Of a DNA stretch of 64,000 nucleotides, positions 1 to 64,000 are shown piece by piece. The DNA is taken from NCBI GenBank assembly GCA_021155965.1, contig JAJNBJ010000013.1:1-64000 (forward strand), read 5' to 3'. Origin of the DNA: Flavipsychrobacter sp. GTDB taxonomy: Bacteria > Bacteroidota > Bacteroidia > Chitinophagales > Chitinophagaceae. The position numbers and the translations under genes are program-made. The stretch's first letter is position 1. The number at the start of each line of letters is the position of its first letter. The notes under the pieces are model-generated. The model was given only the letters and a program-made list of their open reading frames with translations, ran no database searches and was not told the origin of the DNA.

Positions 1-184
1 TTATTAACTATCTAATGAGCATGAACTTCAAATCTTCGCCAGCACAAATGGTGGTCAATTTGCCCCGGAATTAGATGGTCAACTTAATCGGTTTACGCAC
101 ATAACCACTAAAGTAGATTAGAGTTTACGATCAAATTCCTATAGCAAGTGAATTGGGAGTATCGAGAAAGTATCATAGAATAAA

Positions 185-218
185 GGAAATTATCCCGGAA
201 TAATCCGGAATAATTTCC
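185..218. repeat. Imperfect palindrome with internal CCGGAATAAT repeats
   Basis: Nine-base arms GGAAATTAT (185-193) and ATAATTTCC (210-218) enclose a loop that itself contains CCGGAATAAT-type repeats. The same CCGGAATAAT core recurs in the perfect palindrome about 50 bases downstream, so the two appear to be related elements. The role is unknown; a terminator for a gene left of the window or a protein-binding site are both possible. Confidence 0.6.
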
Positions 219-264
219 TTTGCATGAGAATCTTACCAAAGGTTTCGCCGAATGTTCAGACAGC

Positions 265-292
265 TTTCGGAATAATCCGGATTATTCCGAAA
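265..292. repeat. Perfect 28-bp palindrome
   Basis: Bases 265-292 are identical to their own reverse complement: the half-site TTTCGGAATAATCC is followed directly by its exact complement, with no spacer. It has no T-run, so a terminator is less likely than a dimeric protein-binding or recombination site. Related half-sites lie in the palindrome at 185-218. Confidence 0.75.
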
Positions 293-585
293 TAAATCCT
301 TGAATTATCAAGCTATTGACTATTTACTTCAGTAGAGTAGGGAGGGCGTGCTTCACAAAACCCGGGTATCATTTGTTCACTATCATGTAATGACTGATAA
401 ATCAATAGCGTATTATTAGCGTTCGGATCGTTGTGCGGTCATCATTATAACTTCATTTTTCCGATGAATGGTAGGGAATTCATGATTCAAGCATTGAGTG
501 CAAAACTCGACTAATTATCTAGTCATGTTGTTTAAGTAGTGATATTATTTTGGAGGAACACTATGGTCTACCCGTTTTTTGATCA

Positions 586-664
586 CTAAGGTGATTTAGC
601 TACTATGTGAATTATTATGCCGTTTGATAAGGTTTGAAACAGGCTGGCTTAGGCCAGTTTTTTT
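586..664 (+). ncRNA. Possible small RNA ending in a terminator
   Basis: A five-base-pair hairpin (ATCAC, loop TAAG, GTGAT) near 581-594 is followed about 50 bases later by a terminator-like hairpin (644-657) and a T-run. No coding sequence precedes it on the same strand inside the window, so the terminator may end a small transcript. No convincing promoter was found. Position of the 5' end is uncertain. Confidence 0.25.
644..664 (+). terminator. Intrinsic terminator
   Basis: The stem CTGGC (644-648) pairs with GCCAG (653-657) over a TTAG loop and is followed by seven T residues. This is the standard Rho-independent form for the + strand. It lies upstream of the efflux operon. Confidence 0.65.
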
Positions 665-699
665 ATTCGACAGACATGTTTCTATGAGGATATAAAAAA

Positions 700-984
700 T
701 TGCATCGGATAATAGTTGTTCTAAGTTATGAAAATCATACTGATGGTTATGCCTGCCAATCATTTCAATATCTTCGGTCTGATGTTCCTTATATCGATGA
801 AAACAATGAGGAACTCCGTTGTAACTGCAATAACCCGCAAAAATCATATAATCTTTTGACTGTAGCGATATCAGCTAAAATCTCCGAATGTTTCCACGAG
901 ATCGCAGGAACCATGACACTATCTATTGCAGGATTGGAATATACATTGTCCCTCGACGTGGGAGTAAATACCTCGGTTTGTTAA
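700..984 (+). CDS. Doubtful small ORF, 94 codons
   Basis: The frame opens with TTG and encodes 94 residues with five cysteines and no recognisable motif, signal peptide or family. There is a purine-rich GAGGA about 10 bases upstream of the TTG that could serve as a ribosome-binding site. It follows directly after the terminator at 644-664. A competing frame exists on the opposite strand (596-847). I list it because its amino-acid composition looks protein-like, but it may well be chance. Confidence 0.22.
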   Translation: MHRIIVVLSYENHTDGYACQSFQYLRSDVPYIDENNEELRCNCNNPQKSYNLLTVAISAKISECFHEIAGTMTLSIAGLEYTLSLDVGVNTSVC

Positions 985-1140
985 AGAAATTCGCATAACG
1001 GTTTTATTTATCTCATTTTCGCCTGCTAATTAGGAGAATGAGAATGGCTTAAAAATTGGTATGTGATTCCTGCCCGCATTAATATCAGGCATGATATTAA
1101 TACAGCGCTAACAAATTATATTTGAGAGGAATACCGTGAA

Positions 1141-4100
1141 ATGAGTTTACCCTCGCTATCATTACGTAGGCCTGTTTTAGCTATTGTGCTCAATATCATT
1201 ATCGTGGTATTTGGGGCGATTGGCTTTAAATACCTGGGCATTCGCGATTACCCGTCCATCGACCCACCCATAATTAATGTTCGAACCAATTATGCCGGTG
1301 CAAACCCAGATGTGGTAGAGTCGCAGATAACTGAACCGCTTGAAAAATCTATCAATGGTATATCAGGTATTAAAAACCTGTCATCAACCAGTTCGCAGGG
1401 ATCAAGCAATATAAGTGTTGAGTTTGACCTGGGTGTTGACCTGGAAGCTGCTGCCAACGATGTGCGGGACAAGGTATCGCAGGCTTCGCGCAGCTTGCCG
1501 CAGGATATAGATGCTCCCCCCGTAGTCTCAAAGGCGGACGCGAGCGCCTCGCCGATCATATCCATGACCGTTCAGAGCTCAACAAAAAATCCGCTCGAGC
1601 TTACCGACTATGCCGAGAATGTACTGCTGGAGCGGCTGCAGACCATCCCCGGCGTAAGTAGCATACAGGTATGGGGCGAGAAACTGTATGCCATGCGCCT
1701 TTGGCTTGATCCGCTGAAAATGGCAGGTTACGGGATCACCTTCCAGGATGTGCAGGCTGCCCTGCAACGGCAGAACGTGGAGCTTCCTGCCGGCAAAATA
1801 GCAGGATCTCAGGTCGAACTTTCCGTAAGAACGCTTGGCAGGCTGACTACAGAGGCGCAATTCAACAACCTGATCGTGAAGAATGTGGATAGCGTGGATA
1901 TCCACTTTAAGGATATTGGTGAGGCCGTGCTTGGTCCCGCAAACATAGAGTCGCAATTAAAAGAAAGTGGCGTACCCATGGTGGCGCTTGCTGTAATTCC
2001 ACAGCCGGGCTCGAATTATGTAGCCATTGCAGACGAGTTTTACAAGCGTTACGAGCAGCTGAAAAAGGACATTCCTGCCGGTTTTAAGGTCGATATAGCA
2101 ATGGATACCACGGAGTTCATCAAAAAATCCATACTCGAAGTGGAGGAAACGCTTGCTATCGCTTTCACGCTTGTTATCATCATTATATACCTGTTTTTCC
2201 GCGACTGGCTCATTGCGCTCCGCCCTTTGATAGATATACCTGTCAGCCTCATAGGGGCATTCTTTATAATGTACATCATGGGATTCACTATCAATATTCT
2301 CAGCCTGCTGGCAATAGTGCTGGCTACCGGCCTGGTGGTGGATGATGGCATTGTGGTCACGGAGAACATTTTCAAAAAGATAGAGCGGGGGATGAACAAG
2401 CATAAAGCTGCGAAGGAAGGCAGCGAGGAAATATACTTTGCGGTTATCTCTACATCCATTACCCTTGCGGTTGTCTTTCTGCCCATCATTTTCCTGCAGG
2501 GGTTTACCGGCAGGCTGTTTCGTGAGTTTGGTATCGTGGTTGCCGGTGCGGTATTGATCTCTGCTTTCGTATCGCTTACCCTTACCCCAGTTTTGAACGT
2601 GCTTATGACCAAGGATGTTCATAAGCCTTCGAAATTTTACCTTAAAACAGAGTCTTTTTTCCTGGGTATGGAAAGTAAATACCGGCGTGGGTTGGAATGG
2701 ATAATGAAGCATAAATGGGTTGCTGTTACGGGGGTAGTGGTTTCGTTTGCCTTGATCTTTATTATGGGTGGAAGTTTGCAGAGCGAACTGGCGCCACTGG
2801 AAGACCGCAGCAGGTTCCGGCTGCAGGTTTCGGCCCCGGAAGGTACTTCCTATGATGCCATGGATGCCTACATGGACAGGATAGTAGACCTTGTGCTGGA
2901 CAGTGTTCCGGAAAGGCAGGTGGCACTTTCGCTCACGGCTCCGGGCTCATCAGGAGGAGCCGTGAACAGCGGTATGGTAAATGTAAGGCTCGTAGATCCG
3001 TCAGAGCGCGAGCGTAGCCAGGCTGAAATAGTGCAGGATCTTGGAAAAGGCCTCCAGAAGCTCACTTTTGGCAAGGCATTCCCTGTGCAGGAGCAGACAA
3101 TATCCGTAAAGCGCACCGGGAGCTCATTCCCTGTAGTTTATGTGCTGCAGAACATTGACTTTGATAAGCTGGTAAAAGTATTGCCGCGCTTCCTGGATGA
3201 AGCAAATGCGGATAAAACATTCCAGGGTGTGGATGTAGACCTGAAGTTCAACAAACCCGAGCTGTCTATAACTATGGACCGCGCCAAGGCTTCGGACATG
3301 GGTATAGCCATCGGCGATGTGTCGCAGACATTGCAGTTTGCCCTCAGCAACGGCAGGATGGGTTTCTTTACCATTAGCGGCCGGCAATATCAGGTCATAG
3401 GGCAGGTATTCCGCGAGCAGCGCGATGCTCCTGTGGATCTTACCCAATACTACGTGCGGGCAAAAAACGGTACACTTGTATCTATAGATAATTTTGTGAA
3501 GATCACTGAATCAACAAGCCCCTCACGTATTTTCCATCATAACCGTTATAAGTCAGCAACTGTATCTGCTAATCTTGCGCCCGGTAAAACTATCGGTGAT
3601 GGGATTGATGCCATGGAAGGCATCTTCGAAAAGCTGAAAAAAGAAAAGCTGATAGACGATAGTTTCAACACAGCGCTTGCAGGCTCATCGCTCGATTACG
3701 TGGAGAGTTCCTCAAATACCACTTTCGCCTTCCTGTTGGCATTAGGCCTTATTTACCTCATACTGGCTGCACAGTTCGATAGTTTCCGCGATCCGCTTAT
3801 TATCATGTTCACGGTGCCGCTAGCGCTTGCGGGTGCGCTCATCTCGCTGGGTGTATTTGGGCAAACATTGAATATTTTCTCGCAGATAGGTATGATCATG
3901 CTCATTGGGTTGGTAACTAAAAATGGTATTCTTATTGTGGAATATGCCAACCAGATACGTGAGCGGGGTCTAAGCAAAGTAGAAGCAGCTATCGAGGCGT
4001 CAACCCTCCGCCTTCGGCCTATATTGATGACCAGTCTTGCTATGGTGTTTGGGGCATTGCCCATAGCAATGTCCCTCGGGGCAGCTTCAACTTCCCGTAA

Positions 4101-4236
4101 GTCGTTGGGTATTGTTATTGTGGGCGGGGTAATGTTCTCTTTAATGTTGTCATTGTTTATTGTACCGGTCATCTATTCTTTTCTCTCGGGAAAGAAGAAA
4201 GTAGAACAACCGGCTGATGAAAAATTGAGCGAGTAA
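1141..4236 (+). CDS. RND efflux permease (HAE1/AcrB type)
   Basis: Inner-membrane proton-driven pump subunit of an RND tripartite efflux system. At 1031 aa it has the full length of the family. The first transmembrane helix lies at about residues 11-30, followed by a periplasmic porter loop. The second helix bundle begins near 335 and contains the proton-relay pair Asp401-Asp402 in the motif GLVVDDGIVVTEN. The second half repeats the plan, with the last helix bundle from about 860 and an MIMLIGLVTKNGILIVEYAN-type helix carrying the conserved Lys. The start ATG follows a GAGAGGA sequence 10 bases upstream. Directly downstream is a TolC-like channel gene on the same strand, and the matching membrane-fusion protein lies tail-to-tail on the other strand. 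Substrate cannot be told from sequence. Confidence 0.97.
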   Translation: MSLPSLSLRRPVLAIVLNIIIVVFGAIGFKYLGIRDYPSIDPPIINVRTNYAGANPDVVESQITEPLEKSINGISGIKNLSSTSSQGSSNISVEFDLGVDLEAAANDVRDKVSQASRSLPQDIDAPPVVSKADASASPIISMTVQSSTKNPLELTDYAENVLLERLQTIPGVSSIQVWGEKLYAMRLWLDPLKMAGYGITFQDVQAALQRQNVELPAGKIAGSQVELSVRTLGRLTTEAQFNNLIVKNVDSVDIHFKDIGEAVLGPANIESQLKESGVPMVALAVIPQPGSNYVAIADEFYKRYEQLKKDIPAGFKVDIAMDTTEFIKKSILEVEETLAIAFTLVIIIIYLFFRDWLIALRPLIDIPVSLIGAFFIMYIMGFTINILSLLAIVLATGLVVDDGIVVTENIFKKIERGMNKHKAAKEGSEEIYFAVISTSITLAVVFLPIIFLQGFTGRLFREFGIVVAGAVLISAFVSLTLTPVLNVLMTKDVHKPSKFYLKTESFFLGMESKYRRGLEWIMKHKWVAVTGVVVSFALIFIMGGSLQSELAPLEDRSRFRLQVSAPEGTSYDAMDAYMDRIVDLVLDSVPERQVALSLTAPGSSGGAVNSGMVNVRLVDPSERERSQAEIVQDLGKGLQKLTFGKAFPVQEQTISVKRTGSSFPVVYVLQNIDFDKLVKVLPRFLDEANADKTFQGVDVDLKFNKPELSITMDRAKASDMGIAIGDVSQTLQFALSNGRMGFFTISGRQYQVIGQVFREQRDAPVDLTQYYVRAKNGTLVSIDNFVKITESTSPSRIFHHNRYKSATVSANLAPGKTIGDGIDAMEGIFEKLKKEKLIDDSFNTALAGSSLDYVESSSNTTFAFLLALGLIYLILAAQFDSFRDPLIIMFTVPLALAGALISLGVFGQTLNIFSQIGMIMLIGLVTKNGILIVEYANQIRERGLSKVEAAIEASTLRLRPILMTSLAMVFGALPIAMSLGAASTSRKSLGIVIVGGVMFSLMLSLFIVPVIYSFLSGKKKVEQPADEKLSE

Positions 4237-4242
4237 CAAATA

Positions 4243-4301
4243 GCTCCTCTCCACCTGTGAAGAGGCGGGGTGGGGTTTAGTAGCCCGGCCTTCAGGCCGG
4301 G
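4243..4301. repeat. GC-rich REP-like hairpins
   Basis: Between the permease and channel genes lie two GC-rich fold-back segments: a CTCCTCTCCACC/GAGGCGGGG-type segment (about 4243-4276) and a perfect hairpin CCCGGCC-TTCA-GGCCGGG (4284-4301). Similar GC-rich intergenic hairpins are common dispersed elements in Bacteroidota. It is followed by a purine run, not a T-run, so it is more likely a REP-like repeat or an mRNA processing/stability hairpin within the operon than a terminator for +. Confidence 0.6.
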
Positions 4302-4341
4302 GGAAAAAGAAATAATATGATTGGCTTTAGCCGAAATCAAA

Positions 4342-5640
4342 ATGAGTGGAATAAAATACATAACTATACTGATCTTCTGCTTTGGCGCTGCTCACGCCCA
4401 GCTACATCTCTCTATGGAGAGTGCAATAGCCCGTACGCTCAAGCATAATTTCGACATCAGTATGGCAGATATATCCGTGCAGCAGGCCACAAGGAACAAT
4501 ACGCTGGGCAATGCCGGTTTTGCACCCACGGTAGCCTTGAATGCTACTGCAACAAAAACATGGAGCAACACATATAATGAGCTGGCAAGTGGTTCTGTGC
4601 AGAATAATCCTCGCGCCAGCAGCGTCAATTACGCTCCCGGTCTGTCTGTGAACTGGACAATTTTTGACGGGGGGCGGATGTTCCTGGTGAAAAAACAACT
4701 GGGTGAGCTGGAATCATTGACAAAAGAGCAATTGAAATTACAGGTGCAGGCCATGGTGTCCCGTACCATACAGATGTATGCCGAGGTGGTCTGGCGGCAA
4801 AAGCAATTGTTGGCAGTTACAACCGCACTTTCTCTCGCAAAGACCCGCATGGATATTTCCTATATGAAGTATGATCTGGGTGCTGGGGCCAAAGTGGATT
4901 ATCTCCAGGCACGGGTTGACTATAATGCCCGCCAGTCCGATTCGCTTACGTTTGTGGGCAACCTGGCGCAGGCACGCGATTCCCTAATTGTATTGATGGG
5001 TGGCGATGATGATATCCCCTTCACAGTAGATGATTCCGTGGCACTGAATACTAACCTTGTACCTATAGACAAAGAAAGGCTGAAAGAGGTAAATCTCAAC
5101 TTGAGCGTGTTCCGTTATAATGTAGGTATCTCCCGGCTGAACGCACGCATTGCCAAAACAAATTTTTTGCCGCAGCTGGATCTCAATGGTGGGTATAACT
5201 ATTCGCGCACTACCAATGCCACCGGTTTCTCGCTCTTCAGCCGCAGTTATGGCCCCAACGTTAACCTCACTTTGAGTGTGCCCGTATTCGATGGCGGTAA
5301 TATAAGACGGCAGGCAAAAGTGGCATCGCTGCAGGCGATAAGAGACGATCTGTTATATCAGAAACAGAATACTGTTGTGAGCAGGCAATACCGTACCGCC
5401 TGGAAAAATTACCAGTTGGCTGTTGCCGCTTATAACCTGAACAATGAGAATATAAAGTACGCAAAAGAGAACCTTGATGTGCAAACGGCGCGCTTTAGGG
5501 TAGGGGTGGGCACTACGCTCGAAGTTCGCCAGGCTGAGAATGACTATGTTACCGCATTGCAGTCGTTATACACCGCTGCGTATAATCTCAAAGTCGTGGA
5601 AACTGTTGTGCTGGAGCTTGAAAACCAGTTGGTGAAGTAG
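4342..5640 (+). CDS. TolC-family outer-membrane efflux channel
   Basis: Outer-membrane factor of the RND pump; TolC-type trimers form a beta-barrel with a long alpha-helical tunnel. The chosen ATG at 4342 gives 432 aa beginning MSGIKYITILIFCFGAAHA, a clean signal peptide cleaved before QLHLSMESAI; an in-frame TTG at 4321 would add seven residues that do not improve the signal. Two repeats of long helical segments are visible (about residues 20-220 and 240-432), with the typical ARFRVGVGTTLEVRQAENDY motif near the C-terminus. It lies 105 bases downstream of the permease and ends one base from the stop of the convergent membrane-fusion gene. Confidence 0.95.
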   Translation: MSGIKYITILIFCFGAAHAQLHLSMESAIARTLKHNFDISMADISVQQATRNNTLGNAGFAPTVALNATATKTWSNTYNELASGSVQNNPRASSVNYAPGLSVNWTIFDGGRMFLVKKQLGELESLTKEQLKLQVQAMVSRTIQMYAEVVWRQKQLLAVTTALSLAKTRMDISYMKYDLGAGAKVDYLQARVDYNARQSDSLTFVGNLAQARDSLIVLMGGDDDIPFTVDDSVALNTNLVPIDKERLKEVNLNLSVFRYNVGISRLNARIAKTNFLPQLDLNGGYNYSRTTNATGFSLFSRSYGPNVNLTLSVPVFDGGNIRRQAKVASLQAIRDDLLYQKQNTVVSRQYRTAWKNYQLAVAAYNLNNENIKYAKENLDVQTARFRVGVGTTLEVRQAENDYVTALQSLYTAAYNLKVVETVVLELENQLVK

Positions 5641-5641
5641 T

Positions 5642-6706
5642 TTAACCCCTCACAGTCACCTTCACCTTCATGTCATCCTTCACCTGCATCATACCCGTGG
5701 TCAACACTGTGTCCCCTTCTTTCAGACCTTTCAGAACTTCCACCTTGTCGTTTGTGCGGGTGCCTATCGTTACAGTTACCAGTTTAGCTTTGCCGCCGTT
5801 CACAACCGCCACTTTTTTATCCCTGTCCGTTGGTATCACTGACTGCGGCGGTATTAGCAGCGCATTTTGATTGGTATTGAGCGGTATCACCACATGAGTG
5901 AACGCACCCGCCACCAGTTTATGGTCTTCATTTTGCACCAGTGCGCGCACTTTTATCGTACGGGTTACGGTATTGGCAGTGGGCTCAAGAGCGCTTATCA
6001 CGCCCGTAAAAGTGTCCAGCGATCCGGTTACCGTAAAGCGTACCACCTTTCCATTAGGCACCTCGCGCTTATATTGGTCCGGTACCGTAAAGTCCATTTT
6101 AAGGATACGTGTTTGTTGCAGTGTCGCGATCACCGTTGCAGGAGTTATCACTGCGCCCACGCTCACGTTACGTATACCAATCCGTCCGTTGAATGGTGCA
6201 TAGATAACCGTTTTTCGCAATTGCGCCTCATAAAAAGCTATATCTGCGTCTATGGACTGTATTTGTGCTGTCGTGGTCTCATAATCCTGCTTGCTGATGC
6301 CTCCTATGCGCAGCAATTCCGCCTGCCTTGCTTTAATTTTTTCCTGCAGTTCACGCTGTGCTTTCGATTTTTGTATCTGTGCTTTAATGTCCTCGTTATA
6401 TAATTGTACCAGCGGTTTTCCTTTAGTTACTTTTCCGCCTTCTGTAAAAGAGATGCTGGTTACCCTTCCCGCTACTTCTGATACTATTTCTACGTCCTCG
6501 TTAGGAAACAATGAGCCGCTGGTGGTGTACTCCGTCTGGAAGGGTTCTCCTTTTATGACGATACCTTCGGCAACTAGCAAACTTGGCCGACTGCTTTTTT
6601 TAGTCTCCTTCTTTTCCTCTTTGCCATCCTTGCAGGAGGTCAGCCCAAATAATATAGTGATGTAAAGGACCGGCTTAAAATATTTCGTAACAACAAGCAT
6701 ACGCAT
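5642..6706 (-). CDS. RND periplasmic adaptor (membrane-fusion lipoprotein)
   Basis: HlyD/AcrA-type adaptor that bridges the permease and the TolC channel. An open frame extends upstream to 6904, but the ATG at 6706 is preferred because it yields a lipoprotein signal, MRMLVVTKYFKPVLYITILFG, ending in the lipobox LTSC. Mature features are a barrel-sandwich (lipoyl-like) half with TSGSLFPNEDVEIVSEVAGRV-like sequence, a short helical hairpin (KAQRELQEKIKARQAELLRIGG), the second lipoyl half (IYAPFNGRIGIRNVSVGAVI) and a beta-barrel/membrane-proximal part. Length is 354 aa. Its stop faces that of the TolC gene with a single intervening base, so it must be transcribed from its own promoter, unlike the usual adaptor-permease-channel operon. 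Confidence 0.94.
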   Translation of the reverse strand: MRMLVVTKYFKPVLYITILFGLTSCKDGKEEKKETKKSSRPSLLVAEGIVIKGEPFQTEYTTSGSLFPNEDVEIVSEVAGRVTSISFTEGGKVTKGKPLVQLYNEDIKAQIQKSKAQRELQEKIKARQAELLRIGGISKQDYETTTAQIQSIDADIAFYEAQLRKTVIYAPFNGRIGIRNVSVGAVITPATVIATLQQTRILKMDFTVPDQYKREVPNGKVVRFTVTGSLDTFTGVISALEPTANTVTRTIKVRALVQNEDHKLVAGAFTHVVIPLNTNQNALLIPPQSVIPTDRDKKVAVVNGGKAKLVTVTIGTRTNDKVEVLKGLKEGDTVLTTGMMQVKDDMKVKVTVRG

Positions 6707-7177
6707 AGTAAAGATATGTTTATTCAAGTCCATATAGCCGATGATTAGAATATTTCTTTTTTGCAAACACGCTTGGCCTTGCACCTCAGAATGTGCATAA
6801 GTAATGATAGCACTTTTTACCGGATTCCAAGGATCAATGTAAATATTCGCCTGTTTGCAATAAATTCTATTCTCATCAAACGTAATCATTAGGTTGACTG
6901 CCAATTAATTGTTATTGATAAAAAGCATTCCATTAAGATAATGGAATTGTAAAAAATAGCCCAATTTATGCCCCTACCTGGGCTCAAACTCCAATTAGTG
7001 AACGCAGGTTAAGATACTCCCGGACATGCCTATAAAAGAATAGCTAACCTGCTCTTAGCTCAAAGGGATAAACAACGATACTCTTTTTGCTCAAGTGGTA
7101 CTCCTGTTTACTCTGGTATTTTTAACTTTTTTGCATTACAACACTTACAGTATTTTATCTAAATTGCATAAACAGCT
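6707..7177. other. Intergenic, divergent promoter region
   Basis: These 471 bases separate the divergently transcribed adaptor and acetyltransferase genes and should contain both promoters. No clear TTTG/TAnnTTTG pair was found. The segment 6907-6945 is AT-rich with a short ATTAAG/CTTAAT-like fold. A 3'-tRNA-like string near 6968-6995 was considered and rejected. Confidence 0.45.
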
Positions 7178-7741
7178 ATGGTAATACAAAAGCATTATTT
7201 TCTTACTACTGACCGGATAGGATTTCGTGCGTGGGATCTGGCAGACGTAGATATCGCAATGGAACTGCGAAACGATCTGGTAGCAACCGGACATATTAAA
7301 AACAAAGCGAGCACGGGTATTATCTACCGGAAGCTGCTGACAGAGCAGAAGATTTTGAAGCTATACAATGTTCAGTATTGGCCGATCTTCCAGCTTAAAA
7401 AAAATATCTTTATCGGTTGTTGCGGCTTGCGGCCATATGACCCGAACAAAAAAATCTATGAGGTAGGCGTGTTTATCAAACAGCAATTTTGGCGGAAAGG
7501 GTACGCAACAGAAGCTGCAAGGGCAATGGTTGGGTACGCTTTTAATAATCTCGATGCTGTGGGTTTGTGCGCAGGTCATAGCATAGACAATGCTATTCAG
7601 AAAAGGTTGCTTCAAAAGTTAGGGTTTGATTACTTCTACGATGAATACCATTCGCCAAGCAAGGGTGACCGATCAATCTATCTGCTGCAAAAGGCATTAC
7701 ATGACCAAACATGTGACTTTTGCTATAAAGTCTGCGAATAG
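7178..7741 (+). CDS. GNAT-family N-acetyltransferase
   Basis: Predicted acetyl-CoA-dependent N-acetyltransferase of the RimJ/RimL type; the acceptor is unknown. The 187-aa product begins with the strand typical of this subfamily (TTDRIGFRAWDLADVD) and has the acetyl-CoA pyrophosphate-binding motif as FWRKGYATEAARAMVGYAF at about residues 107-126. A following segment, LCAGHSIDNAIQKRLLQKLGF, matches the N-x-x-S/K-x-x-x-x-x-K-x-G-F motif of the C-terminal part. It is monocistronic as far as can be seen; the next gene on the same strand starts 164 bases later. Confidence 0.9.
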   Translation: MVIQKHYFLTTDRIGFRAWDLADVDIAMELRNDLVATGHIKNKASTGIIYRKLLTEQKILKLYNVQYWPIFQLKKNIFIGCCGLRPYDPNKKIYEVGVFIKQQFWRKGYATEAARAMVGYAFNNLDAVGLCAGHSIDNAIQKRLLQKLGFDYFYDEYHSPSKGDRSIYLLQKALHDQTCDFCYKVCE

Positions 7742-7905
7742 TGTTCAGTAGCTCATAGACATTTCAACAACAGAAAGGCGGAAGTTGCTTTGCCCATTAT
7801 TTTACTCAACTTGCATTGTCTTAAAATTGTCAAAAAAGCTGGTGAAATGGCATGGTTAATACATGCGCGGAGTACTTTAGTGCGGCAATTTCTAGCCTCC
7901 ACGCC

Positions 7906-8241
7906 ATGAAAGAGAAGCATGTACCCCAGTTTATACTCATTGACGATGATCCAGTCAATAATATGCTGGTCGGTAAGCTCATTAAGAACCAATTTCCGCA
8001 TGCGATCATCTGTACATTTACAGAAGCCGATTCGGGACTGAACTATATATGTGGCCAATATGGTGATGTGCAGAAGGATATAGTAGTACTTTTCCTGGAC
8101 ATTAATATGCCTGTGGTAGACGGTTGGGAGTTCTTAAATTCCTTCATAGGGTTGCCAAAAGCGATGCAGCAACATTTTATTATTTACATGCTCTCGTCGT
8201 CATTCGCAACTGCAGACGTTGAAAAGGCTGAGTCATATTAG
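7906..8241 (+). pseudogene. CheY-like receiver, probably frameshifted at its 3' end
   Basis: Single-domain response regulator. The frame opens at 7852, but the ATG at 7906 (MKEKHVPQFILIDDDP) fits the receiver start. Acidic residues Asp13-Asp15, the phospho-acceptor Asp65 in LFLDINMPVVDGWEF and the Ser97/Ser98 switch position are present. The frame stops at AESY, before the strand with the invariant Lys. In the +1 frame the DNA continues as ATT AGG GTA AAA GGA TCT and reads IRVKGSAMKLDNCKK to a stop at 8282-8284. This resembles the missing VKGF-x-KPL strand, with Leu for Pro. I infer a one-base insertion around 8227-8236. Even restored, the last helix is short, so the protein is probably not functional. 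Confidence 0.6.
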
Positions 8242-8374
8242 GGTAAAAGGATCTGCGATGAAACTTGATAATTGTAAAAAATAAAATTATACTTTTTCAA
8301 AGGTCGAATATAACTTGAGTTTGTGGCATGTTATACATGCAGCTTGCTGACATGTGTCGCATCTTTTTTTTTCG

Positions 8375-8382
8375 TATCTTCA
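8375..8382 (+). promoter_or_regulatory. Possible -7 element for the trehalose genes
   Basis: TTCGTATCTTCA (8371-8382) upstream of the trehalose synthase gene is nearly the same as TTCGTATCTTCT upstream of the convergent GH15 gene. Both approximate the Bacteroidota -7 element. A clear -33 TTTG is not seen here, so confidence is low. Confidence 0.35.
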
Positions 8383-8468
8383 CTAGTGACGCATTGTAGT
8401 CACTCTTCAATAGGTTCAACGATACCTATCGCATTTGCCGCATTTATATTGACTGAAAAACTTGTGTT

Positions 8469-10694
8469 ATGAGTAGATTATTTATTGTGTCAAATAGGCT
8501 TCCGTTGACCGTAGAACAGAAGGACGGCACACACCTGTACAGACAGTCCAGCGGTGGTCTCATTTCAGCAATAAAAGCATTTCTCGGGAAAGACAAAGAA
8601 AATGTTTTTTCAGAAACGGTTTGGGTCGGGGTGCCGGGATGCAGCGAACATGTATGGAATGCTGCGGTCCAGTCAAACAATCACGAAGATTTTACTTATT
8701 TACCCATTTTCCTGAATTGGAAAAAATATGAATTGTACTATAATGGATTCTCTAATTCCGTTTTGTGGCCGCTATTCCATTATTTCCCGTCTTTTGCAGA
8801 ATACAATACCCAATACTATCAGGCATATATTGAATCTAATTCCGTTTTTGCTGAATCAATGGCGGAACAACTGAATCCGGACGATAATGTGTGGATACAT
8901 GATTACCATTTGCTTCCTTTGGCGGGCATGTTGCGAAAAAAGTTTCCAACGCTGACAATTGGCTTTTTCCTACACATCCCATTTCCTTCATTTGAGATAT
9001 TCAGAATGATTCCAAAGGAGTGGCAGCGAGGGTTGCTTGAAGGAATGCTTGGTGCCGACCTAATTGGATTTCACACACTTGAATATACCGGTCATTTTCT
9101 GGCTTGCATAGAGACAATTTTGCTTCTTGAGCATGATGGGCAATATATATCATGGGACAACAGGCAAGTGAAAGCGGATGCTTTCCCGATAAGCATTGAT
9201 TTTAGCCTGTTCAACGAAGCATATGACACGCCGGAGGTCGTATCTGCCCGGCTGCGTTACGAAAAAATCAAAGGGGATAAAAAACTGATTTTCTCGGTGG
9301 ATAGGCTCGATTATACGAAAGGTATATCAAACCGTCTTAAGGGATATGAACAATTTCTTTTGGACAATCCGGAGTATGCCGAAAAGGTAACTTTTGCGTT
9401 GAATATTGTACCCTCGCGCGATTCTATTGTAAAATATGCCGAGCGGAAAAAAATAATTGATGAATACATCGGCAGTTTCAATAGCAGGCTGGGCAGTATT
9501 GGCTGGCAACCGGTATTGTATCAATACAAACACCTTTCTTTCCATGAGCTTATTGCACTTTATACCGCTTGCGATCTGGCACTTATTACTCCGCTACGCG
9601 ACGGTATGAACTTAGTTGCCAAAGAGTTTGTTGCAAGCAGAAGTGACAAAAGAGGCGTTTTGGTTTTAAGCGAGATGGCAGGGGCTGCGAAAGAACTTTC
9701 CGAAGGATTGCTAATTAATCCCAACGATACAAATGAAATCGCCGCAATGATCAAGTATGGACTGGAAATGGACATAACTGAACAGGAGGAACGAATGCAA
9801 GCCATGCAAGGGCGCATATGCCGTTATGATGTACTAGCCTGGGCGTCCGATTTTTTTGAGCAGCTTAAAAATGTCAAGAGCGTTCAGTTAGAATTTGAAG
9901 TGAAGTTTATTGACACTGCGACTAAAGTCAATCTGCTGCGAGATTATTCACGCGCAGAAAGACGACTGTTTTTGCTCGATTATGATGGCTCGCTAATGCC
10001 GTTCTCAAAATTTCCTAATCTCGCAGTTCCCACACCTGACCTGCTTTCAGTTTTGCGCAAAATGGCTGAGGACCCCTGCAATGAAATTTACATAATCAGC
10101 GGCAGAGATAGTAATATACTTGAAAAATGGTTCGACCTTTTGCCCATCGGCTTGGTCGCAGAGCATGGTGCAAAGATCCGGCCTGTTAATGGTAATTGGA
10201 GAACCGAGGTTGTTAGCGATACCCGGAGATGGATTTCCGATATTGAACAAATAATGGAAGCGTATGTCACAAAGTGTCCCCAGTCATTTATCGAACGGAA
10301 GGACTTTTCATTGGCCTGGCACTATCGCAACGCTGACCTGTTACAAGGGTCGGTACGCGCCAAAGAACTTTATCACGAACTGCAAGCTGCCACCGCAGAT
10401 TTGCCGTTGCATGTGCTCAATGGTCACAAAGTGATAGAAGTGCGGAATGCTGCTATTAACAAAGGTGTTGCCGCGGGTAAGCTGATAAAGCGACGCAATC
10501 CCGATTTCATTTTTGCCATAGGCGACGACGAAACAGACGAAGATATGTTTAAAAAACTTGCACGGCTTTCACATTCCTATTCCATTAAAATTGGCAATGA
10601 TGCGTCTTTTGCGAAGTATAATTTACATAGCCCGCATGAGGTGCAAAATTTACTCAGAATGATAAGCGAGGCCCAAAAAATTGAAATACAATGA
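8469..10694 (+). CDS. Bifunctional trehalose-6-phosphate synthase/phosphatase
   Basis: Fusion of a GT20 trehalose-6-phosphate synthase (about residues 1-470) with a HAD-superfamily trehalose-6-phosphate phosphatase (about 490-735), making trehalose from UDP-glucose and glucose-6-phosphate in the cytoplasm. Synthase motifs seen are SNRLPLTVEQKDG, SSGGLISAI, VWIHDYHLLPLAGML, GFFLHIPFPSFEIFR, DLIGFHTLEYTGHFL, SVDRLDYTKGISNRL and LRDGMNLVAKEFVASR. Phosphatase motifs seen are LLDYDGSL (Asp nucleophile and acid/base), IISGRDSN, GLVAEHGA and IGDDETDEDMF. All catalytic signatures are intact. Its stop overlaps the ATG of the ROK kinase gene by four bases (ATGA), indicating translational coupling. Likely role: osmotic or desiccation protection. 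Confidence 0.97.
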   Translation: MSRLFIVSNRLPLTVEQKDGTHLYRQSSGGLISAIKAFLGKDKENVFSETVWVGVPGCSEHVWNAAVQSNNHEDFTYLPIFLNWKKYELYYNGFSNSVLWPLFHYFPSFAEYNTQYYQAYIESNSVFAESMAEQLNPDDNVWIHDYHLLPLAGMLRKKFPTLTIGFFLHIPFPSFEIFRMIPKEWQRGLLEGMLGADLIGFHTLEYTGHFLACIETILLLEHDGQYISWDNRQVKADAFPISIDFSLFNEAYDTPEVVSARLRYEKIKGDKKLIFSVDRLDYTKGISNRLKGYEQFLLDNPEYAEKVTFALNIVPSRDSIVKYAERKKIIDEYIGSFNSRLGSIGWQPVLYQYKHLSFHELIALYTACDLALITPLRDGMNLVAKEFVASRSDKRGVLVLSEMAGAAKELSEGLLINPNDTNEIAAMIKYGLEMDITEQEERMQAMQGRICRYDVLAWASDFFEQLKNVKSVQLEFEVKFIDTATKVNLLRDYSRAERRLFLLDYDGSLMPFSKFPNLAVPTPDLLSVLRKMAEDPCNEIYIISGRDSNILEKWFDLLPIGLVAEHGAKIRPVNGNWRTEVVSDTRRWISDIEQIMEAYVTKCPQSFIERKDFSLAWHYRNADLLQGSVRAKELYHELQAATADLPLHVLNGHKVIEVRNAAINKGVAAGKLIKRRNPDFIFAIGDDETDEDMFKKLARLSHSYSIKIGNDASFAKYNLHSPHEVQNLLRMISEAQKIEIQ

Positions 10695-11686
10695 ACTATG
10701 TCGGAAAGAACGAGAAGTGGGGCATTGGCATAGATATGGGTGGGACAAAAATTGAAGCGGCAATTGTAGGGGATCAAGGAAAATTGCGTGACCAATTGAG
10801 AATCCCAACCAATAGCCAGGATGGTGCTGAACGTATCATAGAGAGAACACTACGTGCTGTCAAAGAACTTATGGGGAGAAATTCTGATGTTGAGGTGGCC
10901 GCCGCAGGCATTGGCATTGCTGGCCAGATAGACAATGAGGGCGAATATGTAATTCATGCACCTAATCTTAAATGGAGCCGGGTTAACCTTCGTCAACAGC
11001 TGGTAAATGTATTAGCTATGCCAGTGTTTATATGCAATGACGTACGTGCTGCAGCTTGGGGAGAATGGTCGTTCGGTGCCGGAAGGGGGAAAAAAGATGT
11101 TGCATGCATTTTTGTAGGTACGGGAGTAGGGGGAGCATTTATATGTGATGGGAAAATGTTGCACGGATTTAATAATAGCGCGGGCGAGATCGGGCATATG
11201 GTGGTAAAAGTGAATGGTGAATTGTGCACCTGTGGAAATTCCGGTTGCCTTGAAGCTATAGCGGGAGGATGGGCAATTCGGAAAAAGGCTCAGCAACTTG
11301 CACTGCAAGACCAATCAGCTGCACAAACTATGATCGATTTAGCCGGTGGAATTGCTTCGATAAACGCGAAGACAGTTTTTCTAGCGGCAAACCAGGGAGA
11401 TAAAGCGGCGTTTAAAATAGTCGGGGATGTTGTAGCGGCTCTCATTGCTGGAGTAATTTCAGTAATCAACGTTTTTGGGCCAGATCGTGTTATTCTTGGT
11501 GGAGGCATAATAGAAGGCATGCCAACCCTTATCCAGCGAATAGAAACAGGTGTAAAAAAGCATGCATTGCAGGCTGCGATTTCAAACGTTCAAATATTAC
11601 AGGCCGAATTGCATGGCAACGCCGGAACGATGGGAGCGGCAATGTTTGCACTTAATAATGTCCAGGGTCATAACAAGGAACGGTGA
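10691..11686 (+). CDS. ROK-family glucokinase
   Basis: Predicted ATP-dependent hexose (glucose) kinase of the ROK family, 331 aa. The phosphate-binding loop GIGIDMGGTKIEAA lies at about residues 12-25, the second ATP motif GTGVGGAFICDG near 143-154, and the ROK zinc site near 164-185 as GEIGH...CTCGNSGCLE (one His and three Cys). The catalytic Asp lies in FICNDVRAAAWGEW. It overlaps the upstream trehalose synthase/phosphatase by four bases. I infer that it returns glucose released by trehalose or glucan hydrolysis to glucose-6-phosphate. It ends two bases before the stop of the convergent GH15 gene. Confidence 0.94.
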   Translation: MNYVGKNEKWGIGIDMGGTKIEAAIVGDQGKLRDQLRIPTNSQDGAERIIERTLRAVKELMGRNSDVEVAAAGIGIAGQIDNEGEYVIHAPNLKWSRVNLRQQLVNVLAMPVFICNDVRAAAWGEWSFGAGRGKKDVACIFVGTGVGGAFICDGKMLHGFNNSAGEIGHMVVKVNGELCTCGNSGCLEAIAGGWAIRKKAQQLALQDQSAAQTMIDLAGGIASINAKTVFLAANQGDKAAFKIVGDVVAALIAGVISVINVFGPDRVILGGGIIEGMPTLIQRIETGVKKHALQAAISNVQILQAELHGNAGTMGAAMFALNNVQGHNKER

Positions 11687-11688
11687 TG

Positions 11689-13467
11689 CTAAAAGAAATT
11701 CGGAACATCCAGTTTTTTCGCTATCCTGTGAGCGGCATTCATTAATCCAACGTGGCTGTAGGCTTGGGGAAAATTCCCCCATTGACTCCCGTCTAAGGCA
11801 TTTACATCTTCACTCAACAAACCCAGGTGGTTTGAATATCTCATTAATTCTTCAAATCGCTCCATTGCTTCATCAACCCGCCCTACACAAGCCAATGCTT
11901 CAACGTACCAAAAAGCTGTGAAAAGGAACGTGGTCTGAGGTTTCCCAAAATCGTCCTCGTGAATATATCTATAAAATAGGCCATTGGGGGCTCTCAGTTC
12001 GTTCTCTACGGCTTTCAAATGGTTTTTGGCGCGGTCTGAAGACGGATCAAGATAATTCATCATGATCAATTGCAGCGTACTTGCGTCAAGGTTTTTTGTA
12101 CCGATTGCTTGCGTGTATACTCGTCTTTCTTTATCATAACACGCTTCTATCCTGTCAACTGCTTTTTCAAGAAGCGAGGTTGCCTTGTCGGCAAGTTCTT
12201 CGTCACCTATATGCTTTGCCATTTTAATTGCTGCTTTACATCCAGCCCATTGGAACAAATTGGTATAACAATGATGCTGTGTGATATTGCGAAACTCCCA
12301 TATGCCTGCATCTTTTTCGTCTATAGTTCTTTCAATTTTATCCAGAACGGACGCAAGCCAGGTAGATGAGTCTGGTCGTTCGGCAAACGTAAACCGCTTA
12401 TCGGTATATAAAGGCAGAAGTGATAGGAGTACTTGCCCATAGCTGTCATTTTGGATTTGCACAGACGCCTTGTTGCCTATATGAACAGGCTTATTGCCCA
12501 GATATCCTTCAAGTGGAATTTCTATCTCTTCCATTTTTGATGACCCAACAATAGTGTACAAAGGATCGTACCGGTGATTGTCCTTTAAAGCAAGATTTGC
12601 AATGAAATGTGCATAATGTTCAGCCTCTTCAAAATGTCCAATGTTATTAAATGCGTTAAGGATGTAGTATGCATCTCTTAGCCAGCAGTATCTGTAATCC
12701 CAATTGCGACCTTCCCCATGCGTTTCAGGCAGGCTTGTAGTACTGGAAGCAATAATTGCTCCGGTATCTTCATATTGATGCAATTTCAGTGCGAGAGAAG
12801 AGCGTATGACTTGCTGCTGATATATATTACTTATGCCGGTTGTCTTGATCCAGTCACGCCAGTATGTGACCGTCCGCTTCAAAAAATCCTCAACAGTATT
12901 CTCAAGCGGGGCTTCCAGGGGTATGCCATAGGTGAGAACCAGATATTTGGTTTCGTTTAAGGCAAGGTATTGTTCGTTAAGCACATAATTCAGCGAAAAA
13001 TTAGTTGTCAGGCGTAACGGCTGATCAAGCCCTGAAAATTCTATATGGTTGCTTCCAATAAGTGGCTGTAATTTTTTAGAACCGAAATCGCCCACTGGCC
13101 TGCAGGTCACTTTTACCCTCGGCTGCCCTGATATCGGTTCAATTTTACGAATAAGCATTAATGGACGAAAATAGCGTTCATATAACCTGAACCGTGGCGC
13201 GAAATCTGTAACACGGTATCTGCCATTGACGTTATGTAGTTCCGTCGCAATAACATTCGTATTTTCAAGATAATACTGTACGGAATCAAAATTTCCGTCA
13301 GGTAGAATGGAAAATTCACCGCCTTTATTTGCATCAAGCATTCCTCCAAAAACAAAATCACTATCAAAACGTGGCAAGCATAACCACGATAAGTTTGTAT
13401 CTTTATTTATGTGGGCCACAAAAGCACAGTTCCCGATAATACCTGAATTATAAGTATGTCTGGACAT
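11689..13467 (-). CDS. GH15 family glycoside hydrolase (glucoamylase or trehalase type)
   Basis: A 592-aa cytoplasmic protein without a signal peptide and with the two-part GH15 layout: an N-terminal beta-rich domain (about 1-200) and an (alpha/alpha)6 barrel. Signature motifs are IGNCAFVAHINKDTNLSWLCLPRFDS near the N-terminus, LPETHGEGRNWDYRYCWLRDA at 247-266, GIWEFR with the likely general acid Glu, and LLSEDV...GNFPQAYSHVGL with the likely general base Glu. GH15 includes glucoamylases, glucodextranases and trehalases. Its position tail-to-tail with a trehalose synthase and a glucokinase favours trehalase activity, but this is inference. The convergent genes are separated by two bases. Confidence 0.92.
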   Translation of the reverse strand: MSRHTYNSGIIGNCAFVAHINKDTNLSWLCLPRFDSDFVFGGMLDANKGGEFSILPDGNFDSVQYYLENTNVIATELHNVNGRYRVTDFAPRFRLYERYFRPLMLIRKIEPISGQPRVKVTCRPVGDFGSKKLQPLIGSNHIEFSGLDQPLRLTTNFSLNYVLNEQYLALNETKYLVLTYGIPLEAPLENTVEDFLKRTVTYWRDWIKTTGISNIYQQQVIRSSLALKLHQYEDTGAIIASSTTSLPETHGEGRNWDYRYCWLRDAYYILNAFNNIGHFEEAEHYAHFIANLALKDNHRYDPLYTIVGSSKMEEIEIPLEGYLGNKPVHIGNKASVQIQNDSYGQVLLSLLPLYTDKRFTFAERPDSSTWLASVLDKIERTIDEKDAGIWEFRNITQHHCYTNLFQWAGCKAAIKMAKHIGDEELADKATSLLEKAVDRIEACYDKERRVYTQAIGTKNLDASTLQLIMMNYLDPSSDRAKNHLKAVENELRAPNGLFYRYIHEDDFGKPQTTFLFTAFWYVEALACVGRVDEAMERFEELMRYSNHLGLLSEDVNALDGSQWGNFPQAYSHVGLMNAAHRIAKKLDVPNFF

Positions 13468-13835
13468 CAGTCAGTTTTTGTTCTTATTTTTTAAATAGCA
13501 GTTGGATCAATATCTGACAGTAAAATTACTATTACAGAAGATACGAATTTAAATTCTGCAAACAAATTCCGTTCCACTACCTTACTGGAAGTGGCTTTCT
13601 ACTAAGTTATGAAAAATACTCCGGCACGCGACGGATACTTATAGATAGTACTATTTGCAAATTGTCCGTTACTATTGGAGACACTCTAATTTAAATTAAA
13701 ACGAACGTGTAAAGGTGTGTGAACAAGCGCGATGGGAAGTCCTGCCGTTGTCTGCAAGAAATGAAAATTAGTCAATCTGGCCGCCATGCTGAATGCAAAT
13801 TATTTAAAGTGCATCGATAACAAATCAATATAAAT
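13468..13835. other. Intergenic, divergent promoter region
   Basis: 368 bases between the GH15 gene (-) and the DUF389 gene (+). It holds the GH15 promoter candidate at 13536-13566; otherwise I see nothing convincing in it. Confidence 0.6.
13536..13566 (-). promoter_or_regulatory. Promoter candidate for the GH15 gene
   Basis: Read on the minus strand, TTTG (13563-13566) is followed after 19 bases by TATCTTCT (13536-13543), a one- to two-mismatch version of the Bacteroidota TTTG-N19-TAnnTTTG promoter. It would give a leader of about 60 bases before the GH15 ATG. The -7 core is shared with the region upstream of the trehalose synthase gene. Confidence 0.45.
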
Positions 13836-15218
13836 ATGCTTAGTAAACTTCGTAGAGTTAACTTCGTGGTTTCTCAGGATAAATTGTCCAATTATACTGT
13901 TAATATGTTTCGTTCATTACGTGATTTTCTGGCAGACAGGTTTAATCTCGATGAAGATAAAGCCGACGAGCTCAAAATAGTTGATGCGATCAGCCGAGAC
14001 GTCAACTTCAAGGGTACTAATCTATGGACACTTATTTTTGCAATATTTATAGCATCGATAGGCCTGAATGTAAATTCGACGGCTGTGATCATTGGCGCAA
14101 TGCTTATATCGCCTCTGATGGGGCCGATAATGGGCATTGGATTAGGCATTGCTATCAATGATTTCGATTTATTGAAACGTGGAGCAAAAAATCTATTCAT
14201 AGCTTCTTTTATTAGTGTTGTGACTTCAACGCTTTATTTTGCTGTAACACCACTACATGAAGCAAGTTCCGAGTTGCTTGCACGGACAAATCCTTCACTT
14301 TGGGATGTGTTCATTGCCTTTTTCGGAGGCTTGGCAGGAATTGTCGCCGGCACAAGAAAGGAAAAAAGCAATGTAATCCCAGGCGTTGCAATTGCTACGG
14401 CCCTAATGCCCCCGTTATGCACGGCTGGCTATGGAATAGCTACCGGGCAATGGTTTTACTTTATCGGGGCATTCTATTTGTTCTTTATCAATTGCCTGTT
14501 CATCTGTCTGGCGACTTTCTTAATCGTTAAGCACCTCAATTTCCATAAGAAACAATTTGCTTCACCAGAACTCGCCCGGCGAGTTTCCCGTTCAATTTTG
14601 ATTATTGTGATAGCCACAATATTGCCAAGCATTTATCTGGCCTATCGTATAGTGCAGCGGAGCATATTTGAAAATGCCGCAGATAAATTTATTGAAAAAG
14701 AATTTAATCTTGCAAGAACGCAAGTAATAACACATACTTACATTTTTGACGGGAAACGACAAGTTATTGACTTAGTGCTTATTGGTCAGCCGTTATCTGA
14801 TGCATTTCTTGATACCGTGAAATCAAAAATGCCATCTTATAACCTCTACAATACTGAGTTGACGATTCATCAGGGATTGGATGCTAAACAGCGAATTGAC
14901 CTATCGGAAATTAGGGCAAGTATACTTGAGGATGTATTTAAGGTAGAGAGGGCAAGAGATTCAGCACAATTCGCAATACAGTCATTCGAGGCATCACGAC
15001 AACTAAAAAGTGAACTTAAAGTTCTATACCCAGGTTTACAAGAATACTCTTGTGCTCCCTTACGTTTTTTCAGGACCGACACGTCTGTGACCGCTGATAC
15101 CACAATTGTATTTGTTGGGAAATTTAAACCACAACTCTCAACCTCGGAAAAGAAAAAACTAAATACATGGCTACAAGCGAGATTGAAGGCGGATACTGTA
15201 AAGTGCCTGTTTGAATAG
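13836..15218 (+). CDS. DUF389 / TIGR00341-family membrane protein
   Basis: 460-aa polytopic inner-membrane protein of the DUF389 family, whose function is unknown. About six transmembrane helices lie between residues 65 and 275, with the family signature GAMLISPLMGPIMGIGLGIAINDFDLLKRG at about 87-116 and a second glycine-rich segment GVAIATALMPPLCTAGYGIATG. The C-terminal 170 residues form a soluble domain rich in charged residues. The gene stands alone: a 368-base gap precedes it, and the following two-component genes run the other way. Confidence 0.9.
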   Translation: MLSKLRRVNFVVSQDKLSNYTVNMFRSLRDFLADRFNLDEDKADELKIVDAISRDVNFKGTNLWTLIFAIFIASIGLNVNSTAVIIGAMLISPLMGPIMGIGLGIAINDFDLLKRGAKNLFIASFISVVTSTLYFAVTPLHEASSELLARTNPSLWDVFIAFFGGLAGIVAGTRKEKSNVIPGVAIATALMPPLCTAGYGIATGQWFYFIGAFYLFFINCLFICLATFLIVKHLNFHKKQFASPELARRVSRSILIIVIATILPSIYLAYRIVQRSIFENAADKFIEKEFNLARTQVITHTYIFDGKRQVIDLVLIGQPLSDAFLDTVKSKMPSYNLYNTELTIHQGLDAKQRIDLSEIRASILEDVFKVERARDSAQFAIQSFEASRQLKSELKVLYPGLQEYSCAPLRFFRTDTSVTADTTIVFVGKFKPQLSTSEKKKLNTWLQARLKADTVKCLFE

Positions 15219-15305
15219 CAAGAAAACCTACTTTATAACTTCGTGGCTGTGAAAAACTAGAATTTTAGATCAGATCATTTGTATCAATTTTGTCCATTAG
15301 ATTGG

Positions 15306-15725
15306 CTAAGACACCAACTCTTTAATCAGTTTTTTATTATCGTCACTTTTTACATTATTACCGATGTCGAGTTCAAGTGGTTTCAGTATATAACCTGTAA
15401 TGCCCAATTGCTCAGCCGCTAATTTGTCATATTCTTCAGCAGACGTTGTAGTGATAAATATTTTGATGTTATTTAACGATAGATAATTTTTAATTATTCT
15501 GAGAAATTCTATGCCGTTCATTTTAGGCATATTAATATCAAGTAGAATTATATCAGGATGGACTTTTTTCTGATCAGGTATATTACCATTGAGCATCTCA
15601 AGCGCCTCTACGCCATTGTGTGCAATGTTTAATTCAAACTTCTTTTCAAATTTATTTAATGCCCTTTTAATAGAGACAATATCTAAATAATCATCTTCAA
15701 TAACTAATATCGACTTGGGCTTCAT
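15306..15725 (-). CDS. Single-domain response regulator (Rcp1-like)
   Basis: 139-aa stand-alone receiver domain. It carries the acidic pair Asp11-Asp12 in ILVIEDDYLDI, the phospho-acceptor Asp63 in IILLDINMPKMNGIEFL, the Thr93/Thr94 switch position and Lys115 in GYILKPLE. The insert around NGNIPDQKKVHPD is typical of Rcp1-like receivers paired with phytochrome or CHASE3-type kinases. There is no output domain, so it probably acts by protein contact or in a phosphorelay. It lies 13 bases downstream of the histidine kinase gene and is almost certainly cotranscribed with it. Confidence 0.95.
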   Translation of the reverse strand: MKPKSILVIEDDYLDIVSIKRALNKFEKKFELNIAHNGVEALEMLNGNIPDQKKVHPDIILLDINMPKMNGIEFLRIIKNYLSLNNIKIFITTTSAEEYDKLAAEQLGITGYILKPLELDIGNNVKSDDNKKLIKELVS

Positions 15726-15738
15726 TACGAAGTGAAAT

Positions 15739-17205
15739 TTAGTTTATTTGTTCTTTAGGCCAAGTAAACGAAAAAATTGTGCCACCGCCATTTCGAGGTG
15801 CGACTTTTATCGATGTCTTCATTTCGTCTAATATTTTTCGAACTATAGCAAGTCCCATGCCAGTGCTTTCAAATGCATCTCTTTCTTTTAATGTCTGAAA
15901 CATAATAAATATCTTGTCATAATATTCTGACAAGATCCCAGGACCATTATCCGCAATATTAAATTCATAGTAATGTCCTAAATCATTGTAGCTAATCCAG
16001 ATTGTACCATCCGCTTTATCATTATATTTTACAGCATTACTTATAAGATTGGCAAACACTTGTTCAATAAGAACCCTTTCTGCGATGATATTGGGCAAAG
16101 GCGAGGCAATTATCACTGCAAAGTTCTCGGGAACAAGTAAATCTATAAGTCCGCTGATTAGAGAATCAATACTAATTTCTGTTTTACTTTTTTTGGTTCT
16201 TCCAATGCGTGCATAATCCAATAAACCATTAATCATACCTTCAAGCCTTTTTACACGCCCATTAATTAGTTCCACTTTTTTCTGCATTTCTAGTGAAAGC
16301 TCACTTTTATGATCTTCCTCAATCCACCGGATAATATGGTCGATACCCCGAAGTGGTGCTTTCAGGTCATGTGAGACAACATATGCAAATTGGTCAAGTT
16401 CTTTGTTTTTAGCGGTCAATTCTTTAAAATTCGCATCTAAAGTTGATGACATTATATTTAGCGATATTGACAAGATATTAAACTCGTCATTTTTTCCGTC
16501 ATTTATTTGAAGGAATTTGCCCCTTGAAATATCCTCCGAAAAAGCCGTCATCTTTCGGATACGTTGTACGATAGTATTAACAACATAGATGGATAGGGCG
16601 ATCGCCATTGTTATTGAGAATATTGTAAGTCCAGCTGAAATATTTCTTGTTCTAATAATCGATTCTCTCAACCTTTGTCGCCTTTCTTGGCGAATTCCAT
16701 ATTCATAGGTGTCGAAATCAATGAAAATATTTCGTATGCTATCATTGATCTTCTTGCCTGCTTCCATGCGCAGCTTTTTTTCAAATAACTCTTCATACTT
16801 TTTGCTTGCCTCTGGCACCGTATCTCGTTTCGCATTAATTAGGCCGTTTGCATAAACTATCCAATGACCATGTAGGAGTTTTATTGAATCCAGTCGTGAC
16901 ATTTGGATTGGAGCAACCAAAAGTTTTTTTTGCTCTTTAAGAAGGCTAGGCACTGAAATAATACCTTCATTATAGGGAATCAAAAATGACTCTTGACCAG
17001 TAAGTAGGTAGCCACGAAAGGAATTCTGCATTGCGATCATATTCTTGTGAAGCATGTTTGAATTGCGGATCACATCTTCCGAATGGCTGAGATATTTTGA
17101 ATTAGTAACGACCTCTGATGAAAGCCTATAGTCAATTAAAAAATTAATGATAAAAATGACTATCAATATAAAAAAACCCAAAAAAAGCGTACGCTTGATG
17201 GTCAT
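15739..17205 (-). CDS. Sensor histidine kinase with CHASE3-like sensor
   Basis: 488-aa membrane histidine kinase. A first transmembrane helix at about 7-25 is followed by an extracytoplasmic four-helix segment (about 26-185) containing the CHASE3-like run NSFRGYLLTGQESFLIPYNE, then a second helix (190-212), a HAMP linker, a coiled coil and the dimerisation/phosphoacceptor domain with His279 in VVSHDLKAPLRGIDH. The ATPase domain shows the N box (EQVFANLISNAVKYND, Asn390), G1 DNGPG (419-423) and G2 GMGLAI (449-454). It belongs to the group of kinases that pair with Rcp1-like receivers, and exactly such a receiver follows 13 bases downstream. Confidence 0.95.
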   Translation of the reverse strand: MTIKRTLFLGFFILIVIFIINFLIDYRLSSEVVTNSKYLSHSEDVIRNSNMLHKNMIAMQNSFRGYLLTGQESFLIPYNEGIISVPSLLKEQKKLLVAPIQMSRLDSIKLLHGHWIVYANGLINAKRDTVPEASKKYEELFEKKLRMEAGKKINDSIRNIFIDFDTYEYGIRQERRQRLRESIIRTRNISAGLTIFSITMAIALSIYVVNTIVQRIRKMTAFSEDISRGKFLQINDGKNDEFNILSISLNIMSSTLDANFKELTAKNKELDQFAYVVSHDLKAPLRGIDHIIRWIEEDHKSELSLEMQKKVELINGRVKRLEGMINGLLDYARIGRTKKSKTEISIDSLISGLIDLLVPENFAVIIASPLPNIIAERVLIEQVFANLISNAVKYNDKADGTIWISYNDLGHYYEFNIADNGPGILSEYYDKIFIMFQTLKERDAFESTGMGLAIVRKILDEMKTSIKVAPRNGGGTIFSFTWPKEQIN

Positions 17206-17397
17206 GTTCTACGGGAGTTCTATAATAAAGTTAATGAAAATTGTAAGTGGAGCCTTGTAAAAATTCAATCGATCAAACCTACTTTTTATAAGATCATTTG
17301 GATTGCTTTAACCGTTTTATTGAGCCAAATTGAGAAATGAGAACAACAACTAACCAACAGCTTATACTTTCATCTTTCAGTTAATATTTTTTAAACT

Positions 17398-17426
17398 TTT
17401 GAAATCGTTTATTATTCGTATTTTTG
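17398..17426 (+). promoter_or_regulatory. Consensus Bacteroidota promoter
   Basis: TTTG at 17398-17401 and TATTTTTG at 17419-17426, an exact TAnnTTTG, are separated by 17 bases. No coding gene begins shortly downstream; the first structures reached are the three hairpins at 17473-17549. This is the best-matched promoter seen in the window. Confidence 0.55.
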
Positions 17427-17432
17427 AATTAG

Positions 17433-17550
17433 TGCAGTGCTCTGTTCTTTCATGTCAGAATAATGATACTGTACTACCCAGGTAGTGTACTTACCGTATG
17501 TCGGTAAGGAGTTCATAAGGGCCAGTCTGTTTGCGGATCTGGCCCTTATT
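17433..17550 (+). ncRNA. Candidate small RNA with three hairpins
   Basis: Downstream of the consensus promoter at 17398-17426 lie three perfect fold-backs in quick succession: ACTACC/GGTAGT (17473-17486), CTTACCG/CGGTAAG with loop TATGT (17490-17508), and an 11-bp stem ATAAGGGCCAG/CTGGCCCTTAT (17515-17525 with 17539-17549) followed by TTGTTAT. The last hairpin resembles a terminator with a weak U-tract. Together they suggest a structured transcript of about 115-120 nt. I do not recognise it as a known RNA family. The 5' end is inferred from the -7 element. Confidence 0.45.
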
Positions 17551-17563
17551 TGTTATGAAATGA

Positions 17564-17613
17564 TTAGCATTGGGCGGAATCGAACTAGCGACACAAGCAT
17601 TTTCAATCTTGTG
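17564..17613 (-). pseudogene. tRNA-Phe 3'-half remnant
   Basis: On the minus strand the sequence reads as the 3' half of a tRNA-Phe: anticodon loop TTGAAAA (anticodon GAA), then a GTGTC-like variable segment and GTTCGATTCC of the T arm. Stem pairing is broken in the anticodon and T arms, and upstream sequence is AT-rich with no D arm or acceptor 5' strand. It is therefore not a working tRNA. Such 3'-half fragments commonly remain at attachment sites of elements that integrate into tRNA genes. Confidence 0.6.
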
Positions 17614-17867
17614 GTTAATGTATGTGCATATTTAATTGAATTTTATAAAGAAATGAGTAATTTTGGAATGATTCTTGTGTTATTACAGGTAATTAAAAAC
17701 GAAAGAGAGTATATTTGGCTGGAAATGTGGCAAAATGATGAAAGGTGAAATTGTTTCACTGTCGAAGGATCGGGTTTGCGAAAAATAACTACTGTATTGT
17801 AAAATCAACGGGTTTCAATGGTCGTGTTTAATCCTGACAAGGTCACTTGTAGAACCCAAAAGGTTGC

Positions 17868-17896
17868 AAATAGCCCCGCAAATAGCGGGGCTATTT
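17868..17896 (+). terminator. Strong bidirectional-type terminator hairpin
   Basis: A perfect 12-bp stem, AAATAGCCCCGC (17868-17879) with GCGGGGCTATTT (17885-17896), closes over an AAATA loop. The A-run on one side and T-run on the other make it usable on both strands. It sits 34 bases upstream of the phosphotransferase gene and probably insulates it from upstream transcription. Confidence 0.8.
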
Positions 17897-17930
17897 TATG
17901 CAGGCCTTTACCTGATTTAACCTCCGGCAT

Positions 17931-18911
17931 ATGAATATCAATACCTTTCCCGTCATAGATTCAACACTATCTGCCGAACACTTAGTCGGCTGGTTAGCAC
18001 AAAAATATAATTTTGGTAATGTATCCTGTCGTTTGCTGAAAACGAATATGAACCACAGCTATCTGGTGATCGCAGATGGTCGGGAATATGTGTTGCGCAT
18101 ATATAACCATAAACACCGCGATCTCTTGCAGGTAACAGAAGAAGTAAAGTTGTTAGATGCGTTAAAAGCTTCGGTTAGTGTATCATATCCAATATTAGGT
18201 GCCGATAAAGAGTTCGTTCACGCAATAAATGCACCAGAAGGCTCGCGCTACTTAGTGCTCTATTCTTTTGCCCAAGGTAAAAAGCAGCGTTTTCTTACCC
18301 CGGAACAAAACTATAGGATAGGAACAGAAGTAGGGCGACTGCATCACTTTACCAGGGAGAAAACAATCCAGCGAACAGACTATTCTGTTGAGACACTAGT
18401 AAACTGGGCGTACCGGCAAACAAAAAAGTACATCTCGGACGACCTTGATGAAATGAGGTTCATTGGAAATTGTGTTCCGGCACTAATAAAGGTTTTTAGC
18501 CAGCTTCCTTTAACCAAAGGAGTTGTACACCTGGATATATGGTACGATAACATGAGTATCCGGGAAGACAGTAGCGTTACTTTGTTTGATTTTGATAACT
18601 GCGGCAACGGCTGGCTGATACTTGATATTGGCTATTACTGTATGCAATTATTTTTTGTTGAGCAGGATAAGTCGGAGTATGAAAAAAAGAAAACTGCTTT
18701 TCTTGACGGCTATCTTTCGGTGGCGCAAATTCCCGATGCAGAATTTGAGGTGATACCCTATGCCGGCCTCGCTATTTGGATTTACTACCTGGGAGTACAA
18801 TCTCAGCGGTTCGACAATTTTGCTAACATCTTTCTCTCAGAGAATTATGTAAAGATGTACATAGGCAGGGTAAAAGACTGGCTGAAGTATAACAATATCG
18901 AGATCAAGTAA
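17931..18911 (+). CDS. APH-fold phosphotransferase family protein
   Basis: 326-aa cytoplasmic kinase of the aminoglycoside/choline/homoserine phosphotransferase fold. The N-lobe shows NHSYLVIADGREYVLRIYN with the ATP-binding Lys/Arg position. The catalytic loop is VVHLDIWYDNMSI (HxDxxxxN, at about residues 197-209) and the metal-binding motif is LFDFDNCGNGWLILDIGYY. The usual Brenner motif HGDLHxxN is changed to HLDIWYDN, typical of the broader family. The substrate is not predictable; small-molecule kinases and resistance enzymes both use this fold. It converges with the tamL gene, 33 bases away. Confidence 0.85.
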   Translation: MNINTFPVIDSTLSAEHLVGWLAQKYNFGNVSCRLLKTNMNHSYLVIADGREYVLRIYNHKHRDLLQVTEEVKLLDALKASVSVSYPILGADKEFVHAINAPEGSRYLVLYSFAQGKKQRFLTPEQNYRIGTEVGRLHHFTREKTIQRTDYSVETLVNWAYRQTKKYISDDLDEMRFIGNCVPALIKVFSQLPLTKGVVHLDIWYDNMSIREDSSVTLFDFDNCGNGWLILDIGYYCMQLFFVEQDKSEYEKKKTAFLDGYLSVAQIPDAEFEVIPYAGLAIWIYYLGVQSQRFDNFANIFLSENYVKMYIGRVKDWLKYNNIEIK

Positions 18912-18944
18912 ATCCTTTAATCCTTATAATCAAGGTTCCGACGA

Positions 18945-21245
18945 CTAGAACGGGTACCCAATAGCAATATTCAGTATCATATTACTTCGCCGCCATGTGG
19001 AACTGCTAAAGTCCATCTGGTTCAATACCCATCCATTGTTTTCAGTCGCCCACGGTTTGCGTATGGGTATGCCCATATCCAGTCGCAGTATGAGGATATT
19101 AAAATCAAATCTTAGGCCTACCCCCACATCTGCCGCCAGTTGCTTATAAAAATCAGAAGTGAATTTCCCTCCGGGCAGCCTTGGGTTATCATTAAATGTC
19201 CAGATATTACCGGCATCGTAAAATATTGCACCGTGTAGTATCTTGTATAGTTTCTGCCTCAACTCTAAGTTTAGTTCCATTTTAAGGTCGCCCAGTGTTT
19301 CTATCAGTATGCTGGTGCGGTTAGTGTCATACTCATTAAAGGTGCCAGGGCCAACAAGGCGCGATGGAAAACCACGCAGGTCACTGTTGCCACCAGCCCA
19401 GAATTGCTTGATGTTCGGTAATTGGCTTGAGTTGCCATAGGGTATACCGATACCGGCAAGAAAGCGTGTTGCTATAGTGGTGGCCGGCGACAAGCGGAGA
19501 TAGTACCTGAAATCTGGTTGTAATTTTACATATTGCGCATATGGCTGCCCGAAGAGCTCTTTAGGGTTTGTTTTATAGTCCGCCTTTTGCGCCATGCCTA
19601 TCAGGTTCCCGGACAGGTCTATTAGTCCGTTAAAATAGTAGGAATTCATGCGTGGTGGCCCAACGCGCGAGTTATAAGTATATTCATATGTAGGCCCAAG
19701 AATAAGTCCGTTAAAGATAAGGCTGTTATAAAAAGGCCGCAGTATCTCGTTAATATTTCCTATCGTATCCGTATTTACATAGGTAAAGTTTAGAGGGTAG
19801 AACTGGTGTTCCACTTTGGGGCTTTCCTTCCAGCTATAGCCATATGCGGCATTGTAGGAGCTAATGAGCAGTAACGTAGCTTCTGACTCAAGAGTATATT
19901 TCAGCCTGATAACTGATCGGGGAAGGTAGCGGCTGGGCGTTTTTATTTCTATAAAAGGCACTACAAAGCGTGGTATAGACAGGTTAGCCTCAAGGCTTAA
20001 GTTGTAAATATCTGGCTGTTTCACAGGGCCGCTATATTGTGATTCGATGCCGCCACCTAATTTGATCATCAACTCTTCTGCTCCCCTGAAAGTGTTCCGG
20101 TTCCGCCAGCTGATGCTTCCCCGTGTGCCTGCCCGGTTATCATTTTGTGTGTGCGCACCTATCTCAAACCTAAGCGATTTCTTAGGCATAGGCGTAAGAT
20201 AGTAGTACACATCCATCAGCGTATCATCCGCACGCTCAAACCTGTTTTTCACAAACTTGAATGTGCCCATGTTTACCAGCCTGCTCAAAGTTGCATTCTG
20301 CTTGTCCAGGCTATATAGCTGTCCTTTCTCAAATGCCATTGCCCGCGAGAACACTTTGGGCTTAAAACGTTTTCTTTTGTCTACAATATGGTAGTTATTG
20401 ATGGTTACTGTATCTATCTTGCTGGTATCTTCCCTTTTGCCATTAAGCCGGTAGTCAGTATAAATATAAATGTCGTTTATTGTGTAGGATAAATAAACTT
20501 CAGGTGGTATATCCCTGTGCTTCAACCGCACATACATATCCACTTTATGGTTTCCTACCGAAGTGTCAACGATCACCAGTATATAATCCGGCGTAAAATA
20601 AAAATAGCCGAGTTCCTTCAGTTCCCTGTCTATCCTAGCTCGTTCAGCTTTGATAAGTGCGAGATTGTACGGTTCACCCGGTTTAAGTAGCGTTTTGGAA
20701 AATGTACTATCTATTTTCTGTGATATTTCCGATGAGTCCTTCCTGAAATAAACTTTGTTGATGGTATATTGAGGGCCCGTAGTTATATCAAACACAGCGG
20801 TAGCCTTTTTGCTCCTTTTGGTAGAATCAAATTTAGCAGCAACGCCTGCATAAAAGAACCCCCTGTTTTGCAGCAGGTTCACCATCAGCTCTTTGTTCTT
20901 ATCCAGTTTCACACTGCTCACAAGCACCGGCGGTTCTCCAATTTTATTGCGTATTCTGTATCGCAGCCCTTTTTGCTTTTTAAGGTCGCCGCCGGGTATA
21001 TTGTATAGAGTCAGCTTTAGCCGCACTCCAAGTGTTTTCGTATTTGGTTTAGGGCGAACAATACCCGCCAGGTCTTGTCTCAGCACCTTTTTTTCTTTCC
21101 TGTTCGCATTGTTATCCTTTATGCTTACCCTGCTTCCCCTGAATAACAGTTCACCATCCGGCAAATGCCTGCTGTTGCTGCAAGACAATGCTGTGATGGA
21201 TAGTACAGCAATGAGTAATATATAGGTCCCTTTTTGCGATAGCAT
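18945..21245 (-). CDS. TamL: lipidated TamA/BamA-family outer-membrane protein
   Basis: Outer-membrane insertase-type protein of the Omp85 superfamily in its Bacteroidota lipoprotein form. The chosen ATG at 21245 gives 766 aa starting with a lipoprotein signal (MLSQKGTYILLIAVLSITALSC); the open frame extends to 21317, but that would bury the signal. POTRA-like modules occupy about residues 25-380, and the C-terminal 16-stranded barrel fills the rest, with the Omp85 core FWAGGNSDLRGFPSRLVGPG (VRGF-like) near 640-660. The ATG lies four bases after the tamB stop, so the pair is an operon. TamL is thought to partner TamB in outer-membrane assembly. Confidence 0.93.
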   Translation of the reverse strand: MLSQKGTYILLIAVLSITALSCSNSRHLPDGELLFRGSRVSIKDNNANRKEKKVLRQDLAGIVRPKPNTKTLGVRLKLTLYNIPGGDLKKQKGLRYRIRNKIGEPPVLVSSVKLDKNKELMVNLLQNRGFFYAGVAAKFDSTKRSKKATAVFDITTGPQYTINKVYFRKDSSEISQKIDSTFSKTLLKPGEPYNLALIKAERARIDRELKELGYFYFTPDYILVIVDTSVGNHKVDMYVRLKHRDIPPEVYLSYTINDIYIYTDYRLNGKREDTSKIDTVTINNYHIVDKRKRFKPKVFSRAMAFEKGQLYSLDKQNATLSRLVNMGTFKFVKNRFERADDTLMDVYYYLTPMPKKSLRFEIGAHTQNDNRAGTRGSISWRNRNTFRGAEELMIKLGGGIESQYSGPVKQPDIYNLSLEANLSIPRFVVPFIEIKTPSRYLPRSVIRLKYTLESEATLLLISSYNAAYGYSWKESPKVEHQFYPLNFTYVNTDTIGNINEILRPFYNSLIFNGLILGPTYEYTYNSRVGPPRMNSYYFNGLIDLSGNLIGMAQKADYKTNPKELFGQPYAQYVKLQPDFRYYLRLSPATTIATRFLAGIGIPYGNSSQLPNIKQFWAGGNSDLRGFPSRLVGPGTFNEYDTNRTSILIETLGDLKMELNLELRQKLYKILHGAIFYDAGNIWTFNDNPRLPGGKFTSDFYKQLAADVGVGLRFDFNILILRLDMGIPIRKPWATENNGWVLNQMDFSSSTWRRSNMILNIAIGYPF

Positions 21246-21249
21246 ATAT

Positions 21250-24200
21250 CTATTGCTTTCCCCTGCGGTTTGCGTTTCTCGATCTCCTGAAAACTGTTTT
21301 GAAACGGTTATAATCAAGACTAACTATGAAATTGCTTCCTGTCTCTGTCACATACCCCCGTAAAACACCCTCGTTATAAGATTTCCTGTATAGGCGCACG
21401 GTATATCTTCCGTCACTTGATAACAGGTAGTCCGCAGCAAGGTTGGATGGGATAAACCCGCTTTGATTACTATTGCTATTTTGCGGGCCTTCCAGCTCAA
21501 AGTTGTTGCCCACCGTTATTTTTAACCGGTCATTAAGCAGGTTTTTCGATGCCGCTAGTGTCAGGTCTGTACGCTGCCTCATTTCCCCTGTCGTATAATC
21601 TTCGGCTGTTTGTAGTTCTGCAGTTACATCAATGCCTTTAAAAAGTCTGCCGGCCACCTCGTTCAATTGCTCGCTGATGAATGTGCTTACACTTTGGCGC
21701 GCTGTTATGCCAATTGCGTTTGTTGCTCCCGAGTTGAAAGGATCATCTGCTACAAAGTGATTGAGAATAAGCACAGCAAATACCTGCTTGTTCAGTTCAG
21801 ATGTATCAGTGCGTACCTGGTTTAGTTTTGCCTCAACCAGCCCCATCTGGTCAACTGACAGGCGGTTGATTTTCCCTTCGGGTATCTTTATGTCAAATGT
21901 TATTGCCGGTTGCAGTACAGGACCCTGCAGGTGCAGTTCTATGTTGAACGGTACACGCTGCTTGAAGTAATTGAGCTGGGCAGGGTCTGGAACTTGCCGC
22001 TGCACCAGGTCATATGGGGGTATCATGGCCTCATAAACAGCAATGAGGTCCAGGTTGGTGCCTTTAACTGGGTCGCCTGCAAAAGTGATCGAACTGCCGT
22101 TCTGTATAACGAATTTGCGTTTAATGAAGTTGTAGTTGAGCTGGTATTCTCCCTGGTGCAGGTTATAAACACCGGTAAGTGTCATCACGGCACCGCGTGT
22201 CTGCGCTACATTCACGGCAGCCTCTCCTTTAACTCTCAAAAAATCTCCGGATGCAGCATCTATCAAAAGGCTGAATTGCGCATTTTTATCCACCGCAATG
22301 TTCACATTAATGTCTGATGCAGCAAAGTTTCTTTTTCTCCTCGTAGTATCAGTAGTCCTGGGCCTTAATGAGCCTCTTCGTGTGCTATCGCGCCTGTTCA
22401 CAAAAACTACTATACCTTTTGTCTGTTCCAGCTGGGGTGCGGCAGTTGGGTTTACGATCGTTAGGTTTGTGCCTTGCAATATTCTGATACTGCCATCTAT
22501 GTAAGGTGATGCTATAGAGCCCTTGATCGTTAAATTGGTAGTGATTACCAGGTCTCCATAAAACATGTCATTTGTCTTAGCCGTAGTATGTATTACCTGC
22601 CAGTTGGTTGCATTTATTTTCAGGTTCAGATCAGGATCAAGCAGGTTTTTTATATTCACGTTACCAGTTATAACTGCTTTGTTGTTTACACTGTCGTGGA
22701 GGCTGAAATTGTTAAGTATAATATTGGTGCCCGAAAATTCGATCTTTTCAGAGGGCATCTTAAAAGTATTGTTGAGCTGCGTTACTGTTACCGAAAGATT
22801 GTCGGTTTTAAGCTGGCCATTTATTTGCGGTTGTGTTGTTGTGCCATTTAGTTTCAAATTCCCTCTTATGAAACCTGAACTATTGCTTATAAAATTCCCC
22901 GTCGCGGATTCAAAACTGTTCACCGCTAGTGCATTCACCGTTATATCAAAACTGAAGTCATTGCCATTATTTCGTACTGTATAGTAAGAGCCTTTTGCAG
23001 CAATATCGTTGCCATATCCTTTCAGCGTCAGGTCAGCAGCAATGGTATTGGTTGTCTGGTTGTTTGCGTGGAGCTGAAGGTCTCCTAACGTATCATTAAG
23101 CACTGATAGGTTCCTGACGGTAACATCGGCAGTCACTTTCGGAGATGTGTTCAGTGTTTGCAAAGTTATGTTGCCATCAAGTACGCCGTTTGCAAGTAAT
23201 GAATCTTTCTTGCTGATGATATTGGTAATATTCGCCAGCAAAAAGTTAGTTACGTTTATCTTAAGCGGTACATTGATGCGTTGCTCTGTACTGTATGCCT
23301 TTATCGATTGTTCATTATTGCGTATTTCAAGGTCCTTTACATAAAATCCGCCATCTGTAATAACTATCTGGTTCGCATCCGATACGGTCCATGGTGTATA
23401 GTCAAGCACCAGTCCCTGCTGCAGATGTATTACTTGATTGCTGCCGTTGTTTTGCAATGTGCCTGCCAGGGCGAAGCGTTCCCGCCTGGTATTGTCCGAT
23501 ACGCTTATATTTGCTAGAATAGTATTTTGCTCCAACCTGCCATTAACCCTGGTATACCATAATTCTATCTTTCCCTGGCTTATTTTGTCAACGGTTGCAT
23601 TGTAGGTAAAAGCTGAATCTGCGCCTCTTATTTCTATTCGCCCGTTTTCAACTGTTATTTTGTTATAGACAAGTCTTGGCACAGATGCATTAACATTCAG
23701 ATACAGTGGAGAAAGGCTGCCGTCTATATGGGCAGAGTCAAATGACGTAAGGCCGGGAACTATACTACGTAACAGAGGCTTGTCAATTACATGTGCGGTA
23801 AATTGAAGGTCGTATTCATTGGGTGGGGGAGATGTTACTCCTGTTTTTGCTTGGCTTATACTATTTGCTGTACTGTCTTTTTTTGTAAACGCATAATGCC
23901 TGTTGATGTGATCTTCGATTACGGTTCCGATCTTGGTCAGAGGTGTTTTGCCGGTTATTCTTGCCTGTACTATATTCAGGTCAGCGATAATGTTTTGTCC
24001 GGTATCTGTGCTCGGTCTCGAAACAACATACATACTGTCCAGGAAATACCTTTTACCATATGCTGTAACTACTGCCTGCTTCCACGTGAGCATGCCATTC
24101 GGGTAATCTGGGTTAAGCACAGGAAAATCAAGATGAATAGTGCCTGCTGTCCTCAACTCTGTTTTATATAGCTTCAGCGCCTGGAAGTCTATGCTGTCCA

Positions 24201-26268
24201 TATGGATATCTGCAACTATTGCAGGGTATTCGTTATGAAAATCGGCGCTTCCCGTTAGTTGCACCCGTATATTCGGGTCATCTATGTTCATATGTATGTT
24301 CCCGGCCTGATCCTGTACTTTACCGGCTAATACAATATCATGATAATTATATCCTTTTATATGGGCAGATGCAATACTGCCGTCAAATTCAGCGGTCATT
24401 TTTTTAGGGTCAAAGCCCCGGCCCTTTATATCCACCGAAGCAGTTACAGTACTCATTATAGAGTCCATTTTTATTATCCGGCCAATATTCAATCCGCCTG
24501 TTTTTATCTGCATGTCATATCGCTCATTGCCTTTCCCGCCCGATGTTGCTAACATGCCCTTCACATATGCCTCCCCATCGCTGCTTACTATAAACAAATC
24601 AGCACTATAATCAAGGGTATTGCCAGATAGTTTACCTGTTGCCCCAAATCTGTCCGGTAGCCTGATCGCAGAAAAGAGGGTGTCTGGCATTAAAGCCAGT
24701 ATATCATTTCTTGATGAAGTGAACTTGGAAATATTGAGGTTGTAGCTCACTTTATCTGGGTAAGGCAGACCGCTGAGGCGGCCATTTACCAATACTTCTG
24801 TATTATCCATTCCGGCAGCATACAAATGGGCAATGTTCATACTGCCTACCGATCCCGTTACCCTTGCTTCAGTCTTAATATGCCCGTTCTTATACTTTCT
24901 GAATAATTCAAATTCCCGTAATTGTGGTACAAACAACAATGCATCCTTAAAGCCAACTATACTTTTCTTGATGTCTAAATTCAGTTGGATCAATTGTGGA
25001 TTGTTGATGATGGCTTCTATTGAAGGATAGCGGACTTGCACAAAATCTTGTATTATGGTGTTTGGTGTGTGTGCGTACAAATTGCGTAGTGTTACACCCT
25101 GTTCACTATAGTTGAATAATGCCCTGAATTCACGTACATCAAGCCCGCTTTGTTCAGTAGCAGCAAAGTGGTTGATATTTGCAGCCATAGTGTCGGTTGC
25201 ATAGAGCAGGTTTTCCAGGCTTAAAGCGGTGTTCTGAAAATATAGGTGGGCATAGTCAATTCCGTATGGCTGTCTCCGTCTGCTCCAGTCATCCATTTTA
25301 AAGTTCACTCCTTTTAGTTCTATCAAATTTGCAGTAATATACAAACCCTCAGTAGTGTCCTTTTTTATAATAGTGTCTATTATAGCGGGCCTCGTGGTAC
25401 TGTCGCCGATTGCAAGTGTTATGCTTGAATTGTCCATCGCCAGCTTGCCTAATTCCATCCTGTTTTCCTGCATTGTAAAGTTGTTCAGCTGAAGCTGCAT
25501 ACTACCTAGTTGCAATGCAAAATAGAGGTTGTTCAATTTGTCGTTGAACCGGATATTGGTTCGCTTCACATCGGTATTATCTGCTGCAAGATGAAATTTC
25601 ACTTTTCCTGTATCACGTGGTTTGGCAGGTAAGTAGGAACTATCTTGCAGGAAGGATGTTTGCAGGTTGTCAACAGTAAGGTTCTTTATATGAAAAGACA
25701 TATGCTCCACATCCAGTTGCTGCATGCTCAGGTCAAGGGTGCCTACGGTCATGTTAAGATGCATACCGCCTGTATTATCCTCAACACGCAGACGTATATC
25801 TGTGAGCTTCACCCGGTCCAGTCCTATTGCTGGCGGGGCGGATGTGTCAGTACTATTGCTGGGTTTATTGCCTGCAAATGCATTAATGATGTACGTGAAA
25901 TTGTAGTTGGTATCCGGCAGGTTGCGGTATATGTTGGCGTACCCACGCTCTAAGACCACTTGCTGCACGTCCACCTTCTGGCGAATGAGCTTTATCATAT
26001 CGAGGTCAACCTTTAACCTGCCAACTGCAAGTAAAGTGTCCTTAGCTTGGTCTTCCAGGTAAACATTTTCCAGTACAACATACTTAGGCAGCCCATAACC
26101 CAGGTGTCCTATCCGTACAGTGGTCTTTAATTTATTCTGTAAATAGGCTTCCAAACGGCCACGCACAAAATTCTGTCCCGGTCGTGTATTCAGGAAAATA
26201 ATGGCGCAGAGCAACAGGAGTATGATGCTGCCAAATGTGTAGAGCGTGATCTTTAAGCCTTTACGCAT
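21250..26268 (-). CDS. TamB (DUF490) translocation/assembly module protein
   Basis: 1672-aa periplasm-spanning protein. It has one N-terminal membrane helix (LKITLYTFGSIILLLLCAII, about residues 5-24) followed by an AsmA-like start (LEAYLQNKLKTTVRIGHLGYGLPKYVVLENVYLEDQ) and a very long run of beta strands expected to form the hydrophobic groove of the bridge-like lipid-transfer superfamily. The C-terminal DUF490/TamB domain occupies about the last 400 residues, with VNRLSVDQMGLVEAKL- and QVFAVLILNHFV-like segments. It precedes tamL in the same operon. The length is normal for Bacteroidota TamB. It probably works with TamL in outer-membrane protein or lipid delivery. Confidence 0.93.
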   Translation of the reverse strand: MRKGLKITLYTFGSIILLLLCAIIFLNTRPGQNFVRGRLEAYLQNKLKTTVRIGHLGYGLPKYVVLENVYLEDQAKDTLLAVGRLKVDLDMIKLIRQKVDVQQVVLERGYANIYRNLPDTNYNFTYIINAFAGNKPSNSTDTSAPPAIGLDRVKLTDIRLRVEDNTGGMHLNMTVGTLDLSMQQLDVEHMSFHIKNLTVDNLQTSFLQDSSYLPAKPRDTGKVKFHLAADNTDVKRTNIRFNDKLNNLYFALQLGSMQLQLNNFTMQENRMELGKLAMDNSSITLAIGDSTTRPAIIDTIIKKDTTEGLYITANLIELKGVNFKMDDWSRRRQPYGIDYAHLYFQNTALSLENLLYATDTMAANINHFAATEQSGLDVREFRALFNYSEQGVTLRNLYAHTPNTIIQDFVQVRYPSIEAIINNPQLIQLNLDIKKSIVGFKDALLFVPQLREFELFRKYKNGHIKTEARVTGSVGSMNIAHLYAAGMDNTEVLVNGRLSGLPYPDKVSYNLNISKFTSSRNDILALMPDTLFSAIRLPDRFGATGKLSGNTLDYSADLFIVSSDGEAYVKGMLATSGGKGNERYDMQIKTGGLNIGRIIKMDSIMSTVTASVDIKGRGFDPKKMTAEFDGSIASAHIKGYNYHDIVLAGKVQDQAGNIHMNIDDPNIRVQLTGSADFHNEYPAIVADIHMDSIDFQALKLYKTELRTAGTIHLDFPVLNPDYPNGMLTWKQAVVTAYGKRYFLDSMYVVSRPSTDTGQNIIADLNIVQARITGKTPLTKIGTVIEDHINRHYAFTKKDSTANSISQAKTGVTSPPPNEYDLQFTAHVIDKPLLRSIVPGLTSFDSAHIDGSLSPLYLNVNASVPRLVYNKITVENGRIEIRGADSAFTYNATVDKISQGKIELWYTRVNGRLEQNTILANISVSDNTRRERFALAGTLQNNGSNQVIHLQQGLVLDYTPWTVSDANQIVITDGGFYVKDLEIRNNEQSIKAYSTEQRINVPLKINVTNFLLANITNIISKKDSLLANGVLDGNITLQTLNTSPKVTADVTVRNLSVLNDTLGDLQLHANNQTTNTIAADLTLKGYGNDIAAKGSYYTVRNNGNDFSFDITVNALAVNSFESATGNFISNSSGFIRGNLKLNGTTTQPQINGQLKTDNLSVTVTQLNNTFKMPSEKIEFSGTNIILNNFSLHDSVNNKAVITGNVNIKNLLDPDLNLKINATNWQVIHTTAKTNDMFYGDLVITTNLTIKGSIASPYIDGSIRILQGTNLTIVNPTAAPQLEQTKGIVVFVNRRDSTRRGSLRPRTTDTTRRKRNFAASDINVNIAVDKNAQFSLLIDAASGDFLRVKGEAAVNVAQTRGAVMTLTGVYNLHQGEYQLNYNFIKRKFVIQNGSSITFAGDPVKGTNLDLIAVYEAMIPPYDLVQRQVPDPAQLNYFKQRVPFNIELHLQGPVLQPAITFDIKIPEGKINRLSVDQMGLVEAKLNQVRTDTSELNKQVFAVLILNHFVADDPFNSGATNAIGITARQSVSTFISEQLNEVAGRLFKGIDVTAELQTAEDYTTGEMRQRTDLTLAASKNLLNDRLKITVGNNFELEGPQNSNSNQSGFIPSNLAADYLLSSDGRYTVRLYRKSYNEGVLRGYVTETGSNFIVSLDYNRFKTVFRRSRNANRRGKQ

Positions 26269-26440
26269 CGGTGTTAAAGGTTTATAAAAATTATACCACG
26301 CTCGGCAAAGTGTTATGGTGAACCCCGCCAGACCGTGACTGTTGATGGGTATGATTTTGTTGAATAGCGATGCTCTTTATTATGGCATAATTTTTTCATA
26401 AGCACGCCGGTACATTGTTCACCTCGAAATTTGTTTAGTT

Positions 26441-26737
26441 ATGCCCGGTAAATACTCAAAAAAAGCACAGGATAAAGTTGAGAAAACTATGCACGAGCGC
26501 AAGCATGGCACATTAAAAAGCGGCTCTGGCAAAAAGGTAACCAGCCGTAAACAAGCCATAGCTATAGGTTTATCAGAAGCTCGGGACGAAGGTGCGAAAG
26601 TGCCTCAGAAAAAGAGTAAGAAGTCGGCTTCTAAAAAAAGTACGAACAAAACTGCCTCAAAGAAAAGTACAGCCTCAAGATCTGCAACAAAAAAGAAAAC
26701 CACAACTAAAAAAACTGCACGCAAAAAAAGCAGTTGA
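26441..26737 (+). CDS. Small lysine-rich basic protein (DUF6496-like)
   Basis: 98-aa highly basic protein. The first 55 residues (MPGKYSKKAQDKVEKTMHE ... SRKQAIAIGLSEARDEGAKVP) match the short DUF6496-type domain found in many bacteria. The remaining 43 residues are a low-complexity tail of Lys, Ser, Thr and Ala resembling histone H1 tails, which suggests nucleic-acid binding. No signal peptide is present. It starts 172 bases from the divergent tamB gene, and the DUF72 gene begins six bases after its stop, so the two are probably cotranscribed. Confidence 0.85.
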   Translation: MPGKYSKKAQDKVEKTMHERKHGTLKSGSGKKVTSRKQAIAIGLSEARDEGAKVPQKKSKKSASKKSTNKTASKKSTASRSATKKKTTTKKTARKKSS

Positions 26738-26743
26738 CTACCC

Positions 26744-27478
26744 ATGTCAGGGAATATACACATTGGTATATCTGGCTGGAGCTATTGGGACTGGAAAGGT
26801 GTTTTCTATCCGGAGTCAATGAGATCAACAGATTGGCTCTCTTTTTATGCCAAAGAGTTCGATACTACCGAGATAAATTCCAGTTTCTACCACATGCCCA
26901 GGCTAAAAACGGCAACTACCTGGGCAGATAAAGTTCCTGCCGGTTTTAAGTTTTGTCCCAAGATCAGTAAATACCTAACACACAACAAAAGGCTCAAAGA
27001 ACCTGAAGAACCCCTGCAACGCTTCTTCGAAGCCTTCTCACAGATCAAAGAATACCTCGGGCCGGTATTAATACAATTGCCCCCATCATTAAAGTTTGAT
27101 GCGGAGACAGTTCAATATTTCTTTGAGATATTGAAAACAGGATATAATGAATATCACTTTGCATTAGAGGCAAGGCACGCAACCTGGTTGGAGGCAGATG
27201 CAGCAAAACTGATGAAGCAATACAACATCGCTTGGGTCATATCACAATCCGGGGTAGACTTCCCATACCTGGAGCAGGTAACTGCCGATACAGTCTATAT
27301 CCGTTTCCATGGCCCGGGAAAGTTATACGCGTCATCCTATACCGATGAGCAAATGAAGGAGTACGCAGGGAAAATTAAAAAATGGGCAAAGAAGCATGAC
27401 GTATGGATATACTTTAATAATTGTTATAATGGAGTGGCTATTGAAAATGCCAATACGCTTAGGAAATACGTTAAGTAA
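26744..27478 (+). CDS. DUF72 (YecE-like) family protein
   Basis: 244-aa cytoplasmic protein of the DUF72 family, a TIM-barrel fold of unknown biochemical function. It begins with the hallmark GISGWSYWDWKGVFYP, followed by EINSSFYHMPRLKTATTWADKVPAGFKFCPKISKYLTH, LGPVLIQLPPSLKFD and a C-terminal VYIRFHGPG and IYFNNCYNG pair, all typical of the family. The length is normal. It lies six bases downstream of the lysine-rich protein gene, suggesting a two-gene transcript. Confidence 0.93.
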   Translation: MSGNIHIGISGWSYWDWKGVFYPESMRSTDWLSFYAKEFDTTEINSSFYHMPRLKTATTWADKVPAGFKFCPKISKYLTHNKRLKEPEEPLQRFFEAFSQIKEYLGPVLIQLPPSLKFDAETVQYFFEILKTGYNEYHFALEARHATWLEADAAKLMKQYNIAWVISQSGVDFPYLEQVTADTVYIRFHGPGKLYASSYTDEQMKEYAGKIKKWAKKHDVWIYFNNCYNGVAIENANTLRKYVK

Positions 27479-27898
27479 AACGGAGTGAAAAAGCTGGCCA
27501 GGTTTTTTGATCACCTTTTCCCGCTGAAACCTTTGCGAATACTGACAAAATTAATTTCTTGACGGTACTGAAACTGTACCGCGACGGTACAGTTTCAGTA
27601 CCGCCATGGTTTTTCAATTTTTTGGTGTGCTTCGCCATTCGGAACTTTACCGGCTAATAACATTTTTTACTATGAAATGCTGCTTTTTTACGAGTTGTTT
27701 TTCCACATATGTTACACAGCATAACTATTTATTTTTTCTTTTAGCCATAAGTTATTTTTCATACATCACGCATATATGTTTAATAAAATTAATTCAACTA
27801 TAAAATTATACATTATAAAAGAGGCTAATAACTATGAAATTTGTTAGCTATTTCGATATTTTTTACTATTTTACCGCTCTATTTTAAAAGCTAAGCTC
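27479..27898. other. Intergenic leader before the giant gene
   Basis: 420 bases holding the dispersed palindrome at 27563-27603 and, after it, an AT-rich stretch (about 27600-27890) that must include the promoter of the giant surface-protein gene. I could not fix a TTTG/TAnnTTTG pair. A 65-codon open frame at 27606-27803 in the AT-rich part has no support. Confidence 0.5.
27545..27652. repeat. Dispersed palindromic repeat, copy 1
   Basis: Two 19-bp units, CGGTACTGAAACTGTACCG (27563-27581) and its reverse complement (27585-27603), face each other across three bases and form a near-perfect 41-bp palindrome. The same 19-mer recurs at 52632-52650. Flanking matches, including CTTGA just before the unit on one side and (C)CGAACTTTAC-like sequence about 50 bases beyond on the other, extend the similarity to roughly 100 bases, so this is a dispersed element and not a chance hairpin. 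Confidence 0.7.
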
Positions 27899-30800
27899 AT
27901 GAGATTAGGACATCTATTCTTACAACTATCGTATTGTGAAAAAAATGTGAAAGGGCAACGGTTATTAAAGACCATTCTTTTTTCATTAATAATTGCATTT
28001 AGTGCGCCTGTATTTGGACAAACTTATAACCAGATCACTTTAGCTTCGGGCGTTACAACTATTGCAGGTGTTACGGTAACGGTATCGCCTTTCGGTGGTG
28101 CAACTGTAGCACCTTTTTGCGGTGGTAATGCTGACCCATATTTTACAAGCGGCGGTGGTGCCGGGTACACATATACATTTTCTTCGCCGGTTGCTTCTGT
28201 GCGCATTCCATCACAGTTCGGTGGTGGTGCGCCCTCAAGAGATTTCACCTATAGTATTAACGGTTCTTTTTATCCGATCACTGGTGCTAACATTATCGGC
28301 CCTACTACATCTGGATGTCATTTTAGTATGGCTACGGCATCAGGTGGGATACTTATAGATCCCGGTACTCCACAGCCAAGCGCAGTTGTTGAAATATCTG
28401 GGATAATTAATAGCGTGACCGTTGTGACAAACGGTTCCAGTGGTAATTGGTTCGGTATGTTTTTTGCATTGCCAGCGCTGTTTGACAATGGCACTTCTCA
28501 AAACCTGACAGTGTGTAAAAATTCAAGCGCCACTTCCATAAATTCAATGCTTGCAGCTTCAAATGGGACAGGAACATATACCTGGACAGTTGTTTCCGGC
28601 CCTGCAAATGGATCTTTAAGTGGTTTCCCAACTTCTGCTCCAGTCGGCACCAATGTCACTCCTACTGTCACAACTACCTATCAGCCTACATCTGGATTTT
28701 CCGGAACAGATGCCTTTACGATACAGGTATCCGATGGAACTTTTTCACAAAACACAACCATCAACGTTACCGTCAACCCAATGCCCATCACCGGCACATT
28801 AACTGTTTGTGAAGGATCAACAACTACATTAAGCAGCGCATCTCCGGGTGGCACATGGGCAAGCGCGGGCCCGGGTATCGCTTCTGTAGGTTCTGCATCG
28901 GGTATTGTAACGGGTGTTAGTGCAGGAACAGTTACTATCAGTTATGCTCATCCTTGTGGTGGAGTTGTTACTGCAGTTGTTACTGTAAATGCTACGCCAA
29001 CTCCTATAACAGGCTTTGCAGGCGTTTGTATTGGCTCAACAACAAATTTGGTGGCTGCAATGGGAGGGGGCACATGGTCAAGTGCATCTCCGGGTGTTGC
29101 TACTGTTGGTTCTGCCACAGGTACTGTCACCGGAGTAACTGCAGGTACTTCCGTGATAAGCTATACATTCCCTACCGGATGTTTCGCTGTACAAACCGTA
29201 ACGGTTAGCTCTTTGCCAACTGTATCATCAACTTCAGGAAATGTGGTTTGCGCCGGCACAAACAGTTCAGTATCTGCTACGCCATCAGCGGGCGCAACTA
29301 TAAATTGGTATAACGCTGCGGTAGGCAGTGGCTTTCTTGGTTCGGGCAACACGCTGGCTATCATATCTCCATCCGTAACCACTACCTATTATGCCGAAGC
29401 TTTTAATAACAGCACCAGTTCGCTGACCACAACATTTGCTGATAATAACGCCCAATCGGGTGTTGCATTTGATATTACTGTTTTAAATTCAATGAATCTT
29501 TCGAGCTTCGACCTGAGTACCATTGGAGGCACTTTTAATTTTGAAATATATTACCGTATTGGCACTTCTGTCGGAAATCAAACGAGTTCCTCCGGATGGA
29601 CTTTGCTTGCAACTCATTTGAGCAATTCCGCAAGCAGTCCCAGGAATTTGATAATTCCGGGTGGTGTAAATTTAAATGCTGGTCAGACTTATGGTTTTTA
29701 TGTTACAACAACCACTCCTACTTCTGGAAATGTGAGATACACGAATGGCACCACACTTGGTGCTGTGTTTTCATCAAATGCAGACCTGCAGATAAAGGAG
29801 GGCTACGGCATGACTTATCCTTTTGCCGCTTCGGGCTCCTTTTCTCCCAGGATACCAAACATTACAGCGCACTATGGATTAATTCCGATTTGCTCCAGTT
29901 CGTCAAGGTCTGCAGCTACATTAACAGTTAATCCAAACCCAGCCATCGCAGGTACACAAAGTGTATGTGTTGGGTTCACTACAACGCTCAGCAGTACCAC
30001 ACCCGGCGGCACTTGGACAAGCGGCAGCGGTAATGCAACCGTAGGACCAGCTACCGGTGTTGTTACTGGTGTAACGGCAGGTACTGCAAATATCACATAT
30101 ACGTTGTCAACAGGTTGTTTCTCATTTGTAACAGTTACGGTTAATCCAAACCCAGCAGCAATAGGCGGCCCAATGGCTGTTTGCGTTGGCCTCACGACAA
30201 CGCTCACAGACGCAACACCGAGTGGCACATGGAGCAGCAGCCACACCAGCGAGGCTACTGTGGTGCCAGGTACAGGTGTGGTTACGGGTGTATCGGCAGG
30301 TACTCCGTACATTTCGTATACATTATCAACAGGCTGTTTTGCAACGCAACAGATCACAGTCAATCCAAACCCTGTTGCCATCACAGGCAATACAAGCATA
30401 TGCCTTGGCTTTACATCAACGCTTACGAATGCCACGTCTGGCGGCACATGGAGCAGCAGTGCCTCTGGCACTGCATCGGTTGTTGCCGGTACAGGAGTTG
30501 TAACTGGTAACGCCGTTGGCACAGCAACAATTACGTATACAATATCAGCTACGGGTTGTATCAACACTACAGTGGTAACAGTTCAGCCTAATCCCGCTGC
30601 AATAGGCGGCACAACAAATGTGTGCGAGGGCTTGACAACTACCTTAACTAATGGCACCGGCGGCGGCACATGGAGCAGCAGCGATATTTCGAAAGCAACT
30701 ATTGGTTCAGCTTCCGGTACAGTTACCGGTGTTCTAGCCGGTACGCTAACTATCACCTACATGCTGCCTACTGGTTGTTATGCAACTACTCCATTCACAG

Positions 30801-33800
30801 TTAATACTACACCTGTTGCAATTACAGGTACGGCTGTTGTATGTGTAGGTTCAACAACTACGTTGAGCAATGGCACAAGCGGCGGCACATGGAGCAGCAG
30901 TGCGCCTGCTACAGGTTCAGTGGGGGCAACTACAGGTATAGTTACCGGCGTTTCCGCGGGCACAGTAACGATCACATACCTGATGTCTACAGGCTGCCTC
31001 AACACACTGGTGGTAACAGTAAACCCTCTGCCTGCTGCTATTGGCGGCACAACGAATGTATGTGAAGGATTAACTACAACATTGACAAACGGATCACCGG
31101 GCGGTACCTGGACAAGCAGCAACCCAACTTTGGCAAGCATAGGTTCTGCCAGCGGAACAGTAACGGGTAATCTTGCAGGCACTGTTAATATTACTTATAC
31201 ATTACCTACAGGTTGTATTGCTACAACGCCATTTACAGTTAACCCCACACCGGCTGCAATAACCGGGGCGTCGTCAGTTTGCGAAGGATCAACAATAACA
31301 TTGACTGATGCTTCCTCAGGTGGCACGTGGACAAGCAGCAATGCAAATGCATCTGTTGGTCCGGCTACAGGTATAGTAACAGGTGTTACGGCTGGCACTT
31401 CAACCATTACTTATACTTTACCGGCAGGTTGCACTGCGGTAAAAGATATTACCATTCATCCAACTCCTGCAGCCATTGCAGGTGCAAATACAGTTTGCGT
31501 TGGCCTCACCACTACATTGACAGATGGCACAGCAGGTGGTGTATGGACCAGCAGTAACCCCGGACAGGCCACTATTGGTTCTTCATCTGGGTTAGTAACA
31601 GGTTTAGCTACCGGAACTCCCACAATGAGTTACACATTACCGGCAGGTTGCTATGCTGTTCATCCAATGACGGTTAACCCAACACCTGCTGCCATATCAG
31701 GTACGTTTGTTGTATGTGTTGGTTCTACTACCACACTCACAGATGTAACCGGTGGTGGTACATGGAGCAGCAGTAATTTAAGCCTTGCTACCGTGGGCAC
31801 ATCTTCAGGCGTTGTAACAGGTGTTGCCGCAGGCACACCAACGATTACCTATACCCTTGCAGCCGGTTGTATAGCAACGCAACAAATTACCGTAAACGCG
31901 GTACCGGATATTACCAACTTCACTTCGCCAACTGCGCTCGATCCATGTCTTGGCAATGGCATTGCAGTTAATGTTAATTCCACAACGCTTGGTACTGCAA
32001 CATTTACAATCACTTATAACTTAAGTGGCGCTAACTCCTCTACAGCAAATACAGCAACGCTCACTATGGGTGCAACTACGGGTACCTTTAATATCCCTGC
32101 ATCCTTATTGACCAATACAGGTTCTACTACTGTTACTATTACGGCTATTACCAACTCATTGGGCTGCACAAGCTATCCATCCAGCAGTAACACGGCAACG
32201 TTTAACGTTAACCCGTTGCCTACACAATATACAGTGTCTGGTACCGGCAGCTATTGCTCTGGTGGGGCAGGTCTCCATGTGTTCCTGTCTAACTCAGTTG
32301 GCGGTGTAAGCTATCAGTTGTATCATAATGGATCACCCGTTGGCAGCCCGGTTGCAGGTACATTCTCTGCAATTGATATGGGCGCGCAAACAGCAGCAGG
32401 TACATATACTATTATAGCTACAAACACAACCACTACCTGTACAATGAATATGATAGGTAGTGCAATAATATCTATCGACCCATTGCCAACAGCATTTGCT
32501 GTGACTGGCGGCGGCAGCTATTGCGCAGGCAGCACCGGTGTTACTATTGGCCTCGCAAGTTCGCAAAGTGGTGTTAGCTACCAGCTATGGCTGAGTGGTT
32601 CGCCGTCGGGCAGCGCCATTTCCGGCACAGGCGGTGCTATCAGCTTTGCGCCAAGTACTTCACCTGGTACATATAATGTGGTTGCTACCAACACAACTAC
32701 AACTTGTACTAATAATATGACAGGCACAGCTACAGTTACCATGAACCCGGTGCCGGCAGGTATTACCGGAACTCAAACAGTCTGTGTTGGGTCAACAACT
32801 ACTCTTGCCAGTGCAACTTCCGGAGGCACGTGGACAAGCGTAAATATGGCAGCGGCTACCGTTAATTCTACATCAGGGGTGGTTACGGGTGTTGCAGCAG
32901 GTACATCTGCCATTAGTTATACTTTACCTACTGGCTGTGCAACTGCCGCAATTGTTACTGTTAACCCACTGCCCGCAGCTATTGCAGGTGCAGGTACAGT
33001 TTGCGTTGGTTCCACAATGGCTTTGACCAATCCAACAGGTGGCGGTCTGTGGAGCAGCAGTAATACTACAGAGGCTGGAATAGGTTCAACCTCAGGCATT
33101 GTAACAGGGGGCGCCGCAGGTACTCCTACAATTACTTACACATTGCCAACAGGTTGTATTGCTACAGCAGGAATAACAGTTAACGCAACTCCCGCTGCTA
33201 TTGGTGGTACGCCGGTTGTCTGTGTTGGCGCTTCCACATTATTAACGAATACATTGCCGGGTGGTACATGGAGTAGCAGCAGTATAACTTTAGCTACTAT
33301 CGGGTCTGGTACTGGCATTCTTACGGGTGTTGCAGCAGGTAACCCTGTAATTACATATATAGTAGCAGGCTGTAGCACTACAGTTGTTGCCACAGTTAAT
33401 CCAAATCCTGCTGCAATTGTTGGAACACCTAATGTGTGCGAAGGTCTTACAAGGACACTGACTAATTCTACCACAGGGGGTAACTGGTTCAGTAGTAATA
33501 TTAGCCTTGCAACTGTAGGATCCACTACCGGTATAGTTTCGGGTGGCTCTGCAGGTACGTTGAATATTAGTTATGTATTGCCAACTGGCTGTTTTAGCCA
33601 GGTGCCATTTACTGTTAACATTACACCAGCGCCAATTTCCGGATCAACTGCTGTATGCGTTGGGTTAACTACGACATTGACTAGTGCTCCAGGCGGCGGC
33701 ACATGGAGCAGCAGTAATGTTGCAGTAGGCACGATCGGGGCTGCTACAGGTATTGTTGGAGGTGTAAGCGCGGGCCCGGTAACAATGACCTACACATTGT

Positions 33801-36800
33801 CGGCAGGCAGTTGCTTCGCAGTTTATACAATGACAGTTAATCCTAATCCGGCTGCTATTGCAGGTGCGTCATCTGTTTGTATCGGTTTTAGCACTACAAT
33901 GACGAATGCTACAACAGGTGGCTCATGGAGCAGCAGCAATGCTACTGTGGCTACAGTTACTAGTGGTGGGGTAGTGACCGGGGCCGGTTCAGGAACGGCT
34001 ACAATTACTTATGCACTGCCTACAGGATGTATCGCAACCAAATTGATCACGGTTAATCCAAATCCTGCAGCTATATCGGGTGCGTCTACCGTATGTGTAG
34101 GTTCGTCTACATTATTTATGAATGCCACAAGCGGTGGTACCTGGAGCAGCAACAACACGCTTTGGGCTACCGTAGGTTCTTCTACAGGTATAGTTACCGG
34201 CCAGGGCGCCGGCGTCCCCACGATAAGCTATACCTTATCTACAGGATGCTATGCTACAGCTCCAATTACAGTTAATCCTCTTCCTTCAGCTATCGTAGGG
34301 CCTTCTACAATGTGTACAGGCCAAACCACCACTATAACTAATGCAACAAGTGGCGGTACCTGGAGCAGCAATAACCTGGTTGTGGCCATAGTTGGTTCGT
34401 CAACAGGTATAGTGAATGCACTTACGGCTGGTACAGTGGTGATGTCTTATACGTTGCCGACGGGTTGTTATACTACATTGCCTATAACGGTTAATGTTCA
34501 GCCTGCAGCTATTACCGGTGCATCGTCGGTATGCAATACTTTCAGCACTACATTAAGTGATGCAACCGCTGGCGGTACCTGGACAAGCAGTAATGCTACT
34601 ATTGCCTCTATTGGCAGCAGTTCAGGTGTTGTGAACGGAAACTCTGTAGGTACTGTAACTATTACGTACACAATGCCCGGAGGCTGTGCTTCGCTGTGGC
34701 CATTTACAGTTAACCCTATGCCTGCGAGCATTGCCGGCCCTACAGCGGTTTGTGTAAGTTCTTCTATTACATTAACAGATGTAACAGCTGGCGGCACATG
34801 GAGCAGCAGCAATAGCACTTTGGCTTCAATAGGTTCTGCAAGCGGCGTTGTGAACGGTAATTCAGCGGGAACGGTAACTATAACATATATGTTGCCCGAA
34901 GGCTGTTACGTTACCTATCCAATAACCGTTAACCCACTGCCGGCATCAATAGGTGGTGTTCCTGTTGTATGTGTCAATGCAACAACTACTTTGACCAATG
35001 CAACCGGCGGCGGTACCTGGACAAGCAGTAGTATTGCTGTTGCAACAATAGGTTCTTCTTCTGGTATAGTAACCGGTATAACTGCCGGCAACCCAACATT
35101 TACATATACTATTCCTACCGGCTGCTACGTGACAATAGCCGGAACTGTTCATCCATTACCACTGGCTTATTCTGTTACAGGTGGTGGTAACTATTGTTCT
35201 GGTAGTACAGGCGTTACCGTTGGCCTGAGTGGTTCTAATACGGGTATTGATTACCAGTTGCTGCTGAGTTCTTCGCCTGTTGGCGGCGCAACGGCAGGCA
35301 CAGGTTCGTCCCTCAACTTTGGCTTGCAAACCGGCGCCGGAACCTATACTGTGCAGGCAACTAATACAATAACTGGTTGCAGTGTATTGATGAGTGGAAG
35401 CGCTTTAGTTACGGTCAATCCGGTACCTACTGCATTTACTGTTTCATCCGGTGGCAGCTATTGCGCAGGAGGCTCAGGTGTTAATATTACTTTGTCCAGT
35501 TCTCAAGGCGGTGTAAGCTATCAATTGTTCCTGGGCGGTGCACCAACCGGTACGGCGGTAGCTGGTACAGGAGGCTCAATTAGTTTTGGCAACAAAACCG
35601 CCGCAGGGGTTTATACCGTTGTGGCTACCAATACGCTTACCTATTGCACCAATAGCATGACCGGTTCGGCAGTTATTGTTGTTAATCCGTTGCCAACTAA
35701 TTATTCAGTTACAGGTGGCGGGGCATATTGTATAGGTGGTGCCGGCGCAACAGTGGGGCTAAGCAGCTCAGATGTTGGTATTGACTACACATTGTACCGC
35801 GGCGGCGTGGCAACAACCACAACAGTTTCAGGGACCAGTGCGGCTATATCATTTGGTTTGCAGACAACCACTGGTACATATACTGTAGTTGCAACCAACA
35901 CAATTACGGGTTGTACGAATACAACTACAAGTAGTGTGGTTGTTACTACAAATCCATTGCCAAATGTATTGACAATTTCAGGCGGTGGCGCATATTGTTC
36001 TGGCGGCACCGGTGTTCCGGTTACACTCACTGGTACTTCACAACTGGGTGTAAATTACCAGTTATATTATATGGGTACTGCATTAGGCAGCCCAGTAGCG
36101 GGAACCGGCACAACCGGTCTTAGCTTTGGTATACAGACAGGAGTGGGTACTTATACGGCTGTTGCCACAGGCGCTATTACTACTTGTACAGTTAATATGG
36201 CTGGTACAGTGACAGTTACTACCAACCCATTGCCAACTGTTTATACTTTTAGCGGCGGAGGTCCAATTTGCGCGGGCGGCCCGGCTGTTGCACTTAATTT
36301 AAGCGGTTCTGATATCGGCACTGATTATTATACTTTATTAGGAGGAACTCCGGTCGCAACGACTCCTGGCGACGGAAATCCGCTTAGCGGCACTTCTTCA
36401 ACCGCCGGTTTCTATACAGTAAGGGCTGTGAATAGCTTCGGATGTATAGCTATGATGTCAGGTAGTGCAACAATTACAATTAATCCGTTACCAAACCTTT
36501 ATACAGTTACCGGCAGCGGCAGCTATTGTGCCGGTGGGTCAGGCCTTAATGTGGGCTTGAGCAATTCTCAGGTTGGTGTCAATTACCAGCTTTGGTTAGG
36601 TGGTTCAATGGTTGGTACACCGGTGGCAGGTACTGGCGCAACGATCAGCTTTGGCCTGCAAACAACAACAGGTACCTACACTGTGATAGCTACGGACGCT
36701 GCAACATTATGTACAAGAACTATGACAGGTTCTGCGCTAATAACAACTAATCCATTACCAGCGGTTGAAATTATGACTGGCGGTGGTAGCTATTGTTCAG

Positions 36801-39800
36801 GTGGTGCAGGCGTGCCGGTAGGCCTTGCCGGTTCGGTTAGTGGTATCCAGTATCAGTTATATAATGGTGGTACCCCAGTTGGTTCACCGGTTGCAGGCAC
36901 TGGCAGTACGCTCAGCTTTGGGTTAAAGACTGTGCCGGGAGTTTATACTGCTATAGCCACCAATACGGTTACTGCATGTAGCAGTACAATGTCAGGCAGT
37001 ATTACTATAGTAGTTAATCCGTTGCCTGCTGTTAATAATGTAACTGGTGGTGGTAGCTATTGCGCTGGTGGTGCGGGCCTGAGTGTTGGGCTTGATGGTT
37101 CATTGGTTGGGGTTACTTACCAGGTATATAACGGTGCAATACCGTCGGGCGCATCTATGCCGGGCACAGGCTTCGCCCTTGATTTTGGCATCAGGACCGC
37201 CGCAGGCACATACACAATAACAGCCACTGACGACGTAACCGGCTGCACAAGCATAATGACAGGTAGTGCGGTTATTACAGTCGATCCACTGCCCACAGTA
37301 TATACTATTACCGGCGGCGGCAATTATTGCACAGGCGGTACCGGCGTACATGTTGGCCTTTCTAATTCTGCGGTAGGTATCAGCTACCAGTTATTAATTG
37401 GTGGATCGCCTATAGGATCCCCGATGACTGGCACAGGTGCCGCGCTTGATTTTGGTTTACAGACTATGGCAGGTACTTATACAGTTGTTGCTGCAAATAC
37501 AGCAACCGGCTGTGTGGAAAATATGGCAGGCAGTGCAGCTGTGTCGGTTTATGCGCTTCCTTCAGTTTATACAGCAACAGGTGGTGGTAGTTATTGTATC
37601 GGCGGTTCAGGGGTTCTTGTTGGATTAAGCGGTTCAGATCCGGGTATAACTTATCAGTTATATACTGGTGGTTCTCCTGTAGGCGCTCCGGTTCCGGGTA
37701 CAGGATCAGGTATCTCGTTCGGCGCTCAAACGATCTCAGGTTTGTATACAGTTGTTGCAACAGATGATATCACTACATGTACAAATAATATGTCGGGATC
37801 TGCAAGCGTAGCTATCGATCCTCTGCCAACTGCTTATACGGTTACCGGTGGTGGTGGTTACTGCGCTGGAGGTGCCGGTGTACATATAATATTAAGCAAC
37901 TCTGATGTTGGTGTTGACTACCAGTTAATGAACGGTACATCCACCAGCGGCGCGCCGTTTGCAGGTGTTGGCGGCCCGCTTGATTTCGGTTTACAGACAG
38001 TAGGCGGCACTTATACAGTTGTTGCTACAAATACAACAACAAGCTGCACCAGCAATATGCTGGGTAGCGCTAATGTGTCTATCAACTCATTACCCGCATC
38101 ATTTACTGTAACGGGTGGTGGTTCATATTGTGCTGGTGGTACCGGTCATAATATAGGCCTCACAGGTTCTGCAGTAGGGGATAACTACCAGATATATGTT
38201 GACGGAACTGCCACAGGCCTCCCTGTTGCAGGCACAGGTTCTCTCCTCGACTTTGGCGTTTATGCTACACCGGGTGTATATACTGTTGTTGCTACAACTG
38301 TATTGACCGGATGTTCTGACAATATGCTGGGTACAACTTCGATCACTATCGATCCTTTGCCTAATATATATACAGTAACAGGCGGCGGCAGTTACTGCAT
38401 TGGCGGTTCTGGATTACATGTAGGGTTAGGCTTATCAGATGTTGGCGTTATGTACCAGCTTTACAGAGGTATATCAACAGTTGGTGGACCAGTTGCCGGT
38501 ACGGGCCTTGCGCTTGATTTCGGGGTATTTACTGCAGCCGGTATCTATACTGTTGTTGCTACAAATGCAATTACAGGCTGCATACAGAATATGGGTGGCA
38601 GTGTTACCATCAATATTAACTCACTGCCTGCAGTATTCACTGTAACAGGTGGTGGCAGCTATTGTGCAGGTGGGGCTGGTTTCCCGGTAGGACTGAGTGG
38701 GTCATCATTTGGTGTTGACTATCAGTTGTACAATGGCGGTACTGCCGTTGGCAGCCCAATGGCGGGTACTGGCTCTGCTATCAGCTTTGGTGTGATCACC
38801 ATTGCAGGCAATTATACGGTGGTAGCAACAAATCCAAGCACAGGTTGTTCAGAAAACATGACAGGCAGTGCAACGATCACAGTTAATCCGCTGCCCCTTA
38901 TATATACAGTAACAGGTGGCGGCAATTATTGTCCTGGCGGTTCTGGTGTGTACATTGGTCTGAGTGGTTCTAATACCGGTATTAATTATCGTTTAATGAG
39001 GGGGACGACACTTGTTGCTACTATGCCAGGCAACGACTCAACCATCGACTTCGGTTTACAAACCGTTGCTGGCACCTATACTGTTGTTGCTGTTGATGCA
39101 GCTTCATCTTGCAGCAGCAATATGACCGGCAGCGCTGTCGTAGTTATTAATGCACTGCCAACTGTTTATACGGTTACCGGTGGTGGTGGCTATTGTGCAG
39201 GTGGTATAGGGCTTCATGTCACATTAAGCGGGTCTCAGTCTGGTGTTAATTATCAATTATACAGAGATGGCACCGCTGTTGGTATATTGGTTGCAGGTAC
39301 CGGCTTCCCGCTCGACCTGGGTGTGCATAGCTTTGCTGGTACTTACACTATCAAGGCCATAAATGCCACTACTACTTGCACCTCAACAATGGCAGGTTCT
39401 GTGATAATAGTTATCAACCCATTGCCAACCTTGTTTACGTTGACTGGCGGTGGCAGCTACTGTTCAGGTGGCACTGCTCCGGATATAATATTGTCGGGTT
39501 CAACTGCCGGATTGCAGTATCAATTACATCGTGGTGGTTTGCCGGTTGGCACACCAATGGTTGGTACAGGATCGTCACTTAATTTTGGCCCTCAGCCAAT
39601 TGCTGGTTCTTATACGGTGATCGCTTCAGATATCGTTACCGGTTGTACTAGGACTATGACAGGCACAATAGTAGTGGCTATCAATGCGCTGCCAATTGCT
39701 TATTCAGTTTTTGGTGGTGGCAGCTATTGCTCTGGCGATGCTGGCGTCACTATATCAATGACCGGATCTGAAACAGGTGTAAGCTATGAACTGTACAGGG

Positions 39801-41587
39801 ACGGATTACCCACAGGCTCAGTATATGCCGGCATTGGTGGGCCATTGAGTTTTGGCTTGCAGACCATTGCTGGAGTATACACTGTTATGGCTGTGAATAG
39901 CACTACCAGTTGCTCACGTACTATGTTCGGCAGCGCTGCAGTTTCAATAAACGCGTTACCTGCATTGCATGCAGTTACAGGTGGTGGCAGCTACTGCTCT
40001 GGCGGAACAGGTATACCGGTTGGTTTAAGCAGCTCTCAATTAGGTATATCTTATCAGTTACGTATCGGTGGCTCAGCAACAGGTACTACCGTAGCCGGTA
40101 CCGGCGGTACGCTCAGCTTTGGCTTGCAAACAGCACCGGGCACTTATGATGTAATAGCTACTAATACATCAACAATGTGTACCAATGTTATGACGGGTTC
40201 TGTTTCTGTTGTGGTTAACTCATTGCCAACACCATATGTGGTAACAGGTGGCGGTAATTACTGTGCAGGTGGTACAGGAGTAAATATAGGTTTGGGCAAT
40301 TCTGATGCTGGTGTTGATTACCAGCTATATATGAGTGGTACTACAGTGGGCAGCCCTGTGCCAGGTACTGGTGGTTCTATCTCATTTGGCAGCCACACAA
40401 TGGCAGGCACTTATACTGTAGTTGCTACTAATACTGCCACAGGCTGCACAAGTAACATGGCAGGTACTGCAACTGTTGTTATAACACCAACTGTTGTACC
40501 TTCTGTTACTATCAACACAGGAGTGGGGGATACAGTTTGTACAGGCACTTCGGTTACATTTACAGCATTGACAACCGCTGGTGGCGGAAGTCCTTCGTTC
40601 CAATGGACCGTAAACTCTTCGCCAGTAGGTTCTGGCAGCAGCTATACATATACTCCATTGAATGGGGATGTTGTAGAAGTTATGCTCACCAGCAGTGCAG
40701 CATGCGCTACACCAGCTACTGTATCTGATGATGTAACAATGACCGTAAGGAACAACGAAACACCGGTGGTAACTATTACCGCAGCACCCGGCGATACAGT
40801 TTGCCAGGGTACAATGGTACACTATTCGGTATCGTCGTTATATGGTGGCACAGCACCGGTTTACAACTGGTATGTAAATGGTGCCCCGGTTAGCATTGCA
40901 TCATCTTCGTTCAGCTATGTGCCGGTGAATAACGATGTGGTATTTGTGAACATGAATAGTAATTATCTATGCTTGCTTGCACCATCGGCAACCAGCAACC
41001 ACATTGCTATGAAGGTAGAAACAACAGTTGCACCTTCGGTTACAGTTAATGCCAGCTATGGTACTTACATGGCAGGTGTGGTATATAACGATACGTTCAC
41101 TGCAGTAGTTTCGAATGGCGGCTTTAACCCGGTTTATCAGTGGTCTATAAACGGTGTTGCGGTTGTTGGGGCTACATCGCCAACATTGATAATGGCCAGT
41201 GTGAACAACGGTGATGCAGTTACCTGCGTCGTAGTAAATGGTAATACTTGCGGAACGTTCTCAGGCTCTGCCACAGTTGTTGTTAGCATAAATACAGTTA
41301 ACACACAAACAATTACTTCAATTACCGGGGACATCAGGCTTGTGCCTAACCCGAACAAGGGCGTATTTGTGTTGAAAGGTTCGCTGGGAACAATTGCGGA
41401 TGAGGATTGTACAATTGATGTTACTAATATGCTTGGCCAGGTGGTTTATAGCTCAGGTGTAAAAGTTCGTAATGGTGAAATTGATGAGCAGGTTAGCCTG
41501 GATAAAGCACTTGCCAATGGTATGTATATAGTAAATTTGCGTGCCGGTAGTGCAACTAAGGTGTTCCATATGGTAGTAGAACAATAA
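27899..41587 (+). CDS. Giant T9SS-exported repeat protein (4562 aa)
   Basis: Secreted or surface-anchored protein of 4562 aa. An N-terminal signal ends at about residue 41 (LLKTILFSLIIAFSAPVFGQ). Then come a unique region (41-294) and alternating blocks of two repeat families. Family A (about 73 aa, 22 copies) has a VCVGSTTTL...GGTWSSSN...ATVGSxTGIVTGV core like bacterial Ig-like domains. Family B (about 89 aa, 22 copies) has YTVTGGGSYCAGGxGV...YQLYxGG...AGTYTVVATN. Order: A2, unique Ig-like, A9, spacer, B2, A11, B20. Three further Ig-like units follow, then a T9SS type A sorting domain in the last 75-80 residues (VPNPNKGVFVLKG...NGMYIVNLRAG). Repeats are nearly free of charged residues. A surface adhesin or filament is likely; the ligand is unknown. 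A terminator follows directly. Confidence 0.95.
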   Translation: MRLGHLFLQLSYCEKNVKGQRLLKTILFSLIIAFSAPVFGQTYNQITLASGVTTIAGVTVTVSPFGGATVAPFCGGNADPYFTSGGGAGYTYTFSSPVASVRIPSQFGGGAPSRDFTYSINGSFYPITGANIIGPTTSGCHFSMATASGGILIDPGTPQPSAVVEISGIINSVTVVTNGSSGNWFGMFFALPALFDNGTSQNLTVCKNSSATSINSMLAASNGTGTYTWTVVSGPANGSLSGFPTSAPVGTNVTPTVTTTYQPTSGFSGTDAFTIQVSDGTFSQNTTINVTVNPMPITGTLTVCEGSTTTLSSASPGGTWASAGPGIASVGSASGIVTGVSAGTVTISYAHPCGGVVTAVVTVNATPTPITGFAGVCIGSTTNLVAAMGGGTWSSASPGVATVGSATGTVTGVTAGTSVISYTFPTGCFAVQTVTVSSLPTVSSTSGNVVCAGTNSSVSATPSAGATINWYNAAVGSGFLGSGNTLAIISPSVTTTYYAEAFNNSTSSLTTTFADNNAQSGVAFDITVLNSMNLSSFDLSTIGGTFNFEIYYRIGTSVGNQTSSSGWTLLATHLSNSASSPRNLIIPGGVNLNAGQTYGFYVTTTTPTSGNVRYTNGTTLGAVFSSNADLQIKEGYGMTYPFAASGSFSPRIPNITAHYGLIPICSSSSRSAATLTVNPNPAIAGTQSVCVGFTTTLSSTTPGGTWTSGSGNATVGPATGVVTGVTAGTANITYTLSTGCFSFVTVTVNPNPAAIGGPMAVCVGLTTTLTDATPSGTWSSSHTSEATVVPGTGVVTGVSAGTPYISYTLSTGCFATQQITVNPNPVAITGNTSICLGFTSTLTNATSGGTWSSSASGTASVVAGTGVVTGNAVGTATITYTISATGCINTTVVTVQPNPAAIGGTTNVCEGLTTTLTNGTGGGTWSSSDISKATIGSASGTVTGVLAGTLTITYMLPTGCYATTPFTVNTTPVAITGTAVVCVGSTTTLSNGTSGGTWSSSAPATGSVGATTGIVTGVSAGTVTITYLMSTGCLNTLVVTVNPLPAAIGGTTNVCEGLTTTLTNGSPGGTWTSSNPTLASIGSASGTVTGNLAGTVNITYTLPTGCIATTPFTVNPTPAAITGASSVCEGSTITLTDASSGGTWTSSNANASVGPATGIVTGVTAGTSTITYTLPAGCTAVKDITIHPTPAAIAGANTVCVGLTTTLTDGTAGGVWTSSNPGQATIGSSSGLVTGLATGTPTMSYTLPAGCYAVHPMTVNPTPAAISGTFVVCVGSTTTLTDVTGGGTWSSSNLSLATVGTSSGVVTGVAAGTPTITYTLAAGCIATQQITVNAVPDITNFTSPTALDPCLGNGIAVNVNSTTLGTATFTITYNLSGANSSTANTATLTMGATTGTFNIPASLLTNTGSTTVTITAITNSLGCTSYPSSSNTATFNVNPLPTQYTVSGTGSYCSGGAGLHVFLSNSVGGVSYQLYHNGSPVGSPVAGTFSAIDMGAQTAAGTYTIIATNTTTTCTMNMIGSAIISIDPLPTAFAVTGGGSYCAGSTGVTIGLASSQSGVSYQLWLSGSPSGSAISGTGGAISFAPSTSPGTYNVVATNTTTTCTNNMTGTATVTMNPVPAGITGTQTVCVGSTTTLASATSGGTWTSVNMAAATVNSTSGVVTGVAAGTSAISYTLPTGCATAAIVTVNPLPAAIAGAGTVCVGSTMALTNPTGGGLWSSSNTTEAGIGSTSGIVTGGAAGTPTITYTLPTGCIATAGITVNATPAAIGGTPVVCVGASTLLTNTLPGGTWSSSSITLATIGSGTGILTGVAAGNPVITYIVAGCSTTVVATVNPNPAAIVGTPNVCEGLTRTLTNSTTGGNWFSSNISLATVGSTTGIVSGGSAGTLNISYVLPTGCFSQVPFTVNITPAPISGSTAVCVGLTTTLTSAPGGGTWSSSNVAVGTIGAATGIVGGVSAGPVTMTYTLSAGSCFAVYTMTVNPNPAAIAGASSVCIGFSTTMTNATTGGSWSSSNATVATVTSGGVVTGAGSGTATITYALPTGCIATKLITVNPNPAAISGASTVCVGSSTLFMNATSGGTWSSNNTLWATVGSSTGIVTGQGAGVPTISYTLSTGCYATAPITVNPLPSAIVGPSTMCTGQTTTITNATSGGTWSSNNLVVAIVGSSTGIVNALTAGTVVMSYTLPTGCYTTLPITVNVQPAAITGASSVCNTFSTTLSDATAGGTWTSSNATIASIGSSSGVVNGNSVGTVTITYTMPGGCASLWPFTVNPMPASIAGPTAVCVSSSITLTDVTAGGTWSSSNSTLASIGSASGVVNGNSAGTVTITYMLPEGCYVTYPITVNPLPASIGGVPVVCVNATTTLTNATGGGTWTSSSIAVATIGSSSGIVTGITAGNPTFTYTIPTGCYVTIAGTVHPLPLAYSVTGGGNYCSGSTGVTVGLSGSNTGIDYQLLLSSSPVGGATAGTGSSLNFGLQTGAGTYTVQATNTITGCSVLMSGSALVTVNPVPTAFTVSSGGSYCAGGSGVNITLSSSQGGVSYQLFLGGAPTGTAVAGTGGSISFGNKTAAGVYTVVATNTLTYCTNSMTGSAVIVVNPLPTNYSVTGGGAYCIGGAGATVGLSSSDVGIDYTLYRGGVATTTTVSGTSAAISFGLQTTTGTYTVVATNTITGCTNTTTSSVVVTTNPLPNVLTISGGGAYCSGGTGVPVTLTGTSQLGVNYQLYYMGTALGSPVAGTGTTGLSFGIQTGVGTYTAVATGAITTCTVNMAGTVTVTTNPLPTVYTFSGGGPICAGGPAVALNLSGSDIGTDYYTLLGGTPVATTPGDGNPLSGTSSTAGFYTVRAVNSFGCIAMMSGSATITINPLPNLYTVTGSGSYCAGGSGLNVGLSNSQVGVNYQLWLGGSMVGTPVAGTGATISFGLQTTTGTYTVIATDAATLCTRTMTGSALITTNPLPAVEIMTGGGSYCSGGAGVPVGLAGSVSGIQYQLYNGGTPVGSPVAGTGSTLSFGLKTVPGVYTAIATNTVTACSSTMSGSITIVVNPLPAVNNVTGGGSYCAGGAGLSVGLDGSLVGVTYQVYNGAIPSGASMPGTGFALDFGIRTAAGTYTITATDDVTGCTSIMTGSAVITVDPLPTVYTITGGGNYCTGGTGVHVGLSNSAVGISYQLLIGGSPIGSPMTGTGAALDFGLQTMAGTYTVVAANTATGCVENMAGSAAVSVYALPSVYTATGGGSYCIGGSGVLVGLSGSDPGITYQLYTGGSPVGAPVPGTGSGISFGAQTISGLYTVVATDDITTCTNNMSGSASVAIDPLPTAYTVTGGGGYCAGGAGVHIILSNSDVGVDYQLMNGTSTSGAPFAGVGGPLDFGLQTVGGTYTVVATNTTTSCTSNMLGSANVSINSLPASFTVTGGGSYCAGGTGHNIGLTGSAVGDNYQIYVDGTATGLPVAGTGSLLDFGVYATPGVYTVVATTVLTGCSDNMLGTTSITIDPLPNIYTVTGGGSYCIGGSGLHVGLGLSDVGVMYQLYRGISTVGGPVAGTGLALDFGVFTAAGIYTVVATNAITGCIQNMGGSVTININSLPAVFTVTGGGSYCAGGAGFPVGLSGSSFGVDYQLYNGGTAVGSPMAGTGSAISFGVITIAGNYTVVATNPSTGCSENMTGSATITVNPLPLIYTVTGGGNYCPGGSGVYIGLSGSNTGINYRLMRGTTLVATMPGNDSTIDFGLQTVAGTYTVVAVDAASSCSSNMTGSAVVVINALPTVYTVTGGGGYCAGGIGLHVTLSGSQSGVNYQLYRDGTAVGILVAGTGFPLDLGVHSFAGTYTIKAINATTTCTSTMAGSVIIVINPLPTLFTLTGGGSYCSGGTAPDIILSGSTAGLQYQLHRGGLPVGTPMVGTGSSLNFGPQPIAGSYTVIASDIVTGCTRTMTGTIVVAINALPIAYSVFGGGSYCSGDAGVTISMTGSETGVSYELYRDGLPTGSVYAGIGGPLSFGLQTIAGVYTVMAVNSTTSCSRTMFGSAAVSINALPALHAVTGGGSYCSGGTGIPVGLSSSQLGISYQLRIGGSATGTTVAGTGGTLSFGLQTAPGTYDVIATNTSTMCTNVMTGSVSVVVNSLPTPYVVTGGGNYCAGGTGVNIGLGNSDAGVDYQLYMSGTTVGSPVPGTGGSISFGSHTMAGTYTVVATNTATGCTSNMAGTATVVITPTVVPSVTINTGVGDTVCTGTSVTFTALTTAGGGSPSFQWTVNSSPVGSGSSYTYTPLNGDVVEVMLTSSAACATPATVSDDVTMTVRNNETPVVTITAAPGDTVCQGTMVHYSVSSLYGGTAPVYNWYVNGAPVSIASSSFSYVPVNNDVVFVNMNSNYLCLLAPSATSNHIAMKVETTVAPSVTVNASYGTYMAGVVYNDTFTAVVSNGGFNPVYQWSINGVAVVGATSPTLIMASVNNGDAVTCVVVNGNTCGTFSGSATVVVSINTVNTQTITSITGDIRLVPNPNKGVFVLKGSLGTIADEDCTIDVTNMLGQVVYSSGVKVRNGEIDEQVSLDKALANGMYIVNLRAGSATKVFHMVVEQ
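28781..29212 (+). repeat. Repeat family A, block 1 (copies A1-A2)
   Basis: Two tandem copies of the 70-73-aa Ig-like repeat with VCEGSTTTL or VCIGSTTNL near the start and a GGTW core. They are separated from the next A block by a unique Ig-like and lectin-like segment (residues about 439-679). Confidence 0.85.
29936..31900 (+). repeat. Repeat family A, block 2 (copies A3-A11)
   Basis: Nine tandem copies averaging 72.8 aa (655 codons in total). Each opens with NPAAI, TPAAI or LPAAI, has a Cys in a VCVG/VCEG motif and a second Cys in an (PT/ST)GC motif, and ends with xTVNP. A 105-aa unrelated spacer follows (residues about 1335-1439). Confidence 0.9.
32216..32749 (+). repeat. Repeat family B, block 1 (copies B1-B2)
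   Basis: Two copies of the 89-aa family B repeat (LPTxYTVxGxGSYC...), inserted between two family A blocks. Their presence here shows the two families are interleaved and not simply concatenated. Confidence 0.88.
32750..35155 (+). repeat. Repeat family A, block 3 (copies A12-A22)
   Basis: Eleven copies averaging 72.9 aa (802 codons). They keep the GGTWSSSN core and the two Cys positions in most copies; A14 is slightly shorter and A20-A22 are the most diverged at the first Cys (VCNTF, VCVSS, VCVNA). Confidence 0.9.
35156..40489 (+). repeat. Repeat family B, block 2 (copies B3-B22)
   Basis: Twenty tandem copies averaging 88.9 aa (1778 codons). The consensus begins LPTxYTVTGGGSYCAGG, continues YQLYxGGxxVGSPVAGTG and FGLQTxAGTYTVVATNTxTxCTxNMxGS, and ends in VNP. 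B7 is the most divergent copy (GGGPICAGG, shorter loop). Confidence 0.9.
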
Positions 41588-41591
41588 GTTA

Positions 41592-41632
41592 TAAGTAATA
41601 GAGCGGATATTATATATGCGCTCTATTACTTA
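41592..41632 (+). terminator. Terminator after the giant gene
   Basis: A 14-bp perfect stem, TAAGTAATAGAGCG (41592-41605) with its complement (41619-41632), over a 13-base AT loop and followed within a few bases by ATTTTTTT. It lies four bases after the stop codon of the giant gene. Confidence 0.8.
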
Positions 41633-41873
41633 AACATTTCATTTTTTTATCTGTGATTAAATTATAGTAAAGGATTTTTGCTGATAGTGTATATGAAAAG
41701 AAAAAAACCTTACATTTGCGTATTAACGAATAGTTTACTAAATGAATAAGTCGTTATTTTCTGTATTATAAATGAAAATAGCTTCATATATTTATAGTCC
41801 CTATAAAATAATTATTTAATAAATTAAAAAGCTATAATACATTAAAGAGATAGTGTTTTATAAATATTCTTTT

Positions 41874-42173
41874 ATGAAAAAACTGTTTATTCTTTCTTCT
41901 GTCATCCTGATCGCTGGAATGTCTGTTGTTGGTTGTAAAAAGAAACCAACTAAAACTAATTGTTATGTTTGTCAGAGGTATAACCTGATCTATTCTCCGA
42001 TACATATTCAGTACAATCAGCCAAGGACATTAGTAGCGTTGGATACACTTTGTGGCAGAACCGATGAGTGGATACAATTATACATGGAGCAGCACAAAAC
42101 GCTTGACACAATTCCGACCGGCAACGATGTTATCCTCCTGAACCAGCGATCATCAATTTGTGAGATACAATAG
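41874..42173 (+). CDS. Small lipoprotein with CxxC, downstream of the giant gene
   Basis: 99-aa predicted lipoprotein, taking the ATG at 41874 (MKKLFILSSVILIAGMSVVGC, lipobox SVVGC); an in-frame ATG at 41853 would add seven residues ahead of the signal. The mature part begins KKKPTKTNCYVCQRYN, a CxxC motif, and ends with a Cys four residues from the end (SSICEIQ). No family is recognised. The next gene encodes a second small lipoprotein with a matching plan (NWYC near the start, Cys near the end). The pair follows the giant T9SS gene by about 290 bases and may be functionally tied to it; that is inference. Confidence 0.75.
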   Translation: MKKLFILSSVILIAGMSVVGCKKKPTKTNCYVCQRYNLIYSPIHIQYNQPRTLVALDTLCGRTDEWIQLYMEQHKTLDTIPTGNDVILLNQRSSICEIQ

Positions 42174-42210
42174 TATATTTAACTTTAATAAATAATACTG
42201 CCAGACAAAT

Positions 42211-42501
42211 ATGACCAAAGTTATTTTACCACTCATTGCCATAGTCGCACTTGCTTCCTGTCTGAAAAGATCTACAGCTAACCAGAAAAACTGGTATTGC
42301 GAAATATATGACTCGACAGTATCTAACATACCGTATTTTTCTTTTAATGGTATGAAAGTGACGAAGATGAAGTATGATGCAATTAATGAAAATGATATCA
42401 AGTTCATTATGAAGAAAAATACCTACAGGGATACTTTTTTCTTCAGGAATGATACCTTGGTAGAAAGATATTTCACAATGGGCTGCACACAGATCGAGTA
42501 G
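42211..42501 (+). CDS. Small lipoprotein, second of a pair
   Basis: 96-aa predicted lipoprotein with signal MTKVILPLIAIVALASC (lipobox LASC). The mature region opens LKRSTANQKNWYCEIYDSTV and ends MGCTQIE, the same early and late Cys placement as in the gene 37 bases upstream, although overall identity looks low. No domain is recognised. It converges with the LytTR regulator gene, whose stop lies five bases beyond. Probably cotranscribed with the upstream lipoprotein. Confidence 0.75.
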   Translation: MTKVILPLIAIVALASCLKRSTANQKNWYCEIYDSTVSNIPYFSFNGMKVTKMKYDAINENDIKFIMKKNTYRDTFFFRNDTLVERYFTMGCTQIE

Positions 42502-42506
42502 TGCAG

Positions 42507-43244
42507 CTACCAGCCCAGCAAGGTTTTTAATTTAGCCATCCCGGTTTTACTTACCATAACTTTTGCGCCACAGTGCAGTAATGCAATGTGGCTTTCTTTT
42601 TCATATGGCTCAATGCGCATAAGCTGTGTTACCGGAACAAGGTAAGAACGGTGAACCCTTACAAATTGTTGCGGATCCAGTGTTTGCTCAATATGTGCTA
42701 ACGTGCTTTTCTTAAGATAGCTGCCGTCTTTGGTTACTATTTTCACGTAGTCATCATTTGCCTCTATGTAAAAAATGTCTTGCGCCGGAATTATGCGGAT
42801 AAGGCCATTATCTTTCACTACTATCCTGTGCTGGTAGCCTTCATAAATATTATTCTCCAGCAGTGCATTTACCTGCGGTGCATCTTTGGCGGGTATATGC
42901 TGCAGCCATTTCTGGACCGCTTTATCAAAACGGTCTTTAACGATCGGTTTTAACAGGTAGTCAACAGCATGTGTCTCAAAAGCTTTCATGGCATATTCAT
43001 CAAATGCAGTAGTAAATATTACGGCGGGCGGGCTGTCCAGTAATTCCAGCATTTCAAAACCATTCAGCCTGGGCATTTGTATATCAAGGAAAATAAGGTC
43101 AGGGTTGTTTTCCTGTATCGCTTTGAAACCTTCAAAACCATCGCCACATTCGGCTACAACCTTTATCTGATTATAGTTTGACAGAAAAGTTCTGATCAGC
43201 TGCCTTGCCAATGGTTCATCATCTATCAGTATTGCTTTATACAT
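42507..43244 (-). CDS. LytTR-family response regulator
   Basis: 245-aa DNA-binding regulator of the LytR/AlgR type. The receiver (about 1-120) has acidic Asp8-Asp9, phospho-acceptor Asp54 in LIFLDIQMPRLNGFEML, Thr78/Thr79 and Lys99 in VDYLLKPI. The LytTR DNA-binding domain (about 140-243) shows IVVKDNGLIRIIPAQDIFYIEANDDYVKI and LDPQQFVRVHRSYLV. It overlaps the upstream kinase gene by eight bases, so the two are translated from one mRNA. Its targets are unknown. Confidence 0.96.
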   Translation of the reverse strand: MYKAILIDDEPLARQLIRTFLSNYNQIKVVAECGDGFEGFKAIQENNPDLIFLDIQMPRLNGFEMLELLDSPPAVIFTTAFDEYAMKAFETHAVDYLLKPIVKDRFDKAVQKWLQHIPAKDAPQVNALLENNIYEGYQHRIVVKDNGLIRIIPAQDIFYIEANDDYVKIVTKDGSYLKKSTLAHIEQTLDPQQFVRVHRSYLVPVTQLMRIEPYEKESHIALLHCGAKVMVSKTGMAKLKTLLGW

Positions 43245-44268
43245 TTTGCTGCGGTATTTTTAAAATAGTGGTAAAAGTTTCTTCATCGTTTTTTGTTTCG
43301 AGCAAGTCGGTACGGGCATAGAGTAGGTACAGCCGCCTGCGTATGCCTTCCAGGCCAAAGCCTGTCCCTTTTGGTGGCAGTAAGTTACTATCGTATGGAT
43401 TAGTAATTGTGATAACAAGCATATTGGCCTCCGAGATGATGCTGATGTCTATTTTTACTGTGCCTGTTTTTCCATACAACCCGAATTTTATTGCGTTCTC
43501 CAGTATTGGTTGTAATAAAAATGGTGGTAGGGTGGTGGAAGGGCTGCAGTCATTATCAATTGCAACCTGCAGCCTGTCTCCAAACCGTACTGATTCTATG
43601 GCCAGGTAAGATTGTATATAAGCTAGCTCATCTTTTACAGGTAACGTGTCTTCTGACTCTCTTTGTACCGAGCTTCGTAAAAAGTCTGAAAGTTTCCCTA
43701 TCATTTCCTGTGCTTTGTCCGGCGATATCATGATCAATGCATTGATAGAGTTAAGGCTGTTATACAAAAAATGGGGTTGCAGTTGTTGCCTCAGCTTAAA
43801 AAGCTCAGCTTCTTTCAGCAATACAGAAGCGTCAGTTTGGTTCTGAAAGCGGGTATCCAATGCATTGATGTTCTTGCGCAATGCACTGTTTGTTGCCATC
43901 CAGCTATTCAATACCCAGATGAACAGGAAGCGGATAGGCATGGTATGTTTTACCCATAGTTTGTATTCTTCATTTTTTATTACCCACCATTTCAGTATTT
44001 CCCAGGTGCCTACTGCTGTTACAACACTAATAAACAATGCAATTAGGACGGCATACGGATATATAGCAGCCGTAGTAGGGTAGGTTCTGATCAGCAGCAC
44101 GATACCCCATATCGATAAGCTGATCATCGCTGTGCTGCAGGCACCATCTGATAATGAAGGTCCCCACCCGAAGTGGCCTATGACATGGAATATGTAAACA
44201 TGGATGGCCAGCAACAGAAGTACAAGCACCCAAATTTTCCAATGAATATTTTTTTTAGTAGGAAGCAA
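43237..44268 (-). CDS. LytS-like histidine kinase (His_kinase/PF06580 type)
   Basis: 343-aa membrane kinase partner of the LytTR regulator. Four transmembrane helices are predicted between about residues 10 and 125, with no large extracytoplasmic domain. A coiled linker leads to the His_kinase domain with phospho-acceptor His166 in LRQQLQPHFLYNSLNSINALI, followed by the ATPase domain with PFLLQPILENAIKFG and GTGFGLEGIRRRL. The last eight bases overlap the regulator gene. The small lipoprotein pair next door is a possible but unproven target. Confidence 0.95.
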   Translation of the reverse strand: MLPTKKNIHWKIWVLVLLLLAIHVYIFHVIGHFGWGPSLSDGACSTAMISLSIWGIVLLIRTYPTTAAIYPYAVLIALFISVVTAVGTWEILKWWVIKNEEYKLWVKHTMPIRFLFIWVLNSWMATNSALRKNINALDTRFQNQTDASVLLKEAELFKLRQQLQPHFLYNSLNSINALIMISPDKAQEMIGKLSDFLRSSVQRESEDTLPVKDELAYIQSYLAIESVRFGDRLQVAIDNDCSPSTTLPPFLLQPILENAIKFGLYGKTGTVKIDISIISEANMLVITITNPYDSNLLPPKGTGFGLEGIRRRLYLLYARTDLLETKNDEETFTTILKIPQQNV

Positions 44269-44413
44269 TCTTGTTAATGATAAAGAATATGTATCGATAC
44301 ACCCCGGAATGAAGTTAATGAAAGAATCCTATGAAGTGTATAAACCGGGAGTTATGAGGAAAAATATCCTATACCAAATAGCGATCTGGTCGTCGGGTTA
44401 ATGGCTGCGGTTG

Positions 44414-44716
44414 TTAGCGTGCGTTCAGCCACAATGGTGCTGGCAATATTTCTGCCTCGCGCATCATTGAAAAGAGAAGTCCGCCGTTTTTCAGCTCTAT
44501 TGGCTGCAGGTCTTTAACGGCAAGCATACGCCAGCAAACAGTGCGGCCCTGCCTGTCTTTAAATGTAGATTCTTCTTTCCTGCCAGTCTCTCTTGCTTCC
44601 GCCAGTGCCTGCTCTGCTGAATCAGCATAAACAAGCCTCCATTGCTCTTCGTATTGGTCTGTAGGCATGCCTTCACACTCTATACGGTAAATTATTTGTG
44701 CGGTATATGCGCTCAT
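44414..44716 (-). CDS. DUF4288-like small protein
   Basis: 100-aa cytoplasmic protein. The pattern AQIIYRIECEG...DQYEEQWRLVYADSAEQALAEARETGRKEE followed by a GRTVCWRMLAVKDLQPI strand matches the DUF4288 family, whose function is unknown. It lies 34 bases downstream of the LiaF-like gene on the same strand and is probably cotranscribed. No signal peptide or membrane segment is seen. Confidence 0.8.
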   Translation of the reverse strand: MSAYTAQIIYRIECEGMPTDQYEEQWRLVYADSAEQALAEARETGRKEESTFKDRQGRTVCWRMLAVKDLQPIELKNGGLLFSMMREAEILPAPLWLNAR

Positions 44717-44750
44717 AAACGCTCGTTTTTATTCCCTTTCAGGATGCCTT

Positions 44751-45500
44751 TTAATAAGATTTTATCTCTATGCTGCCAAAGGAGCAACTGCCCCTTAGTA
44801 TCAATACCTTTCGTACTTCACTGGAAGTTGGTGTTTGTATTGTCCGCTCATCTTCAACACTGCCAAAAGCAGGGCTTATCTCATTTTGCACTTCCCAATG
44901 AGATGGAACAACAAGCTCCATCCCGGCAAACGCTACGCGGCAGTCAAGCACAACCGACGGTTCAGTCATATCTGCCTGTACAAGGTTTATTTCACAGCCG
45001 GCAAAAGTCACACTTACTGTTCCTCCTTTAAAGTCTTTTGAGGTCACTACCTCTTTCTTGCCGCCGAACGTCACATCAATATTCAGGCTGCTTTCAGTAT
45101 TTATTGTTGAGGTCATAGGTGTTGCAGACCTGTTGAATTTATAGCGCTTTGGACGCAAGGCAATAGCAAGTCCTACAATGATGATGATAGCCGGCCATGC
45201 AAAATCGCTGGATGGCCTTCCCATGATCATGAATTGTGGTGTGAAATTCGCAATACCTACGATAACGAGTATCCACCAGGCGTTGTTGCGAAACCTGTTC
45301 TTAAAGCCTATCATCAGGCCAAGGCCTATCAATATTGCCGGCCATGAGTCTTCGAGGTCCACGCAGGGAAGTACATGCATGGTGGTAAGCAACAGGCAAA
45401 GGCCCACAATGGCAATGCTGATGCCAAAGAAGACCCGGTTCCGGTGTCGCTGTTCCTGGTACTGCTTGTAATCCCCTCTGAAAAATTGACGATCCCGCAT
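44751..45500 (-). CDS. LiaF-like membrane protein
   Basis: 249-aa protein with four transmembrane helices between about residues 22 and 115 (a DUF5668-type unit, with repeated GLGLMIGFKNRFRNNAWWILVIVG-like segments), then a soluble C-terminal domain (about 135-249) with the LiaF/YvqF-like sequence FGGKKEVVTSKDFKGGTVSVTFAGCEINLVQADM and a second repeat (AFAGMELVVPSHW). In Firmicutes LiaF modulates cell-envelope-stress signalling; in Bacteroidota the role is unproven. A palindrome lies directly in front of its start codon, and a LytTR pair is nearby. Confidence 0.88.
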   Translation of the reverse strand: MRDRQFFRGDYKQYQEQRHRNRVFFGISIAIVGLCLLLTTMHVLPCVDLEDSWPAILIGLGLMIGFKNRFRNNAWWILVIVGIANFTPQFMIMGRPSSDFAWPAIIIIVGLAIALRPKRYKFNRSATPMTSTINTESSLNIDVTFGGKKEVVTSKDFKGGTVSVTFAGCEINLVQADMTEPSVVLDCRVAFAGMELVVPSHWEVQNEISPAFGSVEDERTIQTPTSSEVRKVLILRGSCSFGSIEIKSY

Positions 45501-45501
45501 A

Positions 45502-45524
45502 ACTTTTGAATTAACTCAAAAGTA
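45502..45524. promoter_or_regulatory. Palindrome over the LiaF-like gene start region
   Basis: ACTTTTGA (45502-45509) and TCAAAAGT (45516-45523) are exact inverted repeats across six bases, one base upstream of the ATG codon on minus. The outer half includes an exact -7 element, TACTTTTG (45517-45524 on minus). A regulator bound here would block both promoter and ribosome-binding site. No good -33 was found. Confidence 0.45.
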
Positions 45525-45663
45525 GATAGCTCTGTTAAGCCCTGAAAGTGATATTAGGTAAAGAAATATGGATTGTCGGTGAACGCAGGCTTTTGGTCGG
45601 TAAGCGATAGTAGTGTCTTTGTAGATTAAGTAATTATAATATGTTTCGTGATAATAGTCATAT

Positions 45664-45691
45664 TTTGAAGCAGGTATTTTCCATACTTTTG
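45664..45691 (+). promoter_or_regulatory. Promoter candidate for the beta-barrel protein gene
   Basis: TTTG (45664-45667) and an exact TACTTTTG (45684-45691) are 16 bases apart, slightly shorter than the usual spacing, and lie about 30 bases before the chosen start codon at 45722. Confidence 0.5.
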
Positions 45692-45721
45692 CGCCATAAT
45701 TAACGATAGATGTATTCAGGT

Positions 45722-46570
45722 ATGAAGGGTATTTACTTAGCCCTTATCGGGGTTTTATTAATGAATTTTACTACATTAGCACGAGCTGAGAAAAAGCATA
45801 GGCAGGGTTCTTTATATTTTAGCTGGGGGTATAATAAGGAATGGTACACGAGGTCCAACGTACATGTAAAGCAGTCGGAGCAGGGTAATGACTACAAGCT
45901 GATGAATGTGAAAAGCCACGACAACCCGGGCTGGAACGAGAAGGGTAGCATATTTGCAAAGCAATTAACGATACCACAGTACAACTATCGCCTTGGCTAC
46001 TACTTCAACGAGAAGCAGGACCTTGCTATCGAGATCAATTTCGATCATACTAAGCATATCATCCAGGATGGGCAGAATGTCCGGATGAAAGGCACTTTTA
46101 ATGGTAATGCGGTAGATTCGAACGTTACTTTTTCCCATGCAAACGGATGCTATTACTATTTGAACAATGGAGCGAATTTCTTTCTTATAAACATCGTGAA
46201 GCGATGGGGGCTTTATTCATCCCGCAAGTACCCATTCAGGGTTGACTTTACCGGCAAATTTGGTATTGGCCCGGTTGTACCGCATGTGGAAAACAGCTTC
46301 TTTGGACAACGCAATGATCCTCATTTCCAGCTGGGTGGCTGGAACACAGGTATAGAAACAGCTTTAAGGGCCACCATTACCCGGTTCGCATATCTTGAGT
46401 TCGCTCAAAAGGTTGACTACGCACGTTACAGCAACCTGAAAATATACAATGGTACAGCAAGGCAGAGTTTTGGTACCTATGAGTTGATCTTAAGCTTAGG
46501 CTTAACGATACCCACAACAAAGAATAATCCTTTATTTACAAAACCTGCTGCAGCAGAGGCTGGTAAATAA
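45722..46570 (+). CDS. Predicted outer-membrane beta-barrel protein
   Basis: Unrecognised 282-aa secreted protein. The ATG at 45722 gives a clean signal peptide (MKGIYLALIGVLLMNFTTLARA); an in-frame ATG at 45710 adds four residues. The mature sequence alternates short aromatic-rich strands and polar loops (GSLYFSWGYNKEWYT, YNYRLGYYFNEKQDLAIEINFDH, TRFAYLEFAQKVDYARY, SFGTYELILSLGLTI), which suggests an outer-membrane barrel of 8-12 strands. It ends in a short Ala-rich tail and not in the usual terminal aromatic residue. The T9SS protein gene begins 63 bases downstream on the same strand. Confidence 0.8.
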   Translation: MKGIYLALIGVLLMNFTTLARAEKKHRQGSLYFSWGYNKEWYTRSNVHVKQSEQGNDYKLMNVKSHDNPGWNEKGSIFAKQLTIPQYNYRLGYYFNEKQDLAIEINFDHTKHIIQDGQNVRMKGTFNGNAVDSNVTFSHANGCYYYLNNGANFFLINIVKRWGLYSSRKYPFRVDFTGKFGIGPVVPHVENSFFGQRNDPHFQLGGWNTGIETALRATITRFAYLEFAQKVDYARYSNLKIYNGTARQSFGTYELILSLGLTIPTTKNNPLFTKPAAAEAGK

Positions 46571-46633
46571 TGTTCATAGATAGGCTTTCGCAGGTATCAA
46601 TTATTATTGTTATCTTAGCGAAAATCATCTTTT

Positions 46634-48637
46634 ATGCGCCGTATTTTAATTCTGCTGGCATTTTTATTGGTTTGTAATTTTTCTAAAGCACAGGTTTGCA
46701 GGGATTTTGCTATAGAACTTTATGCTGTTCCTTCTACCTCGCCGGTGCAGATAACACTTAAATGGAAGCCGGTTGGGTTTGGTACGCCCACTTACAGCAT
46801 TTATAAAAAATCAAGAACAGCAACATCGTGGGGATCGGCAATTGCAACATTGCCTTCTACTGATACTGATTATGTAGATGGGGCTGTGATCATAGATTCC
46901 TCCTATGAATATTATGTGAAGGGTGTAGGTTCAACCATAACATCTGCAGGATTTATTTACGCAGGTATAAGGGCGCCTGCTATCCATTACAGGGGAACGA
47001 TGATATTGGTAGTAGATAGTACATTCACGGTTCCATGCGCAGCAGGGATTACAAAATTAATGGATGATCTTAGTGGCGATGGATGGCAGGTAATAAGGCA
47101 TGATTTTTTGCGCACAAAAACAGTTGCCGATGTTAAAGCCGCTATAGTAAATGATTATACAACATACCCCAATGTTAAAGCAGTATTGCTGCTGGGGCAC
47201 GTGGCCGTTCCGCATAGTGGAGATATGAATCCTGATGCTCATACCGATCATAAAGGTGCATGGTCAGCTGATGTTTTCTATGGATCGATAAGCGGTTCCT
47301 GGACCGATGTAACGGTAAATAACATAACTTCCTCAAACCCCGCTAATCGCAATACCCCGGGCGATGGTAAATATGACCAGACTTCTATACCTGCCACAGT
47401 GGAGCTGCAGGTAGGGCGTGTGGATGTTTATGACATGCCGGCATTCTCTTCGCCTGAAGTGACGTTGATGAACAATTACCTCTCCAAAGATCACTTATAT
47501 AAAATGGACTCTATTGCTGTGCTTCGTAAAGCGGTCATCAGTGATAATTTTGGCGTGGTCACTGCTGGTCCGGGTATTTATGAGTCATTTGCAGCTAGTG
47601 GCTGGCGCAACTTTGCGCCACTTGTTGGCAGGGATAGCGTTTCCACAACTTCTTCATTGATATCAGACCTTGCAGCAACACCATATCAATGGTCATATGG
47701 CTGTGGCGGCGGTAGTTATACAAGCGCAAGTGGTATAGGCAACACTACCAATTTTGCAAGCAGTGCTTGCAATGGCATTTTCACAATGCTTTTCGGTAGT
47801 TACTTCGGAGACTGGAATACCACCAACAATTTCCTGCGTGCCCCATTATGTTCTAATCCTCCCATGCTTACCAATTGCTGGGCTGGCAGGCCACAGTGGT
47901 TCTTTCATCACATGGCGCTGGGCCTGAATATTGGGTATTCTGCTTGGCAAACACAAAACAATCATGGCTTTTCCCCCACATATTACTTATACCCTGACGT
48001 TGGTGCCGGTTGGGTGCATGTTGGTTTAATGGGAGACCTTTCACTGCGCACGGACTATGTGAAACCAGTGCTTAATATGAATGTTACAGCCGCTACTTCC
48101 GGTGGCGCCAACGTCACGTGGACTGCTTCTCCCGATCCCGGCGTTATAGGTTATTATGTCTACCGTGCTGACAGCGCTTACGGATATTACACCCGCCTGA
48201 ACGCAACCATGATAACTGCTCTCACATACTACGATGTGACGGCTACCACAGGCCTGAAATATTATATGGTACGCCCCGTAAAACTGGAGTCAACACCCTC
48301 AGGCGGTTATTATAATTTGGGTATTGGCGCAACAGATACAGCTACTATTACGTATTCTATATTGCAAACGGCGCAGGTGCAGCAATCGGTTGATGTATCA
48401 GTGTTTCCTAACCCGGCCAGTGACCATTTGAATGTGAATATTAATGCCGGAACCTCTTGTGTAGCCACAATGTATGTAGTGAATATAACAGGGCAGGTAT
48501 CGGATCTGGTTACAAAACAACTGCAGGATGGTGATAACAGGTACATGCTGAACATAGCCAGCTACACACCGGGCATGTATATGCTGGTTGTAAAAACCGG
48601 CGACAAACAGGTAACCAAACAATGGGTGAAGCAATAA
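46634..48637 (+). CDS. T9SS protein with degenerate gingipain-like (C25) fold
   Basis: 667-aa exported protein: signal peptide 1-19, an Fn3-like domain (about 25-112), a C25-like region (about 115-470), a second Fn3-like domain (478-555) and a T9SS type A sorting domain (about 586-667, FPNPASDHLNVNINAG...TPGMYMLVVKTGDKQVTKQWV). The C25 resemblance rests on AVLLLGHVAVPHSGD (184-197), WSADVFYG (210-217) and VGRVDVYDMPAFSSPEV (260-276). The usual His of the GHG motif is absent (WSYGCGGGSYTS, 353-364), and the usual catalytic Cys position appears as MLFGSYFGDW (385-394). I infer a non-peptidase relative. Its target is unknown. Confidence 0.85.
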   Translation: MRRILILLAFLLVCNFSKAQVCRDFAIELYAVPSTSPVQITLKWKPVGFGTPTYSIYKKSRTATSWGSAIATLPSTDTDYVDGAVIIDSSYEYYVKGVGSTITSAGFIYAGIRAPAIHYRGTMILVVDSTFTVPCAAGITKLMDDLSGDGWQVIRHDFLRTKTVADVKAAIVNDYTTYPNVKAVLLLGHVAVPHSGDMNPDAHTDHKGAWSADVFYGSISGSWTDVTVNNITSSNPANRNTPGDGKYDQTSIPATVELQVGRVDVYDMPAFSSPEVTLMNNYLSKDHLYKMDSIAVLRKAVISDNFGVVTAGPGIYESFAASGWRNFAPLVGRDSVSTTSSLISDLAATPYQWSYGCGGGSYTSASGIGNTTNFASSACNGIFTMLFGSYFGDWNTTNNFLRAPLCSNPPMLTNCWAGRPQWFFHHMALGLNIGYSAWQTQNNHGFSPTYYLYPDVGAGWVHVGLMGDLSLRTDYVKPVLNMNVTAATSGGANVTWTASPDPGVIGYYVYRADSAYGYYTRLNATMITALTYYDVTATTGLKYYMVRPVKLESTPSGGYYNLGIGATDTATITYSILQTAQVQQSVDVSVFPNPASDHLNVNINAGTSCVATMYVVNITGQVSDLVTKQLQDGDNRYMLNIASYTPGMYMLVVKTGDKQVTKQWVKQ

Positions 48638-48655
48638 TACAAAGCATATAAAAGT

Positions 48656-48685
48656 AAATAGCCCCGATGATCATCGGGGCTATTT
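48656..48685. terminator. Bidirectional terminator, perfect palindrome
   Basis: A perfect 30-bp palindrome with half-site AAATAGCCCCGATGA lies between the stop of the T9SS gene (+) and the stop of rplY (-). A-runs and T-runs flank the GC stem on both sides, so it can terminate both convergent transcripts. Confidence 0.88.
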
Positions 48686-48704
48686 TTATGCGTGTGCAAA
48701 ATTA

Positions 48705-49364
48705 TTACTTCTTCTTTTCAGCTGGCTTAGCTGCTGCTGCTGGCGCTTTGCCTGCTGCCGGAGCTGCTGCTGGCGCTGCACCTGCTGCCGGAGCTGCTGA
48801 TGCTGCTTCTTCCTGTTTCAGTGCGCGGGTAGTAACTACCGATGCAACAGGGATACGTGGAGAGTTCAGTATTTCCATGTTCTCAGCTACCACGTCTTCA
48901 ACACGGATGTTGCCATGCAATTGCAGGTTGGTGATATCTACGCTGATGTTCTCTTTCAGGTGCTTAGGATAAGTGCGCACGTTGAGCGATTTCATTTTCA
49001 GCTCCAGGCGGCCACCGTCTTTAACGCCTTGTGCCTGGCCATGGAATTTGATAGGGAGGGTAGCGTTGATCTTACGGTCTTCTACCAGTTCCAGGAAGTC
49101 GATGTGGTTCAGCTCGTCTGTTACCACGTCAAACTGCAGGTCCTTCATGATCGCCCTGTAGCTTTTGCCTTCAACTGCAATTTCTGCAAGCTGGAAATCA
49201 GGTGTGTACACCAGTGTGCGGAATGCCATTACAGGAGCGCTGAAATGGATAGTTTCGTTACCGCCATAGATAACAGCCGGTACATTGCCTTCAGAACGAA
49301 TTTGGCGCGTTGCTTTCTTGCCAAGGTCGCTTCTCTTTTTACCTTCAATTTTTACACTCTTCAT
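48705..49364 (-). CDS. Ribosomal protein L25 (CTC/TL5 form)
   Basis: 219-aa large-subunit protein that binds 5S rRNA. The N-terminal L25 domain (about 1-90: MKSVKIEGKKRSDLGKKATRQIRSEGNVPAVIYGG) is followed by the CTC-type C-terminal beta domain (about 95-185: LPIKFHGQAQGVKDGGRLELKMKSLNVRTYPKHLKENI) and an Ala/Pro-rich tail with terminal lysines (about 188-219). The tail is common in Bacteroidota L25. It lies downstream of prs in the same direction, as often seen in this phylum, separated by a palindromic repeat. Confidence 0.96.
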   Translation of the reverse strand: MKSVKIEGKKRSDLGKKATRQIRSEGNVPAVIYGGNETIHFSAPVMAFRTLVYTPDFQLAEIAVEGKSYRAIMKDLQFDVVTDELNHIDFLELVEDRKINATLPIKFHGQAQGVKDGGRLELKMKSLNVRTYPKHLKENISVDITNLQLHGNIRVEDVVAENMEILNSPRIPVASVVTTRALKQEEAASAAPAAGAAPAAAPAAGKAPAAAAKPAEKKK

Positions 49365-49509
49365 TGTTTAGTGTTTTTTTCTTCTTAGTCACAGGCGCTT
49401 TTCCGCCAAACATCTGTACTAAGATCCGTTTTTAATAATTAAGGTTACCCATTTGCGGGGGCGGATTTTTTTGTATAAACAGTCGTTATTATAATTTGAA
49501 AATGAGCCG

Positions 49510-49564
49510 ATTTGAAAATTTGAAAATTAAAGGGGAACATTTTCAAATTCTCAAATTTTCAAAT
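49510..49564. repeat. AATTTGAAAATTTG-type inverted repeat
   Basis: Arms of 19 bases (49510-49528 and 49546-49564) are complementary with one mismatch over a 17-base loop; an additional partial copy (AATTTGAAAATGAG) precedes the left arm. It lies between prs and rplY on the minus strand. Runs of this form are frequent in Bacteroidota intergenic regions. It may act as a terminator or attenuator between the two genes. Confidence 0.6.
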
Positions 49565-49571
49565 TAGCACA

Positions 49572-50516
49572 TTACTTTCGATTACTATGAATAAACAAAG
49601 AACTTATCGACTTATTCTCAAAAGTATTCCTGATAGCTACTGCGAACAGGTCGCTGGTGGGGAGTACTTCTATTTTGTCGCATTTTTGCTTCAGCGGTAT
49701 CGTATCGCACACAACCAGTTTCTCCAGTTCCGATCCTTCAATATTGTTGTAAGCGTTGCCGCTTAAAACAGGGTGTGTACAGAATGCGCGTACCGATAAA
49801 GCGCCTCTTTCCTTCAGTATGGCAGCACTCTTGCAAAGCGTTCCGGCAGTGTCACATATATCATCTATCAAAACTACGTTTCTGCCTGATACATCGCCTA
49901 TTACGGTCATTGCGGCTATCTCGTTGGCACGTTTACGCTGCTTGTCGCAGATAACCATGTCGGCATTGAAATACTTGGCAACTTCCCTTACCCTGTTGGT
50001 GCTACCCACATCGGGGGCCGCAAAGATAAGATTTTCTATCTTAAGTTTTTCAATGTAAGGGATAAAAATTGCCGAAGAATCAAGGTGGTCCACCGGTATA
50101 TCAAAAAAACCTTGAATTTGAGGCGCGTGCAGGTCCATTGTCATTACCCGGTTAGCACCGGCTTTGGCCAGGATATTGGCTACCAGCTTGGATGCTATGG
50201 CCACACGGGGCTTATCTTTCCTGTCTTGCCGTGCATAGCCAAAATAGGGGATAACCGCCGTAATATAGCCTGCCGATGCCCTGCGTGCCGCGTCTATCAT
50301 CATCAGCAGCTCCATCAGGTTATCAGATGGGGCGTAGGTAGCCTGAACGAGAAAAACATAATCGCCACGGATAGACTCCTGGAAAACAGGCTGGAACTCC
50401 CCATCGCTGAATTTTTGGATAGTGAGCGCCCCGAGCGCTTTTCCGAAGTTTTTGGCTATTTTTTCCGCAAGGTAAGTGGAGGCATTACCGGAGAATATCT
50501 TTACTGAGGAGTTCAT
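49572..50516 (-). CDS. Ribose-phosphate pyrophosphokinase
   Basis: 314-aa cytoplasmic enzyme that makes PRPP from ribose-5-phosphate and ATP, feeding nucleotide, histidine and tryptophan synthesis. Motifs seen: KFSDGEFQPVFQESIRGDYVFLVQ, the MIDAARRASAGYITAVIPYFGYARQDRK catalytic/ATP loop, MTMDLHAPQIQGFFDIPVDHL, and the PRPP-binding loop VVLIDDICDTAGTLCKSA. The length is typical. An exact -7 element lies just upstream. Confidence 0.97.
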   Translation of the reverse strand: MNSSVKIFSGNASTYLAEKIAKNFGKALGALTIQKFSDGEFQPVFQESIRGDYVFLVQATYAPSDNLMELLMMIDAARRASAGYITAVIPYFGYARQDRKDKPRVAIASKLVANILAKAGANRVMTMDLHAPQIQGFFDIPVDHLDSSAIFIPYIEKLKIENLIFAAPDVGSTNRVREVAKYFNADMVICDKQRKRANEIAAMTVIGDVSGRNVVLIDDICDTAGTLCKSAAILKERGALSVRAFCTHPVLSGNAYNNIEGSELEKLVVCDTIPLKQKCDKIEVLPTSDLFAVAIRNTFENKSISSLFIHSNRK

Positions 50517-50532
50517 GTGCTTAAAATGATGG

Positions 50533-50540
50533 CAAAGGTA
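50533..50540 (-). promoter_or_regulatory. -7 element upstream of prs
   Basis: On minus this reads TACCTTTG, an exact TAnnTTTG, with a leader of about 17 bases to the ATG. A clear -33 TTTG at the expected spacing was not found. Confidence 0.4.
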
Positions 50541-50623
50541 ATAAAAACCTAACCTGAGTTAAGGGCTTTTTTCCCCAGTTTGCTCACAAAGCACTGTAGG
50601 TTTACTAAAATACTTATCTTTAG

Positions 50624-50647
50624 CGTTAGTAACGTATAACGTTAGTA
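50624..50647. promoter_or_regulatory. Overlapping inverted and direct repeats before higA (operator candidate)
   Basis: CGTTAGTA occurs twice, 16 bases apart (50624-50631, 50640-50647). Within it, CGTTA-G-TAACG (50624-50634) and TAACGT-ATA-ACGTTA (50630-50644) are two overlapping inverted repeats. They sit 11 bases before the HigA-like start codon, as expected for autoregulation by an XRE-type antitoxin. Confidence 0.6.
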
Positions 50648-50657
50648 TTATTTAATA

Positions 50658-50954
50658 ATGGCAAAATTAAAAAACATACATCCGGGGGAAGTGCTGAAAG
50701 AAGAATTTCTGAAAGAACTGGCTATCTCTGCATACAGGCTGGCAAAGGACACAGGCATACCACAAACACGCATATCTGAGATAATAAAGGGCAAAAGAAG
50801 GATAACGGCAGATACAGCGTTAAGGCTCTCTAAATATTTTGGCACTACACCTAAATTCTGGCTGGGGCTACAGGACGACTTTGATATTGAGGAAGAGAAT
50901 AAAACAAAAGAAAAAGAGTTCTCTTTGATTAAACATCATTCTACAGCAGCGTAA
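50658..50954 (+). CDS. HigA-family antitoxin-type XRE regulator (orphan)
   Basis: 98-aa helix-turn-helix protein. The start NIHPGEVLKEEFLKELAISAYRLAKDTGIPQTRISEIIKGKRRITADTALRLSKYFGTTPKFWLGLQDDFD matches the HigA addiction-module antitoxin family almost throughout. HigA normally follows a higB toxin gene, but no toxin-sized frame exists in the 141 bases between this gene and prs, nor downstream. The gene is therefore an orphan, probably a repressor. It carries its own operator-like repeats. The aminotransferase gene starts seven bases after its stop, so both are likely on one mRNA under its control. Confidence 0.9.
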   Translation: MAKLKNIHPGEVLKEEFLKELAISAYRLAKDTGIPQTRISEIIKGKRRITADTALRLSKYFGTTPKFWLGLQDDFDIEEENKTKEKEFSLIKHHSTAA

Positions 50955-50961
50955 ATAAATT

Positions 50962-52071
50962 ATGGAAACAACCAGGAGAAAATGGCTGACACAGGCAGGG
51001 GTACTATTTCTTGGTGCGGGCTTAGCCGGTTTAAGGGCTAAAGCATCTCCTGTAATTGAGCCGGTTTATTTTCTGCCGGAACCGGATGATGGACCGATTA
51101 GGTTAAGCTCTAATGAAAACCCTTATGGGCCGTCGCCCATGGCGCGTGCTGCAATGGCTGAGAGTGTAAGCATCAGTAACAGGTATCAATGGCAAATGGT
51201 TAGGGATCTGATATCTGCTATTGCCGTAAAAAATAATGTTGCCAATGAAAATGTGCTGATAGGTGCTGGCTCCACGCAAATAATTGATACGGTAATTCAA
51301 CTGGCTGCATTACAAAAGGGTAATTTTATATTAGCAGAACCAACCTTTAATAGATGGACAAGTGCAGCTGAAAGATGCGGGATCCAGAAAATGCTAGTCC
51401 AAGTTACAGAGGATAAACGTCATGACCTTACAGCGATGATAAACGCAATAAAACCGGATACCCGGATGGTCTATATATGCAATCCCAACAACCCGACCGG
51501 AACAATTTGTAAATACGATGCGCTTGTTGCTTTTGTAAAGGAAGCAACAAAAAAGACATTAGTAATAGTGGATGAAGCTTACCTTGACTATACCAATGAG
51601 ACTTCTTTAAGCAGCCTGCTGACAGAGAACGTCAACCTTATTGTGGTAAAAACATTCTCGAAAATATATGGATTAGCGGGAGCGCGCATAGGTTATGCAC
51701 TGGCACATGCAAAAACAATTGAACGTCTTGGGCAGCTGCAATCGGGAGTGAATGTTGGGGTGAGTGCTGCATCGCTTGCTGGGGCAATAGCATCTTTAAA
51801 AGATACTGATTTTGTAAAGGAGTCTTACTTACAAAATGAAAAGACCAGGGCATACACCATTCAGCAATTAGAACGCCTGAATATCCCGTGTATCCCGTCT
51901 TACACAAACTTCATTTACTTCTCGCTGCAGAATTACACTAAGGATTTCTTTGACCAGTTAAAAAGAAATAATATTGAGGGGACACACATTTATGAAGAAA
52001 ATGGGAAATGGTCGAGAATTACGGTAGGCACAATGCAAGAGATGAAAAGGCTTATTAGCGCGATAGGGTAG
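50962..52071 (+). CDS. Tat-signal histidinol-phosphate-aminotransferase-like enzyme
   Basis: 369-aa fold-type I PLP-dependent aminotransferase. Unusually it starts with a twin-arginine signal, METTRRKWLTQAGVLFLGAGLAGLRA (cut here for brevity to its core RRKWL and the following hydrophobic run), so the folded enzyme is probably exported to the periplasm. The catalytic domain shows LSSNENPYGPSP, YICNPNNPTGT, VIVDEAYLDY and the PLP-lysine motif KTFSKIYGLAGARIGY. These match the HisC-like class, but the export signal argues against a role in histidine synthesis. It is likely cotranscribed with the HigA-like regulator. Confidence 0.88.
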   Translation: METTRRKWLTQAGVLFLGAGLAGLRAKASPVIEPVYFLPEPDDGPIRLSSNENPYGPSPMARAAMAESVSISNRYQWQMVRDLISAIAVKNNVANENVLIGAGSTQIIDTVIQLAALQKGNFILAEPTFNRWTSAAERCGIQKMLVQVTEDKRHDLTAMINAIKPDTRMVYICNPNNPTGTICKYDALVAFVKEATKKTLVIVDEAYLDYTNETSLSSLLTENVNLIVVKTFSKIYGLAGARIGYALAHAKTIERLGQLQSGVNVGVSAASLAGAIASLKDTDFVKESYLQNEKTRAYTIQQLERLNIPCIPSYTNFIYFSLQNYTKDFFDQLKRNNIEGTHIYEENGKWSRITVGTMQEMKRLISAIG

Positions 52072-52235
52072 TTCGCTTTCTGGCGCGAGTTTGTAGTATT
52101 GCGTCGTGTGCAGCTAACTCGTGTCTAATTCAATTCAGCCTGTTTGCAACAGGCATTCATCGTTCTGCTGAGACCCGTTTCCAGCATTACACATTTTTCT
52201 TCCAGTTAGTCCATGCGTCACGCTTGGTCTCCCCC

Positions 52236-52330
52236 GTTGTTCCAGATATGTTATCTGGAACTAAGAATAAAACCCTTCTGTGAAGGTATCCGTGCTATGC
52301 AGTTTATGGTTTGCATTACAGTTTTTTTCC
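52236..52330 (+). repeat. GTTCCAGATA-hairpin repeat, copy 1
   Basis: A 10-bp perfect stem GTTCCAGATA (52239-52248) / TATCTGGAAC (52252-52261) begins the unit, followed by ACTAAGAATAAAACCCTTCTGTGA and further sequence shared with a second copy about 180 bases downstream. Shared downstream landmarks are CCCTTCTG, GGTAT and TTTGCA(T/A)TACAG. No transposase is associated. Confidence 0.6.
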
Positions 52331-52414
52331 CCCATCAAGTGTCCCGCCCGATGTCTCTCCGTAGTTTAATCAACTACTATAGCAAGGCTTGGTAAAAGCA
52401 TTCTATACTCACCG

Positions 52415-52510
52415 TGTTGTTCCAGATGTGTATCTGGAACTAAAAATAGAACCCCTTCTGCGTAGGTATTCATAGATATAGTGCTGATGATTTGCAATAC
52501 AGGTCACTAC
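52415..52510 (+). repeat. GTTCCAGAT-hairpin repeat, copy 2
   Basis: Same order as copy 1: TGTTGTTCCAGAT, a 4-base loop, ATCTGGAAC, then TAAAAATAGAACCCCTTCTG, GGTATTCAT and TTTGCAATACAG. Both copies are in direct orientation, so they look like a diverged tandem duplication or two insertions of one small element. Confidence 0.6.
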
Positions 52511-52589
52511 TTTATACCGCTGTTCAGAATTTGCAATCCCATTTCCCGCAATTTTCATCTCCTTTTATTGCATAACAAAAAGATTTATA

Positions 52590-52702
52590 ACCCCCTCAAA
52601 CCCGCGCCGGTATTACATGCAAAAACCGTCACGGTACAGTTTCAGTACCGTCAAGGAAAATTGATTTTTCCACCCCAAAAACTCTTCCGAACTTTACTTA
52701 CT
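52590..52702. repeat. Dispersed palindromic repeat, copy 2
   Basis: The unit CGGTACAGTTTCAGTACCG (52632-52650) is identical to the right half of the palindrome at 27563-27603. Shared flanks include TCAAGG/CTTGA next to the unit, an ATTTTT tract, CTTC and CGAACTTTAC about 35-50 bases downstream in the same order, showing homology beyond the hairpin. Confidence 0.65.
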
Positions 52703-52894
52703 TGCCCGCCGGAGCTCTGACAGCAAAGGAGGGGTAACACCCCCGATTACTATGCAATACACAACAAAACTTTGCGGTTTCCTTTGCGCCTTTGCAGCCT
52801 GCCCCGCATTGGCGGGGTCTTTGCGGTTAATAATAATTAGCCTCTCCGAAACAAAACAACCCACAGCCGATCACAACTATTTACAACCTAAAAA

Positions 52895-52978
52895 TTATAC
52901 CTTTCTAGGGTATAATTATACCTTTTTAGGGTATAATCATACCTTTTGGGGGTATAAATATACCCTTTTATACCCCTT
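52895..52978. repeat. Four tandem 21-bp iterons (TATACC..GGTATA)
   Basis: Four units follow each other with an exact 21-base period. Each contains TATACC (CATACC in the third) and, in the first three, a GGGTATA half that makes the unit an inverted repeat. A fifth degenerate unit follows to about 52985, and a lone AAAATTATACCTTTC recurs at about 53069-53083, 40 bases before the next gene. A spacing of 21 bases equals two DNA turns, so proteins bound to successive units would line up on one face. Confidence 0.7.
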
Positions 52979-53121
52979 TATACCTTAGAATAAAACACAT
53001 AATATAAGCCCACAGCACATTCTATTCACATATAAAAAACCAAATATCACGAAACAAGCACTTTTTCTAAAATTATACCTTTCATCATCCTATTCACAAT
53101 CCTTTTATCCACTCAATAACC

Positions 53122-53874
53122 ATGAACAAAAACAAAACTAATTTCTACTTCACCACAATACTGTTGCTTGCCATCTTGCTGGCATCATCCATTGGCGCAT
53201 TCGCACAGCTAACCGTATCAAACGTAAAGACCCGCACAGGCAGTGTTACTTATGTTGTAGCGCCGCAAAGCACGTATGATATAGATATCTTCGCCAAAGA
53301 AGCAGAAGAGCCCGGCGACTTTGCCGGGGTAGAGCAGCGCTGCGCCGCCGCAAAACACCCCATGGTGTTTGCCATGAATGGCGGCAAGTGTAAAGGGCTT
53401 AAGCCCATGGGGCTTCTGATAAAAGGCATGAACAAATACAAAGATTTTGTTTGGCCTGATGATAAAGTTTTCTTCACCATAGGCCCGAGTGCCATATTTG
53501 CAAGAGGGCGCGATAATGGCCCATACAGCATTACCGCAGCAAACAAATTCAAAGTGAATGACGACCTGGCTACTTACCAATTAGCAGTGCAGTCGGGCGC
53601 TATACTGTTGACTAAGGGTTTTATGAACCCGGTGATAACCCGGGCTACCGGTACCCAGGTATGCAACGGCATCGGCATTAAACCCAACGGCGATTTTGTG
53701 CTTGCAATAGCAGACAGCAAAATAAGCCTCCGCGAATTTGCCCTCTTCTTCCAGGAGCAGAACTGTGATAATGCCATGCTGCTGGATGAGGGCGATGCGT
53801 GTAAATGGTATGTGCCCGGTGGCCAGAAGAAGCCCGGTGTGATGGGGGAGGTGCTTGTGGTGACGAGGAAGTAA
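53122..53874 (+). CDS. Exported phosphodiester glycosidase-family (NAGPA/DUF2233) protein
   Basis: 250-aa protein with a signal peptide (NFYFTTILLLAILLASSIGAFAQ, shortened here to its hydrophobic core LLLAILLASSIGAFA; cleavage before QLTVSN). The mature region matches the NAGPA-like family: MVFAMNGGKCKGLKPMGLLI, TIGPSAIFARG, LAVQSGAILL and a C-terminal CDNAMLLDEGDACKW block. Family members remove N-acetylglucosamine from phosphodiesters or act on related envelope glycans; the substrate here is unknown. It stands alone downstream of the 21-bp iteron array, which may control it. Confidence 0.88.
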   Translation: MNKNKTNFYFTTILLLAILLASSIGAFAQLTVSNVKTRTGSVTYVVAPQSTYDIDIFAKEAEEPGDFAGVEQRCAAAKHPMVFAMNGGKCKGLKPMGLLIKGMNKYKDFVWPDDKVFFTIGPSAIFARGRDNGPYSITAANKFKVNDDLATYQLAVQSGAILLTKGFMNPVITRATGTQVCNGIGIKPNGDFVLAIADSKISLREFALFFQEQNCDNAMLLDEGDACKWYVPGGQKKPGVMGEVLVVTRK

Positions 53875-53878
53875 TACA

Positions 53879-54014
53879 CTGTCATGGTGAGCTTGTCGAA
53901 CCATTGCTGAGGTTTAGGAGAGCTTCATCAGGTGGAATCACCATCAACTAATAGCAGGTCATCAACAATCCTTCGATGCTCAGGATGACAGATTTAATGA
54001 GGCTCAGGATGACA
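53879..54014. repeat. GCTCAGGATGACA-type inverted repeats
   Basis: The intergenic gap is filled by pieces of a widespread Bacteroidota-type repeat: CTGTCATGGTGAGC (53879-53892), CCTTCGATGCTCAGGATGACAG (53970-53991) and another GCTCAGGATGACA (54002-54014). Left and right copies are inverted with two mismatches, so the region can fold back. It lies between convergent genes and may serve as a terminator. Confidence 0.6.
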
Positions 54015-55829
54015 TTAAGTATTGGGTTGGGGATTAAAATATTCCCACACAACACGCGCTTTAGATGCGCCGATAACTTTGGTAAGTTCCCGCTCAGTAA
54101 GCGTTTTAATATTCTTCACCGAGCGGAATTCTTTCAGCAGCAGGGTAGCAGTGCTTTCACCAATGCCGGGTATCTCTTCCAGCTCGTTCTTGAAGGTGCC
54201 CTTGCTGCGTACCTGCCGGTGGAAGGTGATGCCGAAACGGTGTACCTCATCGCGTATGCGGCGGATGAGTAAGTGGGCGGGGGAGTCGTAAGGAAGCTGT
54301 ATTGGCTGGCTATCGCCGGGAAAGAAGATAGACTCTTCTTTTTTTGCAAGGCCTATGAGCGCCATCCTGCCGGTGAGCCCCAGTTTCTCAATGCTCTCCA
54401 AAGCAGCGCCAAGCTGGCCTTTGCCGCCATCTATGATCACGAGTTGCGGCAGTGGCTCGTTCTCATCCATCAGGCGTTTGTACCTGCGGTACACCACCTC
54501 GCTCATGCTGGCAAAGTCGTTGATGCCCTCTACGGTCTTTATATGAAAATGGCGGTACTCCTTATTAGACGGCAGCCCATTGCGAAACAGCACCATAGCC
54601 GCCACAGGATACGAGCCCTGGAAGTTGGAGTTATCAAAGCACTCGATATGCGTAGGTATCTCACTAAGCTGTAAGGATTCCTGCAATTCCTCGAGGGTGA
54701 GCATGTTGGTCTCTTTCATCTTCTCACCCAATAGCAGGGTAGCCTTCCTGCGCATCTCCTGCATAAACACCTCGGCATTTTTCAGGGAGAGGTCCAGCAG
54801 TTGTTTTTTATCGCCTGCTTTAGGCACGGTTACTTTTATAGCCGTATCCGAAACATCAACCGGGCAAGGCACTATCACTTCTTTCGCAACGCTATGGTAT
54901 TTATCCATCAGGTTGTCGAGCGCCAGTGATAGCACATCACATTCCTCCTCTTCCAGCTTCTTGTCTATCTGCAGGGTGTTGGAATGCACTACGCTGCCAT
55001 TGGTCACCATCATGTAGTTCACGTAAAAATGGTTATCATCGTGCAGGATGCAGGCCACATCCACGTTCTCCAGCTTGGGGTTCACCACTACCGATCTTGC
55101 CTGGTATTGCTGCAGCGACTCTATCTTTTTCTTGATGATCTGCGCTTTCTCGAACTCCAGTGCAGCGGCTGAGGCATTCATTTCGGCTTTCAGGTCTTTT
55201 ACCACATCGCCTATATTGCCCTTCAGCACATGCCGCACCCATTGCAGCTTATCGCGATAGTCGGCCTCATCCTGCAGGCCTTCGCAGGGGCCTTTGCAAT
55301 TGCCCAGGTGATACTCCAGGCACACTTTGAACTTGCCTTTTTTTATATTGTTCTCAGTAAGATTAAGGTTGCAGGTGCGCAGCGGGATGTTCTGCTTCAC
55401 CAGTTCCATCAGCTCGCGTACACGCATGAGCCCGGTGAACGGTCCAATATATTCAGAACCATCGCGTATCACCTTGCGCGTGAAGAACACCCTTGGGAAT
55501 GGTTCTTTCTTAATGACTATGAACGGATAAGTCTTATCATCCTTAAGCGAAATATTGAAACGGGGCTGATAGTGCTTGATGAGCGAGTTCTCCAAAAGGA
55601 AAGCATCATGCTCAGTTTCGGTAATGGTGAACTCAATAGCGCAGATAAAAGAAACCAGCTTGCGGGTCTTGAAGTTGTCTATGTTTTTGTTGAAGTAGGA
55701 GCTTACGCGTTTGCGCAGGTCTTTGGCTTTGCCTACGTAGAGCAGTTCATGGTCTTTACTGAAATATTTATAGCAGCCCGGCTGATGGGGTATGGATTGT
55801 ATTATCTTGCTGAATTCCTCTTTGGTCAT
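54015..55829 (-). CDS. Excinuclease ABC subunit C
   Basis: 604-aa nucleotide-excision-repair nuclease that cuts on both sides of a lesion with UvrA and UvrB. Domains: GIY-YIG at about 12-95 (PGCYKYFSKDHELLYVGKAKDLRKRVSSYF), a UVR motif near 205-240 (MNASAAALEFEKAQIIKKKIESLQQY), an RNase H-like C-terminal nuclease (ECFDNSNFQGSYPVAAMVLF, VIIDGGKGQL, HRFGITFHR) and a terminal helix-hairpin-helix (IPGIGESTATLLL). The Cys-rich segment KVCLEYHLGNCKGPCEG is present. All key residues appear intact. Confidence 0.97.
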   Translation of the reverse strand: MTKEEFSKIIQSIPHQPGCYKYFSKDHELLYVGKAKDLRKRVSSYFNKNIDNFKTRKLVSFICAIEFTITETEHDAFLLENSLIKHYQPRFNISLKDDKTYPFIVIKKEPFPRVFFTRKVIRDGSEYIGPFTGLMRVRELMELVKQNIPLRTCNLNLTENNIKKGKFKVCLEYHLGNCKGPCEGLQDEADYRDKLQWVRHVLKGNIGDVVKDLKAEMNASAAALEFEKAQIIKKKIESLQQYQARSVVVNPKLENVDVACILHDDNHFYVNYMMVTNGSVVHSNTLQIDKKLEEEECDVLSLALDNLMDKYHSVAKEVIVPCPVDVSDTAIKVTVPKAGDKKQLLDLSLKNAEVFMQEMRRKATLLLGEKMKETNMLTLEELQESLQLSEIPTHIECFDNSNFQGSYPVAAMVLFRNGLPSNKEYRHFHIKTVEGINDFASMSEVVYRRYKRLMDENEPLPQLVIIDGGKGQLGAALESIEKLGLTGRMALIGLAKKEESIFFPGDSQPIQLPYDSPAHLLIRRIRDEVHRFGITFHRQVRSKGTFKNELEEIPGIGESTATLLLKEFRSVKNIKTLTERELTKVIGASKARVVWEYFNPQPNT

Positions 55830-55866
55830 AGTAGTCGTAAGTCATAAGTAGTGGCATGTAGTTTGC

Positions 55867-56448
55867 TCACCTCATAAACTCATACTCCTGTACGGTATGT
55901 TTTTTGCCGCCGAAAACGGGGCGGTCGTCCCATTGTATCTGTATCTTTTTCATCGGGGAATAGTACAGTTTCTGGGTGCATTCATCGGTAGCGGATTTTT
56001 TGTATGTTTCTATATATATGCCTTTCACCTTCATATTCTCCTGGTCAACTGTAAGCAATAATTTTTGGGTGAACAGATCGTGGTCTTTGGCCATATAGAA
56101 GAAATTATGTGTGCCATCCTGGTTATCATCAAACTGGTTGAAACTATATTGCCCCAGGTATTTACGGTCGCTGATATCGGTTGCAGAAAATATAGCGAAC
56201 AGCCGTGCCCAGTTAATTGTATCTGAGTTGGTATAGCTGCTATCCATAGTTTTGCCATTCACCCACGTTGTCTTTTGTATCACAAAAGGTTCCCCTGCAA
56301 AAGTATTCCACTGGTCGAGGATATATTGGTTGATAGAAAAGTAATTACCCTGTACATTGGAGTAGTCTTCTTTATCTTCTTTTTTGTCGCATGCAGTAAA
56401 AAGCAATACCACAAACAATACACTTGCGAGAATTGAATGATTTTTCAC
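55867..56448 (-). CDS. Hypothetical lipoprotein
   Basis: 193-aa predicted lipoprotein with signal MKNHSILASVLFVVLLFTAC (lipobox FTAC). The mature protein is polar, with alternating beta-like segments (IQKTTWVNGKTMDSSYTN, KLYYSPMKKIQIQWDDR) and no domain that I recognise. It lies 37 bases upstream of uvrC on the same strand, so cotranscription is possible. Divergent from the next membrane-protein gene. Confidence 0.8.
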   Translation of the reverse strand: MKNHSILASVLFVVLLFTACDKKEDKEDYSNVQGNYFSINQYILDQWNTFAGEPFVIQKTTWVNGKTMDSSYTNSDTINWARLFAIFSATDISDRKYLGQYSFNQFDDNQDGTHNFFYMAKDHDLFTQKLLLTVDQENMKVKGIYIETYKKSATDECTQKLYYSPMKKIQIQWDDRPVFGGKKHTVQEYEFMR

Positions 56449-56544
56449 GCGTTAAAAATAAGAAAGTTGCGTGAAAACGACTTTGGTAATAAAAACTGGG
56501 AAATCTGTGTTTAAAATATATTTTTACATGATAAAACACACATT

Positions 56545-57057
56545 ATGGGAATGGAACTTGTTTTACTTCGTCTTATTCATATTTGTACCGGTGCATTTTG
56601 GGCAGGAGGTACTATTTACGTAGCCCTGTTCGTACTACCTGCTGTAAAAGCATTAGGGCCAGAGGGGGGCAAATTCATGGGGCAGTTAACGAAGACGAGG
56701 AATTTGCCAGTATTTATGAATATTGTGTCTTCCCTTAATATTATTACAGGGGTGCGCCTACTGATGATACTTACTGATAATTTTAGAAATACGGCCTGGT
56801 TTAGCACTCACTATGGCATGTGTATATCCATAGGTATGGTGGCTGCTCTTGGTGCGTTCTCGATAGGTTTTTTTGTGAGCCGGCCAACAGCCAATAAAGT
56901 GAACGCAATAGTTGCTGCCGCGGGAGGGCCGCCAAGCCCTGAGCAGACTGCGCAATTAGGAGTATTGCGTGCCAAGATGGCTAAATCGCTGGTGATAATG
57001 GCATGGCACCTGGCTGCAGCACTTATTTTTATGAGCCTGGCAAAATATTCGTTCTGA
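56545..57057 (+). CDS. Small four-helix membrane protein
   Basis: 170-aa integral membrane protein with helices at about residues 5-30, 55-77, 88-110 and 147-167. Histidines in LIHICTGAFWAGG (helix 1) and AWHLAAAL (helix 4) resemble the DUF2269/CopD-like fold. This is only a suggestion. It ends 12 bases before the amino-acid permease gene, so the two are likely an operon. Confidence 0.75.
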   Translation: MGMELVLLRLIHICTGAFWAGGTIYVALFVLPAVKALGPEGGKFMGQLTKTRNLPVFMNIVSSLNIITGVRLLMILTDNFRNTAWFSTHYGMCISIGMVAALGAFSIGFFVSRPTANKVNAIVAAAGGPPSPEQTAQLGVLRAKMAKSLVIMAWHLAAALIFMSLAKYSF

Positions 57058-57069
57058 TATATCCCATAG

Positions 57070-58773
57070 ATGAAGCAAGACCTGTTCCGTAAGAAAACAC
57101 TGGGCCACATTAATAAAGAGGTGGCTGAGGGGCTGATAGAAGGGCACAGCACCAATATGAAAAAAGTGCTGAGCGTTCGCGACCTCACTTTTATGGGCAT
57201 TGCAGCTATAGTGGGCGCGGGTATTTTCTCAACTATAGGCAAAGCAAGTTTTGATGGCGGGCCGGGGATCATCCTGTTGTTCCTGTTCGTGGCGATTGCG
57301 TGTGGGTTTTCTGCCATCTGCTATGCAGAGTTTGCGAGTATGGTGCCTGTTTCGGGAAGCGCGTACACTTATTCTTATGTGGCGTTTGGTGAACTGATAG
57401 CCTGGATAATAGGATGGGACCTGCTGATGGAGTATGCCATAGGTAATATAGCCGTGGCTATATCCTGGAGCGATTATTTCTGCTCGCTAGTGAATAGTAT
57501 TCATATTGGGAACTTTCACCCGCATATACCTGAGTATCTATCTACCGATTACTGGAGCGCAAAGGATGGGCTGAACGAAGAAGCAAAGCTTGCCTGGGCA
57601 AAAGCACCTACGTTTGGTGGACTAAAGATCATTTGCGACCTGCCGGCTTTCCTGATAACGGTTGTTATTACATGGATCATTTATATTGGTATTAAGGAGT
57701 CGCAGAAGAGCACGAACGTGATGGTGATACTGAAGATAGCCATTATACTGCTGGTGATGATAGCTGGGTGTTTTTATGTGAATACCGCTAACTGGACACC
57801 CTTCCTGCCTAATGGGATCAGTGGTGTGCTGATGGGGACATCAGCTGTGTTCTTTTCTTACATTGGGTTTGATGCTATTTCCACTACTGCCGAGGAGTGT
57901 AAAGACCCGCAGCGGGACTTGCCGAAGGCGATGTTTAATTCCCTTATTATTTGCACTGTTGTTTATGTGCTGGTTGCCCTCGTGCTTACGGGCATGACCA
58001 GCTATAAGAACCTGAATGTAGGTGATCCACTGGCTTATGTGTTCAGCATTATGAACAGCAAATATGCCAATTATATAGCGGGGGTTATATCCATCAGTGC
58101 GGTGATAGCTACAGCGAGTGTATTGTTGGTCTTCCAGCTTGGACAGCCACGCATATGGATGAGCATGAGCCGGGATGGATTGTTGCCACCAATATTTGCA
58201 AAGATCCATCCAAAGTACAAGACACCATCATTCTCTACCATTCTTACCGGTGTTGTTGTTGGTGTTCCCGCACTGTTCATGAATTTATCGGTGGTAGTGA
58301 ACCTTACAAGTGTGGGTACCCTGTTTGCTTTTGTGCTGGTGTGTGGCGGCATATTGAAACTACAGAATGATCCTGAACGGTTGCAAAGCAGGTTTAAAAC
58401 ACCTTATGTTAATGGCAAATGGATCGTACTGCTGTTACTTACCGTGTTCATTGTCTTATTCCAGACGTATTACCCCGGAGGCTTCGGAGGGTACTTGAAT
58501 TTTGCGGATGAAAAGGGGGAGGTGACATGGGCGGTCATCCGTACCAAAGTGCCTTTCTTTTTGTTTGGGATAACCTTTTTGGTCACTACTATCCTGACTT
58601 TTATCAGGAACTATTCGTTGATACCGGTGCTGGGCTTCCTGGCATGCAGCTACTTGCTTTCAGAGTCGGGTGTAACCAATTGGGAACGGTTTGCCGTTTG
58701 GTTGATACTTGGGCTGATCTTATACTTCGTGTATGGGTACAAGCATAGCAAGATAGGGAAGGGTGTAAGTTGA
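57070..58773 (+). CDS. APC-family amino-acid permease
   Basis: 567-aa inner-membrane transporter of the amino acid-polyamine-organocation superfamily, closest in layout to the cationic amino-acid (CAT) group. Features include a cytoplasmic start MKQDLFRKKTLGHINKEV, TM1 with the substrate-binding break GAGIFSTIG, FASMVPVSGSAYTYSYVAFGEL in TM3, FFSYIGFDAISTTAEE with the TM6 break, and QPRIWMSMSRDGLLPP in the loop before TM9. Twelve to fourteen helices are predicted. Substrate specificity cannot be settled by eye. It follows a small membrane-protein gene. Confidence 0.94.
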   Translation: MKQDLFRKKTLGHINKEVAEGLIEGHSTNMKKVLSVRDLTFMGIAAIVGAGIFSTIGKASFDGGPGIILLFLFVAIACGFSAICYAEFASMVPVSGSAYTYSYVAFGELIAWIIGWDLLMEYAIGNIAVAISWSDYFCSLVNSIHIGNFHPHIPEYLSTDYWSAKDGLNEEAKLAWAKAPTFGGLKIICDLPAFLITVVITWIIYIGIKESQKSTNVMVILKIAIILLVMIAGCFYVNTANWTPFLPNGISGVLMGTSAVFFSYIGFDAISTTAEECKDPQRDLPKAMFNSLIICTVVYVLVALVLTGMTSYKNLNVGDPLAYVFSIMNSKYANYIAGVISISAVIATASVLLVFQLGQPRIWMSMSRDGLLPPIFAKIHPKYKTPSFSTILTGVVVGVPALFMNLSVVVNLTSVGTLFAFVLVCGGILKLQNDPERLQSRFKTPYVNGKWIVLLLLTVFIVLFQTYYPGGFGGYLNFADEKGEVTWAVIRTKVPFFLFGITFLVTTILTFIRNYSLIPVLGFLACSYLLSESGVTNWERFAVWLILGLILYFVYGYKHSKIGKGVS

Positions 58774-58799
58774 TTTGTTGATTTGTCGTTTCTTTTCTG

Positions 58800-59804
58800 A
58801 TGTCATATAAAGCGGTCATATATTCTATCCTATTTTCTTTTGTATGGTGTAGTATAAATGCACAGGGGTTTGATACATCTGTTATCAGAAGAAATAGTGT
58901 GCGGAATACACCGTTCGTGATGCTTGAGATAGCGGATAGCTTTGCGAGAAAGGGAGATAGCGTTAATTCCACAGCGTACCTCATGAAGGTGAATTCTAAT
59001 TGCCTTATATATCTTGGGTTTACGCCAGAAGATATTGATAAGAAATTAGACGCATATCGTATGATGGCTAACGAAAAGTTGCAATACCGCGAGCTTTTTA
59101 TGAAAGCGTATAACAGACCTGATGCTAAAGTAGGGGATACGTTGTTTCAGATGGTTCAAGAAGACCAGGCTACCAGGGATAAACTGGGCAAATGCAACGA
59201 TAGCTTTAGTTGCGCTATTTACCAACAGAAAATGAGATACTCAGACTCCATACATTTTACCTGGTTGTACAGTTATATTAGAAAAAATGGCTGGCCGACA
59301 ATAGAGAATGGTTCAGCATGCGCAGCAGTTATAGCCATGCATGATCGTTATCATCATTGCGATTATTTGCCCTGCTTAAGGAAGGCCGTCTTAGATGGGG
59401 AAGTGCCGTATGCGATATACAATAACATTCTTAACAGGTGCCTGAAACCTTCATTTGGACAAATGATGAAGGAATATCGAAATAAGACCGTTTTTGATGT
59501 GAGTTATATACTGAAAGGCAAAAAAATTGATACGGTTCAGCTGCAAAAAATATATACATCGGTTAATGAACACTTACCTATAAAATATATCTACTTCGTT
59601 TATGAATCACAGAGTAGAGATGATTTTATGAAATGGGGTAATTCGGTGCAAGTAGCGGAATATTGGGAGTCGTGGGATCTAATGGTTTATATAAATAGGT
59701 GTCACGAAAAGTTGACCCAAATTAAAGAGTTCCTTCCGTACCAATATGCATGGAGTGAATCCTCTCTTAGTGGAAAAGGATTGAAGTTATACCTATTATA
59801 TTAG
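58800..59804 (+). CDS. Hypothetical secreted protein
   Basis: 334-aa protein with a signal peptide at its start (MSYKAVIYSILFSFVWCSINA, cleaved before QGFDTS). No lipobox. The mature part is rich in charged and aromatic residues and has scattered Cys (CNDSFSCAIYQ, HHCDYLPCLRKAV), but I recognise no domain. It starts 26 bases after the permease gene on the same strand, with a low-complexity TTTGTTGATTTG spacer; whether they are cotranscribed is unclear. It converges with the acidic-protein gene, sharing adjacent stop codons. Confidence 0.8.
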   Translation: MSYKAVIYSILFSFVWCSINAQGFDTSVIRRNSVRNTPFVMLEIADSFARKGDSVNSTAYLMKVNSNCLIYLGFTPEDIDKKLDAYRMMANEKLQYRELFMKAYNRPDAKVGDTLFQMVQEDQATRDKLGKCNDSFSCAIYQQKMRYSDSIHFTWLYSYIRKNGWPTIENGSACAAVIAMHDRYHHCDYLPCLRKAVLDGEVPYAIYNNILNRCLKPSFGQMMKEYRNKTVFDVSYILKGKKIDTVQLQKIYTSVNEHLPIKYIYFVYESQSRDDFMKWGNSVQVAEYWESWDLMVYINRCHEKLTQIKEFLPYQYAWSESSLSGKGLKLYLLY

Positions 59805-60284
59805 TTACTCTCCTTTATTTTCCTCCTGGCTCTCATGGTTATCGCCGCCAAGGCTGTAGTAGTTATTTTCTTCGTCTTCTTCGCCTATTTGCTCGTTCAG
59901 GTCATCGTCTTCGCTGCCGGGTACGTCCAGGTCATTCCCGACTACATCATCTATTATGCTGCCATCCTCGTTAAGTGGTTCTCCGTCATCATCTGTGCTA
60001 TCAAGTGCGCTGCCTATAAGATTTCGTCCGTCACGCGTGTCCATATTCTGTTCGCTCGATTCCAGTATGCGCAGGTCTTCGGCGGTTATGTCCGCTTCTG
60101 TTCCGGGTACTATTGCTATCTCGCTATCTTCTTCGTCTATGGTATCATTAAATGGCTGTTTTGGTGCGGACCTGTCTTCGGGCAGTATTTCCTTGCCGTT
60201 ATTATTGGCCGGCTGGGTTATGTCTTCACTGGCGGGGTAGTGTGGGTAGCCGGGCAGTTTATCGTTATCTTGTTTCTTTCTCAT
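59805..60284 (-). CDS. Small, highly acidic protein
   Basis: 159-aa protein when started at the ATG at 60284 (MRKKQDNDKLPGYPHYPASED); the open frame extends to 60320, but those residues lack support. More than a third of the chain is Asp, Glu, Asn or Gln, with runs such as DSTDDDGEPLNEDGS and EEDEENNYYSLGGDN, and there is no signal peptide, Cys or hydrophobic core. It is probably intrinsically disordered. Function unknown. Confidence 0.75.
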   Translation of the reverse strand: MRKKQDNDKLPGYPHYPASEDITQPANNNGKEILPEDRSAPKQPFNDTIDEEDSEIAIVPGTEADITAEDLRILESSEQNMDTRDGRNLIGSALDSTDDDGEPLNEDGSIIDDVVGNDLDVPGSEDDDLNEQIGEEDEENNYYSLGGDNHESQEENKGE

Positions 60285-60386
60285 TTTATAGCATTTGTCC
60301 GCTACAAACGTAAAAAACACATGCCGCGAAGATCATGATGTATATCAGCTGTTAAGATGATCTTAAGAATATTGGGGAAATGTTAG

Positions 60387-61073
60387 TTAAAGTCCTCCTA
60401 CTTTACCGTCTTCATATTGGCTCCAGTCTATGTCTTTGCCAAGGGTGCCGCGCATCCTTTGCCAGAATGACTCTTTTTCGGTAATGGAAATGAAATTCTC
60501 TGCTTTTGCTGAAGTGGGGTCTATTGATGGGTTTAAATGGTTATATTCTTTGAGGGTATTTATAACAAATGGCAGGTGATGAATGGGAGACCCAAAACGC
60601 TTGCGGGTAAAGCCGCGCAGCAGCCTTGATTGCACAGGGTCGGTTGCCAATGCCAGACTTTTGAACCCGAGTTTTTTAGCAAGCAGGTAAGAAAAGTAAA
60701 CATTCTCTGTGCTGTGCCGTGCTTCAGTTTCATAGAAGATATGTTCTTTGGGTATGCCCAGTTTCTGTGCATAGAGCCCCATTATTTTGCTTTCAAAATA
60801 AGGACTATAAACAGACGATCCGGAAAAAATGATATTCTTCGTAAATCCATCTTTATAAAGGATGTAAGCCCATATCACCCGTCCTTTCATCACGGTATCC
60901 CACTCGCAGTTTTTGAAGGGTATACCAGGTACAATAATGGCATCGAAAGGTTTTAATAATGCTGCACTGGCTATCTCACGTTTGGGCACCTTTTGAGAGG
61001 AGAAACAGCCAAAAAGTTGCAGCAGTGTCATACACATAATCCCTGTTAAAAATATCCTGGTAATGGTTTTCAA
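60387..61073 (-). CDS. DUF218 (YdcF/ElyC-like) envelope protein
   Basis: 228-aa protein with an N-terminal lipoprotein-like signal (MKTITRIFLTGIMCMTLLQLFGC). The DUF218 core shows AIIVPGIPFKNCEWDTVMKGRVIWAYILYKDGFTKNIIFSGSSVYSPY, IPKEHIFYETEARHSTENVYFSYLLAKKLGFKSLALATDPVQSRLL, including the SGSS and E-x-x-A-x-x-T-x-E-N motifs. In this family members act on envelope precursors such as enterobacterial common antigen; here the role is not known. Confidence 0.88.
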   Translation of the reverse strand: MKTITRIFLTGIMCMTLLQLFGCFSSQKVPKREIASAALLKPFDAIIVPGIPFKNCEWDTVMKGRVIWAYILYKDGFTKNIIFSGSSVYSPYFESKIMGLYAQKLGIPKEHIFYETEARHSTENVYFSYLLAKKLGFKSLALATDPVQSRLLRGFTRKRFGSPIHHLPFVINTLKEYNHLNPSIDPTSAKAENFISITEKESFWQRMRGTLGKDIDWSQYEDGKVGGL

Positions 61074-61153
61074 TGGATGAGTTTTATTTTTCGGTATTGT
61101 GCAACAAAATCATGCCATAAGCTATTGTTATTCTTAGACTTGTTTCCTGCCGT

Positions 61154-62518
61154 TCAGGAAATACATTTCCAGCTCTCCTTTATTTTTTGCGCTGATCTTG
61201 CCGCGGTATCACAATTAAACTGGTCTTTCACCAGTTCATAGGTCTCACCTGAAATATTAATGCGCCCCGGTTCTGAGCTTTGCTCCATTCTTGCTGCAAT
61301 GTTCACGGCATCTCCCCATATATCGTACTGGAATTTATGCCTGCCCACAACCCCTGCCACCACCGGTCCGGTATGAATGCCAATGCGTATCCGGTATTTC
61401 TGAGATTTGTCTTCCGCTATATAGTTCAATATCTCTATAGCAGCATTTACCACATCAATAGGATTGGTTGTGTTGGCAACGGGTAATCCTCCGGCACACA
61501 TGTATGCATCGCCGATAGTTTTTATTTTCTCTATGCCATGTTTCCTGGTAATACTGTCAAAAGTCATAAAAAACCTATCCATTTGCTTCACCAGGTCCTC
61601 AGCTTTCATTTGTTCCGTGATATGCGTAAAGTTGACAAAATCGGTGAACATTATGGTAACCAAGTCATACCGCCGGCTTTTGGTATTGCCATCTTTAAGT
61701 AATTCGTAAGCTATCTCTTCCGGCAGGATGTTAAGCAATAGTGTTTCTGATTTTTTTTTCTCTTCTTCAATCATTTGATTGCGCAGGTGTATCTCTTCAT
61801 TTCGCAACCGGTATATCTCTTTATCCCTTTCCTTTACCTCGAGCTGGCGGCGTATCTCGGCATGCTCAACAGCTTTTTCAGCTTCGTATAGTTCTTTGTT
61901 TCTTTGGGTCAGTACGGCTTCGGTGCGCTTGGTGGCAACGGTAATAAAAAAGCCCCATGTAGCCATAAAGCAGAAGCTCATAACAATGTTAATGTAATTA
62001 AAAATGTCCTCGGCTAAGGGAGACAGTGCAGAGACCGGTGTTGTATGCCTGAGATAGACCTCGATGAATACATAGCTTGCTGTGTTTACCAGCACTAGGA
62101 ATGTTTTGATGAACGAGCTGCCATCGTGCTGCAGGAAGGGGAATATGCTCGTTGCGATGATGATATACTGGAACCCCGCTCCCCAGCCCATAATATAAAC
62201 AGCGAGGACCTGGTGTGTAGCTACTTCTAGCGTGCCAATTATCATGGCCGGCTGATGTAATCCCCTTCTGTTAAGGGCAATGGCCGCTACATGACAACCA
62301 ATGCTCACGAACTGGTACCACGCCATGGTTGTTTGTCCCAGGCAAAAGAAAATACCCATCCATATAGCATGGGTGGCCCATCCGCATGTGTAGGCAATAT
62401 TGGAAATGAGGTAAAAGTTGTAATGTTCCAGCGTGATCACTTCTGGTACTGTATCAAAATGCTTGAATATGCGCATGCACAGGCGCACAAAAGCATTATT
62501 TAATAACAGTTCCCGCAT
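61154..62518 (-). CDS. Membrane adenylate cyclase, class III, with 3' frameshift
   Basis: 454 codons in the open frame. Six transmembrane helices (about 35-190), a coiled coil (198-262) and a class III cyclase domain (about 284-454). Metal Asp293 (MFTDFVNF) and Asp337 (IGDAYM), purine-specifying Lys333 and Asp399 (FQYDIWGDAVN) and Arg410 are present, so adenylate cyclase is predicted. The frame ends FNCDTAARSAQKIKESWKCIS, unlike the family. Reading the neighbouring frame from about 61205-61210 gives RGKISAKNKGELEMYFLNGRKQV, the normal ending, to a TAA at 61134-61136. I infer one missing base there. It could be genuine decay or a sequence error. Confidence 0.9.
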   Translation of the reverse strand: MRELLLNNAFVRLCMRIFKHFDTVPEVITLEHYNFYLISNIAYTCGWATHAIWMGIFFCLGQTTMAWYQFVSIGCHVAAIALNRRGLHQPAMIIGTLEVATHQVLAVYIMGWGAGFQYIIIATSIFPFLQHDGSSFIKTFLVLVNTASYVFIEVYLRHTTPVSALSPLAEDIFNYINIVMSFCFMATWGFFITVATKRTEAVLTQRNKELYEAEKAVEHAEIRRQLEVKERDKEIYRLRNEEIHLRNQMIEEEKKKSETLLLNILPEEIAYELLKDGNTKSRRYDLVTIMFTDFVNFTHITEQMKAEDLVKQMDRFFMTFDSITRKHGIEKIKTIGDAYMCAGGLPVANTTNPIDVVNAAIEILNYIAEDKSQKYRIRIGIHTGPVVAGVVGRHKFQYDIWGDAVNIAARMEQSSEPGRINISGETYELVKDQFNCDTAARSAQKIKESWKCIS

Positions 62519-62545
62519 AGATAATTAGCGTGCCGGTTAAGTAGA

Positions 62546-62564
62546 TTGAATATATTCAAAAATA
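62546..62564 (-). promoter_or_regulatory. -7 element and palindrome upstream of the cyclase
   Basis: On minus the exact -7 element TATTTTTG (62557-62564) overlaps the perfect 14-bp palindrome TTGAATATATTCAA (62546-62559). The -33 would lie inside the mutS coding end. The palindrome could be an operator. Confidence 0.4.
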
Positions 62565-62572
62565 TAAAAAAA

Positions 62573-64000
62573 TCACTTCCTGTACTGCTTCACGATCTCT
62601 TTCATCTCGTTCAGCTTCATCAGTGCCTCAACCGGTGTGAGTGTGTTGATATCTGTGGCATCAAGCAGTTGCTGTATACGGCGTATATCTTCAGTTACAC
62701 CATCAAATATATTGAGCTGGAATTGTGCAGCAGGTTTGATGTTTTTTACCTTTTGCAGGGTATCCCCGGTACCGGCATGTTTTTCTTCCAATTGGGCGAG
62801 TATCTCGTTGGCACGGTCCAGTAATTTTGGTGGCATTCCCGCCATACGGGCTACCTGTATACCAAAGCTATGCCTGCTGCCACCGGGCGCAAGTTTGCGC
62901 AGGAAAATGACCTTATTGCCCGTTTCTTTATGAGTAATGTGGTAATTACGAACCCTCGGCAATTGATGCTCCAGTTCATTCAACTCATGATAGTGTGTGG
63001 CAAAGAGTGTTTTTGGCTTAGCCGGACTATTATGCACATGCTCCACTATAGACCATGCCAGTGATATGCCATCATATGTGCTGGTACCTCGGCCTATTTC
63101 GTCCAGCAGGATCAAACTGCGTTCGCTGATGTTATTGATGATGCTGGCGGTCTCATTCATTTCCACCATGAAGGTACTTTCGCCTCCGCTCAGGTTATCA
63201 GATGCGCCTACGCGGGTGAATATCTTATCTGTAAGGCCAATTGTAGCGGCATCCGCAGGTACGAAGCTGCCCATATGCGCCATAAGCGTAATGATGGCTG
63301 TCTGCCTCAGCAAGGCCGATTTACCGCTCATGTTTGGCCCGGTAAGTATAATAACCTGCTGATCGGTTTTATCAAGTGTAATATCGTTAGCTATATAGCT
63401 TTCGCCGGGTGGCAATTGTTGTTCTATTACCGGGTGACGCCCCGCCTTTATTTCCAATACTGGTTCGTTTACAAGGGTAGGGCGATGGTAATTGTATTTC
63501 TGGGCATTGTAGGAAAAGCACAGCAGGCAATCCAGTTGTGCAATAATATGCGCATTGTTCTGAATAGCTGATATGTATGGCTCAATGCTTACCAGTAGTT
63601 GCTGGTAAAGGTTGCTTTCTATCGCCAGTATCTTGTCTTCAGCACCAAGTATCTGTTCTTCGTACTCCTTCAGCTCAGGTGTAATATAACGCTCGGCATT
63701 GGCAAGGGTTTGCTTGCGTATCCAGTCTGCCGGTACTTTGTCTTTATGCGTGTGCGTTACCTCCAGGTAATAACCGAATACGTTATTGTAGGAGATCTTC
63801 AGCGAAGATATTCCTGTGCGCTGCGATTCCTGCTGCTGTATTTGCAACAAGTAGTCTTTTCCACTACGTGATATTTTCCGGAGGTGGTCAAGTTCCTCAG
63901 ACACGCCATCACGTATCACGCCGCCTTTGTTCACCATTGCGGGTGCATCGTCCACTATATTTGAGAGAATGTGTTCCCTTAGTTCTGTCAGTGGTTGTAA
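62573..64000 (-). CDS. DNA mismatch repair protein MutS, C-terminal part
   Basis: Partial gene: the reading frame is open from the right window edge (no internal start is meaningful; the GTG at 63955 is within the protein). About 475 codons are present of a protein that is usually 850-880 residues. Visible are the end of the core/lever domain ([33 protein letters not shown]), the clamp with [21 protein letters not shown], and the ABC-type ATPase: Walker [19 protein letters not shown] signature [12 protein letters not shown], Walker [18 protein letters not shown] and [12 protein letters not shown]. It binds and starts repair of mismatches. The mismatch-binding N-terminus lies outside. Confidence 0.97.

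Follow-up and report, generated by a model that had tools for sequence, protein, structure and literature searches.

A giant T9SS-tailed protein from Flavipsychrobacter sp., in a family with conserved stalk repeat counts and differing N-terminal modules

Several described systems resemble the protein that we analyze here. Periscope proteins (SasG, Aap, Rib, and the intimin-family BIg arrays) likewise have a stalk at the cell surface that is made of domains in tandem, many of them Ig-like. In the portions of PMC9704523 that we draw on, the repeats of one such protein are almost the same in sequence, and related strains differ in how many they have. SprB and RemA from Flavobacterium johnsoniae are likewise large surface adhesins that are exported by the type IX secretion system (T9SS), and RemA has a lectin domain (according to the relevant excerpt of PMC11205867). 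The closest relative with a solved structure is GhpA, or grappling hook protein A, from Aureispira sp. CCB-QB1 (PDB 9flp, 9fls, and 9flu-9fly), which is 16-20% identical to our protein.

The locus lies in a 64,000-nucleotide stretch of DNA from Flavipsychrobacter sp. (hereafter, the window). A single open frame at 27899-41587 on the + strand encodes 4562 amino acids plus the stop codon, with no internal stops. The protein (W, for the window's protein) opens with an export-signal-like stretch (27899-28018), which is a hydrophobic run that we noticed by inspecting the translation by eye; the start codon is putative. The head follows, with a predicted jelly roll that resembles carbohydrate-binding modules (CBM-like; 28019-28468) and a Big_9/cadherin-like domain (28469-28780; PF17963, E = 6e-4, 21.0 bits, below the cut-off of 23.6). 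Next are repeat units A1-A2 (28781-29218), an insert of 240 amino acids (29219-29938), A3-A11 (the A9 block, 29939-31906), a spacer of 105 amino acids (31907-32221), B1-B2 (32222-32755), A12-A22 (the A11 block, 32756-35161), and B3-B22 (the B20 block, 35162-40495). The protein ends with a cassette of three Ig-like domains (40496-41338) and a type A T9SS sorting domain (41339-41584). All of these parts are on the + strand.

The sequence-only reading of this DNA had proposed a giant gene that ends in a T9SS tail and whose repeats form blocks of two families, with 22 copies of each family in the order given above, and with units of fixed length. These claims hold up. The uninterrupted frame and the scores of the tail (given below) agree with the first of them, anchor motifs give the same counts as profile HMMs (2 + 9 + 11 for A and 2 + 20 for B), and the spacing inside the blocks is 72-74 amino acids for A and 87-90 for B. 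The parts that were described as unique are not. The insert (residues 441-680) opens with an Ig_7 domain (PF19081, 47.5 bits), which is followed by an unnamed domain. The part after the B20 block is a widespread cassette: its three Ig-like domains and tail have relatives at E ≤ 1e-45 in all 35 genomes of the genus. The first and second of these domains have weak, below-cut-off similarity to Ig_3, and the third resembles the first. The spacer is weakly Ig-like (PF23664, 20.6 bits, below the cut-off of 27) and is a marker for the protein family described below (13-row alignment).

The units average 54.9% protein identity within family A and 52.5% within family B, which is far beyond chance. At E ≤ 0.01, all 22 A units match PF25354 (Ig_NUP210_16th) and 21 of 22 match Big_2 (PF02368); across the whole protein, PF25354 scores higher (214 bits, versus 188 bits for Big_2, whose cut-off is 22.8). 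Family B leans towards Ig_7 (15 of 22 units at E ≤ 1), with weak matches for single units (at best 6.7e-6), and the best Ig_7 stretch of the protein, residues 440-506, is outside the B units. In a scan of the whole protein, no Pfam match covered the block plan. The two families had been called unrelated, and no relation between them is detectable by sequence (a profile comparison gives a probability of 16%), but both are Ig-like. Each family has a cysteine pair: C10 is invariant and C61 nearly so in A, and C12 and C73 are both invariant in B. The structure of the A-B pair was predicted well (pLDDT 93.8).

Unlike the repeats of Periscope proteins, as those portions of PMC9704523 present them, the units of W are diverged (53-55% identity on average) and their number is constant between species. 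At the DNA level, the most similar pair of units is just 68% identical, and third codon positions agree at 36-37% on average. The longest exact repeat in the gene is 24 nt, versus a range of 17-23 nt when synonymous codons were shuffled 20 times, and Tandem Repeats Finder reported no tandem repeats in the DNA at 27000-42500. The low identity and the short exact repeats leave no trace of recent copying, and a collapse of short reads is unlikely because it would require far longer stretches of identity than the units have. The plan also recurs in eight genomes. We consider a collapse or expansion during assembly to be unlikely on these sequence statistics and this recurrence.

It had also been suggested that the protein grew by recombination of whole blocks. 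We found no support for this: no unit of the stalk is a recent DNA copy, and tests for duplication at any lag within the blocks found nothing (p = 0.69 for B20 and p = 0.27 for A11). When the first A block was compared to A11, clade 1 gave a weak signal (p = 0.013, uncorrected, from one test among four) and clade 2 gave none (p = 0.77). Apart from that weak signal, recent duplication of units or blocks in the stalk is unsupported.

W is one of a family. The sequence-only reading had treated the combination of the two repeat families as singular, but both occur in 16 of the 27 repeat ORFs, the window's among them, that were listed from the stretches we fetched from the same genome, in a search that scored 150 of 345 first-look candidates. 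One of these paralogues, on contig C37, has 5284 amino acids in the order A20-spacer-B2-A11-B20-tail, which is the order of W from the spacer on. We will refer to this C-terminal part, spacer-B2-A11-B20-tail, as the plan. Because the C37 paralogue shares both the plan and the register of the units (see below), the plan predates the duplication. The spacer has matches at E ≤ 1e-8 in 25 of 35 genomes of the genus (its own included), and of the 20 stretches that we then fetched, 11 contain the intact plan. The other nine have B25 with two or three spacers (3), are cut by contig ends (2), have B2-A4-B21 (1), or have only 2 or 6 B units (3). With W and the C37 paralogue, and with 11 proteins from seven congeneric genomes, there are 13 plan-bearing proteins in 8 genomes.

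Across these 13 proteins, the distance from the spacer to the end is 3221-3262 amino acids, with 51-89% identity, and the A11 and B20 blocks each have the same count in all 13. B2-A11-B20 is found in 12; the remaining protein has B1 and 75 unassigned amino acids before A11-B20. Extending the comparison to every protein with spacer-B2-A11 that could be read to its end, 13 of 14 have B20 and one has B18, in what is a comparison between species. The exception (G045:C44, 9621 amino acids, the third such protein in G045) also has a different C-terminus and no clear register.

A midpoint-rooted tree splits the family into two clades (support of 100/100), and five genomes (G000, G011, G046, G049, and G045) are represented once in each. 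A cut ORF from G044 (L158) groups with clade 2 by the identity of its units. In clade 1, the totals of A and B units are 22+22 (W, G046a, and G049b), 22+21 (G045b), or 21+22 (G011a and G044), and the first A block has 8 or 9 units (9 in five of the six). In clade 2, the first A block has 20 or 22 units; of the six members in which this block is complete (G047 is cut), three have totals of 31+22 and three have 33+22. So, the equality of the two families, which the sequence-only reading had pointed out, is true of W but is not a rule (three of six members of clade 1 and none in clade 2). The conserved counts are those of A11 and B20.

The sequence-only reading had counted as evidence against itself any close relatives with the same arrangement that were already described under a family name. 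Such relatives exist, but we found no name or description for them in the literature that we could search, which excluded most subscription journals and all preprints. Among loci found with the spacer in public sequence records, 11 of 49 have the plan, although these are largely from the same assemblies and are not independent. The plan-bearing records, such as LJ_bin-2831, AM_0832, and Umea3_bin-3336, are titled as uncultured Bacteroidetes or, in one assembly, as Sphingobacteriales, and we take them to be lake metagenomes. In a search that reached beyond the genus, to 298 genomes of the order (its own included), 33 had B matches at E ≤ 1e-25. The 14 stretches that we fetched from outside the genus do not contain the plan; three ORFs carry both families, and two stretches lack any ORF with two units.

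In most comparisons, the units of the plan keep their places as well as their number. Between W and the C37 paralogue, B unit i resembles unit i (z = 4.7 over 22 units), as do the units of A11 (z = 3.4), but the A9 block lacks this register (z = 0.8). The register is stronger between W and G011a (z = 11.2 for B, with 15 of 20 best matches in place; z = 6.0 for A11, with 7 of 11) or G044 (z = 11.3 for B and 6.4 for A). With remoter members, z ranges over 2.0-9.3 for B and 0.0-5.6 for A. The medians over all 78 plan-bearing pairs are 4.2 for B and 3.1 for A, and some pairs have no correspondence of units (z = 0.0 for A11 between W and G046b; z = 0.2 for B between the C37 paralogue and G045b).

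The ratio of nonsynonymous to synonymous changes (dN/dS, NG86) points to purifying selection on the C-terminal part. It is 0.03-0.07 over seven parts of the G011a/G044 pair, 0.03-0.17 for G020/G045a, and 0.10-0.16 for W/G011a (excluding the spacer, where dS was not computable, and the unrelated head). In the B20 block, dS is 1.42 for G011a/G044 and 1.15 for G020/G045a, so silent sites are near saturation, with dN/dS of 0.05 and 0.16.

Arrays of 20 B units also occur outside the plan-bearing family. In a set that was chosen using the tail, B20 is found in 20 of 24 ORFs (the others have 33, 24, 21, and 19 units), mostly as a single B20 block that adjoins the cassette. This share is not a census because we picked the relatives by similarity to the spacer or the tail, by hand from search lists. 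In W's own genome, at least eight B units are found in 13 ORFs; 5 of these have a B20 block (three are in the tail-type group), and the other arrays of this size have 8 to 17 units. Sizes other than 20 among the relatives are B18, B19, B21, B24, B25, and B33, as well as shorter arrays.

By register, two groups can be distinguished. Within group I (14 proteins), 77 of 91 pairs have z > 2, and within group II (22 proteins), 171 of 231 do, versus 12 of 308 pairs between the groups (median z = 0.4). A few of the between-group pairs reach z of 2.2-2.6. Averaging the 308 pairs gives the in-register diagonal a z of 1.9 with all 20 units, which drops to 1.1 when the end units are left out, and diagonals with a shift are as high. 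A 20-unit ancestor that was common to both groups is thus unsupported by the averaged diagonal, though the signal may be eroded. With the register between the groups this weak, either they share an ancestor that is too remote to detect, or the number 20 was reached twice.

Why would the number of units stay the same? One explanation that we take seriously, while giving it less than even odds, is that the count is frozen: the units have diverged so far at the DNA level that recombination is blocked, length is not under selection, and the exchange of heads takes place at the array's edge while the interior is unable to change. The low DNA identity of even the best pair of units and the short longest repeat fit this explanation, and in the portions of PMC9704523 that we use, variation in the number of Periscope repeats correlates with the DNA identity of the repeats. 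A B19 relative also fits group II at an offset of one, as if a unit on the head side were missing (score of 2.49), and a B21 relative fits in the opposite way, less clearly (1.40). On the other hand, the A block on the head side does change in these same genes (8 or 9 units in clade 1, and 20 or 22 in clade 2), although we count only some three such changes along branches that add up, by hand, to about 4.8 substitutions per site, and the contrast with none is not significant. The recurrence of 20 in a second group, with no detectable correspondence of units, also argues against frozen counts. Tentatively, the number of repeats could be a ruler that is maintained by selection, with the giant surface proteins of this genus, whose tips are unrelated, held at one reach by exactly 20 B units beside the anchoring cassette. 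This number would either predate the split of the family or have arisen on two occasions, and the genus would use a single type of stalk with many interchangeable heads. We consider this ruler possible but rather doubtful.

In contrast to the stalk, the N-termini differ. W has a jelly roll and a Big_9-like domain at its head, and the jelly roll has a predicted fold like that of CBMs (pLDDT of 80.5, which is middling). G011a begins with another domain that has no Pfam match and is 92% identical in G044; the heads of W and G011a have no BLAST match at 1e-4. In the head of G046a, the Big_9-like domain that it has in common with W is preceded by two glycine-rich, ALK_LTK_GRD-like domains; this head is weakly similar to the head of G011a (about 25% identity, with composition correction off). 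The insert is 55% identical between W and G011a, but G044 has an unrelated, glycine-rich insert instead, which is 35% identical to part of the head of G046a. The DNA of G011a and G044 is 85% identical over bases 1-705, and after a break, identity resumes at 79% from bases 1921 and 2200 (comparing the first 4.0 and 4.3 kb). G049b and G045b have FG-GAP and TIG domains at their N-termini. The Pfam scan of heads left out those of G044, G011b, G020, and G045a, as well as the insert of G049b, and G047 is headless at a contig end.

These alignments indicate that N-terminal modules are exchanged among orthologues at one syntenic locus and even within the closest pair. A binding head is not universal: three proteins from clade 2 (G011b, G020, and G045a) have an N-terminus of only 149-161 amino acids, which matches the Big_9-like half of the head of W.

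We propose that W is a cell-surface adhesin that is exported by the T9SS and anchored at its C-terminus, with a rod of constant length and exchangeable tips; from the sequence, we put the probability of this at roughly 60%. The tail scores above the cut-offs of two models (TIGR04183, 28.8 bits versus 23; PF18962, 29.1 bits in the full protein and 35.7 bits alone versus 27). The genome encodes the SprA translocon (TIGR04189, 2440 bits) and at least 150 T9SS tails (150 of the 150 scored, out of 230 candidates). After export, the tail would be cut off and the C-terminal end would be held at the outer membrane; type A T9SS proteins are linked to anionic LPS, according to the part of PMC9143113 that concerns them. 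The Ig units, which have a proline at each joint as well as their conserved pair of cysteines, would form a stiff rod. Given that Ig domains are about 4 nm long and that W has about 50 Ig-like domains, the rod might be very roughly 150-200 nm long. The head at the N-terminus would bind a ligand, perhaps glycans in the case of the CBM-like head, and changing the head would retarget the cell while leaving its reach unchanged. Having a fold like that of a CBM is no proof that a head binds sugar.

Alternatively, W might be an adhesin that moves along the cell surface during gliding, as with SprB or RemA. W is a giant T9SS-tail protein in a genome with SprA, and a lectin-like head would suit a relative of RemA, which the excerpt of PMC11205867 describes as having a lectin domain. 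However, unlike SprB, W has no SprB repeat, and its tail is type A, not type B (Pfam and NCBIfam matches at E ≤ 1). Also, none of the ten neighboring proteins that we scanned matches PorP/SprF. We consider this role to be quite improbable. Another explanation, which is also unlikely though somewhat less so, is an oligomeric filament like the grappling hook of Aureispira, with several chains wound into a long appendage that catches cells. GhpA is heptameric. phmmer does find it (E = 6e-20), but with a strong composition bias; the fold match is non-specific, and the B profile by itself did not find GhpA.

What tandem-repeat surface proteins are mostly known for is changes in length; here the count is kept between species even near saturation of silent sites, and the tips are swapped. 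If the length is selected, the family would allow the question of what determines how far bacterial adhesins reach to be addressed directly. If the count is frozen, it would show how long an array of 33 units can persist without gaining or losing a unit. The family also provides naturally occurring exchanges of tips on a single stalk, which could be used to find out what these bacteria bind.

Downstream of the gene, on the - strand, are a LytTR response regulator and a histidine kinase (42507-44268), which together with a LiaF-like membrane protein extend over 42507-45500. The regulator and kinase genes also adjoin the giant gene in three relatives (L053 with G011a, L054 with G044, and L056 with G046a), where they are 83-86% and 66-72% identical, respectively. 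We did not find them beside the other plan-bearing genes, including those of clade 2; the sequence downstream of the gene is 3.3 kb for G049b and under 1 kb for G045b. The regulator and the kinase might regulate the giant gene.

Also near the giant gene are a TAM-like pair (18945-26268, - strand), with an Omp85-family protein beside a TamB-like protein of 1672 amino acids, and a second protein with a T9SS tail (46634-48637, 667 amino acids). We considered a phage or plasmid origin, but B1-B2 had no matches in phage records and one partial match (41%) in plasmid records, and the window contains no tRNA and no Rfam match. An anti-phage role was considered as well, and PADLOC gave no match.

Our searches turned up even larger proteins. 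On contig C16 of the same genome (at about 225.9-254.5 kb; L014 and L015), a frame of 9551 amino acids has 57 A and 12 B units and a T9SS tail, and pairs of A units recur with gaps of about 345 amino acids. Using the spacer or the tail cassette, we found frames of 11279, 9621, 7863, and 7207 amino acids (G043:C10, G045:C44, G001:C357, and G007:C56, respectively); G045:C44 has 33 A and 21 B units, and G001:C357 has 34 A units and no B units. Finally, two or three B20 genes with similar tails lie side by side on the same strand at G049:C26 (L142 and L143), G045:C2 (L145 and L146), and G011:C58 (L144), and the N-terminal parts of these adjacent genes are unequal in length.
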